Positions 1-64,000 of a DNA stretch of 64,000 bases are shown here, one piece after another; within the stretch, counting starts at the first letter, position 1; each line of letters starts with the position of its first letter. A program made the translations under genes and the position numbers. The notes under the pieces are model-generated. The model was not told where the DNA came from. It searched no databases and saw only the letters and a list, made by a program, of their open reading frames with translations. The stretch is from Chitinophaga sp. 180180018-3 (GTDB taxonomy: Bacteria > Bacteroidota > Bacteroidia > Chitinophagales > Chitinophagaceae): positions 4,216,001 to 4,280,000 of the forward strand of contig NZ_CP140772.1 in the NCBI RefSeq assembly GCF_037893185.1, in the 5' to 3' direction.

Positions 1-2492
1 TCCCGCAGCTCCTGCACATATTGGTATCCGGCCGGTGTGGAGGTACGTCCGGCTATCAGCATTTGCATATCCTCTTCTTTCAGTCCTTTCACCTGGCGGA
101 AACCCAGGCGTAGCGCGCAGTATTTATCCACTTTCTCTTCCAGTGTATTATCCCAGCAGGATAGATTTACATCTGCAGGACGTACCGTAACGCCATGCTT
201 CCTCGCATCGATGACCAGCTGCGCAGGCTGATAGAAGCCCATTGGCATGCTGTTCAGCAATGCACAGGTGAATACATCATGATAGTGGCATTTGAGCCAG
301 GCAGATACATATACCAGCAGTGCAAAGCTCACGGCATGGCTTTCCGGGAATCCGTAGCTGCCGAAGCCTTCCAGCTGCTTGAATACCCGTTGCGCAAAAT
401 CAGCCTCATAGCCATTTTTCAGCATGCCGTTCATGAACTTTTCTTCAAACTGGCTCACCTTACCTTTTGCTTTGAAAGTAGCCATGCTGCGGCGAAGTGC
501 ATCTGCTTCCGTAGGGGTAAAGCCAGCTGCATCAATAGCGATACGCATCGCTTGTTCCTGGAACAATGGCACGCCCTTCGTTTTATACAAAATCGCTTTC
601 AGCTTATCTGAAGGGTATACTACATCCTCTTCGCCGTTACGCCGCTTCAGATAAGGATGTACCATGTCTCCTTGTATAGGGCCCGGCCGCACAATCGCCA
701 CTTCGATCACCAGGTCATAAAAGTTCTCCGGCCTTAATCTTGGCAGCATAGATTGTTGTGCGCGGCTTTCGATCTGGAATACACCGATTGTATCTGCATG
801 GCTTACCATTTCATACACGGCCTTATCATTTCCAGGGATATTGGCCAGCGTAAACTCCTGCTTATGGTGATCCCGCGCAAGGTCGAAAGCCTTACGGATA
901 CAGGTGAGCATCCCCAGGGCCAATACATCTATCTTCAGAAATCCTAATGCTTCTATATCATCTTTATTCCATTCGATGCAGGTACGGTCTTCCATACGTG
1001 CATTCAGAATGGGGCACAAATCCGACAACTTACCCTGTGTGATCACGAAGCCGCCGGTATGCTGCCCGAGCTGCCGGGGGAAGCCAACATAGGCATCCGT
1101 CAGCTCCAGCACTTTCCGCATGTAAGGATCTGTATCGTCTACATCAAACTGTTCATCTGAGTGACCACGTATGGAGGCCGACAGGCGGTTGACCATATCT
1201 ACCGAAAGGCCCATAGCCTTTCCCACATCGCGGATGGCTCCCTTCTGATGCACCTGCGTAACGGTAGCCACGATGGCGGTTCTGTCGCGGCCATATTTCT
1301 GATAGATATATTGTATCACTTCTTCCCTGCGCTCGTGCTCAAAATCCACATCTATATCGGGCGGTTCATTCCTTGCGGACGACAGGAACCGTTCAAACAG
1401 CAGATCGAATTCTTCAGGATTCACAGAAGTAACCCCAAGGCAATAGCAAACAGTGGAATTAGCTGCAGACCCGCGCCCCTGGCAGAGGATATGCTGCGAT
1501 CTGGCGAAACGCACAATATCGTGTACGGTGAGAAAGTACGCAGCATAATTCATCTCTTTAATAAAATCCAATTCGTATTTTATAATCTCTTTCGTCTTTT
1601 CAGTAATAGTATCTCCAAACCGCTGCTCCGCACCTTTCCACGTGAGCATCTCCAGTTCTTCCTGCGGAGTACGGCCATCGGTAGTGAGTTCCTCAGGGTA
1701 TACATATTTCAGTTCATCGAGGGAGAAACGGCAGGCGGCCGCCACTTCCTGTGTGCGGGCTATCGCTTCCGGATACTGGCGGAATAAGCGCAACATTTCT
1801 TCTTTCCGCTTGAGGTAACGTTCCGCATTCTCATGCAGGCGAAAACCGGCGGTTTGTATTGTGCATTTTTCCCGGATACAGGTCAGTACATCCTGCAGCT
1901 CGCGACGTTCAGATTCATGATAGTGCACGTCGTTCATGGCTATCAGCGGCACTTTCAGCTGCGCAGCCAATTCCGACAGGCGGTAAAGTTTCTTGAGATC
2001 ATCGCCCTGATAAGAACGGATCGCGCCGAGGTAGAGCTCTCCGCCCAAAGCAGCCCTGTATTCCCGCAGGGCTATCCCAAAAGCCGGATCCAGTTCGAAG
2101 TAGCTGTTCAGGGCTGCCGGAGGTATAGCAATGAACTTCATGCCTTCAGCATGTTCGAATACGTCCGCTTTATACAGGTGACATTCACCTTTTTCAGCAC
2201 GGAGGTTTCCTTTGGTCAACAGGGCGGAAAGCCGGCCATACGCTTCGCGGTTTACCGGATACGCCAGCAACGACGGGCCATCCAGCAGATCCAGCCGGCA
2301 GCCGGGGATAATACGTATCCCTTTGTCTTTTGCCGCCACATGTGCCCGTACAATACCCGCCAGCGTATTACGGTCGGTGACAGCAATTTCAGTATAGCCA
2401 TAGGCGTTAGCCCGTTCCACCAGCTCTTCCGGATGGGAAGCTCCCCTGAGAAAACTGAAATTAGTAGTTACCTGCAGCTCCGTATATTTCAT
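1..2492 (-). CDS. dnaE2: Error-prone DNA polymerase DnaE2 (C-terminus cut by window edge)
   Basis: Translating the minus strand from the ATG at 2492 gives 830 codons with no stop before the window edge, so roughly the last fifth of a ~1050-residue protein is missing. The N-terminus carries the DnaE2-type PHP signature (NFSFLRGASHPEEL, residues ~11-24). The catalytic aspartate motif PPDIDVDF sits near residues 377-384 (D381 and D383). DnaE2 is the non-replicative C-family polymerase that performs translesion synthesis together with ImuA and ImuB. The start lies 12 bases past the imuB stop, so it is the third gene of an imuA-imuB-dnaE2 operon. Identification is firm. Only the missing C-terminal OB-fold and tail cannot be judged. 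Confidence 0.96.
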   Translation of the reverse strand, partial: MKYTELQVTTNFSFLRGASHPEELVERANAYGYTEIAVTDRNTLAGIVRAHVAAKDKGIRIIPGCRLDLLDGPSLLAYPVNREAYGRLSALLTKGNLRAEKGECHLYKADVFEHAEGMKFIAIPPAALNSYFELDPAFGIALREYRAALGGELYLGAIRSYQGDDLKKLYRLSELAAQLKVPLIAMNDVHYHESERRELQDVLTCIREKCTIQTAGFRLHENAERYLKRKEEMLRLFRQYPEAIARTQEVAAACRFSLDELKYVYPEELTTDGRTPQEELEMLTWKGAEQRFGDTITEKTKEIIKYELDFIKEMNYAAYFLTVHDIVRFARSQHILCQGRGSAANSTVCYCLGVTSVNPEEFDLLFERFLSSARNEPPDIDVDFEHERREEVIQYIYQKYGRDRTAIVATVTQVHQKGAIRDVGKAMGLSVDMVNRLSASIRGHSDEQFDVDDTDPYMRKVLELTDAYVGFPRQLGQHTGGFVITQGKLSDLCPILNARMEDRTCIEWNKDDIEALGFLKIDVLALGMLTCIRKAFDLARDHHKQEFTLANIPGNDKAVYEMVSHADTIGVFQIESRAQQSMLPRLRPENFYDLVIEVAIVRPGPIQGDMVHPYLKRRNGEEDVVYPSDKLKAILYKTKGVPLFQEQAMRIAIDAAGFTPTEADALRRSMATFKAKGKVSQFEEKFMNGMLKNGYEADFAQRVFKQLEGFGSYGFPESHAVSFALLVYVSAWLKCHYHDVFTCALLNSMPMGFYQPAQLVIDARKHGVTVRPADVNLSCWDNTLEEKVDKYCALRLGFRQVKGLKEEDMQMLIAGRTSTPAGYQYVQELR

Positions 2493-2504
2493 GACCTATA
2501 TCTT

Positions 2505-4007
2505 TTATGCAAAAAAACCATGGATAAACCAGCTGGCAGGATTATCTTCACTGTAGTGTCCGAGCCTGAACAACCAGTAGCGCGCGCCCGCTTCATCTTC
2601 CACCACATAATAATCCCGGTGCTCCCCGTTTTCCAGCCACCACTCGCTGTTAATCCTTTCCGGCCCATCTGCTTTTTTCACGGTATGCAGTTGCTGCTTA
2701 TACCTGAACAGCATGGGCGGATAATCCGGTATAGGAGCGGTTACCTCTATCGGTTCCGGTTTGCGAAGCAGTCGTACCGGCCGGGGCCTGTCTGTACGCC
2801 AGCTGGCGCCCGGCTTTTCATCGAGCGAAGCCGCCGGTTTAACAGAACGCTCCGGCCAGTGATGCTCATCGGGCAGATAACGGCAGATCATCCCCGTGCC
2901 TATGCGGCCTTCCACTCGGTCGAGCAATTCCGCGATGGCATCGGTTCCGGCGATACCTCCTATGCTCCACAGCTGTTCCTGTGCCGGCGTAAATGTTTCA
3001 GTTACCGGAGCTGTTAGTACAAACAGCTCAATACCCAGCTCCGGTGCGATCGCTGATATTTTCTGTTCAAATAATTTCAACAGGTGCTGCCTGTTGTGTG
3101 AAGCACGGGTAGTACCAATCGTTATCTGCTGGAAGTTACCATCTACCCGGTAGCATTTGAACACAGCAGTACGAAGTCCCCGGCCTTCTTTGAGCAGCCG
3201 GCCGCAAATCGCATCCAGCAAGCGTTCCAGCGCTATTTCTATACCTGTGCGGGTAAGGATAGGTTCCAGGCAGGGCAATCTTTCCTGGAATGGTACAACA
3301 GGTTCCAGTGGCTCCAGTATCTCCGTTTCGAAACCAGTAGCCTGATCGAGCCGGGTGAGCAGTGCTGCCCCAAAACGGCGGCGTAATGCCGAGCGTTGCA
3401 GGTAGATAAAGCTACTTACCTGGCAAAGGCCCAGTTTCTGCAACTTCTCCACCACCACGGGTTCCAGCCGCAGCGCCGCAGGCGGCAGCGACAGCAGGGC
3501 ATTTGTTTGTTGTTCGGGAGGGATCACCTGCAGCCCATTTCCAAGGTGCGCGAATGCCCAGGCAGTACCAACTGTATCGGCCATGGCAGTACGTACCAGG
3601 TAGCCCATAGAAGTTAAGCGTGTAGTGATTTCCGTTAGATAAGGCTGTTCTCCGCCCCAGAGATGCGCACAACCACTCACATCCAGCAACAGGCCATCCG
3701 GCGGATCAATGGCCGTAACAGGTGTATACCGGATACACCAGTGTCCGATTGCCGTCAGTAACCTGACCGGCAGCCCGGGAATATCATCGAGCACCTGCAA
3801 GGCGGGGTATACCGCCCTGGCATCAGCTACCGGCATCCCTGTAGTGATGCCCTGTTGCTGAGCTGCCACGCTGGCAGCTGTGATCATCATCCGGCCGTGA
3901 TCAGGCGCCGCCAGCACGAAAGCAGTATCTTTCAATGCCGGCTGACGGCGGATGAACCAATCCGTCAGTAACCGGGGAAACCATATGGCTACAAAACGAC
4001 GGCTCAT
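2505..4007 (-). CDS. imuB: ImuB, Y-family polymerase-like mutasome subunit
   Basis: This 500-residue protein has the Y-family polymerase fold as adapted in ImuB. The N-terminus reads FVAIWFPRLLTDW where active Y-family enzymes have a DMDxFF-type metal site. The SIDE region is replaced by LLLDVSGCAHLWGGE. It should therefore be catalytically inactive, as known for ImuB, and act as the bridge between DnaE2, ImuA and the sliding clamp. Its ATG is separated from the imuA stop by one base, which implies translational coupling, and dnaE2 follows after 12 bases. Length agrees with the family. Function is from family knowledge; the loss of acidic residues is seen directly. Confidence 0.95.
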   Translation of the reverse strand: MSRRFVAIWFPRLLTDWFIRRQPALKDTAFVLAAPDHGRMMITAASVAAQQQGITTGMPVADARAVYPALQVLDDIPGLPVRLLTAIGHWCIRYTPVTAIDPPDGLLLDVSGCAHLWGGEQPYLTEITTRLTSMGYLVRTAMADTVGTAWAFAHLGNGLQVIPPEQQTNALLSLPPAALRLEPVVVEKLQKLGLCQVSSFIYLQRSALRRRFGAALLTRLDQATGFETEILEPLEPVVPFQERLPCLEPILTRTGIEIALERLLDAICGRLLKEGRGLRTAVFKCYRVDGNFQQITIGTTRASHNRQHLLKLFEQKISAIAPELGIELFVLTAPVTETFTPAQEQLWSIGGIAGTDAIAELLDRVEGRIGTGMICRYLPDEHHWPERSVKPAASLDEKPGASWRTDRPRPVRLLRKPEPIEVTAPIPDYPPMLFRYKQQLHTVKKADGPERINSEWWLENGEHRDYYVVEDEAGARYWLFRLGHYSEDNPASWFIHGFFA

Positions 4008-4008
4008 A

Positions 4009-4782
4009 CTAGCCTATTTTTCGTGCAAACGAAGGCACTACCTGTTCATATGCTGCAGCTATCTGTACATCCGGTGCTGATACTGCCGCTGATTCGTATG
4101 TTGGTTGGAAACGGCCTGCCACCCATTCCATCTGCCATATGCCCGGCCTGCCATTCCGGATCTTCTGCAGCTCCACCTGCCACCTGGGAAAACCTACTCC
4201 GGGCAAACCATCTTCCAGCACGCTCGCCAATGGTGCAATCTGCCAACGCGCCACGCAGGCGGTAGTACCGATATTACGGGGCTGGTTACGTAATATTAAA
4301 CCGGTAACCCGGCTTTTCTCCACTGCCAGCTGTAACCTTCTTGAAGCAGTGAAACTAAGCTCCCTCACTTCTCCCACCACTGCGGCCACGCCATCACAAC
4401 GAAGGGCTTCTTCTACTATCCATAAGGCATCTGCTTCTCCCTTAGGATATATAAAAATGATCCTGTCGGGCGATACACCAAAATATTTCATAGCAGGAGG
4501 AAAAAGCATTCCGGTAGTACTGACCCAGATACTTACCCCGCCACGCTGCATCAGGTTCCCCAGCAACCCTCCGATAAACCCGGAAGTAGCAGCGGCCTGC
4601 TCAGCACCTGCACTCACAAACTCATGTACAGCTCCTACCGGGAAAACACCTCCTGGAAAGGCCATCCTCACCGGCCCAAGCCCCATTTCCACCACGTCAT
4701 CATCCTGTGGCTGCCGGTGCCCCTGTAATAACAGGATATCCTTTTGAAGCCGGCTGATGATCTCATCTCTGCTCGACGCCAT
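4009..4782 (-). CDS. imuA: ImuA, RecA/SulA-like mutasome subunit
   Basis: This 257-residue protein has the RecA-like core of ImuA: the strand FPVGAVHEFVSAG near residues 40-52, then GVSIWVSTTGMLFPPAMKYFG and an internal domain ending in LILRNQPRNIG. The place where RecA has its Walker A loop reads SAGAEQAAATSGF and lacks the GK[ST] core, so ATP binding is doubtful. ImuA is the first gene of the DNA-damage mutagenesis cassette and works with ImuB and DnaE2 in translesion synthesis. The ATG at 4782 sits just downstream of a promoter framed by two inverted repeats (4789-4833), which probably carries the SOS control of the operon. Confidence 0.92.
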   Translation of the reverse strand: MASSRDEIISRLQKDILLLQGHRQPQDDDVVEMGLGPVRMAFPGGVFPVGAVHEFVSAGAEQAAATSGFIGGLLGNLMQRGGVSIWVSTTGMLFPPAMKYFGVSPDRIIFIYPKGEADALWIVEEALRCDGVAAVVGEVRELSFTASRRLQLAVEKSRVTGLILRNQPRNIGTTACVARWQIAPLASVLEDGLPGVGFPRWQVELQKIRNGRPGIWQMEWVAGRFQPTYESAAVSAPDVQIAAAYEQVVPSFARKIG

Positions 4783-4788
4783 GAAATA

Positions 4789-4801
4789 CTAATATTTTTA
4801 G
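4789..4801. promoter_or_regulatory. Proximal operator candidate, CTAA-N5-TTAG
   Basis: This is the second 13-bp inverted repeat, immediately downstream of the -7 box and 6 bases before the imuA ATG, so it covers the expected transcription start. On the coding strand both copies continue into TAT, extending the direct repeat to about 16 bases. Confidence 0.55.
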
Positions 4802-4833
4802 CAATTATACTAATTATATTAGGATTATACAAA
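4802..4833 (-). promoter_or_regulatory. Promoter of the imuA-imuB-dnaE2 operon
   Basis: Read on the minus strand this is TTTG, a 20-base spacer, then TATAATTG. That matches the Bacteroidota housekeeping promoter (TTTG, 19-21 bases, TAnnTTTG) at all but one position of the -7 box. The -7 box occupies exactly the 8 bases between two 13-bp inverted repeats. The predicted transcription start is within ~15 bases of the imuA ATG. Confidence 0.6.
4810..4822. promoter_or_regulatory. Distal operator candidate, CTAA-N5-TTAG
   Basis: This 13-bp inverted repeat of form CTAA-N5-TTAG abuts the upstream edge of the -7 box of the imu promoter. A second copy starts 21 bp away, two helical turns, so two repressor dimers could sit on the same DNA face. 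Binding here would block RNA polymerase. LexA or a LexA-like repressor is the natural guess, but that is inference. Confidence 0.55.
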
Positions 4834-4847
4834 AAAGTTTTTGGTGA

Positions 4848-6734
4848 TTATTTTGTATTCCCCAGGCTTAGAATATACTGGTCCAGCTGATCATCTTTCG
4901 ACAAACCCAGCTTCTGCTTAATACGGTACCGGGCCATGCGTATGCTTTTGGCTTCTATGCCCAGGCGCACCGCTATTTCTTTATTGGAGAGCCCCATGAG
5001 GATATAGGAGCAGTATTTCAGATCCAGGCGGGTCAGGCCATTTTGGGCTTTTTGTTGCAGCTGGGAAAAAAATTCGGGGTGTATTTCCGAAAGATCTGAT
5101 TTCAGGGCTTCGTAGTCTTCATCCAGCCGGCGGTCTTCATTGATGATACGGTCCATTTGACGGAGGATACCGCTGTTGTTTTGCTCGCTGGTCAGTTTAT
5201 CGCGCAGGCTCAGGAGCAGACCGCTTTTCTCCTGCGCCCGCAGGGTGCCGGCCAGCAGTTCTTTCTGGAGGAGTTGCTGCCTCTCCTGCAACAGCTGCTG
5301 TTCTACCTGCATACGGGCAGCTTCTTCTTCTCTCAACCTGGCTTCCAGCTCAGATTGCAAGGCCGCATCTTCTTTTTCCTTTGCCAGTCTTTTTTGTACC
5401 TGCTGTGCAGCTTTCAGCCGGAAATGATATGCCCGGAAAAGGAATACCAGCACCAGCAAACAGGCGATGATCAGGCATATATAGAAGAAATTAAGCTGCT
5501 TATTAAACGCTGCCCGCTGTTCCAGCGCCGACAATGCCTGTTCTTTCTTATCAGATTCGTACTGGGCTGCCAGTTTGTTAATATTAGCCAGTTTACTTGC
5601 ATTGAAATAGGCCTTATCGTATTTGACATAGTCTTTGTAGTATTGCAGGGCCTTCACCGGGTTGCCGCTTTTTTCAGCGACCCGCGACAGTGCACTCAGC
5701 ATACGGGCCCTGGTAAAATCGCTGGAGGCGGAGTCTTCATCGGCGCGGGAAAGCCCCATCAGTAATGTTTTCTCGGCCTCCGCATACTTCCCTTCTCTTA
5801 TAGCGTATTCACTCAGGATACCATAGCAATTGGCTACCACTTCCGGGTAACGCGATTTCCAGGCGATGTCCAATGCCAGATTTATATATTTAACTGCACT
5901 ATCTTTATAAGCTACCGGATAAAACTCAAAATATATATCCCCATTATTCAACGCAGCTACTGCTGCAGTATTCCGGAACACCAGCCGCCCCTTTTGCTCT
6001 TCTGCCACCTGCAGGCACCGGCCATTATAATAAAGTGCCGAATCCAGCATGTTGCGTTTAGCCGGATCGGCACGGAACTGTTCCAGAAACCAGTTCCCGC
6101 GGGCCTGCCAGGCCCGGCATATATCGTCAGGGTCTTTACTTTTCAGTGCCGTCTGCCAGCTAAGCTGTATGTATTTATTATAATTACTGATATCGTGATT
6201 ACTCCAGTAAATGCCTGCGATATAGTAATAGACCAGGTTTTCGTAGTTGTAGTCGTTGCCGTTTTCCAGGTAGTGCAACGATTTCAGCAGGCTGTTCATC
6301 GACTGATCATATTTCTCATATGATGATTCCAGCATGCCTTTCCGCAGCCATACAAACCCCTTCACAGTTTGGTTACTGGTCCGCTCCGCATACCATAACG
6401 CACTGTCGATCGCATTGTGTACTGCCGCATAATCCTTCACTTCCATATACAGGTACGCCAGCGTGCCATAAGTAAATGCCTTATACTGCCCGTCTTTCAA
6501 CGATGCCCCCAGTACCAGTGCCTGCTGTTCCAGGTTAATCGCCATTCGTATATCCTGGTAAAACAATGCTCTCGCCAGCTTCGCCGTCGTCATCATACGA
6601 TCTTCCGGCCGCACTTCCATCGTCAGCGCATGCCTGAGAGAATCTATGAGCACTGACTGGGCAAAAAATTGCCCCGGCCACAAACTTATTATTAAAACAA
6701 GAAGCGTGTTACGTAGATGCCTGGCTTTCGTCAT
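4848..6734 (-). CDS. TPR-containing membrane regulator with C-terminal LuxR-type HTH
   Basis: The chosen ATG at 6734 (rather than one 14 codons upstream) opens a signal peptide ending near FFAQ. About 380 residues of tetratricopeptide-like helical repeats follow. Next come one membrane segment (NFFYICLIIACLLVLVFLF), a strongly charged coiled coil (~residues 440-510, rich in Glu, Gln and Lys) and a C-terminal LuxR/GerE-type helix-turn-helix (LTRLDLKYCSYILMGLSNKEIAVRLGI). This layout is common in Bacteroidota: periplasmic TPRs sense something and a cytoplasmic DNA-binding domain responds. The target is unknown. The gene lies upstream of the imu operon in the same direction, but imu has its own promoter, so a link is not established. 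Confidence 0.8.
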   Translation of the reverse strand: MTKARHLRNTLLVLIISLWPGQFFAQSVLIDSLRHALTMEVRPEDRMMTTAKLARALFYQDIRMAINLEQQALVLGASLKDGQYKAFTYGTLAYLYMEVKDYAAVHNAIDSALWYAERTSNQTVKGFVWLRKGMLESSYEKYDQSMNSLLKSLHYLENGNDYNYENLVYYYIAGIYWSNHDISNYNKYIQLSWQTALKSKDPDDICRAWQARGNWFLEQFRADPAKRNMLDSALYYNGRCLQVAEEQKGRLVFRNTAAVAALNNGDIYFEFYPVAYKDSAVKYINLALDIAWKSRYPEVVANCYGILSEYAIREGKYAEAEKTLLMGLSRADEDSASSDFTRARMLSALSRVAEKSGNPVKALQYYKDYVKYDKAYFNASKLANINKLAAQYESDKKEQALSALEQRAAFNKQLNFFYICLIIACLLVLVFLFRAYHFRLKAAQQVQKRLAKEKEDAALQSELEARLREEEAARMQVEQQLLQERQQLLQKELLAGTLRAQEKSGLLLSLRDKLTSEQNNSGILRQMDRIINEDRRLDEDYEALKSDLSEIHPEFFSQLQQKAQNGLTRLDLKYCSYILMGLSNKEIAVRLGIEAKSIRMARYRIKQKLGLSKDDQLDQYILSLGNTK

Positions 6735-6890
6735 GTTGCAAAAATAACTGTTCTGACGGATTCCATCTACATACATATATATAATAATAAATTCATAAAC
6801 AAATAATTATAAACAAATAACAAAAACCGTAGACGCTTTGTAGACTCCTTTTTTTCGGCTGGTAGCTGCTCTGTAGTACCTCAAAATTAG

Positions 6891-6918
6891 TTGGAGGAGG
6901 ATAGGGCTCCTACTTTTG
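6891..6918 (+). promoter_or_regulatory. Promoter of the small membrane-protein gene
   Basis: TTG at 6891, a 17-base spacer and TACTTTTG at 6911-6918 fit the Bacteroidota promoter pattern. The ATG follows 23 bases later. Confidence 0.5.
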
Positions 6919-6941
6919 TAAGCACATAAAAACCAAAAACT

Positions 6942-7277
6942 ATGACAAACAGAACACTCGCCATTATCAGTTACATTACCCTTATCGGGTGGCTTGTTGC
7001 TTATCTTGAATACAGGAAAAGCACGGACCGGAGCCCATTGGTTCGTTATCACCTCGGCCAGAGTCTGGGCCTCATGATTGCTTCCGTTGTGCTTGGTCTT
7101 GCCGTTGGCATTGTTACCTCTATTGTACCCGCCCTTTCTACCATTCTGATGGCTGCCGGCCTGATTCCATTGATTTTAGCCATATTCGGTATTATTGCCG
7201 CTAATAATGAATCTACCAGCCCGGTTCCGGGAATCGGGAAAATTTTCGAAGGGAAGTTTGGTTTTATAAATCAGTAG
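6942..7277 (+). CDS. Small integral membrane protein, DUF4870/Tic20-like
   Basis: This 111-residue protein begins with a hydrophobic helix (TLAIISYITLIGWLVAYL), has a short polar stretch with the family-like RYHLGQSLGL, and continues with two further hydrophobic segments (IASVVLGLAVGIVTSIV and ILMAAGLIPLILAIFGI). This order resembles the DUF4870/Tic20-type small membrane proteins whose role is not known. A good TAnnTTTG promoter stands in front. The next gene starts two bases after its stop, so the two are probably co-transcribed. Confidence 0.65.
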   Translation: MTNRTLAIISYITLIGWLVAYLEYRKSTDRSPLVRYHLGQSLGLMIASVVLGLAVGIVTSIVPALSTILMAAGLIPLILAIFGIIAANNESTSPVPGIGKIFEGKFGFINQ

Positions 7278-7279
7278 TC

Positions 7280-7774
7280 ATGCGAACAAGTAATATATAC
7301 CGGCTGCTGCTGTTAACCATCCTGTGTTGCGTCGGCGCTGTTCGCCTGATGGCCCAGGAGCCGCCTCTTGCAAAGATGAAGATGATCATCAATGATCTTA
7401 CCGGTAAGCCGCCGGCGGAATATGAGCTGCAAACCTGCAGCTGGTCCGTAACGCAACGGGCCGACTTTGATGGCAGAGATAAAGGAGGCACCCCGCAGCA
7501 GGGAAGTATCACTATAATTCTCTCCTTCAATAAGGATAAACGAATCCTGCAATGGGCTGCCGATCCCGCTCATTCGCTCAGTGGAAAGCTCATTTCTATT
7601 GACACCACTGGCAAAGTTCAGCGGGAAATTGTTTTTAAAGGGGGCAAAATACGCTCTATGGCTGCCAATATGAGCGTGCTCAATGACTTTGGCAATAACC
7701 TGGAACTTTATATGGATCTTGAGCAGGAAATGCTGGTGGATGGCGTGCCATTCAAATTGAAACTTACGAATTAA
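7280..7774 (+). CDS. Secreted protein of unknown function
   Basis: This 164-residue protein has an N-terminal signal peptide (YRLLLLTILCCVGAVRLMAQ) and a polar mature part with regular beta-type alternation, for example TITIILSFNKDKRILQWAAD. No enzyme motif is visible. It starts two bases after the preceding membrane-protein gene, so it is probably the second gene of that operon. It runs convergently into the transglutaminase-like gene at 7783. I do not recognise the family. Confidence 0.6.
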   Translation: MRTSNIYRLLLLTILCCVGAVRLMAQEPPLAKMKMIINDLTGKPPAEYELQTCSWSVTQRADFDGRDKGGTPQQGSITIILSFNKDKRILQWAADPAHSLSGKLISIDTTGKVQREIVFKGGKIRSMAANMSVLNDFGNNLELYMDLEQEMLVDGVPFKLKLTN

Positions 7775-7782
7775 CAATAACG

Positions 7783-8898
7783 CTATGGCCTGGTCCAGAA
7801 GAGGTTGGGATTATTAGTGAGGTAATAGGTGGATTTCATATCCTTATGCTTTTCTTCCCAACCTTTCTGGTTTAGGGCATCCAGCGGAACCAGCTCTATA
7901 TATTCCAGTTGCTTGCCGGCTGCGTAGGTTTCAGTATCATATTGACTGAACACTGCGCAACGCAGACGGTACAGGTTCTTGGCCATATAATTATTCAGAT
8001 AGCCTTCCACTGTTTGCGAATTTTTCCGGTTCCAGTTGGCATCCGGATTCAACAATAAAGGTTGTCCGCTGATCAACCGTTCTCTCACTTCCTTCAGTCC
8101 CAACAGTTCTCCTTTCTCATCCATGACATAAGCTCCGAAAGTAGGATCCATCCATACCCATTTTTCCTGTTCCGGCAGATATACCATGTCGATGACATGA
8201 CAATCCTCGAATTTCAGTTCCCGGGGCATACAGGTGACAAAGCGTGACTTGTAGCCCATGGCCAGGTAGCATTCATTCAGCACAGTAGCCATCATACGGC
8301 AATTCACGCCACGCTGCTCCCGCTGGCAGATACTGATAATATCCGGTGCATTAAGCAGTTTGGGATTATCGCTGCCTCCATCGTGCCGGATCACCTGGTG
8401 CACCCAGTACATGAGGTTGATCACTTTGGAGGCATCATTTCCTGTTCCTGCAATAGAATCCAGTTTCAGGGTTTGGCGGAGCTTTTTCAGGTGTTCATCA
8501 TCCGCCGGCTGATATGAAAAGGCAGGCAGGCCTTGTTTGTCTTCATAACTATATTTCTTCCCGTTCCTCAGTTTCTCCAGATAAGGCACTACACAACGGA
8601 TCTGTGTGAAAGCCGAATCCCGGCCATTCAGCAGGATGCAAAAATTGTATTCCTGATTCCTTTTGGTGTGAAATGTAATGCTATCCTGATCTGTGTAGAA
8701 CGTTATTTTCCTTCCTGAGGTAACATAAACATCCGGGCGTGTTGCCGGCACGATAGTCCAGACATTCCGGTTGTAATGGCCATCGTCGCGGATACTTACC
8801 AGTGAAGATGCAGCTTTGATCAAAGGCAGTTGGGTTTGGGAGAAGGCCGACGCAGATAGTCCTACCAGGGCTACAGCCAGTTTGAAGGCATTTTTCAT
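7783..8898 (-). CDS. Secreted transglutaminase-like (papain-fold) protein
   Basis: The start at 8898 places a signal peptide (MKNAFKLAVALVGLSASAFSQ) at the N-terminus. The mature ~350-residue protein holds the transglutaminase-core triad in order: Cys in RGVNCRMMATVLNEC, His in EDCHVIDMVYL and Asp in WVWMDPTFGAY. Such proteins are periplasmic or secreted hydrolases or cross-linking enzymes, and the substrate is not evident. An in-frame ATG 18 codons upstream would bury the signal peptide and was rejected. Confidence 0.8.
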   Translation of the reverse strand: MKNAFKLAVALVGLSASAFSQTQLPLIKAASSLVSIRDDGHYNRNVWTIVPATRPDVYVTSGRKITFYTDQDSITFHTKRNQEYNFCILLNGRDSAFTQIRCVVPYLEKLRNGKKYSYEDKQGLPAFSYQPADDEHLKKLRQTLKLDSIAGTGNDASKVINLMYWVHQVIRHDGGSDNPKLLNAPDIISICQREQRGVNCRMMATVLNECYLAMGYKSRFVTCMPRELKFEDCHVIDMVYLPEQEKWVWMDPTFGAYVMDEKGELLGLKEVRERLISGQPLLLNPDANWNRKNSQTVEGYLNNYMAKNLYRLRCAVFSQYDTETYAAGKQLEYIELVPLDALNQKGWEEKHKDMKSTYYLTNNPNLFWTRP

Positions 8899-9046
8899 AT
8901 TATCGCGGGTTATTTTTTTATTAAAGACGATCCATTGTTGAAAAAGTTGCAATTTTTTTCAACTATTTTAAGACAATTGTTAACTGCCGATAACTTAAAA
9001 TGCCGTTAACATTGGAATCATAAATTCGGGCATTAACACCCCGTAT

Positions 9047-10183
9047 ATGATGAGCATTATAATTCTGTCTTGTGTTAACGTCCAAACCTGTATTGCTATT
9101 TATTTGTTCAACATCCTGCGGCCCAGGGACAAATTCGGGAATACCCTGAATGCTTTTATGATCATTCTTGGTATTCACCTGACGATCAAGTTATCCCTGC
9201 TGCTGGTGTTGAAAAGTGATTTTCTGTATAACAACAACTCCACCGGATTTGGAGTGGCATACGGGCCATTGCTGTATATCATCACTCGCTTCCATCTTGG
9301 TAAGGAGGTACGTTTCCGTATGCTGTTACTTCATATGCTGCCGTTTGCGCTGTTTACCCTGGTATTTTTGGTGAACAGTGCCGGCTACCTGAGAGGTATT
9401 ATTGCACCGGGCTTTATCAATACCTGTTCTATTGTTTACCAATTGGTAGCCGCCGTGTCGCTGATCGTTTACCCGTTGGTGTCGCAACGTTTGCTAAACC
9501 GGCAGGCCGTTTCCAGCGATCCAACGGTATCGCACCAACGTAAACTGCTGATATCCATTATCCGTATTATGCTTACCGGTATGTTGCTGGGCATACTGGG
9601 TATTACAGCCTATTATGTCAAAACCGGCAGCTGGCAGCTTAATTTCTGGATACTGCCTTATGTCTGTTTCGGTATATTACTGCTTCAGATATTGCGGTAT
9701 AAAATTGAAACCGGTATAATAGAACAGGGGCTGCTGGAAGTACCCACCCTTGTTATTAATGAAAAGGCTACAGAGATGTTGCCAGGCAAACAATACCGGA
9801 AATCCGCGCTGGATGAAGAGATGATGGATACTTATGAAGACTGTCTCAAAAAATTTATGGAAAAAAGCAGGATCTGGCTGGAACCTGAATTATCACTGGA
9901 AGATCTTTCTGAGCGGGTAAAAATACCCAGGCATCATATTACGCAATTGTTAAATGAGCGGCTGAAGAAAAACTTCTATGTATTCATCAATGAATACCGG
10001 ATTGCAGCTGCTGTTACAAAATTGAAAGATCCATCGCTGGATATTAATATACTCTCGCTCGCCTATGATTGCGGGTTTAATTCGAAATCATCTTTCAATA
10101 ATTATTTTAAAAAAATAACAGGGCTTACACCATCTGAATACAAACGTACTGAACAGCACAACATTACCATAACAATTCCGTAA
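9047..10183 (+). CDS. Membrane-anchored AraC-type transcription regulator
   Basis: This 378-residue protein has about seven hydrophobic helices in residues ~1-225 and a C-terminal AraC/XylS DNA-binding domain at residues ~265-370. The domain contains both helix-turn-helix units (LSLEDLSERVKIPRHHITQLLNE; ILSLAYDCGFNSKSSFNNYFKKITGLTPSEYKR). Bacteroidota use this architecture for membrane-linked sensing. The SusC/SusD pair starts 180 bp downstream in the same direction, so it is a plausible local regulator of that uptake system. The assignment of the target is inference. Confidence 0.85.
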   Translation: MMSIIILSCVNVQTCIAIYLFNILRPRDKFGNTLNAFMIILGIHLTIKLSLLLVLKSDFLYNNNSTGFGVAYGPLLYIITRFHLGKEVRFRMLLLHMLPFALFTLVFLVNSAGYLRGIIAPGFINTCSIVYQLVAAVSLIVYPLVSQRLLNRQAVSSDPTVSHQRKLLISIIRIMLTGMLLGILGITAYYVKTGSWQLNFWILPYVCFGILLLQILRYKIETGIIEQGLLEVPTLVINEKATEMLPGKQYRKSALDEEMMDTYEDCLKKFMEKSRIWLEPELSLEDLSERVKIPRHHITQLLNERLKKNFYVFINEYRIAAAVTKLKDPSLDINILSLAYDCGFNSKSSFNNYFKKITGLTPSEYKRTEQHNITITIP

Positions 10184-10294
10184 GAATTAGGTAACATCCA
10201 ATTTTCCTGATAAATATTTGATAATCAATACCATGTAATTAGGAAGACGTATAAGCCATCGGGCTTGCACCTGATTTCGACCTTCCCATGTGGC

Positions 10295-10329
10295 TTTGTC
10301 GTAATAGTTCACCTGCCTGTTCATTTTTG
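10295..10329 (+). promoter_or_regulatory. Possible susC promoter
   Basis: TTTG at 10295-10298, a 23-base spacer and CATTTTTG at 10322-10329 resemble the Bacteroidota promoter with one mismatch in the -7 box and slightly long spacing. The susC ATG is 35 bases downstream. Confidence 0.35.
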
Positions 10330-10364
10330 TGGACGGTACCTATTTCAACTATTACTCAAACCAA

Positions 10365-13300
10365 ATGAAAATGAGATTATCAACTTTACGCAGTGTATTT
10401 CTCTTTTTATGGCTGGCCTTTGTGTTTATCGCAGGCGATGCCATTGCGCAGGAAAGAATAATCAAAGGCAAAGTATCAGCGGCCGACGGAGGTCCTGTGC
10501 CCGGCGCCAGCATCCGCGAAAAAGGCAGGAATGGCGGTGCTTTTACAGATGCCAACGGCGAATTTACCATTAAAGCCAGTAGTCCTGCTGCCATACTGGT
10601 GATAACCTATGTAGGTTATGTACCCCAGGAAATCAGTGCCGGATCAGCATCCGGTTTTAATATTGTGTTACAGGAAGATAACAAACGCCTGGACGAAGTA
10701 GTAGTAACGGCCATGGGTATACGGAAAGAGGTAAAAAGACTGGGCTACTCTGTACAGGAAGTTAAAGGATCGGATGTAACGAAAGCGCGCGATGCCAACC
10801 CTATCAACGCATTGAGCGGAAAGGTGGCTGGTCTTACGGTAGGCGCCAACCCGGAAATGCTGGGACGTCCGGAGATCGTGCTTCGCGGCAGTAAAGACCT
10901 GCTCTTTGTAGTAGACGGTGTACCTATCAACTCCGATACCTGGAACCTTAATCCTGATGATATCGAATCCTATTCTGTACTGAAAGGCGCTAATGCCGCA
11001 GCGTTGTATGGTTTCAGGGGTATCAACGGCGCTATTGTGATCACTACCAAGAAAGGCAGTAAGAACCAGAAAGGCTGGCAGGTGGATGTTAACAGCAGCA
11101 CCATGCTGGAAAAAGGTTTCCTGGCGCTGCCTAAGATCCAGGAAGAATATGGCCGCGGTACTACGTTCAAATACAGCTACGGCGATCGTTTGTACGACAA
11201 CAGCCAGCGTTTGCCGGAATGGGGCCCGCACTTTGAAGGACAGTCCGTGAAGCAATACGACAGTCCGTATGACCCGACCACCGGCATCAGAACGGCCACT
11301 CCTTGGCTGGCCCGCGGGAAAGATAATTTCAAGCGTTTCATGGAAACAGGCGTACTCAATACGAATAATATATCGCTGTCTTCTTCCAACGACCGTTCTG
11401 ATATCAGGATCTCACTGTCGAACATGAATCAGAAAGGCATGAACCCCAACACCAAGCTGCATAGCTATTCCCTGGCCATCAATGCCGGTTATAAGCTGAC
11501 AGAAAAACTGAGAGTGGAAGCAAGCGCCAATATCAACAAACAATATTCGCCCAATATCCCGGATGTAAACTATGGTCCTAACTCTTACATCTACATGTTC
11601 CAGGTGTATGGCTCTGCAGATTACAACATCGACGATCTGAAAGATATCTACAAAGGCCCTATGGGCGTGCAGGATCTGATGCCTTACGCACAGGAATATG
11701 GCCGTGAGAACAGTGCCTGGTTTATTGCAAAGAAATGGTTACGTGGTCATGATAAAACTGACATCAACGGTTATGTGAAAGCCAGTTATAAGATCAGCGA
11801 CGCCTTTGATCTGAGCCTCCGTACGCAGGTTACCACCTGGAATCAGCTGAGAACAGAGCAGGTACCTTCCGGAACTAACCTGAACACCTACACGCCATGG
11901 TACTATTTCGGCTGGTATGGTGACTACAGAGAAGACAAAAGGAATCTATTTGAGAACAACACCGATCTGATCCTGAACTTCGACAAGAAAATGGGCCGGT
12001 TCAATGTAACAGCCCTGGCAGGTACCAGTATGCGGTCGTTCAATTATAACTCCTCCTGGGCTACCACCAAAGCCCTGGCTGTTCCGAATGTATATGTGCT
12101 GACCAATTCAAAAGAGCAGTACTCTCCTTACACCTGGAACTCCAAAATGCAGGTGTACAGCGGCTTCTATTCGTTTGATGTGTCTTATGACCACTATCTG
12201 ACCTTATCGCATACCGGCAGGGTGGATCGTATATCCACACTGGCAGATGGATACAACACCTTCTACTATCCATCTGTATCACTTAGTTCTGTTATCAGCG
12301 ACTATACCAGTTTGCCGGCATTCATCTCTTTGCTGAAAGTACGCGGGTCATACGCAAACGTAAAAGGAGCCCTCACCTCTCCTACTATCCCTTCCGCCTA
12401 TACGCAGATCACCGGCAAGAGCACCAACTCCCTGCTGGGATATGGCACAGACTTGTATACCGCTTACGATGGCCCCACTTATGCCAACCAGATGGCATAC
12501 AGCCTGGCCAACTATTATAACAACCAGCCTTCAGTAGATTTCTCCGGTACCATCAGCAATGCCACCCTGAAGCCATTCTCTGTTTCCTCTTATGAGGCGG
12601 GCGTAGACCTGCGGTTATTCGGCAACAGACTGGGCGCTGATTTCACATACTTCACCAGTCTGAACGGGCCACAAATATTTCCATTAGCCTTACCATCATC
12701 CACCAGCTATAGTGCGCATAACGTAAATGCGATCACCACACGGAAACGCGGCTTTGAGGTATCACTGAATGCAACGCCGCTGAAAAGCGCTAAAGGACTG
12801 AACTGGGATCTGTCGATGAACTACGCTACCTATAAAGAAACACTCAATGAAATAGGCGCCGGTGAAGATGTAGTTAACCTGAACAACCACAACTACAAGA
12901 AAGGAGAAAGACTGGATGCTATTTACGGGCCTGGCTTCGTACGGGATGGCAACGGCAATATCATCTATAGCGGCGGGTTACCCCTGCGTGCACCATCCGA
13001 TATCAGCAACAACACCTTCCTCGGATACGCCAACCCTGATTTTACTTTCGGCTTCAGCAACCGGTTTTCCTACCGCAATTTTTCGCTGAGCTTTCAGATC
13101 GATGGCCGTATTGGTGGTAAGATCTACGACGAAGTATACAAAGACGGGATGAATGGCGGTACCGCATGGGAAAGTGCACACGGTGCATTTGGAGATTCAC
13201 GCCTCGTTGAATGGCAATCTACTAAAAATGGTACCGTAGCGCCAACAGGCAACTATGTAGCTCCTGGTGTAAAGATCAAGTCGGGTACGCCGCAATACGA

Positions 13301-13676
13301 AGGTGGTAAGATCACCAATATGAAAGATCTGCAGTTCGAAGCAAACGATGTGGCTACTACTGTACAAACCTTCATTTCCTCCGGCATAGGTAACGTGAAC
13401 GAATACTGGATGACCGACCGTTCTTTCGCCAAACTGCGGGAAGTTAGTCTTGGTTACACCCTTCCGGCAAAGCTGCTGGCCAATCAGAAGCTCATTAAGG
13501 CAGCTACCTTCTCCTTAGTAGGCAGGAACCTTTTATACTGGGCTAAGCGCAAGGATATTGACCTCGACCAGTTTGCTTCCGGCTACAATGATACTGACCG
13601 CTCACTCGGCAACGGGGGTATTCTGCAGAGCATGACAGCCAGAAGATTCGGCTTTAACATCAATCTTAGTTTCTAA
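10365..13676 (+). CDS. SusC/RagA-family TonB-linked outer membrane receptor
   Basis: This 1103-residue protein, counted from the ATG at 10365, has a signal peptide (MKMRLSTLRSVFLFLWLAFVF...AQ). A carboxypeptidase-regulatory-like domain follows at ~28-110 (IIKGKVSAADGGPVPGASI), then the SusC signature and TonB-box region LDEVVVTAMGIRKEVKRLG, a plug domain (KDLLFVVDGVPI; GANAAALYGFRGINGAIVITTKKG) and a long beta-barrel. It imports oligosaccharides or other nutrients with the SusD-like lipoprotein encoded 18 bp downstream. No anti-sigma-responsive N-terminal STN domain is seen. No glycoside hydrolase is adjacent, so the ligand cannot be predicted. Confidence 0.95.
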   Translation: MKMRLSTLRSVFLFLWLAFVFIAGDAIAQERIIKGKVSAADGGPVPGASIREKGRNGGAFTDANGEFTIKASSPAAILVITYVGYVPQEISAGSASGFNIVLQEDNKRLDEVVVTAMGIRKEVKRLGYSVQEVKGSDVTKARDANPINALSGKVAGLTVGANPEMLGRPEIVLRGSKDLLFVVDGVPINSDTWNLNPDDIESYSVLKGANAAALYGFRGINGAIVITTKKGSKNQKGWQVDVNSSTMLEKGFLALPKIQEEYGRGTTFKYSYGDRLYDNSQRLPEWGPHFEGQSVKQYDSPYDPTTGIRTATPWLARGKDNFKRFMETGVLNTNNISLSSSNDRSDIRISLSNMNQKGMNPNTKLHSYSLAINAGYKLTEKLRVEASANINKQYSPNIPDVNYGPNSYIYMFQVYGSADYNIDDLKDIYKGPMGVQDLMPYAQEYGRENSAWFIAKKWLRGHDKTDINGYVKASYKISDAFDLSLRTQVTTWNQLRTEQVPSGTNLNTYTPWYYFGWYGDYREDKRNLFENNTDLILNFDKKMGRFNVTALAGTSMRSFNYNSSWATTKALAVPNVYVLTNSKEQYSPYTWNSKMQVYSGFYSFDVSYDHYLTLSHTGRVDRISTLADGYNTFYYPSVSLSSVISDYTSLPAFISLLKVRGSYANVKGALTSPTIPSAYTQITGKSTNSLLGYGTDLYTAYDGPTYANQMAYSLANYYNNQPSVDFSGTISNATLKPFSVSSYEAGVDLRLFGNRLGADFTYFTSLNGPQIFPLALPSSTSYSAHNVNAITTRKRGFEVSLNATPLKSAKGLNWDLSMNYATYKETLNEIGAGEDVVNLNNHNYKKGERLDAIYGPGFVRDGNGNIIYSGGLPLRAPSDISNNTFLGYANPDFTFGFSNRFSYRNFSLSFQIDGRIGGKIYDEVYKDGMNGGTAWESAHGAFGDSRLVEWQSTKNGTVAPTGNYVAPGVKIKSGTPQYEGGKITNMKDLQFEANDVATTVQTFISSGIGNVNEYWMTDRSFAKLREVSLGYTLPAKLLANQKLIKAATFSLVGRNLLYWAKRKDIDLDQFASGYNDTDRSLGNGGILQSMTARRFGFNINLSF

Positions 13677-13694
13677 TCATTCAAGTCATTTATT

Positions 13695-15284
13695 ATGAAG
13701 TTATCATTCAAATATATGGCAGTGTCGCTGCTGATAAGCTTATCCGTCATCACCGGCTGCCAGAAGGGCGATCTGCTCTCCAATCCCAATGTGACACCGG
13801 CTAATTCTATTGTAGCGGTTTCATTGCTGCTCAACCATGTCACTGCCAACCTGATGAGAGAGGAAGAACCGGTTATCTCCACCGTTTACCGGTATAATCA
13901 GAATATCGTTTCCAACTACTCTTATTATTTCGGCAGTAATTCCTACAACTGGTCTAATACCAATCATACCTACGATATGATACGCTATTGCAACCAGATG
14001 GAAATACAGGCTGCCAGGCAGTATAACAATACCACGAACGTATACTTTGCGTTGAGTAAGTTCTTTAAGGCATATGCCTACATCTGGCTGACACAGCGTG
14101 TTGGTGATATTCCCATGTCGCAGGCAGGCGATGTCAACAACCTGACACCGGTATATGACAAGCAGCACGATGTTTATAAGAACTGTCTTGCCCTGCTGGA
14201 CACTGCCAACACGATGTTCGGTAATCTGACCACCGCCAACAACATTTCTTCCAAAGTAGATGCCAACGGAGATATCTTCGGATTAACTTACCTGCAATGG
14301 CGTAAAGTGATCAATACTTACCGGTTGAGAATATTGATCAGCCTGAGCAAGAGAGCAGACGACAATGCTGATCTGAATATCAAAACACAGTTTGCAGCTA
14401 TTATCAATGATCCGGTGAAATACCCGGTGATGGCTTCTACCGACGATAACATGATATACCGTTATACCAGTATCACGCTGTATCCGCCTAACCGCTCCGG
14501 GAATGCACCGTATAATAACTGCGCCAATATCAGCAAAACATTCTTCAGCGTTACCGCTGCGTATAAGGATCCCCGTACTTTTGTGCTGACTATACCGGCT
14601 CCGGTCCAGCTGGCAGCAGGAAAACAGGCAGGCGATTTCTCTGCTTATGTTGGAGAAGACAATGCCAGGTCGCAGGGGTTAATGTCGAACTTTTCCGCAG
14701 ATGGGAAGTATTCATCGCTCAGCTTTAACAGGTATATGTCATCGTCTACCGGCACCAATGCAGAGCCATATGTATTGCTTGGTTATCCGGAGTTGTGTTT
14801 CAATATTGCGGAAGCAGCGTATCGTGGCTGGATCAGCGGTGTGAATGCGGGCGACTGGTACCTTAAAGGTATCAACGCTTCGCTGAACTGGTACGGGCTG
14901 AAACAGGGACAAACAGTCACCATCGGCAACGTAGACGGGTCTAAACCGAACATTGGTACTGCTACCATCGATATCAATACTTTCCTCGCAGATCCCAACG
15001 TAGCCTATGATCCGACTAAAGGTCTTACTCAGATACTGACGCAAAAGTATGTGGCCTTTTTCATGAACTCAGGCTTCGAAGCTTACTACAACTGGCGCAG
15101 GACCGGCGTGCCGACGCTAAGTCAGGGTGGCGTGGGAATAGGCACCGCCAACAATATGATCCCGCTGCGCTGGGAATATCCCCAGGACGAGATCAACTAT
15201 AACAAGAGCAACTACAATGATGCTATCACCAGTCAATTTGGTGGAACGGACGATGTTAATGGAAAAATGTGGCTTATAAAATAG
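13695..15284 (+). CDS. SusD/RagB-family nutrient-binding lipoprotein
   Basis: This 529-residue lipoprotein has a signal peptide ending in the lipobox SVITGC, so the mature N-terminal Cys is residue 22. The helical TPR-like body is typical of SusD, and the length and C-terminal pattern (FEAYYNWRRTGVPTL; IPLRWEYPQDEINYNKSNYN) match the SusD-like branch that accompanies this SusC type. It caps the SusC barrel at the outer membrane and captures the ligand. It is the last gene of the pair and is followed by a long hairpin at 15301-15370. Confidence 0.93.
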   Translation: MKLSFKYMAVSLLISLSVITGCQKGDLLSNPNVTPANSIVAVSLLLNHVTANLMREEEPVISTVYRYNQNIVSNYSYYFGSNSYNWSNTNHTYDMIRYCNQMEIQAARQYNNTTNVYFALSKFFKAYAYIWLTQRVGDIPMSQAGDVNNLTPVYDKQHDVYKNCLALLDTANTMFGNLTTANNISSKVDANGDIFGLTYLQWRKVINTYRLRILISLSKRADDNADLNIKTQFAAIINDPVKYPVMASTDDNMIYRYTSITLYPPNRSGNAPYNNCANISKTFFSVTAAYKDPRTFVLTIPAPVQLAAGKQAGDFSAYVGEDNARSQGLMSNFSADGKYSSLSFNRYMSSSTGTNAEPYVLLGYPELCFNIAEAAYRGWISGVNAGDWYLKGINASLNWYGLKQGQTVTIGNVDGSKPNIGTATIDINTFLADPNVAYDPTKGLTQILTQKYVAFFMNSGFEAYYNWRRTGVPTLSQGGVGIGTANNMIPLRWEYPQDEINYNKSNYNDAITSQFGGTDDVNGKMWLIK

Positions 15285-15300
15285 TCTTTAGCTTTTAGAC

Positions 15301-15370
15301 TTTAGCCTTTAGTTAAATGCAGCGAAGATGATGTTATATTAATCTTCGCTGCATTTAACTAAAGGCTAAA
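15301..15370. terminator. Very long hairpin after susD
   Basis: Two 29-base arms (15301-15329 and 15342-15370) are perfectly complementary with a 12-base loop. The pairing resumes outward after a 7-base bulge (about 15285-15297 with 15365-15377) because both flanks are built from TTTAGC/TTTTAG units. It can end susCD transcription and protect against antisense read-through. It is much longer than a usual terminator and shares its sequence vocabulary with the palindrome at 16450-16477. Confidence 0.7.
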
Positions 15371-15400
15371 AGCTAAAGGTTAAATACGCTACTACTATAA

Positions 15401-15919
15401 ATGGAACGACTTTTTCATATTAGTACCGATCCGAAAATAGCGGTTTTCGAGCCGCGGCCTGCCTCTTTTTATCCGGAGCATGTATTGCGGCGTGCGGTAT
15501 TTGCAATCTCTGATAGTTTGTTGCATAACTATCTGTTGCCGAGGAATTGTCCGAGAGTAGCTTTTTATGCAGGCCCGGAAACGTCAGAAAAAGACAGTGC
15601 ACAATTTCTGGGGGCTGGCACAGCCACGCATGTAGTGGCGGTGGAATCGGCCTGGCTAAAGCAGATACAGCAGGCGATCATCTATTGTTATGAATTTCCG
15701 GTAGAATCATTTTATTTATTTGATCACGTTGCGGGATACTATGTATCACAGCTGCCGGTGACGCCGATTTCCGTCAGGCCTGTTTATAATGTGATGGAAG
15801 AAATGCTGAAACGGAATGTGGAATTGAGGTTTATGCCTTCCCTTACCAGGCTGGCAGATGCAGTAAGATCGTCGACCCTGCATTTTTCACTGATCAGGAT
15901 GCAATATGCGAAACCTTGA
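15401..15919 (+). CDS. DUF6886-like protein
   Basis: This 172-residue soluble protein without signal peptide begins MERLFHISTDPKIAVFEPR. It contains LLHNYLLPRNCPRVAFYAG, VVAVESAWLKQIQQ, YCYEFP and a conserved tail ELRFMPSLTRLADAVRSSTLHFSLIRM. These features recall the DUF6886 family as I remember it, whose function is unknown. It stands alone between the susCD hairpin and a convergent acetyltransferase gene. The name is by recollection of family pattern, not a search. Confidence 0.65.
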   Translation: MERLFHISTDPKIAVFEPRPASFYPEHVLRRAVFAISDSLLHNYLLPRNCPRVAFYAGPETSEKDSAQFLGAGTATHVVAVESAWLKQIQQAIIYCYEFPVESFYLFDHVAGYYVSQLPVTPISVRPVYNVMEEMLKRNVELRFMPSLTRLADAVRSSTLHFSLIRMQYAKP

Positions 15920-15970
15920 GATTGCCGGCTAACGGTAACCCATCTACGTAAGGATACGCAATACCTACTA

Positions 15971-16423
15971 CTAATCGAGGAACAATTTCATGCCTTCATG
16001 TGTTGAGTGAAATCCGAGATTCTCATAAAACCGGATCGCATCATGACGGCTCTTATGAGTAGTCAGCTGAACGATGTGAGCACCTTTTTCCCTGGCGCGT
16101 TCCATTACATAGGCGAACATTTGCTTACCGATTCCCTGGCCACGATATGCTGAATGGGTTCTTACAGCTTCCACCTGCGCGCGGATACCGCCTTCGTAAG
16201 ACAGGCCCTGTATAAAAGTGAGCTGAAATGTACCTACCACCTCCCCGTTCAATACGGCTACTGTCAGCTCCTGGTTGGAATCATTACTGATCCTGTCGAA
16301 TGCGGGCAGATATTTATCCAGGGTATTGCTTTCCCTGGCGGTACCTAGTTTATCGTCTTTCAGCATATCGATAATATCTTTCAGATCTTCTTTTGTGGCA
16401 AGCCGGAATTTCAGTGCTGTCAT
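15971..16423 (-). CDS. GNAT-family N-acetyltransferase
   Basis: This 150-residue protein has the GNAT acetyl-CoA loop in YRGQGIGKQMFAYVMERA (residues ~94-111) preceded by the beta-strand QVEAVRTHSA. The C-terminal motif is RHDAIRFYENLGF. It transfers an acetyl group from acetyl-CoA to an amine; the acceptor cannot be told. The gene is monocistronic and its upstream region holds a 28-bp palindrome. Confidence 0.85.
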   Translation of the reverse strand: MTALKFRLATKEDLKDIIDMLKDDKLGTARESNTLDKYLPAFDRISNDSNQELTVAVLNGEVVGTFQLTFIQGLSYEGGIRAQVEAVRTHSAYRGQGIGKQMFAYVMERAREKGAHIVQLTTHKSRHDAIRFYENLGFHSTHEGMKLFLD

Positions 16424-16449
16424 GGTTTCGTTATTATATGCGAATGTAA

Positions 16450-16477
16450 GAAATAGCTTTTAGCTAAAAGCTATTTC
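16450..16477. repeat. 28-bp perfect palindrome
   Basis: The 28 bases are identical to their reverse complement, with half-site GAAATAGCTTTTAG. It lies between a minus-strand GNAT gene (start 16423) and the promoter of the plus-strand gene at 16554. It could be an operator, a cruciform or a small REP-like element. Its TTTTAGCTAAAAG core recurs in the arms of the hairpin at 15285-15377. Confidence 0.75.
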
Positions 16478-16489
16478 CAATTTTTCCCT

Positions 16490-16497
16490 TAATTTTG
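16490..16497 (+). promoter_or_regulatory. -7 element of the gene at 16554
   Basis: TAATTTTG matches TAnnTTTG exactly. No convincing -33 element is seen in front, where the 28-bp palindrome ends. It would leave a ~55-base leader. Confidence 0.35.
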
Positions 16498-16553
16498 CCA
16501 AAATCTTACGGGGGCCATAGCCATTCGTACTAACCCAACGGTATAATAAACAT

Positions 16554-17387
16554 ATGACACGTTCTTTTGTATGCAGATCTTTTGTCGCATCACTGGGGTT
16601 GATGCTGGTATTTCAGTACAGCCATGCCCAGTTTGGTGGTATTCTTAAAAAAGCGCAGGATAAACTGGAGCAGAAGGCTAATGACGCCATCGATAAAACC
16701 GTTTCCGGCAAGGACAAAAACGTTACTACCACTGCTGATGCCGGAGCTGGTGCCAACACAGGTAAAAAGCGCATCTCGATGGGTGCCGGTTTCGATTTTA
16801 AAGCCGGAGACTCTGTGATGTATGCCAGTAACTTTGAGAAGTTCAGCACGGGCGCTATGCCTAATACCTGGAAAACCAATGGTAGCGGGCAACTCGTAAA
16901 GTCAGGAGAAGTAGCCGGCACCTGGCTGGAATTGCAGCCCAGCGCTACGTACAAACTGGCGCAAAACTACAAACTGCCCCAGAACTTTACAGTGGAGTTT
17001 GACCTGCTGACCAGCTGCGAAAAAATCACTGATATCAGCCCTGTACGTTTCGGCTTTGCAGAAACCAACAGTGTTGGTAACTTCAATGACGGCGATATTG
17101 CGCATACGGAGCTGGAGTTCTACAATGCCAACAAAATCACCAGCTTTGCCGGCCCGGCGGATAAGTATATCAGTACAGAGTATGACCTTACCCGTTATGC
17201 CAATGATAAACTGCATGTATCCATTGCAGTAAATGGCGATCAGATGAAAGTATATCTCGATAAAACCAAAGTACTCGATACAAAGATGTTCAAACAGGAT
17301 GTGCGTAAATACTTTTTCATCAGTGCTCCGATAGACACCAAGAACGATGCGAAAGTGTATGTTACCAATGTTGTGATAGCAAAATAA
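16554..17387 (+). CDS. Secreted LamG/concanavalin-like domain protein
   Basis: This 277-residue protein has a signal peptide ending in SHAQ, a short helical linker (GGILKKAQDKLEQKANDAID) and a ~180-residue beta-rich domain. In that domain the pattern NFTVEFDLLTSCE...FGFAE...LHVSIAVNGDQMKVYLDKTKVLD is typical of laminin-G/concanavalin-like jelly-roll folds. In Bacteroidota such domains are often fused to OmpA; here the protein stops after the jelly roll. The ligand is unknown. A clear terminator follows at 17407. Confidence 0.65.
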   Translation: MTRSFVCRSFVASLGLMLVFQYSHAQFGGILKKAQDKLEQKANDAIDKTVSGKDKNVTTTADAGAGANTGKKRISMGAGFDFKAGDSVMYASNFEKFSTGAMPNTWKTNGSGQLVKSGEVAGTWLELQPSATYKLAQNYKLPQNFTVEFDLLTSCEKITDISPVRFGFAETNSVGNFNDGDIAHTELEFYNANKITSFAGPADKYISTEYDLTRYANDKLHVSIAVNGDQMKVYLDKTKVLDTKMFKQDVRKYFFISAPIDTKNDAKVYVTNVVIAK

Positions 17388-17406
17388 GCGCGGGCATTAA
17401 GTTATA

Positions 17407-17445
17407 AAACAGACAGGCTGCTTCTCTGAAGCGGCCTGTTTGTTT
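17407..17445 (+). terminator. Rho-independent terminator
   Basis: Two 18-base arms pair across a 3-base loop with only two G-T wobbles, followed by a short T-rich stretch. It closes the gene ending at 17387. Confidence 0.8.
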
Positions 17446-17564
17446 TATGGCAGTAAGCTCCCATTCCTCTGCCGGTATATTGAAACAGATATGTGTATCG
17501 TTACTGCCAACGCTGCCGGCACTCCAGGCGTGATTGACAGTGTGATAGTTACGCGCTGTTGCTT

Positions 17565-18332
17565 TCAGAAGGTAATAGTTAATCCCCCGTCTACTGTTAT
17601 AACAGATCCTGTAATATAGCTTGCATCAGCGCCAGCGAGGAAATAAGCCACCCCGGCTATTTCTCCTGGTTCACCGGATCTTTTTAGTGGTAAATGACCG
17701 TATTTGATATAATTATCTCTGAACCAGTCCGTATCCAGTTCATTTCTGCCATCTGCTTTTACCGACATAGGGGTATTGACAAATCCGGGTGCAATGGCAT
17801 TTGCCAGAATATTTCTCGGCGCCAGTTCTACTGCCAGTGACCTGGTGAACTGCGTAATGGCAGCTTTCGCCATGCCGTAAGCGGAACTGCCTTCCGCTAC
17901 CCGCTCATAATGAATAGAAGTAATATGCACGATCCGGCCACCGTTTACTATCAGCGGCGCGAGTTCCCTGCAACTCCTGACCGTGCCGTATAACATGACT
18001 TCCAGGGAATTATTCCATTGTTTAAAATCGCTTTCCAGGACCGGGGTTCCTTCCGAAATACCAACACTGTTTACCAGTGTATGAATACTTCCGTATTGAT
18101 TTTTCACAGCATTGCAGAACTCCCGGATATTATCTTCATATCTTACATCCACATGATAACCTGCATGTCCACTGCCTTCCAATTGTTGTAGTACTTCCTG
18201 CACCCCGTATTCGTCTGGTGCGCCTATAATTACCTGCCATCCTTCTTTTGCAAACCGAAGTGCAGTAGCCCTGCCTATACCGGATGATCCTCCTAAAATA
18301 ACTACATTCTTATCTGCTGTTGCTTTCGTCAT
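17565..18332 (-). CDS. Short-chain dehydrogenase/reductase (SDR) 1
   Basis: This 255-residue classical SDR has the NAD(P) glycine motif GGSSGIGRA at ~14-22, NSVG in place of the usual NNAG, and the catalytic Ser and YxxxK in TSIHYERVAEGSSAYGMAKAA. The C-terminal GSVITVDGGLTITF is typical of the family. It is the second gene of a two-SDR operon (the first starts at 19102, with a 14-bp gap). The operon is divergent from an AraC regulator and lies in a regulon with an IlvD/Edd dehydratase and a sodium symporter, so a sugar or sugar-acid dehydrogenase is likely. The exact substrate is not determinable from the sequence. Confidence 0.88.
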   Translation of the reverse strand: MTKATADKNVVILGGSSGIGRATALRFAKEGWQVIIGAPDEYGVQEVLQQLEGSGHAGYHVDVRYEDNIREFCNAVKNQYGSIHTLVNSVGISEGTPVLESDFKQWNNSLEVMLYGTVRSCRELAPLIVNGGRIVHITSIHYERVAEGSSAYGMAKAAITQFTRSLAVELAPRNILANAIAPGFVNTPMSVKADGRNELDTDWFRDNYIKYGHLPLKRSGEPGEIAGVAYFLAGADASYITGSVITVDGGLTITF

Positions 18333-18346
18333 TTTGTTGTATTTGC

Positions 18347-19102
18347 CTAATAGGTAGCCCTTCCTCCAGAGAGATCAAATATGAATCCTGTAGTGAAGCT
18401 CGCTTCGCGTGAAACGATCCAGGTAGCTATAGCCGCTACTTCTTCCACAGTTCCCAGTCTTTTCATCGGGATCTTACTGGTCATATAGGCCAGCTGTTCC
18501 GGCGCAGTATTATCATTAAACGCCGTTTTAATAACTGCCGGGGCCAGCCCGTTTACAGTAATTCCTGTTTCAGCATATTCCTTACCGATGCCTTTTACCA
18601 GGCCAATCACGCCCGCTTTCATGGACGAGTAACCCACCATAAAAGGGTTGCCTTCTTTACCTGCGATAGAAGCGATAAGCAGGATGCGCCCATAGTTCTG
18701 TGGCTCCATGAGGCTCACAGCATATTTGGTTACCAGGAAGGAGCCACGCAGGTTCACCGCATAAATTTTGTCATATGCTTCCACCGGATAGTCAGTGATC
18801 CTGGTGTTGGTGGGCCCTACAATACCAGCGGCGTTGATTACTATTTCCACCTTGCCGCAGGATACTGCTATTTCGTTGAACACCTTTTGCACGGCTGCTT
18901 CATCAGAAACGTCTACTACATGCCCCGATATATCCGGATATAGTGGTTTCATTTCCTGCAACGTACGCTCCAGCATTGAAGCATTGACATCCAGCAGCAC
19001 CACGCGGCCACCTTCTGCTGCAATTCTCTGTGCAATGCCTTTTCCCAGGCCATCTGCGCCTCCTGTGATGACGGCAGTTTGCTGATCAAATCTTTTATTC
19101 AT
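18347..19102 (-). CDS. Short-chain dehydrogenase/reductase (SDR) 2
   Basis: This 251-residue classical SDR has GGADGLGKG near residues 14-22, NAAG near 90, the catalytic SIAGKEGNPFMVGYSSMKAG (Tyr and Lys of YxxxK) and a C-terminal GFIFDLSGGRATY. It is the first gene of the operon and its 5' region holds a 29-bp motif shared with the symporter promoter. In non-phosphorylating sugar pathways one SDR oxidises the sugar and another acts after the dehydratase. That division of labour is inference here. Confidence 0.88.
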   Translation of the reverse strand: MNKRFDQQTAVITGGADGLGKGIAQRIAAEGGRVVLLDVNASMLERTLQEMKPLYPDISGHVVDVSDEAAVQKVFNEIAVSCGKVEIVINAAGIVGPTNTRITDYPVEAYDKIYAVNLRGSFLVTKYAVSLMEPQNYGRILLIASIAGKEGNPFMVGYSSMKAGVIGLVKGIGKEYAETGITVNGLAPAVIKTAFNDNTAPEQLAYMTSKIPMKRLGTVEEVAAIATWIVSREASFTTGFIFDLSGGRATY

Positions 19103-19218
19103 ATAATTTTACTGATTGTGTACCAGGATGGATCCCGGAATGTTCTTATTATGGTTGACCGGATTGCTACTTATTGTATCACTAAATTAGTTTTCATTTA
19201 CAGAAGATTGAAATACCT

Positions 19219-19247
19219 CATTTGCCATTTACTATACAATATTTACA
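19219..19247. promoter_or_regulatory. Regulon operator copy 1 (SDR operon / AraC gene)
   Basis: This 29-bp element lies between the divergent SDR operon and the AraC gene. On the minus strand it starts TGTAAATATTGTATAG and ends TGGCAAATG. It matches the element at 24108-24136 at 26 of 29 positions. GTAAAT occurs twice, 14 bases apart, as expected of direct half-sites for an AraC-type protein. Confidence 0.65.
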
Positions 19248-19299
19248 TCTGTTTATTCTTTTTTATAAAAGACTGTAATTAAAGAATTAAATTGGTGAT

Positions 19300-20181
19300 A
19301 TGAAAAGCATCTTTCAACACCAGGCGTCTGCAGAAGGTATGAGTTTTGTCGTGAAAGAGTACTACCAGACTCATTTTACTTCTCCCTTTCACTTCCATGA
19401 TTCCTACGAACTGATACTGATCGCCAAAAGTTATGGGAAATTGTATGCAGGTAATAAGGTACTAAACTTTAATGAAGGAGAAGTATTTCTGTTTGGGCCG
19501 GGTTTTGCTCATTGCTTCTATAATGAGAAATCCTTTATAGCATCTGGTCAGGCGGCACATGCTATTGTATTATTTTTTAAAGAAGACTTTCTTGGCAAGG
19601 ATTTTTTCCAGGCCGGGGAGCTGGCCAGGATCCGGGAATTACTGCAGCGGTCGGAACATGGACTGAAACTGGAAACAGATGATCTGATCCGCTCTTATTT
19701 CTATCAGCTCACCGGTTGCAAAGATATGCACGCGCTCCTCTTATTGTTGCAGCTGCTGCATCAGTTATCCGGCCTGAAGAAAAGCGAGGTCGCTTATATC
19801 AACAAAACTATTCCCAGGTTATTTGCCGGCAGCAGTGATGCCAGCAAGCTGGAAAGCGTTTTTAAATATGTAATGGATAATTTCCGGGAAGAAATCAGCA
19901 GTAAGGAAGCCGCCTCACTGGCATGCATGAACGAAGCTGCCTTTTGCCGGTACTTTAAGCGGCGAACCGACAAAACATTCTCTCAATTTGTGAATCATGT
20001 GCGCATCACGCACAGCATGCGGCTGTTGCTGGAAAATGACCTGCCGATTACAAGTATCTGCTTTGAATGCGGATATGGCAATATTTCTTACTTCAACCGG
20101 CAATTTAAGGCCATCACCGGTAAAACGCCCTTTGAATACCGCAATATCCATGCTCCCCGGGAAGCTGACCTGCTGGAATAG
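19300..20181 (+). CDS. AraC-family regulator with cupin sensor domain
   Basis: This 293-residue protein has an N-terminal cupin-like ligand domain with HFTSPFHFHDSYELILI and the second motif FNEGEVFLFGPGFAHCF. The C-terminal AraC DNA-binding domain spans ~residues 185-285 (SSKEAASLACMNEAAFCRYFKRR; PITSICFECGYGNISYFNRQFKAITGKTPFEYR). It is divergent from the SDR operon and convergent with the dehydratase gene, nine bases apart. The repeated operator at 19219, 21967 and 24108 suggests it controls itself, the SDR operon, the dehydratase and the symporter. The inducer is presumably the transported sugar or its acid. Confidence 0.9.
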   Translation: MKSIFQHQASAEGMSFVVKEYYQTHFTSPFHFHDSYELILIAKSYGKLYAGNKVLNFNEGEVFLFGPGFAHCFYNEKSFIASGQAAHAIVLFFKEDFLGKDFFQAGELARIRELLQRSEHGLKLETDDLIRSYFYQLTGCKDMHALLLLLQLLHQLSGLKKSEVAYINKTIPRLFAGSSDASKLESVFKYVMDNFREEISSKEAASLACMNEAAFCRYFKRRTDKTFSQFVNHVRITHSMRLLLENDLPITSICFECGYGNISYFNRQFKAITGKTPFEYRNIHAPREADLLE

Positions 20182-20190
20182 CAGCCTGTG

Positions 20191-21915
20191 CTAATGCGAA
20201 TCGCGGGCCACTTCACTACCCGACATACCTTTCAGAAAGTCAAAATCGGCCCCCAAATGAGCTTGCTCCACGTGTTGCTGATACAAATACGTATATCCCC
20301 TTCCGTTAGCCGGTTGTGTGACTTCCTGCCGCGTCCTGCGTTGAGCGATTTCTATTTCCGACAAATGCACATGCAGGGATCTTCCGGCTACATCCAGCGT
20401 AATCAGATCCCCGTTTCTCACTAATCCCAATAATCCGCCTATGGCGGCTTCGGGCGATACATGCAGCACTACTGTACCAAAGCCGGTTCCGCTCATCCTG
20501 CCATCAGAAATACGCACCATATCTGTTACCCCTTTTTCCAGCAGCTTCCGGGGAATGCCCATATTACCCACTTCCGGCATGCCGGGATATCCTTTGGGCC
20601 CTACGTTTTTCAGCACCAGCACACTGTTCTCATCTACCTCCAGGGCAGGATCATCAATACGGGCTTTGTAATCTTCGATATTTTCAAATACTACCGCTTT
20701 GCCGGTATGCTGCATAAGCCGGTCACTGGCAGCAGATGGCTTGATCACCGCACCATCTTTACATAAGTTACCCTTCAATACTAATATGCCGGAAAGCGCG
20801 TTGAACGGCTCTTTTACGGTTGTTATCACATCCCGGTTGTAACAGGCTGCCTCCCGATAGTTCTGTGCAATTGTACATCCATTCACAGTCATAGTATTCC
20901 TGTTCAGCAAATGATCCAGCTCTTTCATCACCGCCGGCAGTCCGCCTGCATAATACAGATCTTCCATAAAATATTTTCCGGAAGGCTGCAAATTCGCGAT
21001 CAGTGGGATACCGGCGCTGACTCTTTCGAAATCGTCGAGCGACAGCGTTACACCAATACGGCCGGCAATAGCCATCAGGTGAATGATAAAATTCGTAGAG
21101 CCGCCAATAGCTGTATTAACCATAATAGCATTTTCAAATGCCTGTTTGGTAAGTATGGAAGATAACGTGCGCTGTGTTTTTACCATTTCAACGATATGCA
21201 TACCAGAAAGATGCGCCAGTGTTTTCCTTCCCGCATCTGCGGCGGGGATGGCTGCATTGCCGGGGAGCGACAAGCCCAATGACTCTACCATGGCGGCCAT
21301 TGTGGAAGCCGTTCCCATCACCGCGCAATGCCCGGCACTACGACACATACCGGCTTCAGCAGCCATGAGCTCTTCCTGCGACATCCTTCCTGCCCTGTGC
21401 AGCTCACTGAAACGCCAGATATCGGAGGTGCCGATTTCCACGCCTCTGTGGCGGCCGGTAAGCATAGGTCCGCCCGATACTACGATTGCAGGCAGATCCA
21501 CACTACAGGCGCCCATTACCAATGCCGGTGTGGTTTTATCACAACCGCACAACAGCACTACGCCATCCACCGGATTGGCCCGGATGGATTCTTCCACGTC
21601 CATACTTACCAGGTTACGATATAGCATGGCAGTAGGCTTCATCAACGTTTCGCCCAGCGACATTACCGGGAATTCTACCGGAAAGCCGCCTGCTTCATAA
21701 ATACCATTTTTTACTGCAACTGCCAATTCCCGGAAATGGCCATTACAAGGCGTTAATTCCGACCAGGTATTGCAGATGCCTATTACGGGCCTGTTTTGAA
21801 AAAGATGAGCCGGACGGCCCTGATTCTTCATCCAGGCACGGTAAATAAACCCATCCTTCCCCTGCCGCCCGAACCAACGGCTGCTTCTTAATACTGAATG
21901 TTCCATGATCATCAT
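20191..21915 (-). CDS. IlvD/Edd-family dehydratase, sugar-acid dehydratase type
   Basis: This 574-residue [2Fe-2S] dehydratase has the three cluster cysteines in VIGICNTWSE (C48), CGCDKTTPAL (C125) and SAGHCAVMGTAST (C197), counted from the first ATG. The body and the C-terminal signature HLGADFDFLKG...RDSH follow L-arabinonate/D-xylonate dehydratases closely and biosynthetic IlvD less. It removes water from a sugar acid to give a 2-keto-3-deoxy acid. ATGs at 21915, 21912 and 21906 are all possible starts. Operator copy 2 lies ~52 bases upstream. The substrate (pentonate, hexonate or deoxyhexonate) remains open. Confidence 0.9.
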   Translation of the reverse strand: MMIMEHSVLRSSRWFGRQGKDGFIYRAWMKNQGRPAHLFQNRPVIGICNTWSELTPCNGHFRELAVAVKNGIYEAGGFPVEFPVMSLGETLMKPTAMLYRNLVSMDVEESIRANPVDGVVLLCGCDKTTPALVMGACSVDLPAIVVSGGPMLTGRHRGVEIGTSDIWRFSELHRAGRMSQEELMAAEAGMCRSAGHCAVMGTASTMAAMVESLGLSLPGNAAIPAADAGRKTLAHLSGMHIVEMVKTQRTLSSILTKQAFENAIMVNTAIGGSTNFIIHLMAIAGRIGVTLSLDDFERVSAGIPLIANLQPSGKYFMEDLYYAGGLPAVMKELDHLLNRNTMTVNGCTIAQNYREAACYNRDVITTVKEPFNALSGILVLKGNLCKDGAVIKPSAASDRLMQHTGKAVVFENIEDYKARIDDPALEVDENSVLVLKNVGPKGYPGMPEVGNMGIPRKLLEKGVTDMVRISDGRMSGTGFGTVVLHVSPEAAIGGLLGLVRNGDLITLDVAGRSLHVHLSEIEIAQRRTRQEVTQPANGRGYTYLYQQHVEQAHLGADFDFLKGMSGSEVARDSH

Positions 21916-21966
21916 TACTACGGCAACGTACGCAGCCGGTTACTTTTTGTGATTATTTACTTCTTC

Positions 21967-21982
21967 CTATACAATATTTACA
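21967..21982. promoter_or_regulatory. Regulon operator copy 2 (dehydratase promoter)
   Basis: The minus strand reads TGTAAATATTGTATAG, identical over 16 bases to copy 1. The second GTAAAT half-site follows 21 bases after the first instead of 14, because seven extra bases separate the halves. It sits directly after the stop of the decayed gene and ~52 bases before the dehydratase ATG. Confidence 0.6.
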
Positions 21983-21986
21983 TTAC

Positions 21987-22329
21987 TCATTGCTTTACTA
22001 ACCGGCGTGTTACTTTTTTATTTCCATCCACCACCTCCAACAGGTAAACCCCGGCTGGTACACTATAAAATACCAAAATAAGTACCATCAGATAATGTTA
22101 CATACCAGTCGCCATTGTTGAAATAAGCCACCGCATCGTCTTTACCATCTCCATTTACATCTTTCAGGAAAAAACGGGAAGCCCCCACACCTACGCCCTG
22201 TAAGCGTTTGTAAGGCCTTTCTTTAGCAAAAATAGTAGTGTAGAAAATACCGGCATTTTTCTGCGCCCGTACTATCTGTGGCAGGAATAGCGCTGCGCAC
22301 CAACAAGTAAACAGTAAAATTGTTTTCAT
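21987..22329 (-). pseudogene. Decayed FG-GAP protein gene with T9SS sorting-tail remnant
   Basis: From the ATG at 22329 there is a signal peptide (MKTILLFTCWCAALFLPQIVRAQ) and a single FG-GAP-like calcium loop (DVNGDGKDDAVAYF). The frame then stops at 22063 after only 88 residues. Directly beyond, in the +1 frame, the DNA encodes VPAGVYLLEVVDGNKKV and a basic end finishing in LVKQ at 21987, a classic end of a T9SS C-terminal sorting domain. The middle of a larger secreted protein has evidently been lost and the join is out of frame. The symporter stop is 26 bases upstream, so it may once have been in that operon. Confidence 0.75.
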
Positions 22330-22355
22330 AAAGGGAACATTTGATGGATACACTT

Positions 22356-24026
22356 CTACCAGAAAACCGAGTATAATGCAATTAATATCCCGCAAATAAT
22401 CATTGCACCAGCAATGAATCCGGGAGTAGCGACGAACATGCGCTTATCCACGTCCATACTTTTTATCTGTGTCGCATCTTTCTTTCCATATATACTGATA
22501 AAATACATGACTATTATGCAAAGTATAAATACAATACCCATCCTGTCCATGAAAGGAATTTCCCAGATACCTTTCTCATTCATCACCGCCAATCCTGCCC
22601 GGGAGAGAAAGGAAAGATTTGCAAATGCCGGCAGGAACTTAAACAATACGGACAGGATAAACCCTCCAATAGTAGCGAACAGGGCAGCTTTGGCAGTTGT
22701 CTTTTTCCAGAAGAATCCTAATATAAACATGGCAAAAATGCCGGGCGATACGAAACCTGTATACTCCTGTATATATTGAAAACCGCCTTTTTTGTCGATG
22801 CCCATATGCGGAGCGATGATCACCGCGATGAGTGTACCGGCGAGTACTGTCATCTTTCCCGTAAATACCAGTTCACGTTCTGAGGCGTCGGGTCTTATCA
22901 CCTTTTTGTAAATATCCAGGGTAAAGATGGTAGCGATACTGTTGATTTTTCCCGCCAGCGAAGCCACCACCGCAGCAGTCAGCGCGGCGAATGACAATCC
23001 TTTTAATCCGGTGGGCAATATATTCAGTAATACCGGATATGCCCGATCGGGGTTAACTTCTCCGTTTGTTGTCATCAGCGTTTTAAAATCCGCGCCCTGA
23101 TACAAAACAAAAGCGGCAATACCAGGCAACACTACAATCAATGGCATCAACAATTTCAGAAAGGCGGCAAATAAAATTCCATTGCGGGCCGTAGGCAAAT
23201 CGGCGCCCAATGCACGCTGGGTGATATATTGATTACATCCCCAGTAGTTGAGGTTAGCAATCCATAAACCGCCTATGAGCACGCTCAGGCCGGGGAGATC
23301 AGCATAGCCGGGATGACCTTTCGATAAGATCATATGAAAGTGATCACCGGCGTTTTCTTTCATCTTTATAAAACCTTGTAACAATCCTGCTGAGCCATAA
23401 TGCTCAGCTACGAGATTCAGTGCCAGATAAGTGGTAGCAAGTCCTCCCAGTACTAAAAAAAACACCTGCATTACATCGGTGTATCCGATTACTTTCATGC
23501 CGCCCAGGGCAATCACTACCGCAAATATTGCAAGCCCGCCCATACAGGCATGCAGATTTATACCGGAAATACTATTAATAGCCAGTGCTCCCAGGTATAG
23601 AATAGAAGTCAGATTTACTACTATATACAATAACAACCAGAATACTGCCATGATCATGCTCACCGTTTCATTATACCTGCTACGCAGGAACTGTGGCATT
23701 GTATATATTTTATTTTTCAGGTAGACAGGAATAAAAAAAACTGCGACTATGATCAGTGTCAGGGCCGACATCCATTCATAGCTGGCAATGGCCAGACCAA
23801 TCTTAAATCCTGATCCGCTCATGCCTATGAACTGTTCGGCAGAGATATTGGAAGCGATCAATGAAGCTCCGATGGCCCACCAGGTAAGAGACCCTTCGGC
23901 GAGGAAATAATCGTTTACACCGATGACTGCCGGGCTTCTTCGTTTGTATACCCACCAGCCATACAGCGATACTACAATAAAATAGATCAGAAAAACAACG
24001 TAGTCGTACTGCGAAAGTGTATCCAT
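22356..24026 (-). CDS. Sodium:solute symporter (SSS/SLC5 family), sugar-type
   Basis: This 556-residue protein has about 14 hydrophobic helices. It carries SSS-family signatures such as YFLAEGSLTWWAIGASLIASNISAEQFIGMSG near the N-terminus and GLWIANLNYWGCNQYITQRALGA in the middle, as in bacterial SGLT-like sugar transporters. It should import a sugar or sugar acid with sodium across the inner membrane. Operator copy 3 lies 82-110 bases upstream, which ties it to the neighbouring AraC, SDR and dehydratase genes. The substrate is unknown. Confidence 0.9.
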   Translation of the reverse strand: MDTLSQYDYVVFLIYFIVVSLYGWWVYKRRSPAVIGVNDYFLAEGSLTWWAIGASLIASNISAEQFIGMSGSGFKIGLAIASYEWMSALTLIIVAVFFIPVYLKNKIYTMPQFLRSRYNETVSMIMAVFWLLLYIVVNLTSILYLGALAINSISGINLHACMGGLAIFAVVIALGGMKVIGYTDVMQVFFLVLGGLATTYLALNLVAEHYGSAGLLQGFIKMKENAGDHFHMILSKGHPGYADLPGLSVLIGGLWIANLNYWGCNQYITQRALGADLPTARNGILFAAFLKLLMPLIVVLPGIAAFVLYQGADFKTLMTTNGEVNPDRAYPVLLNILPTGLKGLSFAALTAAVVASLAGKINSIATIFTLDIYKKVIRPDASERELVFTGKMTVLAGTLIAVIIAPHMGIDKKGGFQYIQEYTGFVSPGIFAMFILGFFWKKTTAKAALFATIGGFILSVLFKFLPAFANLSFLSRAGLAVMNEKGIWEIPFMDRMGIVFILCIIVMYFISIYGKKDATQIKSMDVDKRMFVATPGFIAGAMIICGILIALYSVFW

Positions 24027-24107
24027 TTTTCAGCGTGGAATAATACTTTATGTATAATTCTTTATGCCGACTAAGTTATTACAAGCATTTAGCTAAGGAA
24101 AACATTG

Positions 24108-24136
24108 CATTTGCCAATTATGATACAATATTTACA
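24108..24136. promoter_or_regulatory. Regulon operator copy 3 (symporter promoter)
   Basis: This 29-bp element on the minus strand starts TGTAAATATTGTAT and ends TTGGCAAATG. It matches copy 1 at 26 of 29 positions, far beyond chance for an intergenic region, and is oriented the same way with respect to its minus-strand gene. Confidence 0.65.
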
Positions 24137-24194
24137 GTGGGGTATTTAGAATGCTGGCATTACGCTCCCCTGGGCACTTTCAACTGATGGACCG

Positions 24195-25094
24195 TTAAAG
24201 TGGATCTACAGTAATTCCTTTTTCAGCCAGCTGACTCTTTATTTCTTCAAAGTTATCCGCATAGAAGAGCGTCATCGTTTTCAGGTTTTTGAAATGCCGG
24301 GTATCCTCGAAATTTGTTATGTTAAATGTATCATCTTCGCCGTCCCAAAAACGGAAAACATGGCCGTATATGTCGTTGCCACCGTCTTGTTGTATGTCTG
24401 TTATTTCATCAGCATACTGCGCATCGATTTCCAATGCTTCAAAGTAAGCGGTCACTTCCGGGATAAAGCCATATCCTTCTTTTTCCACGTCTATCTCCCG
24501 CTCCCGGTAGTTCTCTACGAAATCGTAAAGGTCGAATTCCGGTTTCAATAGCTTCTTTTCGTACATCAATTCCTGTATGACAGCCAGTTTAAAATTGAAA
24601 TCGGCGAACTCAATCTTCGCTCCGTTAATTTTTTGATATTGATATTTATCTGAATATACTTTGGGGGGCTCCGGCTCATGATGGCTGATAACGATACTGG
24701 CGATTTCGTTATCTTCAATATCTATCCATACATCAAAATCACCGGCAACCAATGTACCGCTATCGTCATATTTAGAAACTTTCCTTATAGTTTTAATGTG
24801 CTGCTGATAGTACTCCGGATAGTTAGTTCCGTTAATATTAAATTCCAGGGCAAAAAGCGAGGCCGGCGAATAATCAAGATCATGCGGCCTGATAAAAAGT
24901 GCCAGGCTTTCTGCCACTTTTCCTTTCTTAGAAAAGGCCACCAGGCCGGTTTGATCCCAGGTATAAATGTGGTTATATTTCTTTTGGGCATACCTGGCCT
25001 CTCCCAACAATGTTTTCAGCTGCTGAATATCAACGGGGAAATGTATTTCGGCTCCGTTAATAAGTAATTGGTTTCCGGCGATTGCTATCTCCAT
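24195..25094 (-). CDS. Cytoplasmic protein of unknown function (DUF6892-like C-terminal half)
   Basis: This 299-residue acidic protein lacks signal peptide and membrane segments. The N-terminal ~130 residues form a beta-rich part (MEIAIAGNQLLINGAEIHFPV; HIYTWDQTGLVAFSKKGKV). The C-terminal part (FADFNFKLAVIQELMYEKKLLKPEFDLYDFVENY) resembles DUF6892 as I recall it; this is tentative. It ends in a leucine-repeat-like stretch. No catalytic motif is evident. A 22-bp inverted repeat stands 22 bases upstream of the ATG and is a likely operator. Confidence 0.55.
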   Translation of the reverse strand: MEIAIAGNQLLINGAEIHFPVDIQQLKTLLGEARYAQKKYNHIYTWDQTGLVAFSKKGKVAESLALFIRPHDLDYSPASLFALEFNINGTNYPEYYQQHIKTIRKVSKYDDSGTLVAGDFDVWIDIEDNEIASIVISHHEPEPPKVYSDKYQYQKINGAKIEFADFNFKLAVIQELMYEKKLLKPEFDLYDFVENYREREIDVEKEGYGFIPEVTAYFEALEIDAQYADEITDIQQDGGNDIYGHVFRFWDGEDDTFNITNFEDTRHFKNLKTMTLFYADNFEEIKSQLAEKGITVDPL

Positions 25095-25115
25095 AACTTC
25101 TTCCTGTTTTTAATT

Positions 25116-25137
25116 TTCAAATGTAACTACATTTGAA
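25116..25137. promoter_or_regulatory. 22-bp inverted repeat upstream of the 299-residue protein gene
   Basis: Arms TTCAAATGTA and TACATTTGAA are perfectly complementary around two bases. It lies between the GLPGLI stop (25147) and the ATG at 25094. No T-run follows on either strand, so an operator is more likely than a terminator. Confidence 0.5.
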
Positions 25138-25146
25138 GACATCGCC

Positions 25147-25929
25147 CTACAGATCCATGAAAAACTGTACCCAGGGAGATGTCAGCCCAAACTGCTTCAG
25201 CATTTTTGCAGTGAGGGCATTGAACTCCTTATTGGTGACAGGAGCCCCCTTGCCGGGAAGCGGGATCTTCCACTTCGCGGGAGCAGTATCCATACCTGTA
25301 ACGCTTTGGGCGAAGATGGTGATGTGCTCATGAGGAATGGCCACGCCCAGTATCATACCCGGTAGCCCGTTGAACGACTCCGGCCCGCCCTGGGTTGGGA
25401 TTTCGTCTGTATAAAAAGCTACTACATAAATAGAATCAAAGAACAATGCATTAGCGCGACGACATTCATACCCGGCAATTTCCCTGGTTTCATCTGTCAG
25501 CTTCCAGCGGATTTTTTTTGTGGAATCTTTAACAAAATAGGATTTCTCGAAAGCCTGCTTCTCTGTATTCACTTCATTTGTTTCGAAATTGCTGTATATG
25601 CTGTTCTTATATGCTACCGGAACAGGAAATGTTTTCGAGTACTCAATATTGGAATTCGCAGGCTCATAGAGGCTATGCATAGGATCGAAGTACAGGTTAA
25701 AGCTATCCGCCCAGAATTGAGGCGACGAGCTCCTGTATTGCTGCATAAAAGTATTTAACTGCTCCTCCGTCATTGTTCTGGTTTCACCTAAAAATATCCG
25801 CATCGTTGCGAAGGTATTTATCTTCCTTTCAAAAGTAATCCTGCCGCTTTTTATAAACGTTGCCTGTTGCGCATAAGCAGCACAACTACCCATCAGCGTG
25901 ATCAATATAAAAACTATTCGTTTCATCAT
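25147..25929 (-). CDS. GLPGLI-family secreted protein
   Basis: This 260-residue protein has a signal peptide (MMKRIVFILITLMGSCAAYAQ). It carries the family hallmark near residue 195, here FNGLPGMILGV, preceded by ETREIAGYECRRANAL (with the conserved Gly-Tyr-x-Cys) and FYTDEIP. GLPGLI proteins are envelope proteins of unknown biochemical role in Bacteroidota and often lie beside a barrel receptor. Here the gene starts five bases after the receptor stop at 25935, so the two form a translationally close pair. Confidence 0.85.
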   Translation of the reverse strand: MMKRIVFILITLMGSCAAYAQQATFIKSGRITFERKINTFATMRIFLGETRTMTEEQLNTFMQQYRSSSPQFWADSFNLYFDPMHSLYEPANSNIEYSKTFPVPVAYKNSIYSNFETNEVNTEKQAFEKSYFVKDSTKKIRWKLTDETREIAGYECRRANALFFDSIYVVAFYTDEIPTQGGPESFNGLPGMILGVAIPHEHITIFAQSVTGMDTAPAKWKIPLPGKGAPVTNKEFNALTAKMLKQFGLTSPWVQFFMDL

Positions 25930-25934
25930 TCTCT

Positions 25935-28664
25935 CTACTTAATACTGTTAAACTTTGAAAAATTCCAGGTGGCCCCTACCATGAAAAAACGCCGGATGGT
26001 AGTGTACCTGTTCTCAGAGAAAAATGTGTTAGTTGCCGTACGGGCGTACCCGTTATTCTGATTCAGGATATCATTGCAGGAGAGCTTCACCGTCAGCTGA
26101 TCCTTTTTGAAGAAGTTACGCCCTATCCAGGCATTCCAGAGTACCCTGCTGAAATTGTCGCTGAACGTTTGTGTTTTCTGTTGCCAAAGACAGTTTGCAT
26201 CGGTATGCAGCTGAAATTTCTTCAGGAAGTAAATGTCTATAGACGGGTTGACGGTATAGGAGAAATAGCTGTTACGCGAATCGGGCTGTAACGACGACTT
26301 ATTTTTCGTATATGCTCCGGTTCCAACCAGGTACATACTGTATTGGCGCTGTTTGTTTTTAAACAACTCCACGGTAAGCGTGTAAGTGTTATAGTTCAGT
26401 TCGTTCACCGCATTATTAATAGGACTGAAAGATTTCCCGCCATTCAGACTCAGGCCCCCTCCTGCCTGTAAGTCGAGCTGCTGTATTTTCCTTGAATAAT
26501 AAGTATTCAGGTAATAGGAGCTATTCGTATACCCGTTCATGTTAATATAACGATAGGCATAAGCGCCTGAAGGATCCACGGTTACTGCCTGTGTGAGAGG
26601 GCTGGATACAAGCGTATAGCCGGCATTTCCGCCAAAGTAAAGCTGCGAAACTATCCTGGTGGCGTAATAACTACCAGTAAAATTATGGGTGAAGCTGCTT
26701 TTCAGATCTGTATTGGGTACAAACACCGACAACTGGCTGTTATTATAATTAAATGGAATCATCTGCCAACGCTGCGGATTATCGTTGTTACCGTTATATC
26801 CAAAGTTCAATCCTTCGTAGTTACTGAACTTGTAGTTGAAATTAGCATTAGGGTTCAGGTTAACAAATTGTTTTTTCAGATGTAATAGCGTGTAGATATT
26901 ATCACTGGTCATCTGAACAAACTTCACATTATTACCCACTTTCAGGATCATCTTTTTCGAAGAATAATTCAATGCGAGCCCTCCCTGGTTACTCCAGACA
27001 GAAGAATTCATCCTGGTACTGAAAGCCGTGTCTATTACCTTCTCACCGGGGCTGTTCACGAGGTTATAAGAGCGTTTATCGTCGTGTGCACTTTCATTGT
27101 ACAACGCATAATTTATCAGCAGTGATAATTTGCCGGAAAGAGGTTCTGTATAGATGGCATTGAGGTTCAGCGTGCGCCAGTCGTCTTTCATCTTCTTACG
27201 TAAATGTAATAACGCGGTACTGTCCTGACTGCCCGAGGTTTTATAAAAACTACTGTTGGAAATACTTTCTCCATTAGCCGCATCATTCGAGAAATTATTA
27301 TTGAAGTAGAAAGAAATCGTTCTGCCATATTTCTTCAACTTCTTCTCCCATGATAGGTTCAGGTTGTAACTTTTCAGGTCGTAATCATTGGAGCTGGAAG
27401 CCTGATTATTGTATATCAGGCTGGAATCACCCCGTTTATTCTCTGTAATACTGTTATGCAGGTTTTTACTATTACTGAGAGATCCATCGGCATAAATCGT
27501 GAAGGTGGAAGTAGTATCAAACTTATGGATATACTTTGCATTCGCCTGGTTGCGGGTATTGTTGTTTTTAAAATTGCTGTTGGAATTACTTAAAATAACG
27601 CCGGAAGGTAAATTGTTCTGAGAGTTGGTAGTTTCATCACCCTCCACATTCATGATATTGAATTTATAGTTGCCGTTCAGGGATTCTTTATCAGCATTCC
27701 ATTTCTTATCATAATGTAATCCACCGGAATTAACCTGGGGCAATCCTTTGCCGGAGTAATTCCCGTTATCCTGATCATCGTCTCCCATCTTGCCCTTGTC
27801 GGCAGATCCCAGGCCGGTTCTGCCAATGTTGCTGGTGGTAGCATAAGCAGCCATTTTTCTTTTGCCTTTGAAGAAGTTGATCATCCCCTGGGCATTGTAC
27901 CGCTGATCTGTTCCGACGCCGGCATCCACTTTCCCGAAAATGCCATGGTTCTTGTCTTCCTTGATCTTCAGGTTAATAGTTTTATCTTTCACGCCGTCTT
28001 CGATACCTGTAAAGGCAGCGGCGTCTGATTTCTTATCGTAGACCTGTACTTTGTCTATCATATCCGCTCTGAGGTTCCGGGTCACCAGTGTGGGATCATC
28101 ACTGAAAAATTCTTCTCCGTCTACCAGTACCTTCTTTACTTTTTGTCCCTGTGCCGTGATGTTTCCAAATTGATCTACCTGTAAGCCTGGTAGTTGCCTG
28201 AGCAGCTCTTCTACAGTGGCATTGGGCTGTACCTTAAAGCTATCGGCCTTGTATTCCGTTGTATCACCATTGATTTTTATAGCAGCTACCTGGGATTTAA
28301 CGATTACTTCGTGCAATAGTTTTCCTTTCTGGATAAGGCTTATCATATTCATGTCTATTAGGCCATTTTTGGCGTCCCGCAGGTTTATGCGATGCGAATA
28401 GCTGGCATATTTGGGATAAGAAAAGAAGAGGATATAAGCGCCGGTATCCGGAAGATGGCGAAAGTCGAATGCACCGTCTTTATCAGTACGCCGACTTTTG
28501 ACAATGAATGAGTCCCTCGCTTGTAACAGTACTACGGATGCGTTACGGAGGGGTGAATTAAGGCTGCTGTCGACCACCCTTCCTTGGATAGTACTATTCT
28601 GAGCGTTTATGTTATAACAGAGCGAGAGTGTCACCAGTACCAATCCCAGGATCTTATTCATCAT
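25935..28664 (-). CDS. TonB-type outer membrane beta-barrel receptor
   Basis: This 909-residue protein has a signal peptide (MMNKILGLVLVTLSLCYNINAQ) and an N-terminal carboxypeptidase-regulatory-like domain (IQGRVVDSSLNSPLRNASVVLL). A plug follows (ATVEELLRQLPGLQVDQFGNI; KVLVDGEEFFSDDP), then a long barrel of the outer-membrane beta-barrel protein type. This class lacks the SusC signature and has no SusD partner; the partner is the GLPGLI gene behind it. It is the penultimate gene of the run 38054-25147 and could carry a peptide or metal across the outer membrane. The ligand is not known. Confidence 0.88.
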   Translation of the reverse strand: MMNKILGLVLVTLSLCYNINAQNSTIQGRVVDSSLNSPLRNASVVLLQARDSFIVKSRRTDKDGAFDFRHLPDTGAYILFFSYPKYASYSHRINLRDAKNGLIDMNMISLIQKGKLLHEVIVKSQVAAIKINGDTTEYKADSFKVQPNATVEELLRQLPGLQVDQFGNITAQGQKVKKVLVDGEEFFSDDPTLVTRNLRADMIDKVQVYDKKSDAAAFTGIEDGVKDKTINLKIKEDKNHGIFGKVDAGVGTDQRYNAQGMINFFKGKRKMAAYATTSNIGRTGLGSADKGKMGDDDQDNGNYSGKGLPQVNSGGLHYDKKWNADKESLNGNYKFNIMNVEGDETTNSQNNLPSGVILSNSNSNFKNNNTRNQANAKYIHKFDTTSTFTIYADGSLSNSKNLHNSITENKRGDSSLIYNNQASSSNDYDLKSYNLNLSWEKKLKKYGRTISFYFNNNFSNDAANGESISNSSFYKTSGSQDSTALLHLRKKMKDDWRTLNLNAIYTEPLSGKLSLLINYALYNESAHDDKRSYNLVNSPGEKVIDTAFSTRMNSSVWSNQGGLALNYSSKKMILKVGNNVKFVQMTSDNIYTLLHLKKQFVNLNPNANFNYKFSNYEGLNFGYNGNNDNPQRWQMIPFNYNNSQLSVFVPNTDLKSSFTHNFTGSYYATRIVSQLYFGGNAGYTLVSSPLTQAVTVDPSGAYAYRYINMNGYTNSSYYLNTYYSRKIQQLDLQAGGGLSLNGGKSFSPINNAVNELNYNTYTLTVELFKNKQRQYSMYLVGTGAYTKNKSSLQPDSRNSYFSYTVNPSIDIYFLKKFQLHTDANCLWQQKTQTFSDNFSRVLWNAWIGRNFFKKDQLTVKLSCNDILNQNNGYARTATNTFFSENRYTTIRRFFMVGATWNFSKFNSIK

Positions 28665-28732
28665 TGAACAATCAGTTTAAATTCAGGCTGTCTAGGCAAT
28701 TATGTGTTAGAAAGATGTTTATTAATATGTTT

Positions 28733-30319
28733 TCAATAATCAGCATAGGCCTGCATTTCCCTGTTATAAAGAAATGGCCTTCCGTACGACTTATCATGTT
28801 GCGTGATCTCAGTATTGATCACACGATAAATTCCATAAGCGGGTATGCCTGAAAAAGTAAAGAGTTTCTTTACTTTCTCCTTCTGTAACTTCGCCGGATC
28901 GTCCATCAACGTTTGCACCGGTCCTACGGGAATCCAGGACTGCCCGATATTATCCCAATAAACCAGTTGGCATTTTTTGTGGTACAAACCTCCCGACATC
29001 CGGGATATATCCAGTGATACATTGATAATCGTCTGTTTATTTTCATTGATATATTGCACACCGCTATTTTCAGTTACCAGGAAAGGAGTTCCCACAGTCC
29101 GGGTTTTACTATCGTTACCTCCTAACACAATGATGGGTGCATAGAGCGCTCCTGCAGCTATATTTGAAAAAATGACCGTATCGTTTTTCTTTGTCACTTT
29201 CATCCGGAGTGGTTTCCAGTATTTGCCATTCAGTACGCCGAGGAATATTTCATCGGGTGTGGATGCAGGTACTTTAAAAGCATAATCTATGACCGGTAAA
29301 TACTCCCGCGTTATATCGTAATAAACCTGAAAACTGCGGCCGTCGTTAGGAAAAGAGCTACCATCTGTTTTATAGGTGTAGCGATAAGCTTTTGCGAGGC
29401 GTGCACTTTTAAAGGGCAATGAATCTCTTACCGGGCTGTCATATACCGCATTCATCGGAACAAATTTTCCGGTGGTATCCAGGACGCTTAGCCAGGTATG
29501 GCCGCCAAAATTACCGTTGGCCCAATACGACGTAAATTCGTTAGCCACAGGAATTCCGATGGCCCTCAGCCAGTAGCCCAATAACATATTCAGATCTTCA
29601 CAGCGGCCCCCGCGTGTTGCTCTCAGTTCTCTGACGGTAAATGTACCGGGGAAATAATTGATAGCATCATGAATATAGTGATAATATCGGCCCAGGCTAT
29701 CATTCACTACCGCTGCAATCTTTATCCTGTCGGTCGTATGCCCCGCCTTTTCGAAGATCCATCCGCTATTCTCCCAGAAGTGTTTCCTCCAGTTCTGAAG
29801 CGGTTCGTTCTGCACCCTGTGCGGCAAAATGTACTCTTTGAACTGTTCGAAAGTCAGGGAACGGGCCCAGGGCATCTGCCATGCCCTGAAAGCGTATTCA
29901 ATATCCTCGATCAGTTGCTTAGCACTGATAGTTCTGCTATCCGCCAGGAAAACCGGGTTATCAAACCTGATCGTACCACAATTAAGGGAATCTTCTATTT
30001 TCCGTTTGAGCGCATTGATACTATCGATGCCAATGGTATCTCCCACAAACAACTCCTGATTAAATATACCACAATCTGTTACAGACGAATACTTCTGATA
30101 TCCCTTACCCGGCATATTCTCAATCAGGAAGCGGGCAGCGGCCAGCTTCAGTGAATCTCCCGCTGATTGGGAATAGTGCCCGATCACCTTCTTTAACTCC
30201 ACAGCATTCATACCTGCATAGTCAAGCGCTGCTGCTAATTTACGATCGGTGGTGTTGTCCCTGGGGCTGCAGGAATTCAAAACAACGAGTGCCAATATAT
30301 AAAGAAATATACACTTCAT
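28733..30319 (-). CDS. Transglutaminase-like lipoprotein
   Basis: This 528-residue lipoprotein has the signal peptide MKCIFLYILALVVLNSC, with Cys17 as the lipid attachment site. The papain/transglutaminase core lies near residues 235-290 with Cys in RATRGGRCEDLNMLLGYWLRA, His in FGGHTWLSVLD and an acidic/amide partner in VPMNAVYD. The C-terminal half is beta-rich. It may cleave or cross-link peptides in the periplasm or at the surface. It belongs to the co-oriented peptide locus, between the MG2-like protein and the receptor. Confidence 0.8.
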   Translation of the reverse strand: MKCIFLYILALVVLNSCSPRDNTTDRKLAAALDYAGMNAVELKKVIGHYSQSAGDSLKLAAARFLIENMPGKGYQKYSSVTDCGIFNQELFVGDTIGIDSINALKRKIEDSLNCGTIRFDNPVFLADSRTISAKQLIEDIEYAFRAWQMPWARSLTFEQFKEYILPHRVQNEPLQNWRKHFWENSGWIFEKAGHTTDRIKIAAVVNDSLGRYYHYIHDAINYFPGTFTVRELRATRGGRCEDLNMLLGYWLRAIGIPVANEFTSYWANGNFGGHTWLSVLDTTGKFVPMNAVYDSPVRDSLPFKSARLAKAYRYTYKTDGSSFPNDGRSFQVYYDITREYLPVIDYAFKVPASTPDEIFLGVLNGKYWKPLRMKVTKKNDTVIFSNIAAGALYAPIIVLGGNDSKTRTVGTPFLVTENSGVQYINENKQTIINVSLDISRMSGGLYHKKCQLVYWDNIGQSWIPVGPVQTLMDDPAKLQKEKVKKLFTFSGIPAYGIYRVINTEITQHDKSYGRPFLYNREMQAYADY

Positions 30320-30381
30320 CTATTGCCTGTTGAAATTTAAAATATACATCGATGAAAGCAGGCTATACAGCGGATCATATT

Positions 30382-32673
30382 CTAGCGGACCTTGAAATTA
30401 AACTTATCTACCCCCAGCAATCCCTCGCCACTGGCCCCTTCTATGATACCAATAAATTGCCTGCGGATATCGGAGCTATAGAACTGAATAGTTGCCTCAC
30501 CATTCTTATCAGTCACGACTACGGGTTTCCAAAATAAGGTATTGCGGGTATCAGCAACAGCGGGGTTTTCTTTGTCATAATCGGGTTCATAGAATTCGCG
30601 GCTTTGATAGTAGCCTTTTTCTACCACCATTTTAAACTTCTTTAAAAGTTCCTCTTCTGTATATTTAGGATAATGATAGACAACATGTTTCACTTCTTCG
30701 GCTTTAAACCAACCATCCACTTCATGTGATACCACTGTGCGTGTGCCCACGAAAACCGGGTATTCCTGGCCTTCAACCGGTTTCGTTGTCCCGGACTTGC
30801 ACCACGGGCAATTTAAATATCCTTTGGGATTCAACCGGCAGACGTAGTCGGTATTACCTTCATATTTAGCGATACTATCCAGATATCCCAGATAGCGATC
30901 TGAAAAGCCGGGGCCTTTTGCAGCAACGTTGATCTCCTTTAATGTTCTTCCGTATTGCAAAAAGCCGGTATCAGGCGCTGGTGGCCTGTTATCCGGAATC
31001 CTCTCCGGAAAAATACCGACCGGGCGGGCTTGGGCTTCTGCCTGCCTGATAGCAGTGAAAGGATCTGCTACCTGTATAGTATAGTCTTTATCCGAAAAAT
31101 ACCTGATAAAAAACCGGGGGCCTATAGCCAGGTGATCGGGCGTTACATGAAACGCCCCATTGTTATCTGCGATCGCTAATTGCGTCACACTTTTATTATA
31201 ATTGAACAGCATGAGAGACAAAGGCTGTTTCTCTTTCCCGCCTTTCTTTATAGCTGTGGCATGAGCATCCAGCGTATCCGACAACACGGGGTGCTGCCGG
31301 GATTCGGCTCTTAATGCATCCACATTCCAGGTGTAGCGACGCCATCCCTGCGTGAGTAATAGCAAATCCAGTGCTTCTTTGCGATCCTTATTCGACGGAT
31401 CGAAATAATAAGCCGGATCGTATATGCTTCCACGTAGTTGGGTAGAGAGATAATAATAGCTTACAATATTGCGGGAATTCCGTTCATTGTTGAATAGATC
31501 ATCATACACCCGTACACTCAACGCAGCAGGCACGGGATTACCATCGGGGTCAGTTGTTTTGATCTTCACGGAAACCCTTTCTTTTTGTGCATACTGTTCC
31601 TTCACCTGGCTCAAACTGACATTCAGTTTCCGTTCCGGATGCAGATAAACCAATCGTTCCGCCAAAGGCCGCAGCTGATCGTCGAAAAGAGTGGCTTCGG
31701 CGATGCCCAGCGGAGCATTGCGGACAGGTATACCAACAGCGAGGCTGTCGCCGAAGGCGCCGGCTGCGATCGACTGTACCGCTCCCCGGACCTGTAATCT
31801 CAGAAAGAACTTATGCCTGTTGGGATTATGCCGGGAAAGCACTTTAAAAACCAGGCTATCGTCGTCATTCCGGATGAGCTGCATCACTACTCCTTCAGGC
31901 TGGATCACGGGAAGCGTATACACGCTGTCGCTGTTGCCGTCCAGCTTTACCTGGTATACCGCGTCTTTCTCCGGGGTGAACAAAAAGCTACCCATTCCGG
32001 CATGAGCTGATTTGAAGCTAAGTACAGGCGTATTCCCTTGCAGTAATGTACCCTTTATTTCAGCCGGGCGTCCTTCCCTGGTGACGGCCTTAAAGGCTAC
32101 CTTGTTTCGGAGTCCGGCCACGAGGTAACCTCCTTCCGGGAATACATTAAATTGGATGTCCTCCTTCCCTGTTGCAGCTTGCTTTTGCCGCGACAGCTTA
32201 TCCGCGCGTATTTGCTGCGGAGCATTGACCACCTCTATACGACAGCCGGCATAGTAATAGGGCTGATTAGCAAAAAAAGAATGCGCCGTATAGGCTTTAA
32301 GGTTATAAAGCCCTTTCGGCAGCGTATCCGGCAGATATACATGGCCGGCTGACAGGCCGTTGCTGACCGGATACATTTCCTGCCATACAACGCTATCGCT
32401 GCCTTGCCGTTGCAATTGTAAATAGAGGGTATTGTCGAGTGCAGAAAGCGTAAAGTCTCCCGCATTCAACACAAAAGCATTGAACCAGAGGTCTTCCCCT
32501 GAAACGTATATATCTTTGCTGGTGGTCAGATAGACCGAAGTACGGAGGTTGCTCTGCGTAAATGAATCGAGCTGACTTGCCAGCTGATCCATCTCCGGCC
32601 GGGTTACCTGTGAAAAGGACCGGGAGGCAATTGACAATAATCCAGCTACCAGATATATCAGATATTTTATCAT
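30382..32673 (-). CDS. MG2/alpha-2-macroglobulin-like secreted protein
   Basis: The ATG at 32673 gives a signal peptide (MIKYLIYLVAGLLSIASRSFSQ) and 763 residues. The N-terminal macroglobulin-like repeats show TSKDIYVSGEDLWFNAFVLNA and PKGLYNLKAYT, the usual pattern of Bacteroidota MG2-domain proteins. An unusual cysteine island, YVCRLNPKGYLNCPWCKSG, lies near residue 640. The end (TEATIQFYSSDIRRQF-type sequence) resembles the last macroglobulin domain. It starts five bases after the stop of the thioredoxin-like gene. The nearby CxxC oxidoreductase and Cys-containing peptide suggest disulfide chemistry, which is inference. Confidence 0.65.
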   Translation of the reverse strand: MIKYLIYLVAGLLSIASRSFSQVTRPEMDQLASQLDSFTQSNLRTSVYLTTSKDIYVSGEDLWFNAFVLNAGDFTLSALDNTLYLQLQRQGSDSVVWQEMYPVSNGLSAGHVYLPDTLPKGLYNLKAYTAHSFFANQPYYYAGCRIEVVNAPQQIRADKLSRQKQAATGKEDIQFNVFPEGGYLVAGLRNKVAFKAVTREGRPAEIKGTLLQGNTPVLSFKSAHAGMGSFLFTPEKDAVYQVKLDGNSDSVYTLPVIQPEGVVMQLIRNDDDSLVFKVLSRHNPNRHKFFLRLQVRGAVQSIAAGAFGDSLAVGIPVRNAPLGIAEATLFDDQLRPLAERLVYLHPERKLNVSLSQVKEQYAQKERVSVKIKTTDPDGNPVPAALSVRVYDDLFNNERNSRNIVSYYYLSTQLRGSIYDPAYYFDPSNKDRKEALDLLLLTQGWRRYTWNVDALRAESRQHPVLSDTLDAHATAIKKGGKEKQPLSLMLFNYNKSVTQLAIADNNGAFHVTPDHLAIGPRFFIRYFSDKDYTIQVADPFTAIRQAEAQARPVGIFPERIPDNRPPAPDTGFLQYGRTLKEINVAAKGPGFSDRYLGYLDSIAKYEGNTDYVCRLNPKGYLNCPWCKSGTTKPVEGQEYPVFVGTRTVVSHEVDGWFKAEEVKHVVYHYPKYTEEELLKKFKMVVEKGYYQSREFYEPDYDKENPAVADTRNTLFWKPVVVTDKNGEATIQFYSSDIRRQFIGIIEGASGEGLLGVDKFNFKVR

Positions 32674-32678
32674 TCTCT

Positions 32679-33146
32679 TTATTGCTCTAATTGTATTTTC
32701 AGCCATTCAAATGCCTGGCCATTAGCGGGCGATTGAAACTGATGCTTAATAATTTCTCCATCTTTCAGCTGCACAATACATGGGTAAATTACGTTCTTCG
32801 TGGGTAGATTAAAAATCCCGTCATTATCAACAAAAACGTTACTACGTCCACTGATAGACTTCCCAATTTTCTGTTGCAGGATTTTAAGAGACTGTACTTT
32901 CGTTAATATAAAAAATATACCGGTAGAATCAATGAAATCTCTCATAAAAGCTTCTCCCTCCTGTATGCACCCATTACACCCAAGCCCGGGCAGAATAACC
33001 ATCCAGGTTTTGGGAGTACCGAACCTGGCTTTCTTCAGGCCTGCCGAAATTGTTGCCGTTTCCGTGTCGCTGTCTGATTTCTTTATATTGGCGCAGTTAC
33101 TAAAGAAGAATAATGATATGATCGCTATTATATAAACTCGTTTCAT
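32679..33146 (-). CDS. Thioredoxin-like lipoprotein with CNGC motif
   Basis: From the ATG at 33146 the protein has 155 residues with the lipobox FFFSNC (Cys at ~18). It then has a thioredoxin-like segment TWMVILPGLGCNGCIQEGEAFMRDF, with the redox pair in C-N-G-C, and a later SGRSNVFVDNDGIFNLP strand ending in YPCIVQLKDGEI. It is shorter than TlpA but has the same order of elements. It lies two genes after the Cys-rich peptide gene and directly before the MG2-like gene, so it may form or reduce their disulfides. An upstream in-frame ATG nine codons earlier does not improve the signal. Confidence 0.7.
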   Translation of the reverse strand: MKRVYIIAIISLFFFSNCANIKKSDSDTETATISAGLKKARFGTPKTWMVILPGLGCNGCIQEGEAFMRDFIDSTGIFFILTKVQSLKILQQKIGKSISGRSNVFVDNDGIFNLPTKNVIYPCIVQLKDGEIIKHQFQSPANGQAFEWLKIQLEQ

Positions 33147-33179
33147 AAGACATTTTTTATCGTTAATATTCAAACTCCA

Positions 33180-34367
33180 TCAAAGGTTTGCTGGTTTAAA
33201 AATTTTCAAATACAGGTGAGATTCCGACAGATCTTTCTTATCTATATACTCTATGTTTAATCCTTCTTCCGTAACAAAAGCGTTCTCCCAGTTAAAGTTA
33301 TCGCAGGTACCAATAATAGTTTCTCCCATGTATTTAAAATGCTCATCAAACATTACAACAGACAAGGGTTTATCTTTAAAAGCGCTGGTATAGGTAGCTT
33401 CAGGCATTGCCTTTCTGAGAAATCTATAATATACTTTCCGGTAACGATCGTACCTGATCGCTGCGTACAAATCAGTTTTGCAAACCCGCAGCTGTAATTC
33501 TTCCGAAGGCATCTTCTTTTCAAAAGAAGTAATAGCGCCGGCTTCATTACTGCCACCATATATGCTGGTATATCCTTCTTTATCGTTATCTGCCACAAAC
33601 ACATCATGTGAAACAGGGAAGCTGTATATCATTTTATTATCAGGCGCTACATCGCTATAAACATTAGTGAACAGCCCTTCATTTTCCCAAAAAATATTGT
33701 TCCCGTAAAGTGCCGGCGGATACTGGCGGAAGAACCTGACACTGTCGTTGTTCAGATCAACATGTGCTTCAAATCTGAATCTGCCTGCTATGCTGTCCGG
33801 AAGGGAAAGCATGTATTGCCCCGGAAAAATCAATTGCTGGCCCGCCCCCACTACCGGGGCCGTTGTTGACGGATAGTACTGAGGATATCGATAGATCCAG
33901 GACAAATCGTGAAATGATTGTTTATTTATCAATGAAATCCGCGACACCACCCTGCCTGAATCATTTATCAGTGCCAGTTCATTGTTTGTTTTATTGTAGA
34001 TGTAAATAGAATCGAAATTCTTTATATAGTAGCCTAATGGTACGTTAATGCCTTCTTTATCCTTCTTGCTGAATTTAACTATTTTCTTCAGTCCCAAGGT
34101 ATTGTAGTCATAAACATATATTGCGTTGGCGTACGTATTCAGAAAGGTCAGGCTTTTGTTGTTATTTCCATCGTCCAATATCTGGACATACCGTATCCTG
34201 GGAGCGCTTATACTGTCTAACGGGAACTTCTTTTCTCCCGTATTCATTAGCTTGGCAGTTGCCTTCATTTTGCCTTTCATCTGATTTTGCAATTCCACCA
34301 CATTCTTTTTTTGTGTACAGGAAGCAAGTAAAGCAAGCAGAATAGCGGCAGCAATAATTCTATCCAT
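33180..34367 (-). CDS. Lipoprotein, likely beta-propeller (DUF4221/BF3164-like)
   Basis: This 395-residue lipoprotein has the signal peptide MDRIIAAAILLALLASC. The mature part is a succession of short beta repeats (KSLTFLNTYANAIYVYDYNTLGLKKIVKF; FDSIYIYNKTNNELALINDSGRVV), the pattern of propeller-type lipoproteins such as DUF4221/BF3164-like families. In Bacteroidota these are commonly encoded beside NVEALA peptides. It follows the NVEALA-like gene after an intercistronic hairpin. The family name is tentative; the propeller-like repetition and lipobox are seen directly. Confidence 0.6.
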   Translation of the reverse strand: MDRIIAAAILLALLASCTQKKNVVELQNQMKGKMKATAKLMNTGEKKFPLDSISAPRIRYVQILDDGNNNKSLTFLNTYANAIYVYDYNTLGLKKIVKFSKKDKEGINVPLGYYIKNFDSIYIYNKTNNELALINDSGRVVSRISLINKQSFHDLSWIYRYPQYYPSTTAPVVGAGQQLIFPGQYMLSLPDSIAGRFRFEAHVDLNNDSVRFFRQYPPALYGNNIFWENEGLFTNVYSDVAPDNKMIYSFPVSHDVFVADNDKEGYTSIYGGSNEAGAITSFEKKMPSEELQLRVCKTDLYAAIRYDRYRKVYYRFLRKAMPEATYTSAFKDKPLSVVMFDEHFKYMGETIIGTCDNFNWENAFVTEEGLNIEYIDKKDLSESHLYLKIFKPANL

Positions 34368-34384
34368 TATGTCATTTTTTTAAG

Positions 34385-34419
34385 GGAGGGTCCGTGTCCG
34401 AATGAACACGGATACCTCC
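34385..34419 (-). other. Intercistronic hairpin after the peptide gene
   Basis: On the minus strand GGAGG, TA, TCCGTGT pairs with ACACGGA, C, CCTCC around an 8-base loop, giving 12 pairs with a small internal loop. No U-tract follows, so it is more likely an mRNA stabiliser or partial attenuator that lets the peptide message accumulate over the downstream lipoprotein genes. Confidence 0.55.
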
Positions 34420-34448
34420 ACATCAGAGTGATGAATTACAGTAATTCC

Positions 34449-34682
34449 TTACCAACCGAAGTCGCACTCCATATTTCCCGGATCTCCTACACAGATCTGA
34501 GCGAAGTACAGGCATTTTCCGCCTCCGAAACCATAGTTATTTGAACATTCTGCACTGGCAGTATTAATCTTTACCAGAGAGTTTAAATCAACACTATTGT
34601 TGTTTGCGTTTGTTTTAGTAGCAAAAAAAGCTACAGTTGCGATAGCAGCAATACCAGCTGCGGCGAGGATTTTCTTTTTCAT
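34449..34682 (-). CDS. NVEALA-like exported Cys-containing peptide
   Basis: This 77-residue precursor has a positively charged, alanine-rich export signal (MKKKILAAAGIAAIATVAFFA). A leader segment NSVDLNSLVKINTASAEC corresponds to the NVEALA position of that Bacteroidota peptide family. The remaining ~35 residues are rich in Gly and aromatic residues and carry four cysteines (AEC, GKC, QIC, MEC), enough for two disulfides. The role of NVEALA peptides is unknown; a signal, toxin or structural peptide is possible. It is followed by a propeller lipoprotein and a thioredoxin-like lipoprotein, and preceded by a signal peptidase and an O-antigen-ligase-like protein. Confidence 0.7.
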   Translation of the reverse strand: MKKKILAAAGIAAIATVAFFATKTNANNNSVDLNSLVKINTASAECSNNYGFGGGKCLYFAQICVGDPGNMECDFGW

Positions 34683-35104
34683 AACAAATTTTTAAAAGAA
34701 TAACAGATTATAAATGCTTCATGAAAGTCAAACAGGGAATACTACTTTCATAAATACTTCTGCCTGCACATGCTTCGTGTAAGCAAACATTAATGCAATT
34801 AATGCCCTGGGGATTAAGTCATCCTGTCATAGTGGAACTTTTGATATTTTAAACAATTATGGGAAACATTCATTAACATCTACGGGCATACCTCGCCCAT
34901 ACCGGCATTTCGTACCAGTGCTCATTCAATAACCATCTTGTTCTTCACACGGAACATTTACACTACCGAACACCAGCTCTCTGCAGTGCGTCCGGATTTC
35001 ATTTAGCATGAGACGTCGCGTCGTCCCGCCGTTTAGGGTTCATATACTTTCATACCGTGGATCTCCTCTCCTTAGTTCACAAAGGGGTGCTCATCTGAAA
35101 AGCA
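34683..35104. other. Intergenic region upstream of the peptide gene
   Basis: These 422 bases lie between the ligase-like gene stop and the peptide ATG. The half nearest the peptide is AT-rich and should hold its promoter, but no clean TTTG/TAnnTTTG pair is seen. The distal part is GC-richer. A 27-codon minus-strand ORF at 34926-35009 was not accepted as a gene. Confidence 0.4.
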
Positions 35105-36991
35105 TTAATTATCTGCAGTTGTCAGATCAGATGAGGCCGGGTGTTTTTCTTTTATCAGGTTTTCAGCATATCTCTTTATTTCATTTACGGCTTTAGAGGG
35201 AACTTTCACTTTTTTTATTTTTATACTCCGTGCCATTTTCACCGCCTTTGCAGGCTCACCATTGTCGTTATATAAGGTCATCAACAGATAAAGCGGATAA
35301 AAGCGGTTAGGGATCATGTACATGGCGTGTAAATAGGCACTTTCAGCGTCCTTGTAATTACCCGATTTTCGTTCGCAGTCTCCAATTGCAGTTTCAACAA
35401 CTCCGGAGCTCAGGTATTTCCGCGCTTCTTTTAAAATGCTTAATGCTTTGCTGTAATTTTCCGTCATTGCCAACGACTTCCCATACTGCATCAGGAACTC
35501 TCCGTTTTCATGGAACACCGGATAAACTGACTCAAAGCTGTTATTACTCTCTGTATACAGTTCCCTGACATAATACACTTGTCCATTCCCCCACGCGAGA
35601 AAAGATTTCCTCATGCCTTCGATTGCATTCACACCCCAACAGACAAAAAATAATATACATAGTGTAAATACCGGGGCAAGCACGCGTGTGCGGGCAATAT
35701 GGATGGTCGTCAGTTTACGGCTGTCGACCTGCGACAACACCGCCAATGCAAAAACCAACAAACATTTTATTGCCAGGTTATCGGAAGCATACGTGAACAG
35801 ACTAAAGACAAAACAGGATAATAATATGCCGTATACAATATTTCGCAGGGGCTCCTCTTTTGCCTTTTCCCTAAACCAGCAGCAGAAAAAAACTGCCACC
35901 AGGGCGAGTGCTAATCCTATCAGCCCATTCTCTACGGTAAACTGCAGGGGTTCATTAAAAGCGTAAAAGGTATTATCAGCCAACTGTGCTTCTTCTGCTA
36001 TATCCCCGCTTTTATGCTCAAACCACTTTGCCTGTTCATCCATATAGCTGGCCCTGAATCTGTCGAACCCAACTCCAAAGAAAGGATGTTCCTGTATTAA
36101 TACCAGTGATATCTTGTATATCAGCAACCGGCCATCTGCCGAATGCTTTTTAAACTGATAGATGGAGTAAAATACGCCCAGCAGCAGTATACCGGCCACG
36201 GCTATACGCTTAACAGGCCATTTTGCTTTAATATCCACCTGCTCACTCTTATACAACAGCCAGATTAGTCCCACTCCTGCCACCACACTAACATACGCGG
36301 AACGCGACCGTAAGCCGGGCAGAATGATAATGCTGCCTATAAAGCTCAACATTGGCAGGTAAGTAATCACCCAGGTAACCAGGCTTTTTTTCTTATTCTG
36401 CACATCTTCAGAGACGGCCTCCAACAGCCTGTTTCTGTTGATATATATGCCAAATGAGACCACTGCGGTAAGTGATATATACCCTGCATAACCACCCGGG
36501 TTAAAGAAATTCCCGGTAACCGGGAAATAACTGTTACGGCTATCCTGTAATCCCAACAACTGCATCAGCCCTGTCAACACCTGCAGAAAGCCACCTGCAG
36601 ATATGCTCAATAAAATATAGAGATAGTATTTCCGGGGCAATGCTTTCAGTGTAAGGTAACCTATCACCAACCCGGTCAGCTCCAGAAAGCGCATAGAAAA
36701 ACCAGCAACAGGTTGTATATAATACCGGTTAGTTACTATATATATCAACAGCAACAACAATGAAACATCGACCACTGAAACCTGGAATCCTGACCTGGAT
36801 CCGGCATACAGCCTGTAACATGCAATAAGGGAAAATGCTATCACAACAGTGTAACCGAAAAACAGAAACTTCGTTGTTTGTGTTGGCTCTATGAATAAAC
36901 TGCTGTAAACACACGGTAATAAAAAAAATATGCACCCAAGCACAATAAGGCCGGCATTCTCAGTATATTTTAAGGGTTTAAAGGGCAACAT
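35105..36991 (-). CDS. O-antigen-ligase-like (Wzy_C) membrane protein with C-terminal TPRs
   Basis: This 628-residue protein has about a dozen hydrophobic helices. The Wzy_C/O-antigen-ligase-type loop is IQEHPFFGVGFDRFRASYMDEQA followed by FNEPLQFTVENGLIGLALALVAVFF. The C-terminal ~150 residues form at least two TPRs (YSKALSILKEARKYL; YKDAESAYLHAMYMIP). Such proteins transfer lipid-linked glycans to an acceptor: lipid A, a protein or a peptide. Its position between a signal peptidase gene and a secreted-peptide gene suggests protein or peptide glycosylation, which is inference from context only. Confidence 0.75.
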   Translation of the reverse strand: MLPFKPLKYTENAGLIVLGCIFFLLPCVYSSLFIEPTQTTKFLFFGYTVVIAFSLIACYRLYAGSRSGFQVSVVDVSLLLLLIYIVTNRYYIQPVAGFSMRFLELTGLVIGYLTLKALPRKYYLYILLSISAGGFLQVLTGLMQLLGLQDSRNSYFPVTGNFFNPGGYAGYISLTAVVSFGIYINRNRLLEAVSEDVQNKKKSLVTWVITYLPMLSFIGSIIILPGLRSRSAYVSVVAGVGLIWLLYKSEQVDIKAKWPVKRIAVAGILLLGVFYSIYQFKKHSADGRLLIYKISLVLIQEHPFFGVGFDRFRASYMDEQAKWFEHKSGDIAEEAQLADNTFYAFNEPLQFTVENGLIGLALALVAVFFCCWFREKAKEEPLRNIVYGILLSCFVFSLFTYASDNLAIKCLLVFALAVLSQVDSRKLTTIHIARTRVLAPVFTLCILFFVCWGVNAIEGMRKSFLAWGNGQVYYVRELYTESNNSFESVYPVFHENGEFLMQYGKSLAMTENYSKALSILKEARKYLSSGVVETAIGDCERKSGNYKDAESAYLHAMYMIPNRFYPLYLLMTLYNDNGEPAKAVKMARSIKIKKVKVPSKAVNEIKRYAENLIKEKHPASSDLTTADN

Positions 36992-37163
36992 CGGGTTTCT
37001 TTATTTAGGATTATTTTTTACCGTCGTTGTTCACTCCTCATTTCGTTAGCATAAAACCTAATTTAGTAACTTTTTTCAGACTTTCAAATATTTTGGTTTC
37101 AATATCTGCGTGTTTTATCATTAATTATTTCAAGATAATTTAACGATGTGTTTCATATGCTGA

Positions 37164-38054
37164 TTAAAGCTTCCCGATGTACTTTCCTACCAAATTCTCC
37201 CTGGGTACTACTCCATAATGCCGCGAGTCAATGGCAATATCACGGTTATCTCCCATCATAAATAAGTAGTCCTTTTTAAAAGTATAGGAATCCACCGTTT
37301 TACCTTTTATGAAAACATTTTTCCCAATGTGTTGAATCGACGAATCTTCATAGATCCGGATAGTGCTTTCATACACTGCAGGAAGCTGTTCGCTGAAAAA
37401 AATCTTCATGCCTTTGAAAGGAATTTTGAGTGCATTCATATCAGGGATATCTTCACTCAATTCCGGCACATTTATATTCAAACTATCGGGATCACTGTTC
37501 CCTTTCCATATTGTAAAAGAATCAATTCCGTTTCTCAATTTATTTTTTTGAAAGTTATCAAGCGCCATAAAAATGTACCGGGGAAACCGTTTGAAGCTAT
37601 TTCCGAGTTTATCGATGCCGGCTTGCGCTATATCAGTTTTAAGCTGTTGATAATCATTAAACCAGATCTTGTAGTAATGCCTGACGCTCGGCGGTTCTTT
37701 AACAGTATTGCCGTCAACGCTTAATACGCCGTTCCTTACTTCTACCGTTGATCCCGGCAACCCGATACATCTTTTCACAAAGAAACCTGGTATCTCTTTC
37801 CTGACTGTAAAAACAAAAATATCTCCTGCATGAGGGGTTGCGAGATCCAGTTTATCCGCCAGCACCGAAAAGGCACTGCTGTAAAGCGTTTTATTAATGA
37901 AGATGTAGTCGTTACTACTAAACTTATTTTTCATAGAATCGCTGGGAATCCTGTATACATCAATAAAGAGTAATCTGAGCATAAAGAGCAGGATGATCAG
38001 GGAGATAAAAACGTAGCCTGTTTTCTTTAATAGTTTCTTTGTAGCAGTTTTCAT
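37164..38054 (-). CDS. lepB: Signal peptidase I (S26)
   Basis: From the ATG at 38054 the protein has 296 residues. It has a membrane anchor (TGYVFISLIILLFMLRLLF), the nucleophile Ser40 in YRIPSDSMK, the general base Lys94 in FFVKRCIGLPG and the box E motif GDNRDIAIDSRHYGVVP near the C-terminus. The middle contains a long insert, as in other Bacteroidota signal peptidases. It removes signal peptides from exported proteins at the inner membrane. It heads the peptide locus in the same direction, so it may be a dedicated peptidase rather than the housekeeping one. Confidence 0.9.
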   Translation of the reverse strand: MKTATKKLLKKTGYVFISLIILLFMLRLLFIDVYRIPSDSMKNKFSSNDYIFINKTLYSSAFSVLADKLDLATPHAGDIFVFTVRKEIPGFFVKRCIGLPGSTVEVRNGVLSVDGNTVKEPPSVRHYYKIWFNDYQQLKTDIAQAGIDKLGNSFKRFPRYIFMALDNFQKNKLRNGIDSFTIWKGNSDPDSLNINVPELSEDIPDMNALKIPFKGMKIFFSEQLPAVYESTIRIYEDSSIQHIGKNVFIKGKTVDSYTFKKDYLFMMGDNRDIAIDSRHYGVVPRENLVGKYIGKL

Positions 38055-38108
38055 AGCCGTATATACATTCGGGTTATGGGATCTCAATTCCTAATTCGTA
38101 ATTCTTTC

Positions 38109-38612
38109 TCAACGAGCTCCAACATGCTGAAGAATAGCATCCATAACGGTTTCAGCCGGCATATCAGTATCAATTTCCAGATCCGCCGCCTCCCTCAGCA
38201 ATGGTTCTATCTCACTCTTCAAATAAAGCACACGTGTTCTTTCCTCCGCCTGGTTTCCATAGGTATTATCACTCCTGGTTTGAAGCCTGTTGATCATCAC
38301 CTCATCCGGTGCAGTCAGCAATATAATATGATCAAACTGTGGATAGAATGCAACCATATTACTGGCGCAGCCGCTGACAAACAAAAGCCCTTTATTACCG
38401 GATAAAAGCGATGCTATACGCTCTCCATTCCACACCCAGTCCTTTCCGGGCTGCACTTCATTATCGGGGTACTCAGGGTCAGGATCAGCATCTACCCACA
38501 TGGAATATGGCGCAGCATCCAGATCTGTTGCATTGAATCCATTTGCCAGCAACTGCCGGACAACAGTGCTTTTGCCGGTTCCGGACATACCGGTAATGAG
38601 AATTGTTTTCAT
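38109..38612 (-). CDS. P-loop kinase-like ATPase
   Basis: This 167-residue protein opens with a Walker A loop MKTILITGMSGTGKST (residues 8-15 hold GMSGTGKS). It has a DLDAAPY motif, a lid-like arginine stretch (INRLQTRSDNTYGNQAEERTRV) and the length of small-molecule kinases such as shikimate or adenylate kinases. The phosphate acceptor is unknown. It is followed by the signal peptidase gene 54 bases later on the same strand, but a functional link is not evident. Confidence 0.75.
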   Translation of the reverse strand: MKTILITGMSGTGKSTVVRQLLANGFNATDLDAAPYSMWVDADPDPEYPDNEVQPGKDWVWNGERIASLLSGNKGLLFVSGCASNMVAFYPQFDHIILLTAPDEVMINRLQTRSDNTYGNQAEERTRVLYLKSEIEPLLREAADLEIDTDMPAETVMDAILQHVGAR

Positions 38613-41242
<2,630 letters not shown>

Positions 41243-41266
41243 AACAGCATGAATAATCATTAGCAG

Positions 41267-41294
41267 ACAGCCTCCGGTGACGGAGGCTGTTTTG
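41267..41294 (+). terminator. Rho-independent terminator of katG
   Basis: Ten perfect base pairs (ACAGCCTCCG with CGGAGGCTGT) close on a GTGA tetraloop and are followed by TTTTG. Confidence 0.85.
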
Positions 41295-41407
41295 TATTAC
41301 ATATATAATACTGGCCCGGATTGCTGAATCAGCGAATTTTACTCACAGAATTTCTCTTGCTTTATTTGACAGGTACAACTCTGGCCATCGAAATATGCGG
41401 AAGGCAA

Positions 41408-44400
41408 TTATTGCGTGATCGGTTGTTGATAGTCGTAATTATATTGTTTCAATATTTTACTATTCTGATCTTTGATTAATTTCAGCCTGCCGAAGCCGTC
41501 ATATTCATAATTGAGGATATTTCCCTTTGGATCGGTTTCCGATGTCATACCTATGATTGGTTTATAAGTATAGGTAAATACCTGAACCGTAGGAATTGAA
41601 CTAAAAGCATTTCTCAGATTAGTCAATTGCTCGCTTATTTGTGCATCTGTACCGCTGTTCAGAATTGCCGTATCCAATTTTGTTTTTACGGTATTAAAAT
41701 CGCTGCCGACTATTCTTGCCACCGGATATTGCCCATTATACCCCCAGAGATAAACTGTAGTCATCCCAGCTTGATCTTTAACCTCCAGTGGATTTCCTTT
41801 TCCATCATATGCACCTGCTTCTAAATTTGGACTGATATAATGCAGGTCTTTGGTTGTGCCATCAAACAAGGTGAAAGCACTTAACGAAGAATTTGTTTCC
41901 AGTTTATATGACTTGTCCGGTAAAAACATGGTATCTAAATTACCCACTACCGGCTTATACAGGTTAAGGGTACTTCCTATAACCTCAGACTCCAGGTAGG
42001 AGATAGACTCGATCGGGTAGTTAAGCATATTTCGCCGTGTCATTGCACTGTATACCGGTGATGTCACATCAAAAGGATAACGGTAGTTAGTTTTTTTGAA
42101 TTTCCCTGTGCTGGTACGAAGTTCTTTAGAGGAAGGTAATTTATACTGGTTATAGAAATATGTGGAGTATGTCTCGACCCCATTAGATCCTGCTGTATCA
42201 AAAGCGATTTCTGTGGAACTGGAAATTTTGCATGTATTAAAATAGTATCTGGTCACCATATAGATAGGGTTAATGGATTGATTGGGATCTTCGCCGTAAT
42301 TTGGGCGGATCAACACTCCATTGCCAACAGATGAAGGAGGCGAATAAAAGTCATATATGTTTGTCAGCTTTTTCACCATTTTCCCTTTATAGTCGTAGGT
42401 AACTGACTCAATCAATTTCCCCCGTTGATAACCTTTATTTCCTCTTTTACCAACTGCAATATAGTTGGTACCTCCGCCGGGCGCCACGTCATCGGGATAA
42501 GCGTCAAAATTGGAATACCTGGTAGTTACAAAACCAAGAACACTATCATTTTTATCTTTTGTTATTTCGGTTACCTCAGAATATCCTAAGGGGCTACCCT
42601 CCGTTAACGCCGCAGGCCCCTGGGGAGTAGCAAACGACTGTCCGCTTCCATTAGCACCTGGTGACGGCCTAAGCACGAAATTGGGTCTGTTGCCCAATAT
42701 TCCACTGGACAATTGAGGATTATAAGATTGTTTAGAGTAATCCTTGCTATAGATATATTCTTTAACCAGATCAATACTTGATTCACTGCTTTTATGATAT
42801 ATTTTTTTTACTCTTAGACCTGGGCCGACTTTTTTAGTAATTGCGACTGGTATTATTTTTTTGTAGCTGACAGCATACTGCACATTATCTGCTGTATTTA
42901 CGGGAATGCCAAGAAATCGTTGTAAGGCTGCAATATCATAATGCCCTACAGGCAAAGTTACATTTCTGGGGTTTGTAAGACCCGGACCTGTGATGGTTGC
43001 ATAAATTGGCGTTGTTATTTCAAAAAACTGTACAACAATACCTTGGCCATTCGCATTTCCGAACTTATATAATATCCACCGCGATATAGATTCATCCCAC
43101 CTCCATTTCACCTGGAAATAATGTTGTCCTGTATCAAGTGTATAATCATAGAAATAAGAATAGTCGTTGGGCTCATATTCAAGTAAAACGCTGCCACCTG
43201 TAGGGTATTTGATTTGTTTCAGAATATCAGCCTGGACAAACGTCGGATTGGGTTCCCGGTTTAGGGAAAAATAGAATGGCATATTAACACCATCGGGCCA
43301 AACCGTTGTGGCGAGAGTTGTTATTTCCGGATTACTATTATAGTATCCATAGAAGTCTGTTTGGCCCGACTGATATGGCGGCAACTTGACAGCATTATTA
43401 TATACAAACTGATGTGGTGGAAGGCTTCCATTGATGCCTTTTTCCATCACTGAAAGCAATGTTAGCCGCTTGTTGGCTGCAGAGTCATAAGTGAATTCAA
43501 AACTTTTTTCTCGAGCTGCTTTGAACTTATTGTACACCACAATAGAGTCTAACCTTTTCCAATTCTGCAGATCCGTTAACCCGTTTTTTAACTCATTTGT
43601 GGTTGATGTAAAGAAATCTAACCGGGTCGATGTGCTTTCAATACTTTTTAGGTAAGCATGGAAAGTAGCGGTTCTATAAATATAACCCCTACCGTCCCAC
43701 GCCGGATAGTCACCGTTGGGAAGCGGGGATAACTGGGAAGTATAATTGACTGTATTACCCGAAGGAGTTCTATTTTGTACTTTGGGGGTATATGTATAAT
43801 TAACGACTTCTCCATTGGGATAGATGATTTGTTGCAGATACCAGGCAGTGGCATATCCGCTCCCGGAAGGGGCATTATTTACTATGTTACAGGAAGTTTC
43901 GATCAACTCTCTCAAATACCCGAATCTATACTTTGTACCATCGTTTTTCGTAATTGTAAACCCTCTAAATGGATGAGTTGTACCACCCTCTAATACATCG
44001 TATAACCTTGGGTAATCGGGGGTTCCTGTTCCTTCTATCTCAACTTTAACACTGGGATCTTCTATCATTTGGAACTTACCGTAACTATTTATCATAAATT
44101 GGCCACTTAGCCCGTCTGCATTTACATAAAATTCATCCGGACATCCGTCAGCGGTTGTACAAAGATCATTCCAGCACGTTGAACCTCCATCACCTGGGCT
44201 CGTAAAACTTATAGGTAATGTGATGGTACCTGTATAAGCGTATTTATAATAATATCCAATTTGCTCGGTTTCATCAGGTATAAAATCCATGATTCTTGTG
44301 ACGACTCCCCCTGCATTTAATGTCCAGTTATTTCCCACCCATCCGGGATGAACATCAGGTTGTACCCCGCTTGTATTGTAGCTTAGCGAGATAGGCGGTA

Positions 44401-44611
44401 ACATTTTGTCTTTGCCGACATTGATAGGGATATTTGTCGATGCCTTTCCAGTATGCAGACTAACTGGCAAATTACCTACTAAGCCCAAATTGGTAGCTTC
44501 CGGGCTGGGGAATTGTACCATTAGCGCATTTTGAGCACTCATATTAGTTGACACGATACAAGCATACAAAACCAAAAGTATCCTGGATAGGGGTTTGAAT
44601 ATTAATGCCAT
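41408..44611 (-). CDS. RHS/YD-repeat-like large secreted protein
   Basis: This 1067-residue protein has a signal peptide ending in NMSAQ. The N-terminal region is of the type found in Bacteroidota RHS partners (LVGNLPVSLHTGKASTNIPINVG; SLSYNTSGVQPDVHPGWVGNNWTLNAGGVVTRIMDF). The long beta-rich body finishes in YD-like repeats (NILNYEYDGFGRLKLIKDQNSKILKQYNYDY). It lacks an RHS core-plus-toxin end. Such proteins usually precede a DUF6443/RHS toxin gene; here it lies after the immunity array in the same direction. It may help assemble or export the RHS shell. Confidence 0.8.
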   Translation of the reverse strand: MALIFKPLSRILLVLYACIVSTNMSAQNALMVQFPSPEATNLGLVGNLPVSLHTGKASTNIPINVGKDKMLPPISLSYNTSGVQPDVHPGWVGNNWTLNAGGVVTRIMDFIPDETEQIGYYYKYAYTGTITLPISFTSPGDGGSTCWNDLCTTADGCPDEFYVNADGLSGQFMINSYGKFQMIEDPSVKVEIEGTGTPDYPRLYDVLEGGTTHPFRGFTITKNDGTKYRFGYLRELIETSCNIVNNAPSGSGYATAWYLQQIIYPNGEVVNYTYTPKVQNRTPSGNTVNYTSQLSPLPNGDYPAWDGRGYIYRTATFHAYLKSIESTSTRLDFFTSTTNELKNGLTDLQNWKRLDSIVVYNKFKAAREKSFEFTYDSAANKRLTLLSVMEKGINGSLPPHQFVYNNAVKLPPYQSGQTDFYGYYNSNPEITTLATTVWPDGVNMPFYFSLNREPNPTFVQADILKQIKYPTGGSVLLEYEPNDYSYFYDYTLDTGQHYFQVKWRWDESISRWILYKFGNANGQGIVVQFFEITTPIYATITGPGLTNPRNVTLPVGHYDIAALQRFLGIPVNTADNVQYAVSYKKIIPVAITKKVGPGLRVKKIYHKSSESSIDLVKEYIYSKDYSKQSYNPQLSSGILGNRPNFVLRPSPGANGSGQSFATPQGPAALTEGSPLGYSEVTEITKDKNDSVLGFVTTRYSNFDAYPDDVAPGGGTNYIAVGKRGNKGYQRGKLIESVTYDYKGKMVKKLTNIYDFYSPPSSVGNGVLIRPNYGEDPNQSINPIYMVTRYYFNTCKISSSTEIAFDTAGSNGVETYSTYFYNQYKLPSSKELRTSTGKFKKTNYRYPFDVTSPVYSAMTRRNMLNYPIESISYLESEVIGSTLNLYKPVVGNLDTMFLPDKSYKLETNSSLSAFTLFDGTTKDLHYISPNLEAGAYDGKGNPLEVKDQAGMTTVYLWGYNGQYPVARIVGSDFNTVKTKLDTAILNSGTDAQISEQLTNLRNAFSSIPTVQVFTYTYKPIIGMTSETDPKGNILNYEYDGFGRLKLIKDQNSKILKQYNYDYQQPITQ

Positions 44612-44658
44612 AAAAAGAGGGTTATGATAATTTTAAAATCGTAATAGCTAGTAGTACA

Positions 44659-44688
44659 AATATTCTGAAGGATGTTTTGCTTTGTTAT
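44659..44688 (-). pseudogene. N-terminal scrap of an immunity gene
   Basis: The minus strand here reads as ten codons equivalent to the start of the gene at 46148, TKQNILQNI, with the initiating ATG changed to ATA. It is followed upstream by the same gene-to-gene spacer as that gene. The rest of the copy is gone. Confidence 0.6.
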
Positions 44689-44781
44689 AGTTTAATTCAT
44701 TAGATTACTCACCAATAATTTTTATTTTAGACAACTTTATTCATCTAATTAATCTTTGTGTTAATTATAGGTAATACAGCC
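44659..44781. repeat. Array junction repeat, copy A
   Basis: About 123 bases matching 46119-46240 with roughly 11 differences. The unit spans the start of one immunity gene, the spacer and the end of the next, so it is a fossil of the tandem-array junction and not a mobile element. Confidence 0.75.
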
Positions 44782-45440
44782 TTTAAACGCTCCATTTCCT
44801 CTTTACAATTGTCTGGCATATCCCGTTCAATAATTAAATTACTATAAGTAGTTACAAGCTGATTTAAAGCAGGATTGCCTGCTAATTTAGCTGCTATAAC
44901 TCCTTTAATAAACCGAAACAGGTCATTATACATATGTACTGAGTACTCTTTAGGATGCGAATTTAAGAGCTCATCTATCTTCTTTACAGTATTATTAGTA
45001 AGAAAATAGGGGAAAGCTACTTCCTTGAAGTATTTCAAGAGCTCCCATGAGACATATGGGATGTTCTTCTTTTCAAAAATGAATAAATCCAAACTCTGAT
45101 TTCTATTTCTATTAATGCCATCCGGATTGGCCATTAAATCTGCTACGCTATTGCCAATTGTCACAAAATTCCAATCTGTTTTTAAATAGGAGTTTATAGT
45201 AATTTCCTTATAATATTTCTCTATTGATGATATGTTGATATAGATTTGTGGTTCAATTTGAAATCCTTTTTCCCCGGATTTGATATTTGTTGTATTATAA
45301 ATAAGATAGAAATAAAAATAAATAGCATTTTCATCTTTGCGGAAAAATCCTTGTTCTTTGAAATTAGGCTTAAAGTTGTATAACCTCACTCCCTTTTCCA
45401 TAAATTCCAGGATGCCGTTTAGAATTTCTTTCTTTGTCAT
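44745..45440 (-). CDS. Immunity-family protein, copy 1
   Basis: This 231-residue cytoplasmic protein has no signal peptide. It shares its whole length with the proteins at 47271 and 45462: MTKKE start, YNFKPNFKEQGF, GEKGFQIEPQIYIN, NFVTIGNSV, NPDGINRNRNQSLDLFIFE, NIPYVSWELLKYF and IERDMPDNCKEEMERLKAVLP. It is closer to copy 3 (47271) than to copy 2 (45462). I do not recognise the family. The position behind an RHS nuclease toxin, and the multiplication, mark it as an immunity protein. The array is visibly more AT-rich than the rest of the window. Confidence 0.75.
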   Translation of the reverse strand: MTKKEILNGILEFMEKGVRLYNFKPNFKEQGFFRKDENAIYFYFYLIYNTTNIKSGEKGFQIEPQIYINISSIEKYYKEITINSYLKTDWNFVTIGNSVADLMANPDGINRNRNQSLDLFIFEKKNIPYVSWELLKYFKEVAFPYFLTNNTVKKIDELLNSHPKEYSVHMYNDLFRFIKGVIAAKLAGNPALNQLVTTYSNLIIERDMPDNCKEEMERLKAVLPIINTKIN

Positions 45441-45461
45441 AGTTCTTAGTTAACCTACATA

Positions 45462-46148
45462 TTAGACTCCAATCATTGGCCAAATTTCTTTAAGCCGTTG
45501 CATTTCGTCTTTGCAATTGTCCGGCATGTCGCGTTCGATAATTAAGTCACTATATATAGAAAACAATTTATCAGCTTTAGGACTTTTGCTTAGTTTAGCT
45601 GCAATTAAACCCTTGATAAACCGGTATATATCGTTACTCATATGAACACAGTATTCATAAGGATCCTTATTCAATATTTCGTCTACTCTCGCAATTGTAT
45701 TATTTGAAAGCATATAAGGGAATGCAGTTTCCTTAAAATGCTTCATGAGTTCCCATGATACATATGGAATGTTTTTTTCTTCAAAAATGAATAAATCGAG
45801 GCTTTGATTTCTTTTCCTATTAATTCCGTCAGGATTCGCATTTAAATTTGCAATACTATTCCCTAGTGTCACGAAGTCTGTCTCTTTTTTAAGCTCAGTG
45901 TTCTGCGTAATTTCCCTATAAGAATTTTCAATGTCTTTTACATTTATCCAAACATAGGGTTCAATTTGAAACCCCTTTTCTCCTGTTTTTATAATTGTTC
46001 GATCATATATCAATAGCTGATATAAGTATATTAGCTGCTCCTCTTGTCTTATGAAATATTGCTCTTTAACGTTAGGTTTAAATTCATACAGTTTCATTTC
46101 ATTCTTGAGTGTTTCAAAAATACTCTGAAGAACGTTTTTCTTTGTCAT
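45462..46148 (-). CDS. Immunity-family protein, copy 2 (divergent)
   Basis: This 228-residue member of the same family keeps the landmarks GEKGFQIEP, NPDGINRKRNQSLDLFIFEEKNIPYVSWEL and LIIERDMPDNCK. It differs much more in the N-terminal third (MTKKNVLQSIFETLKNEMKLYEFKPNVKEQYF) and near the C-terminus (IWPMIGV). The divergence suggests specificity for a different toxin variant. The gene ends 21 bases before copy 1 on the same strand. Its upstream spacer is duplicated at 44689-44744. Confidence 0.75.
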   Translation of the reverse strand: MTKKNVLQSIFETLKNEMKLYEFKPNVKEQYFIRQEEQLIYLYQLLIYDRTIIKTGEKGFQIEPYVWINVKDIENSYREITQNTELKKETDFVTLGNSIANLNANPDGINRKRNQSLDLFIFEEKNIPYVSWELMKHFKETAFPYMLSNNTIARVDEILNKDPYEYCVHMSNDIYRFIKGLIAAKLSKSPKADKLFSIYSDLIIERDMPDNCKDEMQRLKEIWPMIGV

Positions 46149-46240
46149 AGTTTAATTCATTGGATTACTCACCAATAATTTTATTTTAGACAACATTATT
46201 AATCTAATTAATCTTTGTATTAATCATAGGTAATACAGCC
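46119..46240. repeat. Array junction repeat, copy B
   Basis: This partner of 44659-44781 covers the first codons of copy 2, the spacer and the last codons of a lost neighbour. Confidence 0.75.
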
Positions 46241-46251
46241 TCCATCTCTGG
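46204..46251 (-). pseudogene. C-terminal scrap of an immunity gene
   Basis: The minus strand encodes PEMEAVLPMINTKIN and a TAG stop, matching the end of copy 1 (AVLPIINTKIN). Everything before it has been replaced by the end of the unrelated 162-residue gene. Confidence 0.65.
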
Positions 46252-46285
46252 TATAGCATGGATCCCAACTTGCAAATTGATAATA

Positions 46286-46774
46286 TCAATTCTTAAATAA
46301 ATTCCACCATGATTTTCCATGTTCCATTTTCTTCGGGAAAAAGCCTTCTGGAATATCTCCCTCAAAGCGCATATCTATAACAGTCGTATAGATGTAAGCA
46401 TATAATTCATCCTCTCCCCCATTCTGTATTCGTTTAATTACCCTTTGAACGGGCCAAATAACTATATTATTAGCTGATATGATTGAAATATTTATTTCTC
46501 CATCTTTGTCTTTGTCATCAACTTGCCATTTCGCTGCCTTAGAATTTCTAATTACAACTTCGCCAATATAGGCTCCAATTGCAAAACATTTGTATCCGAA
46601 TTGGTTTGTAAATAGCCCACCAGGAATAGGTTGACCATGTTTGATTTCATGGTCAAGAAAATCATCTATTAACTTCACGCTTTCTACAGAGTAATCAAGT
46701 TCTTTCTGTAATTCTTTAAATTCTTTTATTAACCAAATTGATGCTTTACTAATATCATTAATTAATGTACCCAT
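46286..46774 (-). CDS. Second-family immunity candidate inside the array
   Basis: This 162-residue cytoplasmic protein has helical N-terminal segments (ISKASIWLIKEFKELQKELDYS). A central motif FGYKCFAIGAYIGEVVIRN recalls proteins such as DUF3806, and a tail GFFPKKMEHGKSWWNLFKN follows. It is unrelated to its neighbours and wedged between a C-terminal scrap and a pseudogene of the main family. Array position and size make it an orphan immunity gene probably acquired with another toxin tip. The family assignment is weak. Confidence 0.6.
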   Translation of the reverse strand: MGTLINDISKASIWLIKEFKELQKELDYSVESVKLIDDFLDHEIKHGQPIPGGLFTNQFGYKCFAIGAYIGEVVIRNSKAAKWQVDDKDKDGEINISIISANNIVIWPVQRVIKRIQNGGEDELYAYIYTTVIDMRFEGDIPEGFFPKKMEHGKSWWNLFKN

Positions 46775-46852
46775 ATTGAAATTTTGTTTACGACCAAAAG
46801 AAATTTAGCAACCGCCACATTGGAATGTAATGGTTAGACTATTTGTTTCTGG

Positions 46853-47249
46853 TTAGCCCAATTTATTCTTTGTATCAATCACTGGTAATATTGCCTTTAA
46901 TCACTCCATTTCTTCTTTACAATCATCCGTCATATCCCTTTCTATAATTAAAATTACTATAAGTGGTTACAAGATGATCTAACCCTGGATTCCTTGCTAA
47001 TTTGGCTGCGATAGTTCCCTTGACAAATCGGTACGGATCAAAATACATATGTACCGAGTACCCTTGGGGATGCGAATTAAATAGTTCATCTATCTTCTTC
47101 ACAGTGTTGCTGGTGAATAAATAAGGAAAAATTGCTCCTTCGTCTTTACGTATAAATCCTTGTTGTTTGAAATTGGGTTTAAAATTATATAACCCCATTT
47201 CCTTTTCCATAAATGCTAAGATACTTTTAACAACGTCTTTTTTTGTCAT
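46853..47249 (-). pseudogene. Immunity-family pseudogene
   Basis: The start matches copy 3 (MTKKDVVKSILAFMEKEMGLYNFKPNFKQQGFI). It then jumps in frame from residue ~41 to the equivalent of residue ~144 (GAIF-PYLFTSN), a loss of about 102 codons. One extra T in the codons after TTYSN shifts the frame and ends the readable ORF at 46923. If the frame is restored, IERDMTDDCKEEME is followed by a TGA where intact copies have an arginine codon. Homology continues to 46853. Three independent lesions make function very unlikely. Confidence 0.85.
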
Positions 47250-47270
47250 ATTCCGTAATCAACTTACAAT

Positions 47271-47957
47271 TTAATTTCCAATCATTGGCAAAATTGCCTT
47301 TAGCCGCTCCATTTCTTCTTTACAATCATCCGGCATATCTCTTTCTATAATTAAATTACTATAAGTAGTTACAAGCTCATCTAACTTTGGATTTTTTCCT
47401 AATTTGGCCGCTATGGCTCCCTTAATAAACCGGTACAAATCATTGTACATATGTACGGAATACTCTTTGGGATGTGAATTTAATAGTTCATCTATCTTCT
47501 TTGCAGTATTGTTGGTAAGAAAATAGGGGAACGCCACATCCTTGAAGTACTTTAAGAGTTCCCAAGAAACATATGGAATATTTTTTTCCTCGAAAATAAA
47601 TAAGTCCAAATTCTGATTTCTATTTCTATTAATGCCGTCTGGATTGGCTATTAAATTTGCTACACTATTGCCAATCGTGACAAAATTCCAATCCGTTTTT
47701 AAATAAGTGTTTATCGTAATTTCCTTATAATATTTTTCTATCTCTGGAAGATTAATATAAATCTGCGGCTCAATTTGAAACCCTTTTTCTCCTGTTTTGA
47801 TAATTGTTCTATCATAGATAAGAAAAAAGTAAAAGAAAATGGCGTCTTTATCCCTACGAATAAACCCCTGTTCTTTGAAATTGGGCTTGAAATTATAAAG
47901 CCCAATTTCCTTTTCCATAAATTCTATAATACTTCTAATAACTTCTTTTTTTGTCAT
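47271..47957 (-). CDS. Immunity-family protein, copy 3 (cognate candidate)
   Basis: This 228-residue protein of the array family (MTKKEVIRSIIEFMEKEIGLYNFKPNFKEQGFI ... ERLKAILPMIGN) starts nine bases after the stop of the RHS toxin gene, so it is the copy most likely to neutralise the current toxin tip. It has no signal peptide and would act in the cytoplasm against the nuclease domain. The family is not recognised by me; the role is inferred from position, size and paralogy. Confidence 0.78.
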   Translation of the reverse strand: MTKKEVIRSIIEFMEKEIGLYNFKPNFKEQGFIRRDKDAIFFYFFLIYDRTIIKTGEKGFQIEPQIYINLPEIEKYYKEITINTYLKTDWNFVTIGNSVANLIANPDGINRNRNQNLDLFIFEEKNIPYVSWELLKYFKDVAFPYFLTNNTAKKIDELLNSHPKEYSVHMYNDLYRFIKGAIAAKLGKNPKLDELVTTYSNLIIERDMPDDCKEEMERLKAILPMIGN

Positions 47958-47966
47958 GTTTCTTTT

Positions 47967-50900
47967 TTAATATGCTATGAAAGTACCGCTCCTCGAATCC
48001 CAACGATAAAGTGCCTTTTGGACTCTACTAGGGTCTATTGTTCTTCCTTCAAGGGGTCCTGCATTTTTCCCTGTTAGAACACCTTTTTCTCCATCATTAA
48101 AGAATAATTTTTGTCCATTAGTTAAAGTTCCTCCATCTACCTTAGATTCAAATACACCTAATACCTTATTTTCCTTAACAACAACAAAATCTGCTCTCAT
48201 CGTGGCCCCATCCATTTTGATGGTTACTTGCTCTAGTATTTCGGCCCCGCTGAATTGAGAAGATAATACATCCCTCGTTAGCGCCTCGCCCATTGCTCCT
48301 TTCGCAACTGGAGACATTCCTTCTACAAACGGGTTTACTGTGGTAGCCCCCTGAGATAATTTCCCAAATGCGGAACTTAATGCTCCCAGCCCTTCAACTG
48401 CTTTTGCCCCCGCATATTCCCACGCAGCTACTTCTACCGCTGACTTAACGATGTTAAAGGCTGCTCCATTCTGTGTCTCCCAAAGTTGACGTTGGTATTC
48501 TTTTTCCTGGGCTATTTCTCGCGCGATCACTTTACATTGCGGGCAGTCCATTGTTTCGCGTATCGTTGGTTGCCTGGGATCTGGTGGAGGAGCATTCCTG
48601 GCCTGTTCGGTTTGTGCCGCTGTATATAATCCCCGCTTATTCATTGCGGCAGGATCATAAGGCCCCGATATACCTTTAGCTAAACTACCATCTCTTGCGT
48701 ACCAGGGTTCCAGACCATCAATATCTGTTGCATTTGGAAATTCATTCCCTGCAAATTGATAAGTCGAGTAATATGGAAACTTGTCAGCAAGTGGGTCTAC
48801 AGCGAAAAAACGTCCTAGTTGCTGATCATAGAAACGGTTTTTGTAATCGTACCATTCAATCCCTGATCCATCTGCAAATTCTTTATTCTGTAATTCTTTG
48901 CTGTGAAACTTGATTCGATTCTCCGGATACCCCATTCCCTTCAATGCACTAGAGCTTATTGCTGCCATTGCCAGGCCAAAGGGATAATAGTGTGTTTCCT
49001 CTATCACCGGACCTGTGGCCTGTGTTACCACTATATTATCAAAGAACACGTCCTGCGCACTTTCATTGCTCGTGTAAATATACAGGAAACCTGCTCTTTT
49101 TATCACCATTCGATCCGTCGCCAATGTTTGTAATGCATCAGATACACCCTGTACCTGTTTTACTCCACTATTCTCATTTACGAGGTTAAATTGATCGTCG
49201 AACAATACATAATTCAGATAGGCTTTAGGCTTATCTGGCAGATTTTGTGATGGGTCTTTATCTTTCAGGGTCTGATAATTGGTACTTGAGAAGTTAATAT
49301 TGATAGGAGAACCCGGGCCTGTTGCGTTATGTACTCCATCATTGATCGCTGTACTTCCATTAAAAGTATTAAGCAGCGCAGCGAGCATATCATTTATTGT
49401 GGCGCTTGAAGTATTGGCAGCCGTAGACTTATAAAACGCTTTGCTTCCTATCTGAATGGTATCTCCGGCGATTACCCGTAATACAATGGATGGACCTATC
49501 TTTTGTCCATTTTGCGCATTCAATTTTGCTACATAACTATTGGGATTCGTAGTCGGATCAGCAGGATAACCAGGCGGTAAAGGGCTTCTTGTATTATCAA
49601 TATTACTGAATAAAGCATTTTCTTTGGCCGCATTAGCCGTCTCCAGAGTCGCCGCATATATGCTGAAATCACTTTGTTCAGTTAATACCAAACGAGTATT
49701 ACCAAGACGATCTTTTACAAAATAATCGTACACATAAGCAGGAGCTACGCCAGTTTTATATACCACTCTTACACGCCCTTCATTATGTGCCATAAACAAC
49801 AATGTGTCGTTCTGGTATACAAATCCACCAGCGTAATTAGTAGTAGTATTTTTGACAGATGATTGCGTGTAATCAGTTATTTCTTTTTTCAATTTGTTAC
49901 CGAGAGCATCATATTGATACCGAATGACACCCTTGCCCCCAAAGTTGATTTGCGTGGGGAGGTTGAGATGATTATAACTAATGGTGGATATTGATTTATT
50001 GAGATCCTTTGACAGGTTACCATTGGGATCATAGCTATAGTCATCACCATTCTTATTGCCGTCTTTGAAATCGCCAAGTGCACTGGAAACGGCACTGGTA
50101 TCAAATACCGCAGATAGTTTATTGCTATTAGGAAAATAGCTGTATGCCAATTGGTCTATTGGCACAATATTGACGCCCTCCATTCCTTTCTGTGACATCT
50201 TCGTGACGTTGCCATTGGCATCATAATTTATCCAGGAAACGGTGAAGTCTATTTTGTCCCGTGTCCACGGGCTACCATTTGCGTTCTGCTGAGTAAAATA
50301 TGCCTGGGTCAGACGGTTTACCTTATCATAGCTATAGCCATACGCTCTGGGAAGAGGATCATTCCATCCCTTCCAGCGGGTGCCTGATAAATTGCCGTTG
50401 TAATTCCTGGAAGCAAAGCCGTAGTCATAGTTTAGTTCCTCGCCCCAATGAGAGATATTATTCCCATTATTGAGATAGTCTTTGTTCAGGCTTTTTAACC
50501 AGCCCCGAATATTATATTCGTAGGATAACTGCTCGATGGACTGGTTGTTAGCTTTCCATCCAAGTACTTTATTTTTTTGCTGCCCTAATTCATTATAATC
50601 ATTTGTGGCAATAGTTCGTTCAAGATTCACATTATCGTTAAGCCGTTTCTTTAAACTAATCACCCTACCTGCCTGATCATATTCATTCATAGTAAGTACA
50701 GTGGTTTGCGGAGTAAGGCCACTGCGGGGATTAGTATGTCGCTGATAAGTACTTAATACTTTCCCGTTGAAGTCGTACAATGTTGTTGTAATGTCCTTAC
50801 CTCCTGCAATGTTGTCACTAACTACATGTATGACCCTGCCTTTATCGTTATACCAGGTGGTAGTTGTCAGCCATTGGTCTGTGTCCAATACACGAACTTT

Positions 50901-52433
50901 GGTACCCGTTGTCAGGCCTTTGGTCATGGAACCAGGGGCTGTAATTGGTTCTGCATAGGGATTGTTACCCGCCGATGGTAGGGAAAAATCGCCTGACGTG
51001 GGGCTTTGTACTCCGGGATAGCTATAATTGTCGTAAAATGTGTAAGTTAAGGGTATCAGTGCGTCCGATGAAATACCAGGTAAAGGATTGGTAACTGTCA
51101 AATTAATAATATCACCCTTTAAATTGGGATCTATATAGATATCTCTTGTATTTCCATTACCGCTATCAAATCCATTTTCCAACGTAACGGAATTAGTAGC
51201 TACATATGTACTTCGGTCATCAGTAGCTACTACCAAGTCTGAAACACCAGGTGTCTGATAGTAAGTATTACCAGTTCCGGCAGAAGTATTCAATTTTGTT
51301 TGCAAAACGTCTCTGGAATCAGATGAATTATATAAAGCTGTTTCAACAGCCCTGTTAAGTCCATCGTAAAAGTTAACCTGCCATTGATTGCGCGCCTTCA
51401 GGTTACCATCGCGTGAAAATACCAATCTGTTACGTTGATCATATACCATTTCTACAAGGCTTACACCCGGCACCTTCTTTTCAATCATACGATTGCGCGC
51501 ATCAAAACGATATTGAAAGCACAATTCATCTGCTACTAATGATAAGTTCCAATTGTTGGATATTTTTTCCACTGCCAGCGGAGGGACTACAAAACGGAGA
51601 TTTCCCAGAACATCATATATGTAGTAGGTAGAAAGCCACCCCACATGAGCTGTACCTGGCAGATCAGATAGTTGAACTTTCTTTAGTATCAGACGATTCT
51701 CCTTGTCTTTATACTCTATTGTCTGGTTACCACTCTCATCAGTCATTACATTTTTATAAAGCTGCCCGGCATCGTAAATGTTAGTACTGACAGGTACCGA
51801 GCCGGACATATCCCATATCCTTACGGAATCTGCTATATTATTCGCCTGGTATTGGTGGCTTACAGGATGATTACCCCCTGCTTTTGACCAACTATTGCCA
51901 GGAGCATATGTATTGAGGACACGATTTAATGGTGATGGTTCAAAATCGACCTGGCTATAAAAGATGCTTTCATCTTTAACTCCTGAGTTTAAGTTACTAT
52001 CCTGATAAAATGCTTTTTGAAGATTAAATGGGTCAATTTTGAATTTACCGTCACTGGTATTGCCAGTTTGTGGCACAAAAGGTAAGTACTTGTAAATCTC
52101 TCTCCCAAACTCATCATAAATATTTGATGTCACCAAATCTTTACCGGAACTGCTTATTCCTTTGTTTACGACCTGTAGAAGCCTTCCCAATCGATCAAAA
52201 TATTGTGTTGACTGCTTTACCTCTTTCACGGTGCGTGTAGGGTCACTTACTACAGCAGGATCACTGGTCGGCATGGATGGTTCCCAGGTACGGATATAGT
52301 TAATCGTAGGGGCGGAATATGGACCTGGAGTTGTTACAGGTGTCGCAGTTGGTCTGGAATTGTTGGTGGGGGTATTCTGTGCACTGGCGTAGGTTATACA
52401 AAGCAGTATTATTACTACGTTTATTAACTTCAT
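47967..52433 (-). CDS. RHS-repeat polymorphic toxin with PD-(D/E)xK nuclease-like C-terminus
   Basis: The ATG at 52433 gives a signal peptide (MKLINVVIILLCITYASAQ) and 1488 residues. The N-terminal region is DUF6443-like (VKEVKQSTQYFDRLGRLLQVV). A long shell of YD repeats follows, then the RHS core ending FYDQQLGRFFAVDPLADKFP ... NATDIDGLE at ~1242. The variable tip of ~246 residues contains a hydrophobic linker and, from ~1373, KGAMGEALTRDVL, MRADFVVV and GVFESKV. These give E1383, D1415 and E1429-x-K1431, the layout of a PD-(D/E)xK nuclease. The shell would encase a DNA- or RNA-cutting tip used against competitors. The immunity gene follows after nine bases. Confidence 0.85.
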   Translation of the reverse strand: MKLINVVIILLCITYASAQNTPTNNSRPTATPVTTPGPYSAPTINYIRTWEPSMPTSDPAVVSDPTRTVKEVKQSTQYFDRLGRLLQVVNKGISSSGKDLVTSNIYDEFGREIYKYLPFVPQTGNTSDGKFKIDPFNLQKAFYQDSNLNSGVKDESIFYSQVDFEPSPLNRVLNTYAPGNSWSKAGGNHPVSHQYQANNIADSVRIWDMSGSVPVSTNIYDAGQLYKNVMTDESGNQTIEYKDKENRLILKKVQLSDLPGTAHVGWLSTYYIYDVLGNLRFVVPPLAVEKISNNWNLSLVADELCFQYRFDARNRMIEKKVPGVSLVEMVYDQRNRLVFSRDGNLKARNQWQVNFYDGLNRAVETALYNSSDSRDVLQTKLNTSAGTGNTYYQTPGVSDLVVATDDRSTYVATNSVTLENGFDSGNGNTRDIYIDPNLKGDIINLTVTNPLPGISSDALIPLTYTFYDNYSYPGVQSPTSGDFSLPSAGNNPYAEPITAPGSMTKGLTTGTKVRVLDTDQWLTTTTWYNDKGRVIHVVSDNIAGGKDITTTLYDFNGKVLSTYQRHTNPRSGLTPQTTVLTMNEYDQAGRVISLKKRLNDNVNLERTIATNDYNELGQQKNKVLGWKANNQSIEQLSYEYNIRGWLKSLNKDYLNNGNNISHWGEELNYDYGFASRNYNGNLSGTRWKGWNDPLPRAYGYSYDKVNRLTQAYFTQQNANGSPWTRDKIDFTVSWINYDANGNVTKMSQKGMEGVNIVPIDQLAYSYFPNSNKLSAVFDTSAVSSALGDFKDGNKNGDDYSYDPNGNLSKDLNKSISTISYNHLNLPTQINFGGKGVIRYQYDALGNKLKKEITDYTQSSVKNTTTNYAGGFVYQNDTLLFMAHNEGRVRVVYKTGVAPAYVYDYFVKDRLGNTRLVLTEQSDFSIYAATLETANAAKENALFSNIDNTRSPLPPGYPADPTTNPNSYVAKLNAQNGQKIGPSIVLRVIAGDTIQIGSKAFYKSTAANTSSATINDMLAALLNTFNGSTAINDGVHNATGPGSPININFSSTNYQTLKDKDPSQNLPDKPKAYLNYVLFDDQFNLVNENSGVKQVQGVSDALQTLATDRMVIKRAGFLYIYTSNESAQDVFFDNIVVTQATGPVIEETHYYPFGLAMAAISSSALKGMGYPENRIKFHSKELQNKEFADGSGIEWYDYKNRFYDQQLGRFFAVDPLADKFPYYSTYQFAGNEFPNATDIDGLEPWYARDGSLAKGISGPYDPAAMNKRGLYTAAQTEQARNAPPPDPRQPTIRETMDCPQCKVIAREIAQEKEYQRQLWETQNGAAFNIVKSAVEVAAWEYAGAKAVEGLGALSSAFGKLSQGATTVNPFVEGMSPVAKGAMGEALTRDVLSSQFSGAEILEQVTIKMDGATMRADFVVVKENKVLGVFESKVDGGTLTNGQKLFFNDGEKGVLTGKNAGPLEGRTIDPSRVQKALYRWDSRSGTFIAY

Positions 52434-52909
52434 GCAGGTACCAGGGTAAAATGGATACATATAAATTATTTTGGGTCCAGGTTAAAACTCTCTGATAAAG
52501 AAATAAGTGATAAGAAATACTTCAGCTAATAAATCCACAGGTAATAGGCAATAACTCGATCATCCACAGGGCTGCTACAGGGGGTACTAATACCTAAAAA
52601 CAATTGTCAATAAAATTAATCCAAAATACACAAAATTCAGTCAAATTACGCCTGAAAGATATTTTTTTTAATAAAATTCCCACTGGGCACGAAAGCCTTC
52701 CGTCAGCTTACGGGGATGTAATTTTCATGATCCAGGGTTATTAAACATGAAATGGGACAACAAAGTAATTGTTTGATGATCAGAATAAGGATGATAGAAG
52801 ACATATCTAACTAAATATAAGATCGTTTGTAGAATGAGGAGTGCCAGCACCAAAATTCGAGAGAAAACTTAAATTTGTATATTCTAAATATTAATTATAC
52901 CATCAACAT
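52434..52909. other. Divergent intergenic region between the RHS toxin and dinB-like genes
   Basis: 476 AT-rich bases hold the RHS promoter on the minus side, where I see no clear box, and the dinB-like promoter on the plus side (52870-52877). No reading frame or repeat worth naming was found. Confidence 0.4.
52870..52877 (+). promoter_or_regulatory. -7 element of the DinB-family gene
   Basis: TAAATTTG matches TAnnTTTG exactly and lies 32 bases before the ATG at 52910. No good TTTG is found at the -33 distance. Confidence 0.4.
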
Positions 52910-53413
52910 ATGGAAACCATCACTGTTAGCTCATTCCTGGACTATTACGGAAAAATCCGGAAACGTACCGGCAAAGTAATACAGGCTATACCGCCCGACC
53001 AGGTAGAATGGACATACAAGCCTGGCAAATTCACTCTTGGTGATCAGGTGAGGCACATTGCAGCCATCGAACGCTATATGTACGGCGAAACCATTGCCGG
53101 CAGACCCAGCGCCTACCAGGGCTGCGGCAAAGATCTTGCTGAAGGATGCGACAATATCGTGGCCTGGTTCAACGAAATGCACCGGCAGTCGATGGAGATC
53201 TTCAGCAGCCTGCGGGACGAAGATCTGCAGCGCGAATGTCTGACACCCGGCAATGCTAAAATAGCCACGTGGAAATGGTTGCGGGCTATGATAGAACATG
53301 AAATACATCACCGCGCACAGATTTATACCTACCTTGGTATGCTGGGCATACCCACACCGCCAATATTCGGGCTTACTTCAGAAGAAGTGATCAGCAACAG
53401 TGTAAAAATCTGA
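52910..53413 (+). CDS. DinB-family protein
   Basis: This 167-residue four-helix protein carries metal-site histidines in LGDQVRHIAAIERYMYGE (His ~49) and in MIEHEIHHRAQIYTYLGMLG (His ~128 and 132), the pattern of DinB/YfiT metalloproteins. Members act as thiol-dependent transferases or have unknown roles. Despite the name there is no DNA polymerase IV relation. It is monocistronic with a -7 box in front and a strong hairpin behind. Confidence 0.88.
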   Translation: METITVSSFLDYYGKIRKRTGKVIQAIPPDQVEWTYKPGKFTLGDQVRHIAAIERYMYGETIAGRPSAYQGCGKDLAEGCDNIVAWFNEMHRQSMEIFSSLRDEDLQRECLTPGNAKIATWKWLRAMIEHEIHHRAQIYTYLGMLGIPTPPIFGLTSEEVISNSVKI

Positions 53414-53421
53414 TTACAGGC

Positions 53422-53459
53422 TGCCGGCAGTGGCACTTTATTGAAAACCACTGCCGGCA
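53422..53459. terminator. Hairpin between convergent genes
   Basis: TGCCGGCAGTGG (53422-53433) pairs perfectly with CCACTGCCGGCA (53448-53459). Placed between the DinB-family stop and the convergent gene's end, it can serve both strands, although the T-tract is weak. Confidence 0.7.
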
Positions 53460-53503
53460 AAAATCGCTTTTTTGGTATATCGTCTGAAAAGGTTATAAGA
53501 CTA

Positions 53504-54250
53504 TCAATATGCCGCGTCTGCATTCACTTCCATCTTCCTGTCTTTAACCAAATTAAATTCCCGTAACCCAATATTGACGTCAACTGTATCGAGTTTAGGC
53601 CGGCCAATAAAGCCACCAATACCTATCGAACAATTCACAAAATAGGCTTTTCCGGGTTGAATATTTAATATCACCTCATCACTGGATTCCGTCCGTGCAG
53701 ATATCCTGGAGAGGCCTTTTCTATAAACTCTGATAAGCTGTCTGGAGTTTTTCTTCATACGGCATATAACAGAATCATTCAGTTTCACATTATATGAAAT
53801 GGCGGTTGCCACATCAGATAGAGGACGATATAAATATAGCAAGGCGTAAGAAGCAGTATCCGGAAGCAATGTTCTTGTGAGGGAATCGGCCAAACGGGCT
53901 TTTTCAGCGATCAATCCAGGAATATCAGGGCAGTAGTAAATTTCTCCGAACAAACGATAACAGGTGCTGAACCCATCGGGCAATTTTAGTTCTGTAATTT
54001 TAACAACATTTCCTCCTACTTTTACAGCTTTTTCTTTGGCCTGTTCCAGTGTACGCTCATATCCGCAGTCTGACTTAAAACCACCGTCAGTTACTTTTAC
54101 TTTACCAATTTTCTTTGTGCCCTCAGGTACTACGTCTTCGCTATTGATAATTAATACACCTGTGGTATCTGAAAGGCCATTGGCATCAACTCGTATATAA
54201 AGGCCGAGCAAAAATAGTAATGCTACCAGTGATTTCGAATATAGTTTCAT
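53504..54250 (-). CDS. Secreted protein with DUF2846-like C-terminal domain
   Basis: The start at 54250 gives a signal peptide (MKLYSKSLVALLFLLGLYIRVDA) and 248 residues. The first domain (IGKVKVTDGGFKSDCGYERTLEQAKEKAVKVGGNVVKI...CYRLFGEIYYC) resembles the small Cys-paired domains of DUF4156/RcsF-type envelope proteins. The second (ALLYLYRPLSDVATAISYNVKLND ... AYFVNCSIGIGGFIGRPKLDTVD) resembles DUF2846. Function is unknown, probably at the envelope. A longer in-frame start 40 codons upstream would run through the efflux operon terminator region and was rejected. Confidence 0.65.
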   Translation of the reverse strand: MKLYSKSLVALLFLLGLYIRVDANGLSDTTGVLIINSEDVVPEGTKKIGKVKVTDGGFKSDCGYERTLEQAKEKAVKVGGNVVKITELKLPDGFSTCYRLFGEIYYCPDIPGLIAEKARLADSLTRTLLPDTASYALLYLYRPLSDVATAISYNVKLNDSVICRMKKNSRQLIRVYRKGLSRISARTESSDEVILNIQPGKAYFVNCSIGIGGFIGRPKLDTVDVNIGLREFNLVKDRKMEVNADAAY

Positions 54251-54344
54251 TTTTTCAGGGATTATAGTACAGCAATCGTCCGGGGGGCCTGACTGTCTCC
54301 GGAGGTGCAATATTAGAGAATTACTACCGTTTTTCCATCTGCCT

Positions 54345-54385
54345 GAAAAAATCAAAGGAGCAACCGGCATGGCTGCTCCTTTGAT
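54345..54385 (-). terminator. Terminator of the metal-efflux operon
   Basis: On the minus strand ATCAAAGGAGCA pairs with TGCTCCTTTGAT across an 11-base loop and is followed by six T residues. It lies 36 bases after the RND pump stop. Confidence 0.85.
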
Positions 54386-54420
54386 CAGGTCTATAAGTAA
54401 GGGTGTTGTTATTTTCTTAA

Positions 54421-57400
54421 TCAGGCCTGGCCTCCCTCTCCTGCCGGCCCGCTGTAAGGCTGCTTATCTATCTTCCTGTACGCCCATCCGAATATAAGTG
54501 GGAATACCCATAGGGAGAATAACATCGCGCAAAGGATACCTCCAATTACCACCCTCGCCAACGGCCTCGAACTCTCTGAGCCTATACCGTGGGATATGGC
54601 AGCCGGGAAGAGGCCTATGGCCGCCATTAAGGCCGTCATCATCACAGGTCTTATTCTCGTATTCACACCCAGTTTAATGGAATTATAGAGCAGATTATCC
54701 CCTCGCATACTTATCAGATTCTCCTTAAATCGCGTTATAAGGATAATACCATCCTGGATACAAATACCGAACAACGCAATAAAGCCAATACCGGCAGAGA
54801 TACTGAAGTTGGTACCGGTGATATGTAACGCTAAAATACCTCCGACCAATGCAAACGGCACATTCGTAAATACCAGGATCGCATCTTTGAAATTACCGAA
54901 CATACTTATCAGCAACAGGAATATCAAAGCAAGACTGATAGGCACTACCAGCGCCAGGCGTTTCTGGGCTCGCTGCTGGTTTTCAAAATCGCCCTGGAAA
55001 GCCATCGAATAGCCGCGGTCTAAATGCACCTTTTCTTTCACTTTCTCCATTGCTTCGGCTATGGTGCTACCCATATCACGACCTCTGATAGAGAATTTCA
55101 AAGCCGCATACCGCCGGTTACCATCTCTGAAAATCAGCGCCGGCCCTGTTTTCTGGGTAATGGTAGCGATTTCCTTAATCGGCACTTTACTGCCATTCTG
55201 TGTAGGCACCAGCAACTCCCCTATCTGCGCGGGCGTTTTCCGGAACTCTTCCGGGAGGCGTACCCGGATGTCGAATATCTTAATACCTTCATACAACTGG
55301 CTGGCTGGCGTACCTCCTGTTCCCAATCCCGTCATCGCCATACTGATAACCGCATTGGCCTGGGCTGCCGCAACGCCATATAATGCCATCTTCTGCTGAC
55401 TGAGATTAATATCCAGTTCCGGCTGGCCTATATTATGCATGATCCCTAAATCTTCTATCCCTCTTACTTTTTTCAGCACATTAAAATACTCGGTCATCTT
55501 GCCTTCCATGTAATTCAGCGAATCACCATATATCTTCAATACAATACTTCCCTTTACACCCGAAACCGCTTCTTCCACATTATCCATAATTGGCTGGGAA
55601 AAGTTAAGATTGACGCCAGGAATCACCGACAGCGATTTATTCATCTGAGTAATCAGCTCTTCCTTACTGATTTTAGGGTTCCATTGCGACTCGGGATACA
55701 TCAGCACATCGAACTCATTATTATAATATCCGGTTACATCCGTTCCATCATCGGGGCGCCCGGTCTGGGACACACAATACTTCACCTGCGGGTACTGCAT
55801 GAGAATATCCCTGGCCTGTTTTGAAATTTGAACAGACTTATTCAGGTCTATGCTATAGTTGGCCTGGATACGGATCCAGATACTTCCCTCATTCAGCTCA
55901 GGCAGAAATTCCGATCCGAGGAATTTGAAGGAATATATACCCACCACCATTACAATAAGAGCTGAGATCACCACTATTTCCTTTCGCTTAAACGCTTTAA
56001 TGAAGCCCATCAGCATGAATCCCATCATATGATGTACAATAGGGTTATGCTTTTCCCTCACGTTTTTACGCATCAGCATACTGATCATCACCGGCACCAG
56101 CGTGAGGGTGGTAATCAGAGAACCCAGCAGCGCAAAGCTCAGCGTATTAGCCAGGGGAGAGAACATCTTACCTTCTACTTTCTGGAAGGCAAATATGGGT
56201 AACAGCGCGGTGATAATAATCACGTTCAGGTAGAAGGGGCGCTTTCCGATTTCCGCCGCATTTTTTCTGATCAGGCCCAGCTTACTGAATTTATTAAACC
56301 GCTCCATCCCCATCTCCTTAGCCTTGTGGTCCAAGACGACGAAAATCCCTTCCACCATCACAATCGTACCGTCTAGTATTATCCCGAAGTCAACAGCACC
56401 CAGAGAAAGCAGGTTGGCGCTCATACCCATTATATGAAGACATATAAACGCAAACAACAGGGATATCGGGATAATAACCGCCACAATGAAAGTGGCCCGC
56501 CAGTCGAACAGGAAAAGCGAAATCAGGATAATCACCAGCACAATACCTTCTATCAGGTTGTGTAAAACGGTATGTGTGGCATATTCTATCAGGTCGGCCC
56601 GATCATAGTAGGGAACTATCTTAGTGTCGGCCGGCAGCACGGAACTGTTCAGGTAGTCGATTTTTTCTTTCAGCTTCTTTACTACCTCCGAGGGATTTTC
56701 TCCTTTACGCATCACCACAATGGCTTCCACCACATCGCCCTGGTCTGTTACATGGCTTTTTCCATCTTTGTCAGTAATCCGGTCACTTCTTCCAACCCAA
56801 CCCAGTCGCGGTATATTGGATATATCCACCGTGGCTACATCCTTTACCAGGAGCGGCACACCATTATTATTCTGTATAACAATATTCTTGATCTCCTCAA
56901 TATCATTCAGTAATCCGATACCTCTTACCACAAAGGCCTGGTTATTCTGAAAGATCATGTCGCCCCCAACATTGATATTCGTGTTCTGTACTGCACCAAA
57001 AACATCCAGCGGTGTAAGACCAATATTCGCCAGTTTTCCCGGGTCTACTTTGATTTCATACGCTTTGGTTTTTCCGCCGAAGCTATTGATATCCGCAATG
57101 CCTGGCACACTCCTTAACTGACGGTCTATTACCCAATCCTGCATGGTTTTGAGTTCCCTTACATCCCTGAAAGTGCTGGTTAGTGTATACCGGTAAATTT
57201 CGCCGGTAGGGCCGGTAGGTGGCTGCACGGCAGGCTGCACACCACCGGGCAGGGTAGCATTCGGCAACAGGTTCATGACCTGTTGTCGCGCTTCCATGTC
57301 CTTGACGCCATCATCAAAAATTAACTTAATGAAAGAAAGGCCGAAGATAGTGGTTGAACGCAGGCTTATCTTTTTCTGTACCGGGTTCATCGCTATTTCT

Positions 57401-57615
57401 ATGGGGATCGTTACGAACTTCTCTACTTCTTCCGCACTGCGACCGGGCCATTGGGTGATAATTGTTATCTCCGTATTGGTCACATCCGGGAATGCTTCGA
57501 TGGGCATATTGATGAAAGTAACCACCCCTGTGATGATCAGCAAGAAAGTAATGAACAGAACGAAGTATTTATTCTTGATCGAAAAGCCGATAAGCCTTCT
57601 TAATATCTTAGTCAT
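54421..57615 (-). CDS. Heavy-metal efflux RND pump, CzcA/CusA type
   Basis: This 1064-residue inner-membrane pump begins with IGFSIKNKYFVLFITFLLI and the periplasmic signature MPIEAFPDVTNTEITIITQWPGRSAEEVEKFVTIPIE of the heavy-metal branch of RND transporters. In the fourth helix the motif DFGIILDGTIVMVEG carries D409, D415 and E422, the spacing of the CzcA proton-relay triad. This points to Zn, Co or Cd rather than Cu/Ag export, although specificity cannot be fixed. It is the third gene of an operon with an outer-membrane channel and a membrane-fusion lipoprotein, and a terminator follows. Confidence 0.93.
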   Translation of the reverse strand: MTKILRRLIGFSIKNKYFVLFITFLLIITGVVTFINMPIEAFPDVTNTEITIITQWPGRSAEEVEKFVTIPIEIAMNPVQKKISLRSTTIFGLSFIKLIFDDGVKDMEARQQVMNLLPNATLPGGVQPAVQPPTGPTGEIYRYTLTSTFRDVRELKTMQDWVIDRQLRSVPGIADINSFGGKTKAYEIKVDPGKLANIGLTPLDVFGAVQNTNINVGGDMIFQNNQAFVVRGIGLLNDIEEIKNIVIQNNNGVPLLVKDVATVDISNIPRLGWVGRSDRITDKDGKSHVTDQGDVVEAIVVMRKGENPSEVVKKLKEKIDYLNSSVLPADTKIVPYYDRADLIEYATHTVLHNLIEGIVLVIILISLFLFDWRATFIVAVIIPISLLFAFICLHIMGMSANLLSLGAVDFGIILDGTIVMVEGIFVVLDHKAKEMGMERFNKFSKLGLIRKNAAEIGKRPFYLNVIIITALLPIFAFQKVEGKMFSPLANTLSFALLGSLITTLTLVPVMISMLMRKNVREKHNPIVHHMMGFMLMGFIKAFKRKEIVVISALIVMVVGIYSFKFLGSEFLPELNEGSIWIRIQANYSIDLNKSVQISKQARDILMQYPQVKYCVSQTGRPDDGTDVTGYYNNEFDVLMYPESQWNPKISKEELITQMNKSLSVIPGVNLNFSQPIMDNVEEAVSGVKGSIVLKIYGDSLNYMEGKMTEYFNVLKKVRGIEDLGIMHNIGQPELDINLSQQKMALYGVAAAQANAVISMAMTGLGTGGTPASQLYEGIKIFDIRVRLPEEFRKTPAQIGELLVPTQNGSKVPIKEIATITQKTGPALIFRDGNRRYAALKFSIRGRDMGSTIAEAMEKVKEKVHLDRGYSMAFQGDFENQQRAQKRLALVVPISLALIFLLLISMFGNFKDAILVFTNVPFALVGGILALHITGTNFSISAGIGFIALFGICIQDGIILITRFKENLISMRGDNLLYNSIKLGVNTRIRPVMMTALMAAIGLFPAAISHGIGSESSRPLARVVIGGILCAMLFSLWVFPLIFGWAYRKIDKQPYSGPAGEGGQA

Positions 57616-57703
57616 TTTCTTATATTAAAAGATTCTAAGAGCTATTTGTACCGCAGCAATGCAGTTCTATAGTGCAGTTGCTGGCACTCTCCTCTCTTTA
57701 TTA

Positions 57704-58810
57704 CTAACTGTTCAACGCCTGATAAATGAGGATGACATCGTAAGCAATCACTTTATCGCCTTCTTTTAAACCGGCCGAAATGTAGGTCTGATCACCATTG
57801 GAGCCCAACACCTGTACCGGTGTTATTCTAACATCCTTATTACTGTTATATATCAGTACATAGTATTGGCTATGATCAAACATCAGTGCATGTGAAGAAA
57901 CTGTGAGCGCTTCTTTTCCCAAAGGATTGAGCACATTTACACTGGCAAACATCTGTGGCTTCAGCAGATATTCCGGGTTAGGAAGCACCACACGCACCTT
58001 CATTACTTTGCTCGACGGATCAAGCACATTCAGCATTTTATCGACCTTCCCTTTAAATACTTTATCGGGGTAAGAAAGCGTCGTTACATTTACTTCATCC
58101 CCCACATGTACCCGGCTGATATTGGATTCATACACATTTGCCTGTATCCATACATTCTTAAGATCAGAGATGGTAAACATGTTAGTACCATTATCTGTAC
58201 GAATCATGGTATTGTTGGTAATATTTTTTTGAACGATAAACCCATTGATAGGCGATTTCACCTCGTAAATCCCCTGCCGGTTATTTCCGTTTATCTTCAG
58301 CACACGCTGCGCCATCTGTAACTGCGCCAGTGCCTGATCGTAGGCCGTTTGCGCGTTGACAAGTTCCAGCTGAGAGGATAATCCGCTTTTAAAAAGGTCT
58401 TTTGTGGCTTCCAATTGCTTCTGGGTACTTTTAACAGTGGTTTCTGCAACAATCATATTATTCTCGTAACCCGCCATCTCACTGCTCCTTACAGTGGCTA
58501 ATGCCTGTCCCTGCTTTACCACATCGCCCAGCTGCACGGTCACATTCTGTACCATACCGCTAACCAGCGGGAATATGTTCACCTGGTTATCCTGGTTAAA
58601 ATCCACCATCCCCGTAAGTGTGATGGCATCAGTAATCGGGGTCATTCTAACGGTATCTATCTTCAACCGTTTCATGATAGAGTCAGGTATCACATAACCT
58701 GCCCGTTCATCACTCTTTTTTTCATCGTTGTTGCCACAGGCGACCAGGGTCGCCATCATTATAACCAGCAACAACTGTAACAGATTGCGTATTTTTAATA
58801 CTGCTTGCAT
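57704..58810 (-). CDS. RND efflux periplasmic adaptor lipoprotein, CzcB/CusB type
   Basis: This 368-residue lipoprotein has the lipobox ATLVAC. The barrel-sandwich halves are QNVTVQLGDVVKQGQALATVRS and VKSPINGFIVQKNITNNTMI, separated by a coiled-coil hairpin (~residues 100-165) and followed by a beta-barrel (VGDEVNVTTLSYPDKVFKGKVDKML). It links the pump to the outer-membrane channel. The gene starts 19 bases after the TolC-type gene stop, and the pump gene follows after 88 bases. Confidence 0.92.
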   Translation of the reverse strand: MQAVLKIRNLLQLLLVIMMATLVACGNNDEKKSDERAGYVIPDSIMKRLKIDTVRMTPITDAITLTGMVDFNQDNQVNIFPLVSGMVQNVTVQLGDVVKQGQALATVRSSEMAGYENNMIVAETTVKSTQKQLEATKDLFKSGLSSQLELVNAQTAYDQALAQLQMAQRVLKINGNNRQGIYEVKSPINGFIVQKNITNNTMIRTDNGTNMFTISDLKNVWIQANVYESNISRVHVGDEVNVTTLSYPDKVFKGKVDKMLNVLDPSSKVMKVRVVLPNPEYLLKPQMFASVNVLNPLGKEALTVSSHALMFDHSQYYVLIYNSNKDVRITPVQVLGSNGDQTYISAGLKEGDKVIAYDVILIYQALNS

Positions 58811-58829
58811 GGGAGTAGCCTGTCTTTAT

Positions 58830-60155
58830 TTAATTAAAAAAACTGAAGCCGGTATAGAAGTTGATACTTTCCAAAGCGTTCAATTTATTAAGTTGTATTC
58901 CGTTTACCTGGAGTGTATTTTGTTTATAAGAATCATAGAAATCCAGAAAGTCCAATAGTCCGATCGTTCGTTTCTTGTAAGCTTCCAGTGCGGCATGAAT
59001 CAAACGGCTATAGTCGCTTTTGAAACTGGGGTCTATTTTCTGATATAATTTATCTGCGTCTATTGATTGTTGCAGCGCACGGTAAACATTTTCATCAACA
59101 GTTTTCTGTACGCTTTGTTCTGCTGCTTCATTCATCTTAATAGCAAACTTCGCCGACTTAATATTCCCCTGATTCCGGTTGAAGAAGGGCAAATTGATAG
59201 CAATACCGCCCATGAACAGATCATGTATATAACTACCCTGCTTATCGTAGTTCACGCTAAGTGAAGGGTCAGGAACGGCCAATGCTTTCTGATAGCCATA
59301 ATTCAACTTACTGATATCTGTATTGGTTTGTGCAATCCTGAGATCTGTACGCCGGTTGTAAGCAGTATCGATGAGTACCCCCAATGGATATTTTAAGGGA
59401 TTGGAAGATGCCACCAGGTTAGTATCTACCTCAGGCACAAGATAGGTCAGGTTTCTCGCCTGCAGCACCAATTTCAACTCGCTCTGCGTATCGTTGATCT
59501 GGTCTATCAGATCCTGATATTCACTCTGGAGGCTGTATAACAGCGCCTTAACCCTTAGAATTTCCTTCTCTGAAACCCAGGCCTTCCCTTCCTTCACCAG
59601 ATTGTTATATCCGTCTACCACCACCTGTAGTCCGTCTATCTCATCTTTATAAACTTTGGCACTTTGCTGCAGATAGTAAATTGTAAAAAAGTCCGTTCTC
59701 AGTGTATACTTCAGTGTTCGAATGAGATCGTACAGCTGATATTCTGCCAGCCTTGTATTAGATTTTGCGAGTTTAATGGATTTATTCCTCTTACCTGCAA
59801 TAAGTATTTCCTGGCTGATACTGGTAGATGCCTCACCGGAAGTAGAAAAGGGAGAGGGAAACCATTTGTTTTTTTGCACCGGGTCTGCATTCGGATCATG
59901 ACCAGCTATTGCAGTGGCAAAAGAAAAACTGGGATTGGGATAAAGCCGGGCCTGAATGATTAACGCCTTTTGAACATCAACGTTATATCGTTGTGCCAGT
60001 AATAAGAGATTATTTCTCAGAAAAAGATTTTCGGCACTATCCAGTGTTAGATGTAGCGTATCAACTGCCGGCAAGGGATTATTCTGTTGAGCATTCACTC
60101 CGATGACACTTAGGCAAAAGCCGAGGCTCAAACGCAACATTTTTTTAAATTGCAT
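58830..60155 (-). CDS. TolC-family outer membrane channel of the metal-efflux system
   Basis: This 441-residue protein has a signal peptide ending in VNAQ. The two homologous helical repeats of the TolC/CzcC family show LTLDSAENLFLRNNLLLLAQRYNVDVQKALIIQARLYPNPSFSFA in the first half and YNRRTDLRIAQTNTDISKLNYGYQKALAVPDPSLSVNYD in the second. It forms the exit duct for the pump. It is the first gene of the operon; a 7-2-7 palindrome lies ~60 bases upstream and may be the control site. Confidence 0.92.
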   Translation of the reverse strand: MQFKKMLRLSLGFCLSVIGVNAQQNNPLPAVDTLHLTLDSAENLFLRNNLLLLAQRYNVDVQKALIIQARLYPNPSFSFATAIAGHDPNADPVQKNKWFPSPFSTSGEASTSISQEILIAGKRNKSIKLAKSNTRLAEYQLYDLIRTLKYTLRTDFFTIYYLQQSAKVYKDEIDGLQVVVDGYNNLVKEGKAWVSEKEILRVKALLYSLQSEYQDLIDQINDTQSELKLVLQARNLTYLVPEVDTNLVASSNPLKYPLGVLIDTAYNRRTDLRIAQTNTDISKLNYGYQKALAVPDPSLSVNYDKQGSYIHDLFMGGIAINLPFFNRNQGNIKSAKFAIKMNEAAEQSVQKTVDENVYRALQQSIDADKLYQKIDPSFKSDYSRLIHAALEAYKKRTIGLLDFLDFYDSYKQNTLQVNGIQLNKLNALESINFYTGFSFFN

Positions 60156-60215
60156 AGAAGATATGTTAGCGTAACATTTACGGCGTTAAATTACAGAAAT
60201 GAATATACAGGGCAA

Positions 60216-60231
60216 ATTAGAATGTTCTAAT
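60216..60231. promoter_or_regulatory. Palindromic operator candidate of the efflux operon
   Basis: ATTAGAA, two bases, TTCTAAT is a perfect 7-2-7 inverted repeat about 60 bases before the ATG of the first efflux gene. No metal-responsive regulator gene is adjacent, so the binding protein would be encoded elsewhere. Confidence 0.5.
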
Positions 60232-60588
60232 CCGCCCGTAACAAACACTGTTCTCATTGTATCTATAACGCATACACTCAATACAATAGCGGGTTTATAT
60301 CCTTTCTAAAAAAATTTCGCTGAGATTAAAGCCGCATTAAAAAAGTGCCTTTGCAATAAGGTCTGCTATGATATTTTGCTAGCCAGCCATTGTATTAATA
60401 GGTTACCTACAGCACATGGTCTTATAATAAATATACGGTAATAATGGTAAAGTAAGATGTTTTACTGATATTAATTTTTGATGGAGAATAGCATTATGCA
60501 GATAAAGAATCCTAACGTTATTCGCTGTATGATCAATCGTCTTTCCATTGAAATAGCCCAACCTCTTCCATTTATAACTTCCGTCTGT

Positions 60589-60596
60589 TATATTTG
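60589..60596 (+). promoter_or_regulatory. -7 element of the GH43 gene
   Basis: TATATTTG matches TAnnTTTG exactly, 20 bases before the ATG. No clear -33 partner is seen. Confidence 0.4.
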
Positions 60597-60616
60597 TCTT
60601 CATATAACATCAAACC

Positions 60617-61750
60617 ATGAACCCGGCAATAAAAATTTCCGTAGCATCCTCTCTATTAACGCTCACGCTCAACCTTTTTGCACAGTCCGCAAAAACCTTC
60701 CACAATCCCTTGCCGGTAGCCTTTGGCGATCCATATGTATTGCATGTAAAAGGCCATCAATATTACATGTACGGAACCGGCGCCGGCGCCAAAAACGGGT
60801 TCTCCGCTTATTCCTCCGCCGACCTGATGAACTGGGAAAAAGAAGGCCAGGTATTTTATGCGGGCAACCGGAACGGCTGGAGCGATTCCACTGCCGCCTG
60901 GAACGGAGCCTACTGGGCACCGGAAGTATACGAACACCACGGAAAGTTCTACATGTTCTACAGCGCACAATGGAAAGAGAATCCTAATAAAGAAACAGAG
61001 AATTTTCGTATAGGCGTGGCAGTTGCAGACAGCCCCACCGGACCATTCATCGACCTGGCCAACAAGCCCATCTTTGATCCCGGCTATCCTGTCATCGATG
61101 CCAATGTACTCTTCGATAAAAGCGGCCGCATTTACCTCTATTACTCCCGGTGCTGCTATAAGCACCCGGTAGAAAGTGAAATAGCCGCCTGGGCCAGACA
61201 AAAAAACTGGTTTGATACCATAGAAGAAAGTTGGGTGTACGGCATTGAGCTGAAACCTGATTTCAGTGGTGTAATAGGAGAACCCGTGCTGCTCTTACGC
61301 CCTCCGGTAAAAATGAGCGATAAACAGGCGGAATGGGAAAGCCGCTCGGTTACGTCAAAAGAAGTCAACCGCCGGTGGACGGAAGGTTCCGTCATCTTTA
61401 AAAAAGGCGACACCTATTATATGATGTATTCCGCTAATTATTTCGGTGGCAGAAACTACGCGGTAGGATATGCCACTTCCAAAAGCCCACTGGGCCCTTT
61501 TACCAAGGCGGCCAATAATCCCGTGTTGCAGCAAAACACCGGCAAAGGCGGTGTGGTAACCGGAACCGGGCATAACAGTGTTACTTATTCTCCGGACGGG
61601 AAAGAAATGTTTTGTGTATACCATGCCCGTACGTTGGCTACAGGAGAAGACCGCGTTGTTTTTATTGACCGGATGAAGATACTCAAAGATGGTACGCTCA
61701 CGGTAGCCGGCCCCACTACAGCACCACAGGCAGCTCCCGGAAGTAAATAG
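60617..61750 (+). CDS. Glycoside hydrolase family 43 protein
   Basis: This 377-residue secreted enzyme has a signal peptide ending in LFAQ and a five-bladed propeller typical of GH43. The expected catalytic residues are the general base Asp38 in AFGDPYVLH, the pKa-modulating Asp161 in PVIDANVLFD and the general acid Glu256 in RRWTEGSVIF. Such enzymes release arabinose or xylose from plant polysaccharides such as arabinan or arabinoxylan. It has no SusCD partner next to it and appears monocistronic. Subfamily specificity is not resolved. Confidence 0.9.
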   Translation: MNPAIKISVASSLLTLTLNLFAQSAKTFHNPLPVAFGDPYVLHVKGHQYYMYGTGAGAKNGFSAYSSADLMNWEKEGQVFYAGNRNGWSDSTAAWNGAYWAPEVYEHHGKFYMFYSAQWKENPNKETENFRIGVAVADSPTGPFIDLANKPIFDPGYPVIDANVLFDKSGRIYLYYSRCCYKHPVESEIAAWARQKNWFDTIEESWVYGIELKPDFSGVIGEPVLLLRPPVKMSDKQAEWESRSVTSKEVNRRWTEGSVIFKKGDTYYMMYSANYFGGRNYAVGYATSKSPLGPFTKAANNPVLQQNTGKGGVVTGTGHNSVTYSPDGKEMFCVYHARTLATGEDRVVFIDRMKILKDGTLTVAGPTTAPQAAPGSK

Positions 61751-61819
61751 CAGCCCGCGCTGTAAAGAATGTAATTTTTTTACACCAGCGTACATCGGGA
61801 GATGCCGTATTTTTACGGC

Positions 61820-62350
61820 ATGAAATCTATTATCACACTTACGGGAAAACATGGCGTTACGCTGAAAGCCATTGAACACCGCGATCTTAAAGATATGGCC
61901 GCATTAGCCAACCACCCTGCTATTGCAGCCAATCTCCGCGATAGCTTTCCTTCGCCTTACTCACTGAAGGATGCGGAAAACTTTCTTGCCCTCATTCAAC
62001 AGGGGAAACTGAATTATGTGTGGGGTATTTATGTAGAAGATGAAATTGCCGGTGTCATCACACTCACACCTCAGGACGACATTTACCGCCATTCCGCTGA
62101 AATCGGTTACTGGCTGGGCATTCCGTATCATGGCAAAGGCGTTATGACGGAAGCTGTATCATTGCTCACGGAATACGCCTTCAGGGAGCTAAACATTCAT
62201 CGTATCTATGCAGGAGTGTTTGCTTATAATGAAGCCTCCAAAAAAGTGTTGCAGAAAAGCGGGTTCCACCTGGAGGCCATCAAAATAAAAGCTATCATCA
62301 AAAACGGTACCCTGCTTGATGAACATCTCATGGTTAAAATGAATATCTGA
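61820..62350 (+). CDS. GNAT-family N-acetyltransferase (RimJ/RimL-like)
   Basis: From the ATG at 61820 the protein has 176 residues with the RimJ-type order of motifs: GVTLKAIEHRDLKDMAALANHP at the start, SAEIGYWLGIPYHGKGVMTEAVSLLTEYAF (acetyl-CoA loop YHGKGVMTEA) in the middle and IYAGVFAYNEASKKVLQKSGFHLEA near the end. It probably acetylates a small amine or a protein N-terminus. A start six codons upstream lies within a short palindrome and is less likely. Confidence 0.85.
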   Translation: MKSIITLTGKHGVTLKAIEHRDLKDMAALANHPAIAANLRDSFPSPYSLKDAENFLALIQQGKLNYVWGIYVEDEIAGVITLTPQDDIYRHSAEIGYWLGIPYHGKGVMTEAVSLLTEYAFRELNIHRIYAGVFAYNEASKKVLQKSGFHLEAIKIKAIIKNGTLLDEHLMVKMNI

Positions 62351-62589
62351 TGACGGATCAAACTTTGATAGTGTCTGAACGGATAATAAATACTTATCAG
62401 GATAAAATACTACTCACCAATGTTACACAGAATCATTTATGTTTGCAACCTGCTGAATGCTGTGTAAAACCCGGTTTGTCTAATCCGTTCTGAATCAGCG
62501 ATGACTGAACAGATGATAAGTATGTAGCAGGTAAAGTGTTCTCACAAATGAATAAATCCACCCCTGGTTTATCCTTAAAAATTATCAAT

Positions 62590-63768
62590 ATGCGATATGC
62601 ATGGCTTTTCCCGGTGTTTTTCTTCCTATCTCTGCCATTTGCTCAATGTCAACAAACCAGTATGCTGGTACTGCCGGGTATCAGGGTGCCTGTTTTGGAT
62701 ACTGCTGCGAACGCACAACTTTTGAGAGACCTCAATGAGTTTCTGTCAAACAAAAACAAACCAGTTGATAGTAACACCCTGGTAGCGCCGGCACATGCAC
62801 TGGAAACTGCTGCTTTACTTGATGAAATGAAAGACATCGAAAAAAGTACTAATTATAAGAACGATAATTTTTACCGCTGCTATTTGAACAATTTAATTGC
62901 TCAACAAGACGGCCTTTTCTCTATTCAACTTTCCTATATAGGCGTACATGACAGCACTTCTCTATTGAGAGGGAGCTTCCACCTTCTCGCTCAAAAGTCT
63001 GGTGGCCGTTATTACTTTTACTCGCCGTTGGAACAAATCACAAAGTCATGGAAAGTTAAAAAGAGCGGTAATATTGTCTTTCATTACAAAGATCGGATAA
63101 ACGAAGCGCAGGCAAACTCCTATGTACAAGTAGTAAAAAAATTCGATGAGAAACTGGGAATTTCCGGTCGTACCATGGAGTTTTATTGCTGCGATAATTT
63201 CGGAGAGGCGCAGGAGCTTGTTGGTGTACAGTATAAGAAAGATTATAATGGCATTGCTTACAACTCTTTGTCTGCTTTTCATAAAGATAAGAGCATATGT
63301 GTTGCGGGATCCCGTAATAATAACGGGTTTAATGAAGTGGATATTCATGACCTGTGGCACGACAGATTGCATAGCACAGTTGCGGTTGATCAGATCAACC
63401 GTCCTGTGGATGAAGGATGTGCCTACTTATATGGCGGCAGCTGGGGTATTTCATGGCCCGCTATCCTGGATACCATCAGGCATTACGCGTCCATTCATCC
63501 GGATGCCAATTGGCTGAACCTGTATAATGAGTCTTTTAATTTTTCAGCGGCCAATCAGCCTCCTTTGAATGCCGATTTCATGATAAATGCGTTAATCGTA
63601 AAAATGATCGAAAAGGAAAAAGGGTTTCCGAAAGTCATGGAATTATTATGCTGCGGGAAGGCCGAAAGCGGGAATGAAAACTATTTTCGGGCTTTAACCA
63701 GGATAACCGGTATTACAAAGGAGAATTTTAATGCTACCGTGCAGTCATTGATAGCTAAAGCTGAATAA
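62590..63768 (+). CDS. Secreted protein with metallopeptidase-like HDxxH motif
   Basis: From the ATG at 62590 the protein has 392 residues with a signal peptide (MRYAWLFPVFFFLSLPFAQC, possibly a lipobox). The middle part IVFHYKDRINEAQANSYVQVVKKFDEKLGI recalls peptidase-MA-like proteins. The expected HExxH zinc motif is present as IHDLWHDRLHS, with Asp in place of the catalytic Glu, and a downstream acidic group in RPVDEGCAYLYGGS. It could be a weak or inactive metallopeptidase. The family is not certain. Confidence 0.6.
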   Translation: MRYAWLFPVFFFLSLPFAQCQQTSMLVLPGIRVPVLDTAANAQLLRDLNEFLSNKNKPVDSNTLVAPAHALETAALLDEMKDIEKSTNYKNDNFYRCYLNNLIAQQDGLFSIQLSYIGVHDSTSLLRGSFHLLAQKSGGRYYFYSPLEQITKSWKVKKSGNIVFHYKDRINEAQANSYVQVVKKFDEKLGISGRTMEFYCCDNFGEAQELVGVQYKKDYNGIAYNSLSAFHKDKSICVAGSRNNNGFNEVDIHDLWHDRLHSTVAVDQINRPVDEGCAYLYGGSWGISWPAILDTIRHYASIHPDANWLNLYNESFNFSAANQPPLNADFMINALIVKMIEKEKGFPKVMELLCCGKAESGNENYFRALTRITGITKENFNATVQSLIAKAE

Positions 63769-64000
63769 ACGCAATAACAGGAGCCGGCTACCCATAACCA
63801 CAATACTGGCAGACCCCGCCAATACTTTTTTCTTTCTGACCTTATGTTCCCGGCTCTTCCCTGCTATCTTTTGAACAGAAAGATGACAAACAACTGAATA
63901 ATCCCCCATTTATTACCTCCAGTTGCTAAATAACAACTACAAGTAGCGTAATTACAACTAATAGGAGCCTCGTTTTTGCTGATTCCAGCAAGGAAACAGA

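What the first reader, a model, noticed from the sequence alone, without database searches (positions are those of the whole stretch)
25147..38054. Nine-gene locus for export and maturation of a small Cys-containing peptide
One strand carries, in transcription order: signal peptidase I, O-antigen-ligase-like/TPR protein, NVEALA-like 77-residue peptide with four Cys in the mature part, propeller-type lipoprotein, thioredoxin-like lipoprotein (CNGC), MG2-like protein with a CPWC island, transglutaminase-like lipoprotein, TonB-type receptor and GLPGLI protein. Each part can be read as a step: cleavage, possible glycosylation, disulfide formation, proteolysis or cross-linking, surface display or uptake. 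NVEALA peptides have no known function, and I know of no described system with this set. Some boundaries (34683-35104 and 36992-37163) leave room for separate promoters, so several transcripts are possible.
Basis: partly seen in the sequence, partly recalled or inferred. Interest (0 to 1): 0.75.

Follow-up and report, generated by a model that had tools for sequence, protein, structure and literature searches.

The report
Processing locus for paired-cysteine secreted peptides
Nine neighbouring genes in a Chitinophaga-like bacterium appear to make, cut out and fold a small secreted peptide, and a similar core gene set sits beside the unexplained NVEALA peptides of gut Bacteroides, which gives that peptide family a testable working model.

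Summary
The nine genes are real and where stated. They are a conserved unit: a profile of the peptide hits 12 of 79 genus genomes. In 10 of the 12 all nine gene types lie together, in four arrangements; one has eight, one is decaying. The peptide fails the Pfam NVEALA cut-off (0 of 23), yet loci of true NVEALA peptides in Bacteroidales often carry the same core: propeller lipoprotein 30 of 33, thioredoxin-like 21, transglutaminase-like 21, signal peptidase 18, O-antigen-ligase/TPR 14. In 20 ligase loci away from NVEALA, propeller and thioredoxin were in 0, the peptidase in 1. Both peptide groups share an A-x-A site about 24 residues after the hydrophobic segment and even cysteine numbers (Bacteroidales: 81 even, 11 odd). 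In Bacteroidales, cores are more alike where the neighbouring propellers are alike; leaders are not. I read this as a leader-core peptide system with its own signal peptidase, a disulfide protein and a matching propeller. The window's MG2, barrel and GLPGLI types were not seen at NVEALA loci. What ligase and transglutaminase do, and the peptide's job, are unknown.

The parts
37164..38054 (-). dedicated S26 signal peptidase I (ORF opens at TTG 38087; ATG at 38054)
   Evidence: Peptidase_S26 107.5 bits; catalytic Ser/Lys and GDN..DSR boxes invariant in 11 of 11 sequences; Ser51 and Lys105 in 12 of 12; two other S26 genes in genome; outside housekeeping clades
36992..37163 (.). 172-base gap between peptidase and ligase genes
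   Evidence: ORF coordinates; no Rfam match in 24000-39000
35105..36991 (-). O-antigen-ligase-like (Wzy_C) membrane protein with C-terminal TPR
   Evidence: Wzy_C 63.7 bits; family profile matches ligase structure 7tpg E 4.2e-6 and TPR structures
34683..35104 (.). 422-base gap before the peptide gene with conserved blocks; candidate separate promoter or leader
   Evidence: alignment with three relatives; Bacteroidota-type promoter patterns not above chance in the window
34449..34682 (-). 77-aa peptide precursor: hydrophobic segment, spacer, A-S-A site, 33-aa core with 4 Cys
33180..34367 (-). DUF4221 beta-propeller lipoprotein
   Evidence: DUF4221 124.9 bits; best fold match 3s9j, a DUF4221 protein of Bacteroides vulgatus, E 1.3e-24, followed by NHL propellers; family profile E 6.4e-35
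32679..33173 (-). thioredoxin-like lipoprotein, CNGC (likely ATG 27 bases in)
   Evidence: CxxC invariant in 11 of 11 sequences; thioredoxin-fold matches
30382..32706 (-). large MG2-like exported protein with a small Cys cluster
   Evidence: MG2 27.7 bits, below cut-off 32.8; Cys pattern in relatives
28733..30319 (-). transglutaminase-like lipoprotein
   Evidence: Transglut_core 24.1 bits; Cys240 and His274 in 16 of 16
25935..28664 (-). outer-membrane beta-barrel (TonB-receptor type)
   Evidence: OMP_b-brl_3 71.3 bits, CarboxypepD_reg 48.6; Plug below cut-off
25147..25929 (-). GLPGLI family protein
   Evidence: TIGR01200 161.7 bits

Best explanation
The locus makes and matures a secreted, disulfide-bonded peptide. 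The 77-residue precursor goes through Sec and stays anchored by its N-terminal hydrophobic segment. The dedicated S26 peptidase cuts after the A-x-A site about 24 residues further on and frees a 33-residue core. The thioredoxin-like lipoprotein forms or corrects its two disulfides. The propeller lipoprotein binds this particular core, as carrier, receptor or protector. The O-antigen-ligase/TPR and transglutaminase-like proteins modify the peptide or attach it to something. In Chitinophaga an outer-membrane barrel with MG2-like and GLPGLI partners is part of the set, probably for passage or display at the outer membrane. Shown by sequence: conservation of the set, catalytic residues, site geometry, even cysteine numbers, core-propeller matching in Bacteroidales. 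Inferred: every biochemical step and their order. The NVEALA peptides of Bacteroidales are served by the same kind of machinery.
For: Unit: 12 of 79 genus genomes hold the peptide; 10 of 12 with all nine gene types, one with eight, one decaying. All 11 genomes with a ligase match over 200 bits hold the peptide, against 1 of the other 68 (threshold chosen after seeing the data). Similar core at NVEALA loci: control. In 121 Bacteroidaceae genomes the ligase is in 21 of 25 with NVEALA and 20 of 96 without, p 8.5e-9; 10 kb or closer in 15 of 21. Site: A at -3 and -1 with variable -2; median distance 24 in both groups. Cysteines: 81 even, 11 odd, 1 with none in 93 nonredundant Bacteroidales cores; controls 177:188, 90:128 and 36:42. 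Partner: core similarity tracks propeller similarity (0 of 2000 permutations), leader similarity does not (p 0.64 and 0.86).
Against: Shared descent of the peptidases is not shown: the tree gives three lineages (Bacteroidales NVEALA, two in Chitinophaga) whose relation is unresolved, and one member of the NVEALA clade (L250) lies on a contig without a listed NVEALA match. Only 18 of 33 NVEALA loci show the peptidase and 14 of 33 the ligase within about 10 kb; 9 of 33 show a propeller only or, in two, nothing. 23 of 34 genus genomes with some ligase relative lack the peptide. Some Chitinophaga precursors (here T-N-A) have a possible ordinary cleavage site just after the hydrophobic segment. The overall Mantel test of core against propeller was weak (p 0.07); the effect lies in the 30-56 most similar propeller pairs. 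No expression or mass-spectrometry data.
Confidence: 0.62

Rival explanations
1. Surface-glycan locus: ligase/TPR and transglutaminase-like protein build or anchor a surface polymer; the peptide and its propeller are passengers or a structural part of that layer.
For: Ligase relatives without NVEALA peptides are common (20 of 96 genomes), and a transglutaminase-like relative lies near the ligase in 19 of 30 remote loci in or near the genus and 7 of 20 in Bacteroidaceae.
Against: No glycosyltransferase among the nine genes; ligase matches over 200 bits in the genus occur only with the peptide, 11 of 11; peptidase, propeller and thioredoxin follow the peptide, not the ligase.
Confidence: 0.13
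2. Metal or nutrient capture: the secreted Cys peptide is a ribosomal metallophore or binding peptide brought back through the outer-membrane barrel.
For: Receptor-type barrel in the Chitinophaga loci; the propeller model also matches surface lipoproteins such as BtuG, among many other propellers.
Against: The window type of barrel is absent from 74 NVEALA loci; even Cys numbers point to disulfides rather than free thiols; no metal-uptake family recognised in the locus. In a paper on iron stress the B. thetaiotaomicron genes annotated O-antigen ligase, 6-bladed propeller and LepB (BT0662, BT0664, BT0667) are listed with P 0.11-0.35 (PMC10434189, passages; that these form an NVEALA locus is my inference).
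Confidence: 0.1
3. Chance neighbourhood: several unrelated small operons that happen to lie together.
For: Intergenic gaps of 172 and 422 bases; gene order differs among relatives.
Against: Nine gene types kept in 10 genomes through four arrangements and protein identities from 22 to 78%; the window's flanking genes are not found there; a similar core in another order of bacteria.
Confidence: 0.05
4. Signalling: cores are pheromone-like messages read by the paired propeller.
For: Leader constant, core variable, partner matched in Bacteroidales.
Against: No sensor kinase, sigma or anti-sigma gene recognised among the nine; cores of median 37 residues with paired Cys are large for pheromones (general knowledge).
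Confidence: 0.1

Closest known systems
NVEALA peptides (PF14055) of Bacteroidales
   Same: Same layout (hydrophobic segment, spacer, A-x-A site about 24 residues on, paired-Cys core); similar neighbouring core genes
   Different: Below the Pfam cut-off; N-[TA]-A-x-A-E-C instead of NVEALA; core well conserved in the Chitinophaga type but hypervariable in Bacteroidales; extra MG2, barrel and GLPGLI genes
Leader-core peptides such as class II bacteriocins, microcins and RiPPs (recalled)
   Same: Conserved leader, variable core, dedicated peptidase, matching partner gene
   Different: Probably cut by an S26 signal peptidase at an A-x-A site, not by a Cys-protease ABC transporter at GG; no RiPP enzyme recognised; transglutaminase-like and O-antigen-ligase/TPR proteins instead
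PglL/WaaL-type ligases
   Same: Wzy_C domain; family profile matches ligase structure 7tpg over profile positions 203-365
   Different: C-terminal TPR; in the genus, matches over 200 bits occur only with the peptide (11 of 11); donor and acceptor unknown
Small-peptide loci next to remote ligase paralogues in the same genus (L062, L064, L079, L080)
   Same: Tiny exported Cys peptides beside a ligase/TPR gene
   Different: Peptides of other sequence; peptidase relative near 2 of 30 remote ligase loci only

Membership tests
NVEALA (PF14055) | profile score over the curated cut-off | tested here: not met
   1 of 23 relatives matches at all, at E 0.54; no match over cut-off in the own genome
NVEALA (PF14055) | hydrophobic segment, spacer and A-x-A site at the same distance | tested here: met
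   median distance 24 in 93 Bacteroidales and 48 Chitinophaga-type peptides
NVEALA (PF14055) | similar gene neighbourhood | tested here: met
   control; partial in many loci
Signal peptidase I (S26) | catalytic Ser and Lys and conserved boxes | tested here: met
Signal peptidase I (S26) | cuts this peptide | not testable with these tools
   needs protein work
Thioredoxin-like disulfide protein | conserved CxxC | tested here: met
   11 of 11 sequences; Bacteroidales counterpart CxxC in 36 of 44, the set including truncated ORFs
Thioredoxin-like disulfide protein | thioredoxin fold | tested here: inconclusive
O-antigen ligase/PglL | Wzy_C domain over cut-off | tested here: met
   63.7 vs 31.7 bits
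O-antigen ligase/PglL | glycan transfer | not testable with these tools
   no assay
Transglutaminase-like | catalytic Cys and His | tested here: met
   16 of 16
TonB-dependent receptor | plug domain over cut-off | tested here: not met
   17.4 vs 23.9 bits; barrel domain over cut-off
MG2/alpha-2-macroglobulin-like | MG2 over cut-off | tested here: not met
   27.7 vs 32.8 bits
RiPP | post-translational modification of the core beyond disulfides | not testable with these tools
   no mass spectrum

The most novel reading that the evidence does not exclude
NVEALA-type peptides are a large class of leader-core effectors of Bacteroidota. A common leader, read by a dedicated signal peptidase with unusually long reach, delivers hypervariable disulfide cores, and each core is encoded with its own propeller lipoprotein, which protects the maker from it or receives it. 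The Pfam motif 'NVEALA' is that peptidase's cleavage site.
Probability: 0.38. Interest if true: 0.86.

Novelty: new variant of a known kind. Interest (0 to 1): 0.68.

Why it matters
NVEALA peptides are found in gut Bacteroides, Phocaeicola and Parabacteroides, in some genomes in large numbers (up to 20 matches). No paper in the held library contains the word NVEALA. This analysis ties them to a recurring gene set, a predicted cleavage site, predicted disulfides and a predicted binding partner, each testable by an ordinary experiment. If cores prove to be antagonistic or signalling molecules, it would open a peptide family in a dominant gut phylum.

Tried and rejected
A genome scan with the propeller protein alone found no relatives; the allowed second scan used the NVEALA alignment. 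A phylum search with the peptide profile matched the own genome and one other of 395, so the Chitinophaga type is narrow. NCBIfam hits for the peptide (LOFI repeat, WGxxGxxG) are weak or below cut-off. Promoter patterns of the Bacteroidota type (recalled) were not above chance; no Rfam family in 24000-39000. No solved structure at E 0.1 for the transglutaminase-like protein and none better than E 0.68 for the NVEALA peptides. The peptidase tree does not decide between one origin and several. Paper searches besides NVEALA: searches gave 0 papers; others (1 paper; 8; 3; 2; 15 of 43 listed) listed none whose title or abstract start describes the system; only PMC10434189 was opened, by passages.

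Rows dropped and limits: 5 of 145 peptides without a clean motif at the expected place were left out of the counts, and cores without Cys out of the even/odd test. For core-propeller pairs I kept peptides whose next gene was on the same strand, within 400 bases and 300-450 aa (108 pairs; 97 after removing near-copies). 7 of 47 ligase matches in the genus were not read for neighbourhood. The 20 control loci are 20 of the 63 ligase matches more than 20 kb from an NVEALA match; they are 9-18 kb long against at least 18 kb for the 33 NVEALA loci, though scored at a looser E; in one of them (L237) my ORF caller did not recover the ligase itself. Matches to the MG2 profile lie in 4 of these 20 control loci, so MG2-like proteins also occur near such ligases without the peptide. 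In one search only 10 candidates per genome were scored, so ligase counts are lower bounds. Some of the 33 loci overlap or share a genome. The labels housekeeping/other in the tree are mine.

Full report
Setting. The window lies in one complete 8.13-Mb genome. The genus is Chitinophaga by inference: homologous peptides named C. pinensis and C. arvensicola lie on contigs with the lengths of two genus genomes searched here. The organism itself is unnamed.

Nine ORFs lie on the minus strand from 25147 to 38054, with the families listed under parts. The flanking ORFs of the window (AAA-type kinase, and by my own reading a sodium-solute-type transporter and a catalase-peroxidase) had no match among the ORFs called in the neighbourhoods read, so the conserved block is these nine genes.

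It is a unit. The ligase protein was searched in 79 genus genomes: 34 have some relative, 11 one over 200 bits including the own. I read 38 genus regions, holding 39 of 47 matches, plus 2 regions from other genera of the family, and extended ten. Of the ten closest relatives (L045-L054), nine have all nine gene types; L049 lacks a recognised GLPGLI and has a distant barrel. L045, L046 and L048 keep the window's order; L047, L049 and L050-L054 show three others. In L050-L054 peptidase (22-28%), ligase (30-32%) and a larger transglutaminase-like protein (25-33%) are very divergent, while the other proteins keep 39-59% identity; one of these larger proteins was checked by Pfam and also has a ricin-type lectin domain. 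The ligase match of L054's genome contains one in-frame stop. Searching the peptide itself gives 12 of 79 genomes. The twelfth, G134, keeps peptide, propeller and thioredoxin whole, while MG2, barrel, peptidase and ligase are in pieces.

The peptide. Twelve relatives share invariant residues around A-x-A-E-C. A wider search found 43 proteins, among them Niastella and Joostella records; UniRef calls some 'NVEALA protein'. None of 23 passes the Pfam cut-off. So it is NVEALA-like in layout, not a member by profile.

True NVEALA loci. In 390 genomes of the phylum two had peptides over the cut-off. Of five stretches read from them, L132, L134 and L135 have the peptides near propellers, an S26 peptidase (E 1e-41 to 3e-47) and a transglutaminase-like lipoprotein (2e-28 to 4e-48); L132 and L135 also have a ligase (3e-80, 1e-93), L134 only a piece at the edge of the stretch; L131 and L133 have none of these three strongly. 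A scan of species genomes with an alignment of these peptides kept 74 loci. Of the 33 at least 18 kb long: propeller 30, transglutaminase-like 21, thioredoxin/DUF1573 lipoprotein 21, peptidase 18, ligase 14; 9 show a propeller only or, in two, nothing. Of all 74, many cut short: 64, 39, 40, 33, 25. The window types of MG2, barrel and GLPGLI: 0 of 74; the window type of thioredoxin: 1. The Bacteroidales thioredoxin-like protein is another family, with CxxC in 36 of 44, the set including truncated ORFs. Overlapping loci and shared genomes mean that these loci are not all independent.

Controls. Twenty Bacteroidaceae loci with the ligase but without an NVEALA match within 20 kb: propeller 0, thioredoxin 0, peptidase 1, transglutaminase-like 7, MG2 profile 4. 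So propeller, thioredoxin and peptidase go with the peptide; the transglutaminase-like protein also goes with the ligase. Across 121 genomes the ligase is in 21 of 25 with NVEALA (E 0.001) and 20 of 96 without (Fisher 8.5e-9); in 15 of the 21 they lie within 10 kb, and 20 of 84 ligase matches lie within 10 kb of an NVEALA match.

Cleavage site. In the wider alignment the alanines at -3 and -1 are nearly invariant and -2 varies; in 49 distinct Chitinophaga-type peptides -2 is S, N, D, Q or E, as in signal peptidase I sites. The site lies a median 24 residues after the hydrophobic segment in both groups (n 93 and 48); ordinary signal peptides have about 5-7 (recalled). The genome has two other S26 genes. 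In a tree of 61 peptidases the ones I labelled housekeeping group apart; the NVEALA peptidases and two Chitinophaga lineages each stand alone, with their mutual relation unresolved and long branches flagged.

Cysteines. In 93 nonredundant Bacteroidales cores 81 have an even number, 11 an odd number and one none; other signal-bearing proteins of the same loci give 177:188, of other loci 90:128, and other small signal-bearing ORFs 36:42. All 49 distinct Chitinophaga-type cores have 4 or 6; this set was gathered by similarity and by an A-x-A-x-C pattern (54 of 56 records), so it is weaker evidence.

Leader and core. In Bacteroidales, leaders are 49% identical on average (shuffled 23%), cores 28% (shuffled 25%), over up to 600 random pairs. 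In the Chitinophaga type both are about half identical (47%, 51%). Of 123 Bacteroidales peptides with a same-strand gene within 400 bases downstream, 84 are followed by a recognised propeller, 8 by the thioredoxin-like protein, and 31 by others, 27 of them 329-442 aa long, the size of propellers. Over 97 peptide-neighbour pairs, pairs of neighbours over 35% identical have more similar cores (+0.13; 0 of 2000 permutations), while leaders are no more similar (p 0.64); over 45%, +0.14 and p 0.86. An overall rank correlation was weak (0.04, p 0.07). This fits core and propeller as partners and the leader as a shared address.

Other proteins. The window propeller is of the DUF4221 family with a solved member, 3s9j. 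The ligase profile matches a solved polysaccharide ligase and TPR structures. The thioredoxin-like model (mean pLDDT 81) matches thioredoxin-fold proteins.

Literature. 'NVEALA' and 'DUF4221' occur in no paper of the held library. One paper on iron stress lists B. thetaiotaomicron O-antigen ligase BT0662, 6-bladed propeller BT0664 and LepB BT0667 with P values of 0.13, 0.35 and 0.11 (PMC10434189, passages). Supplements and subscription journals were not searched.

Verdict. The stronger result is that this looks like the Chitinophaga form of a gene set that also serves NVEALA peptides. What the mature peptide does is open.

Noticed in passing
L059, L062, L064, L066, L076, L079, L080: Remote ligase/TPR paralogues in the genus sit beside other tiny exported Cys peptides unlike NVEALA, in some loci two or three in a row; perhaps further peptide classes with the same ligase type.
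   Followed up: partly
L222:9923-12770: Five tandem ORFs of about 180 aa next to a ligase gene without NVEALA peptides nearby; possible other substrates.
   Followed up: no
L116:79-9581: The locus in genome G134 is decaying: peptide, propeller and thioredoxin whole, MG2, barrel, peptidase and ligase in pieces.
   Followed up: partly
window 34683-35104: Blocks of non-coding sequence before the peptide gene are conserved with three relatives.
   Followed up: partly
L053:10338-13079: Transglutaminase-like protein of the second cluster type also carries a ricin-type lectin domain.
   Followed up: no
window 41408-44611: Large ORF of 1067 aa that reads like an RHS/YD-repeat protein (my reading of the translation).
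   Followed up: no
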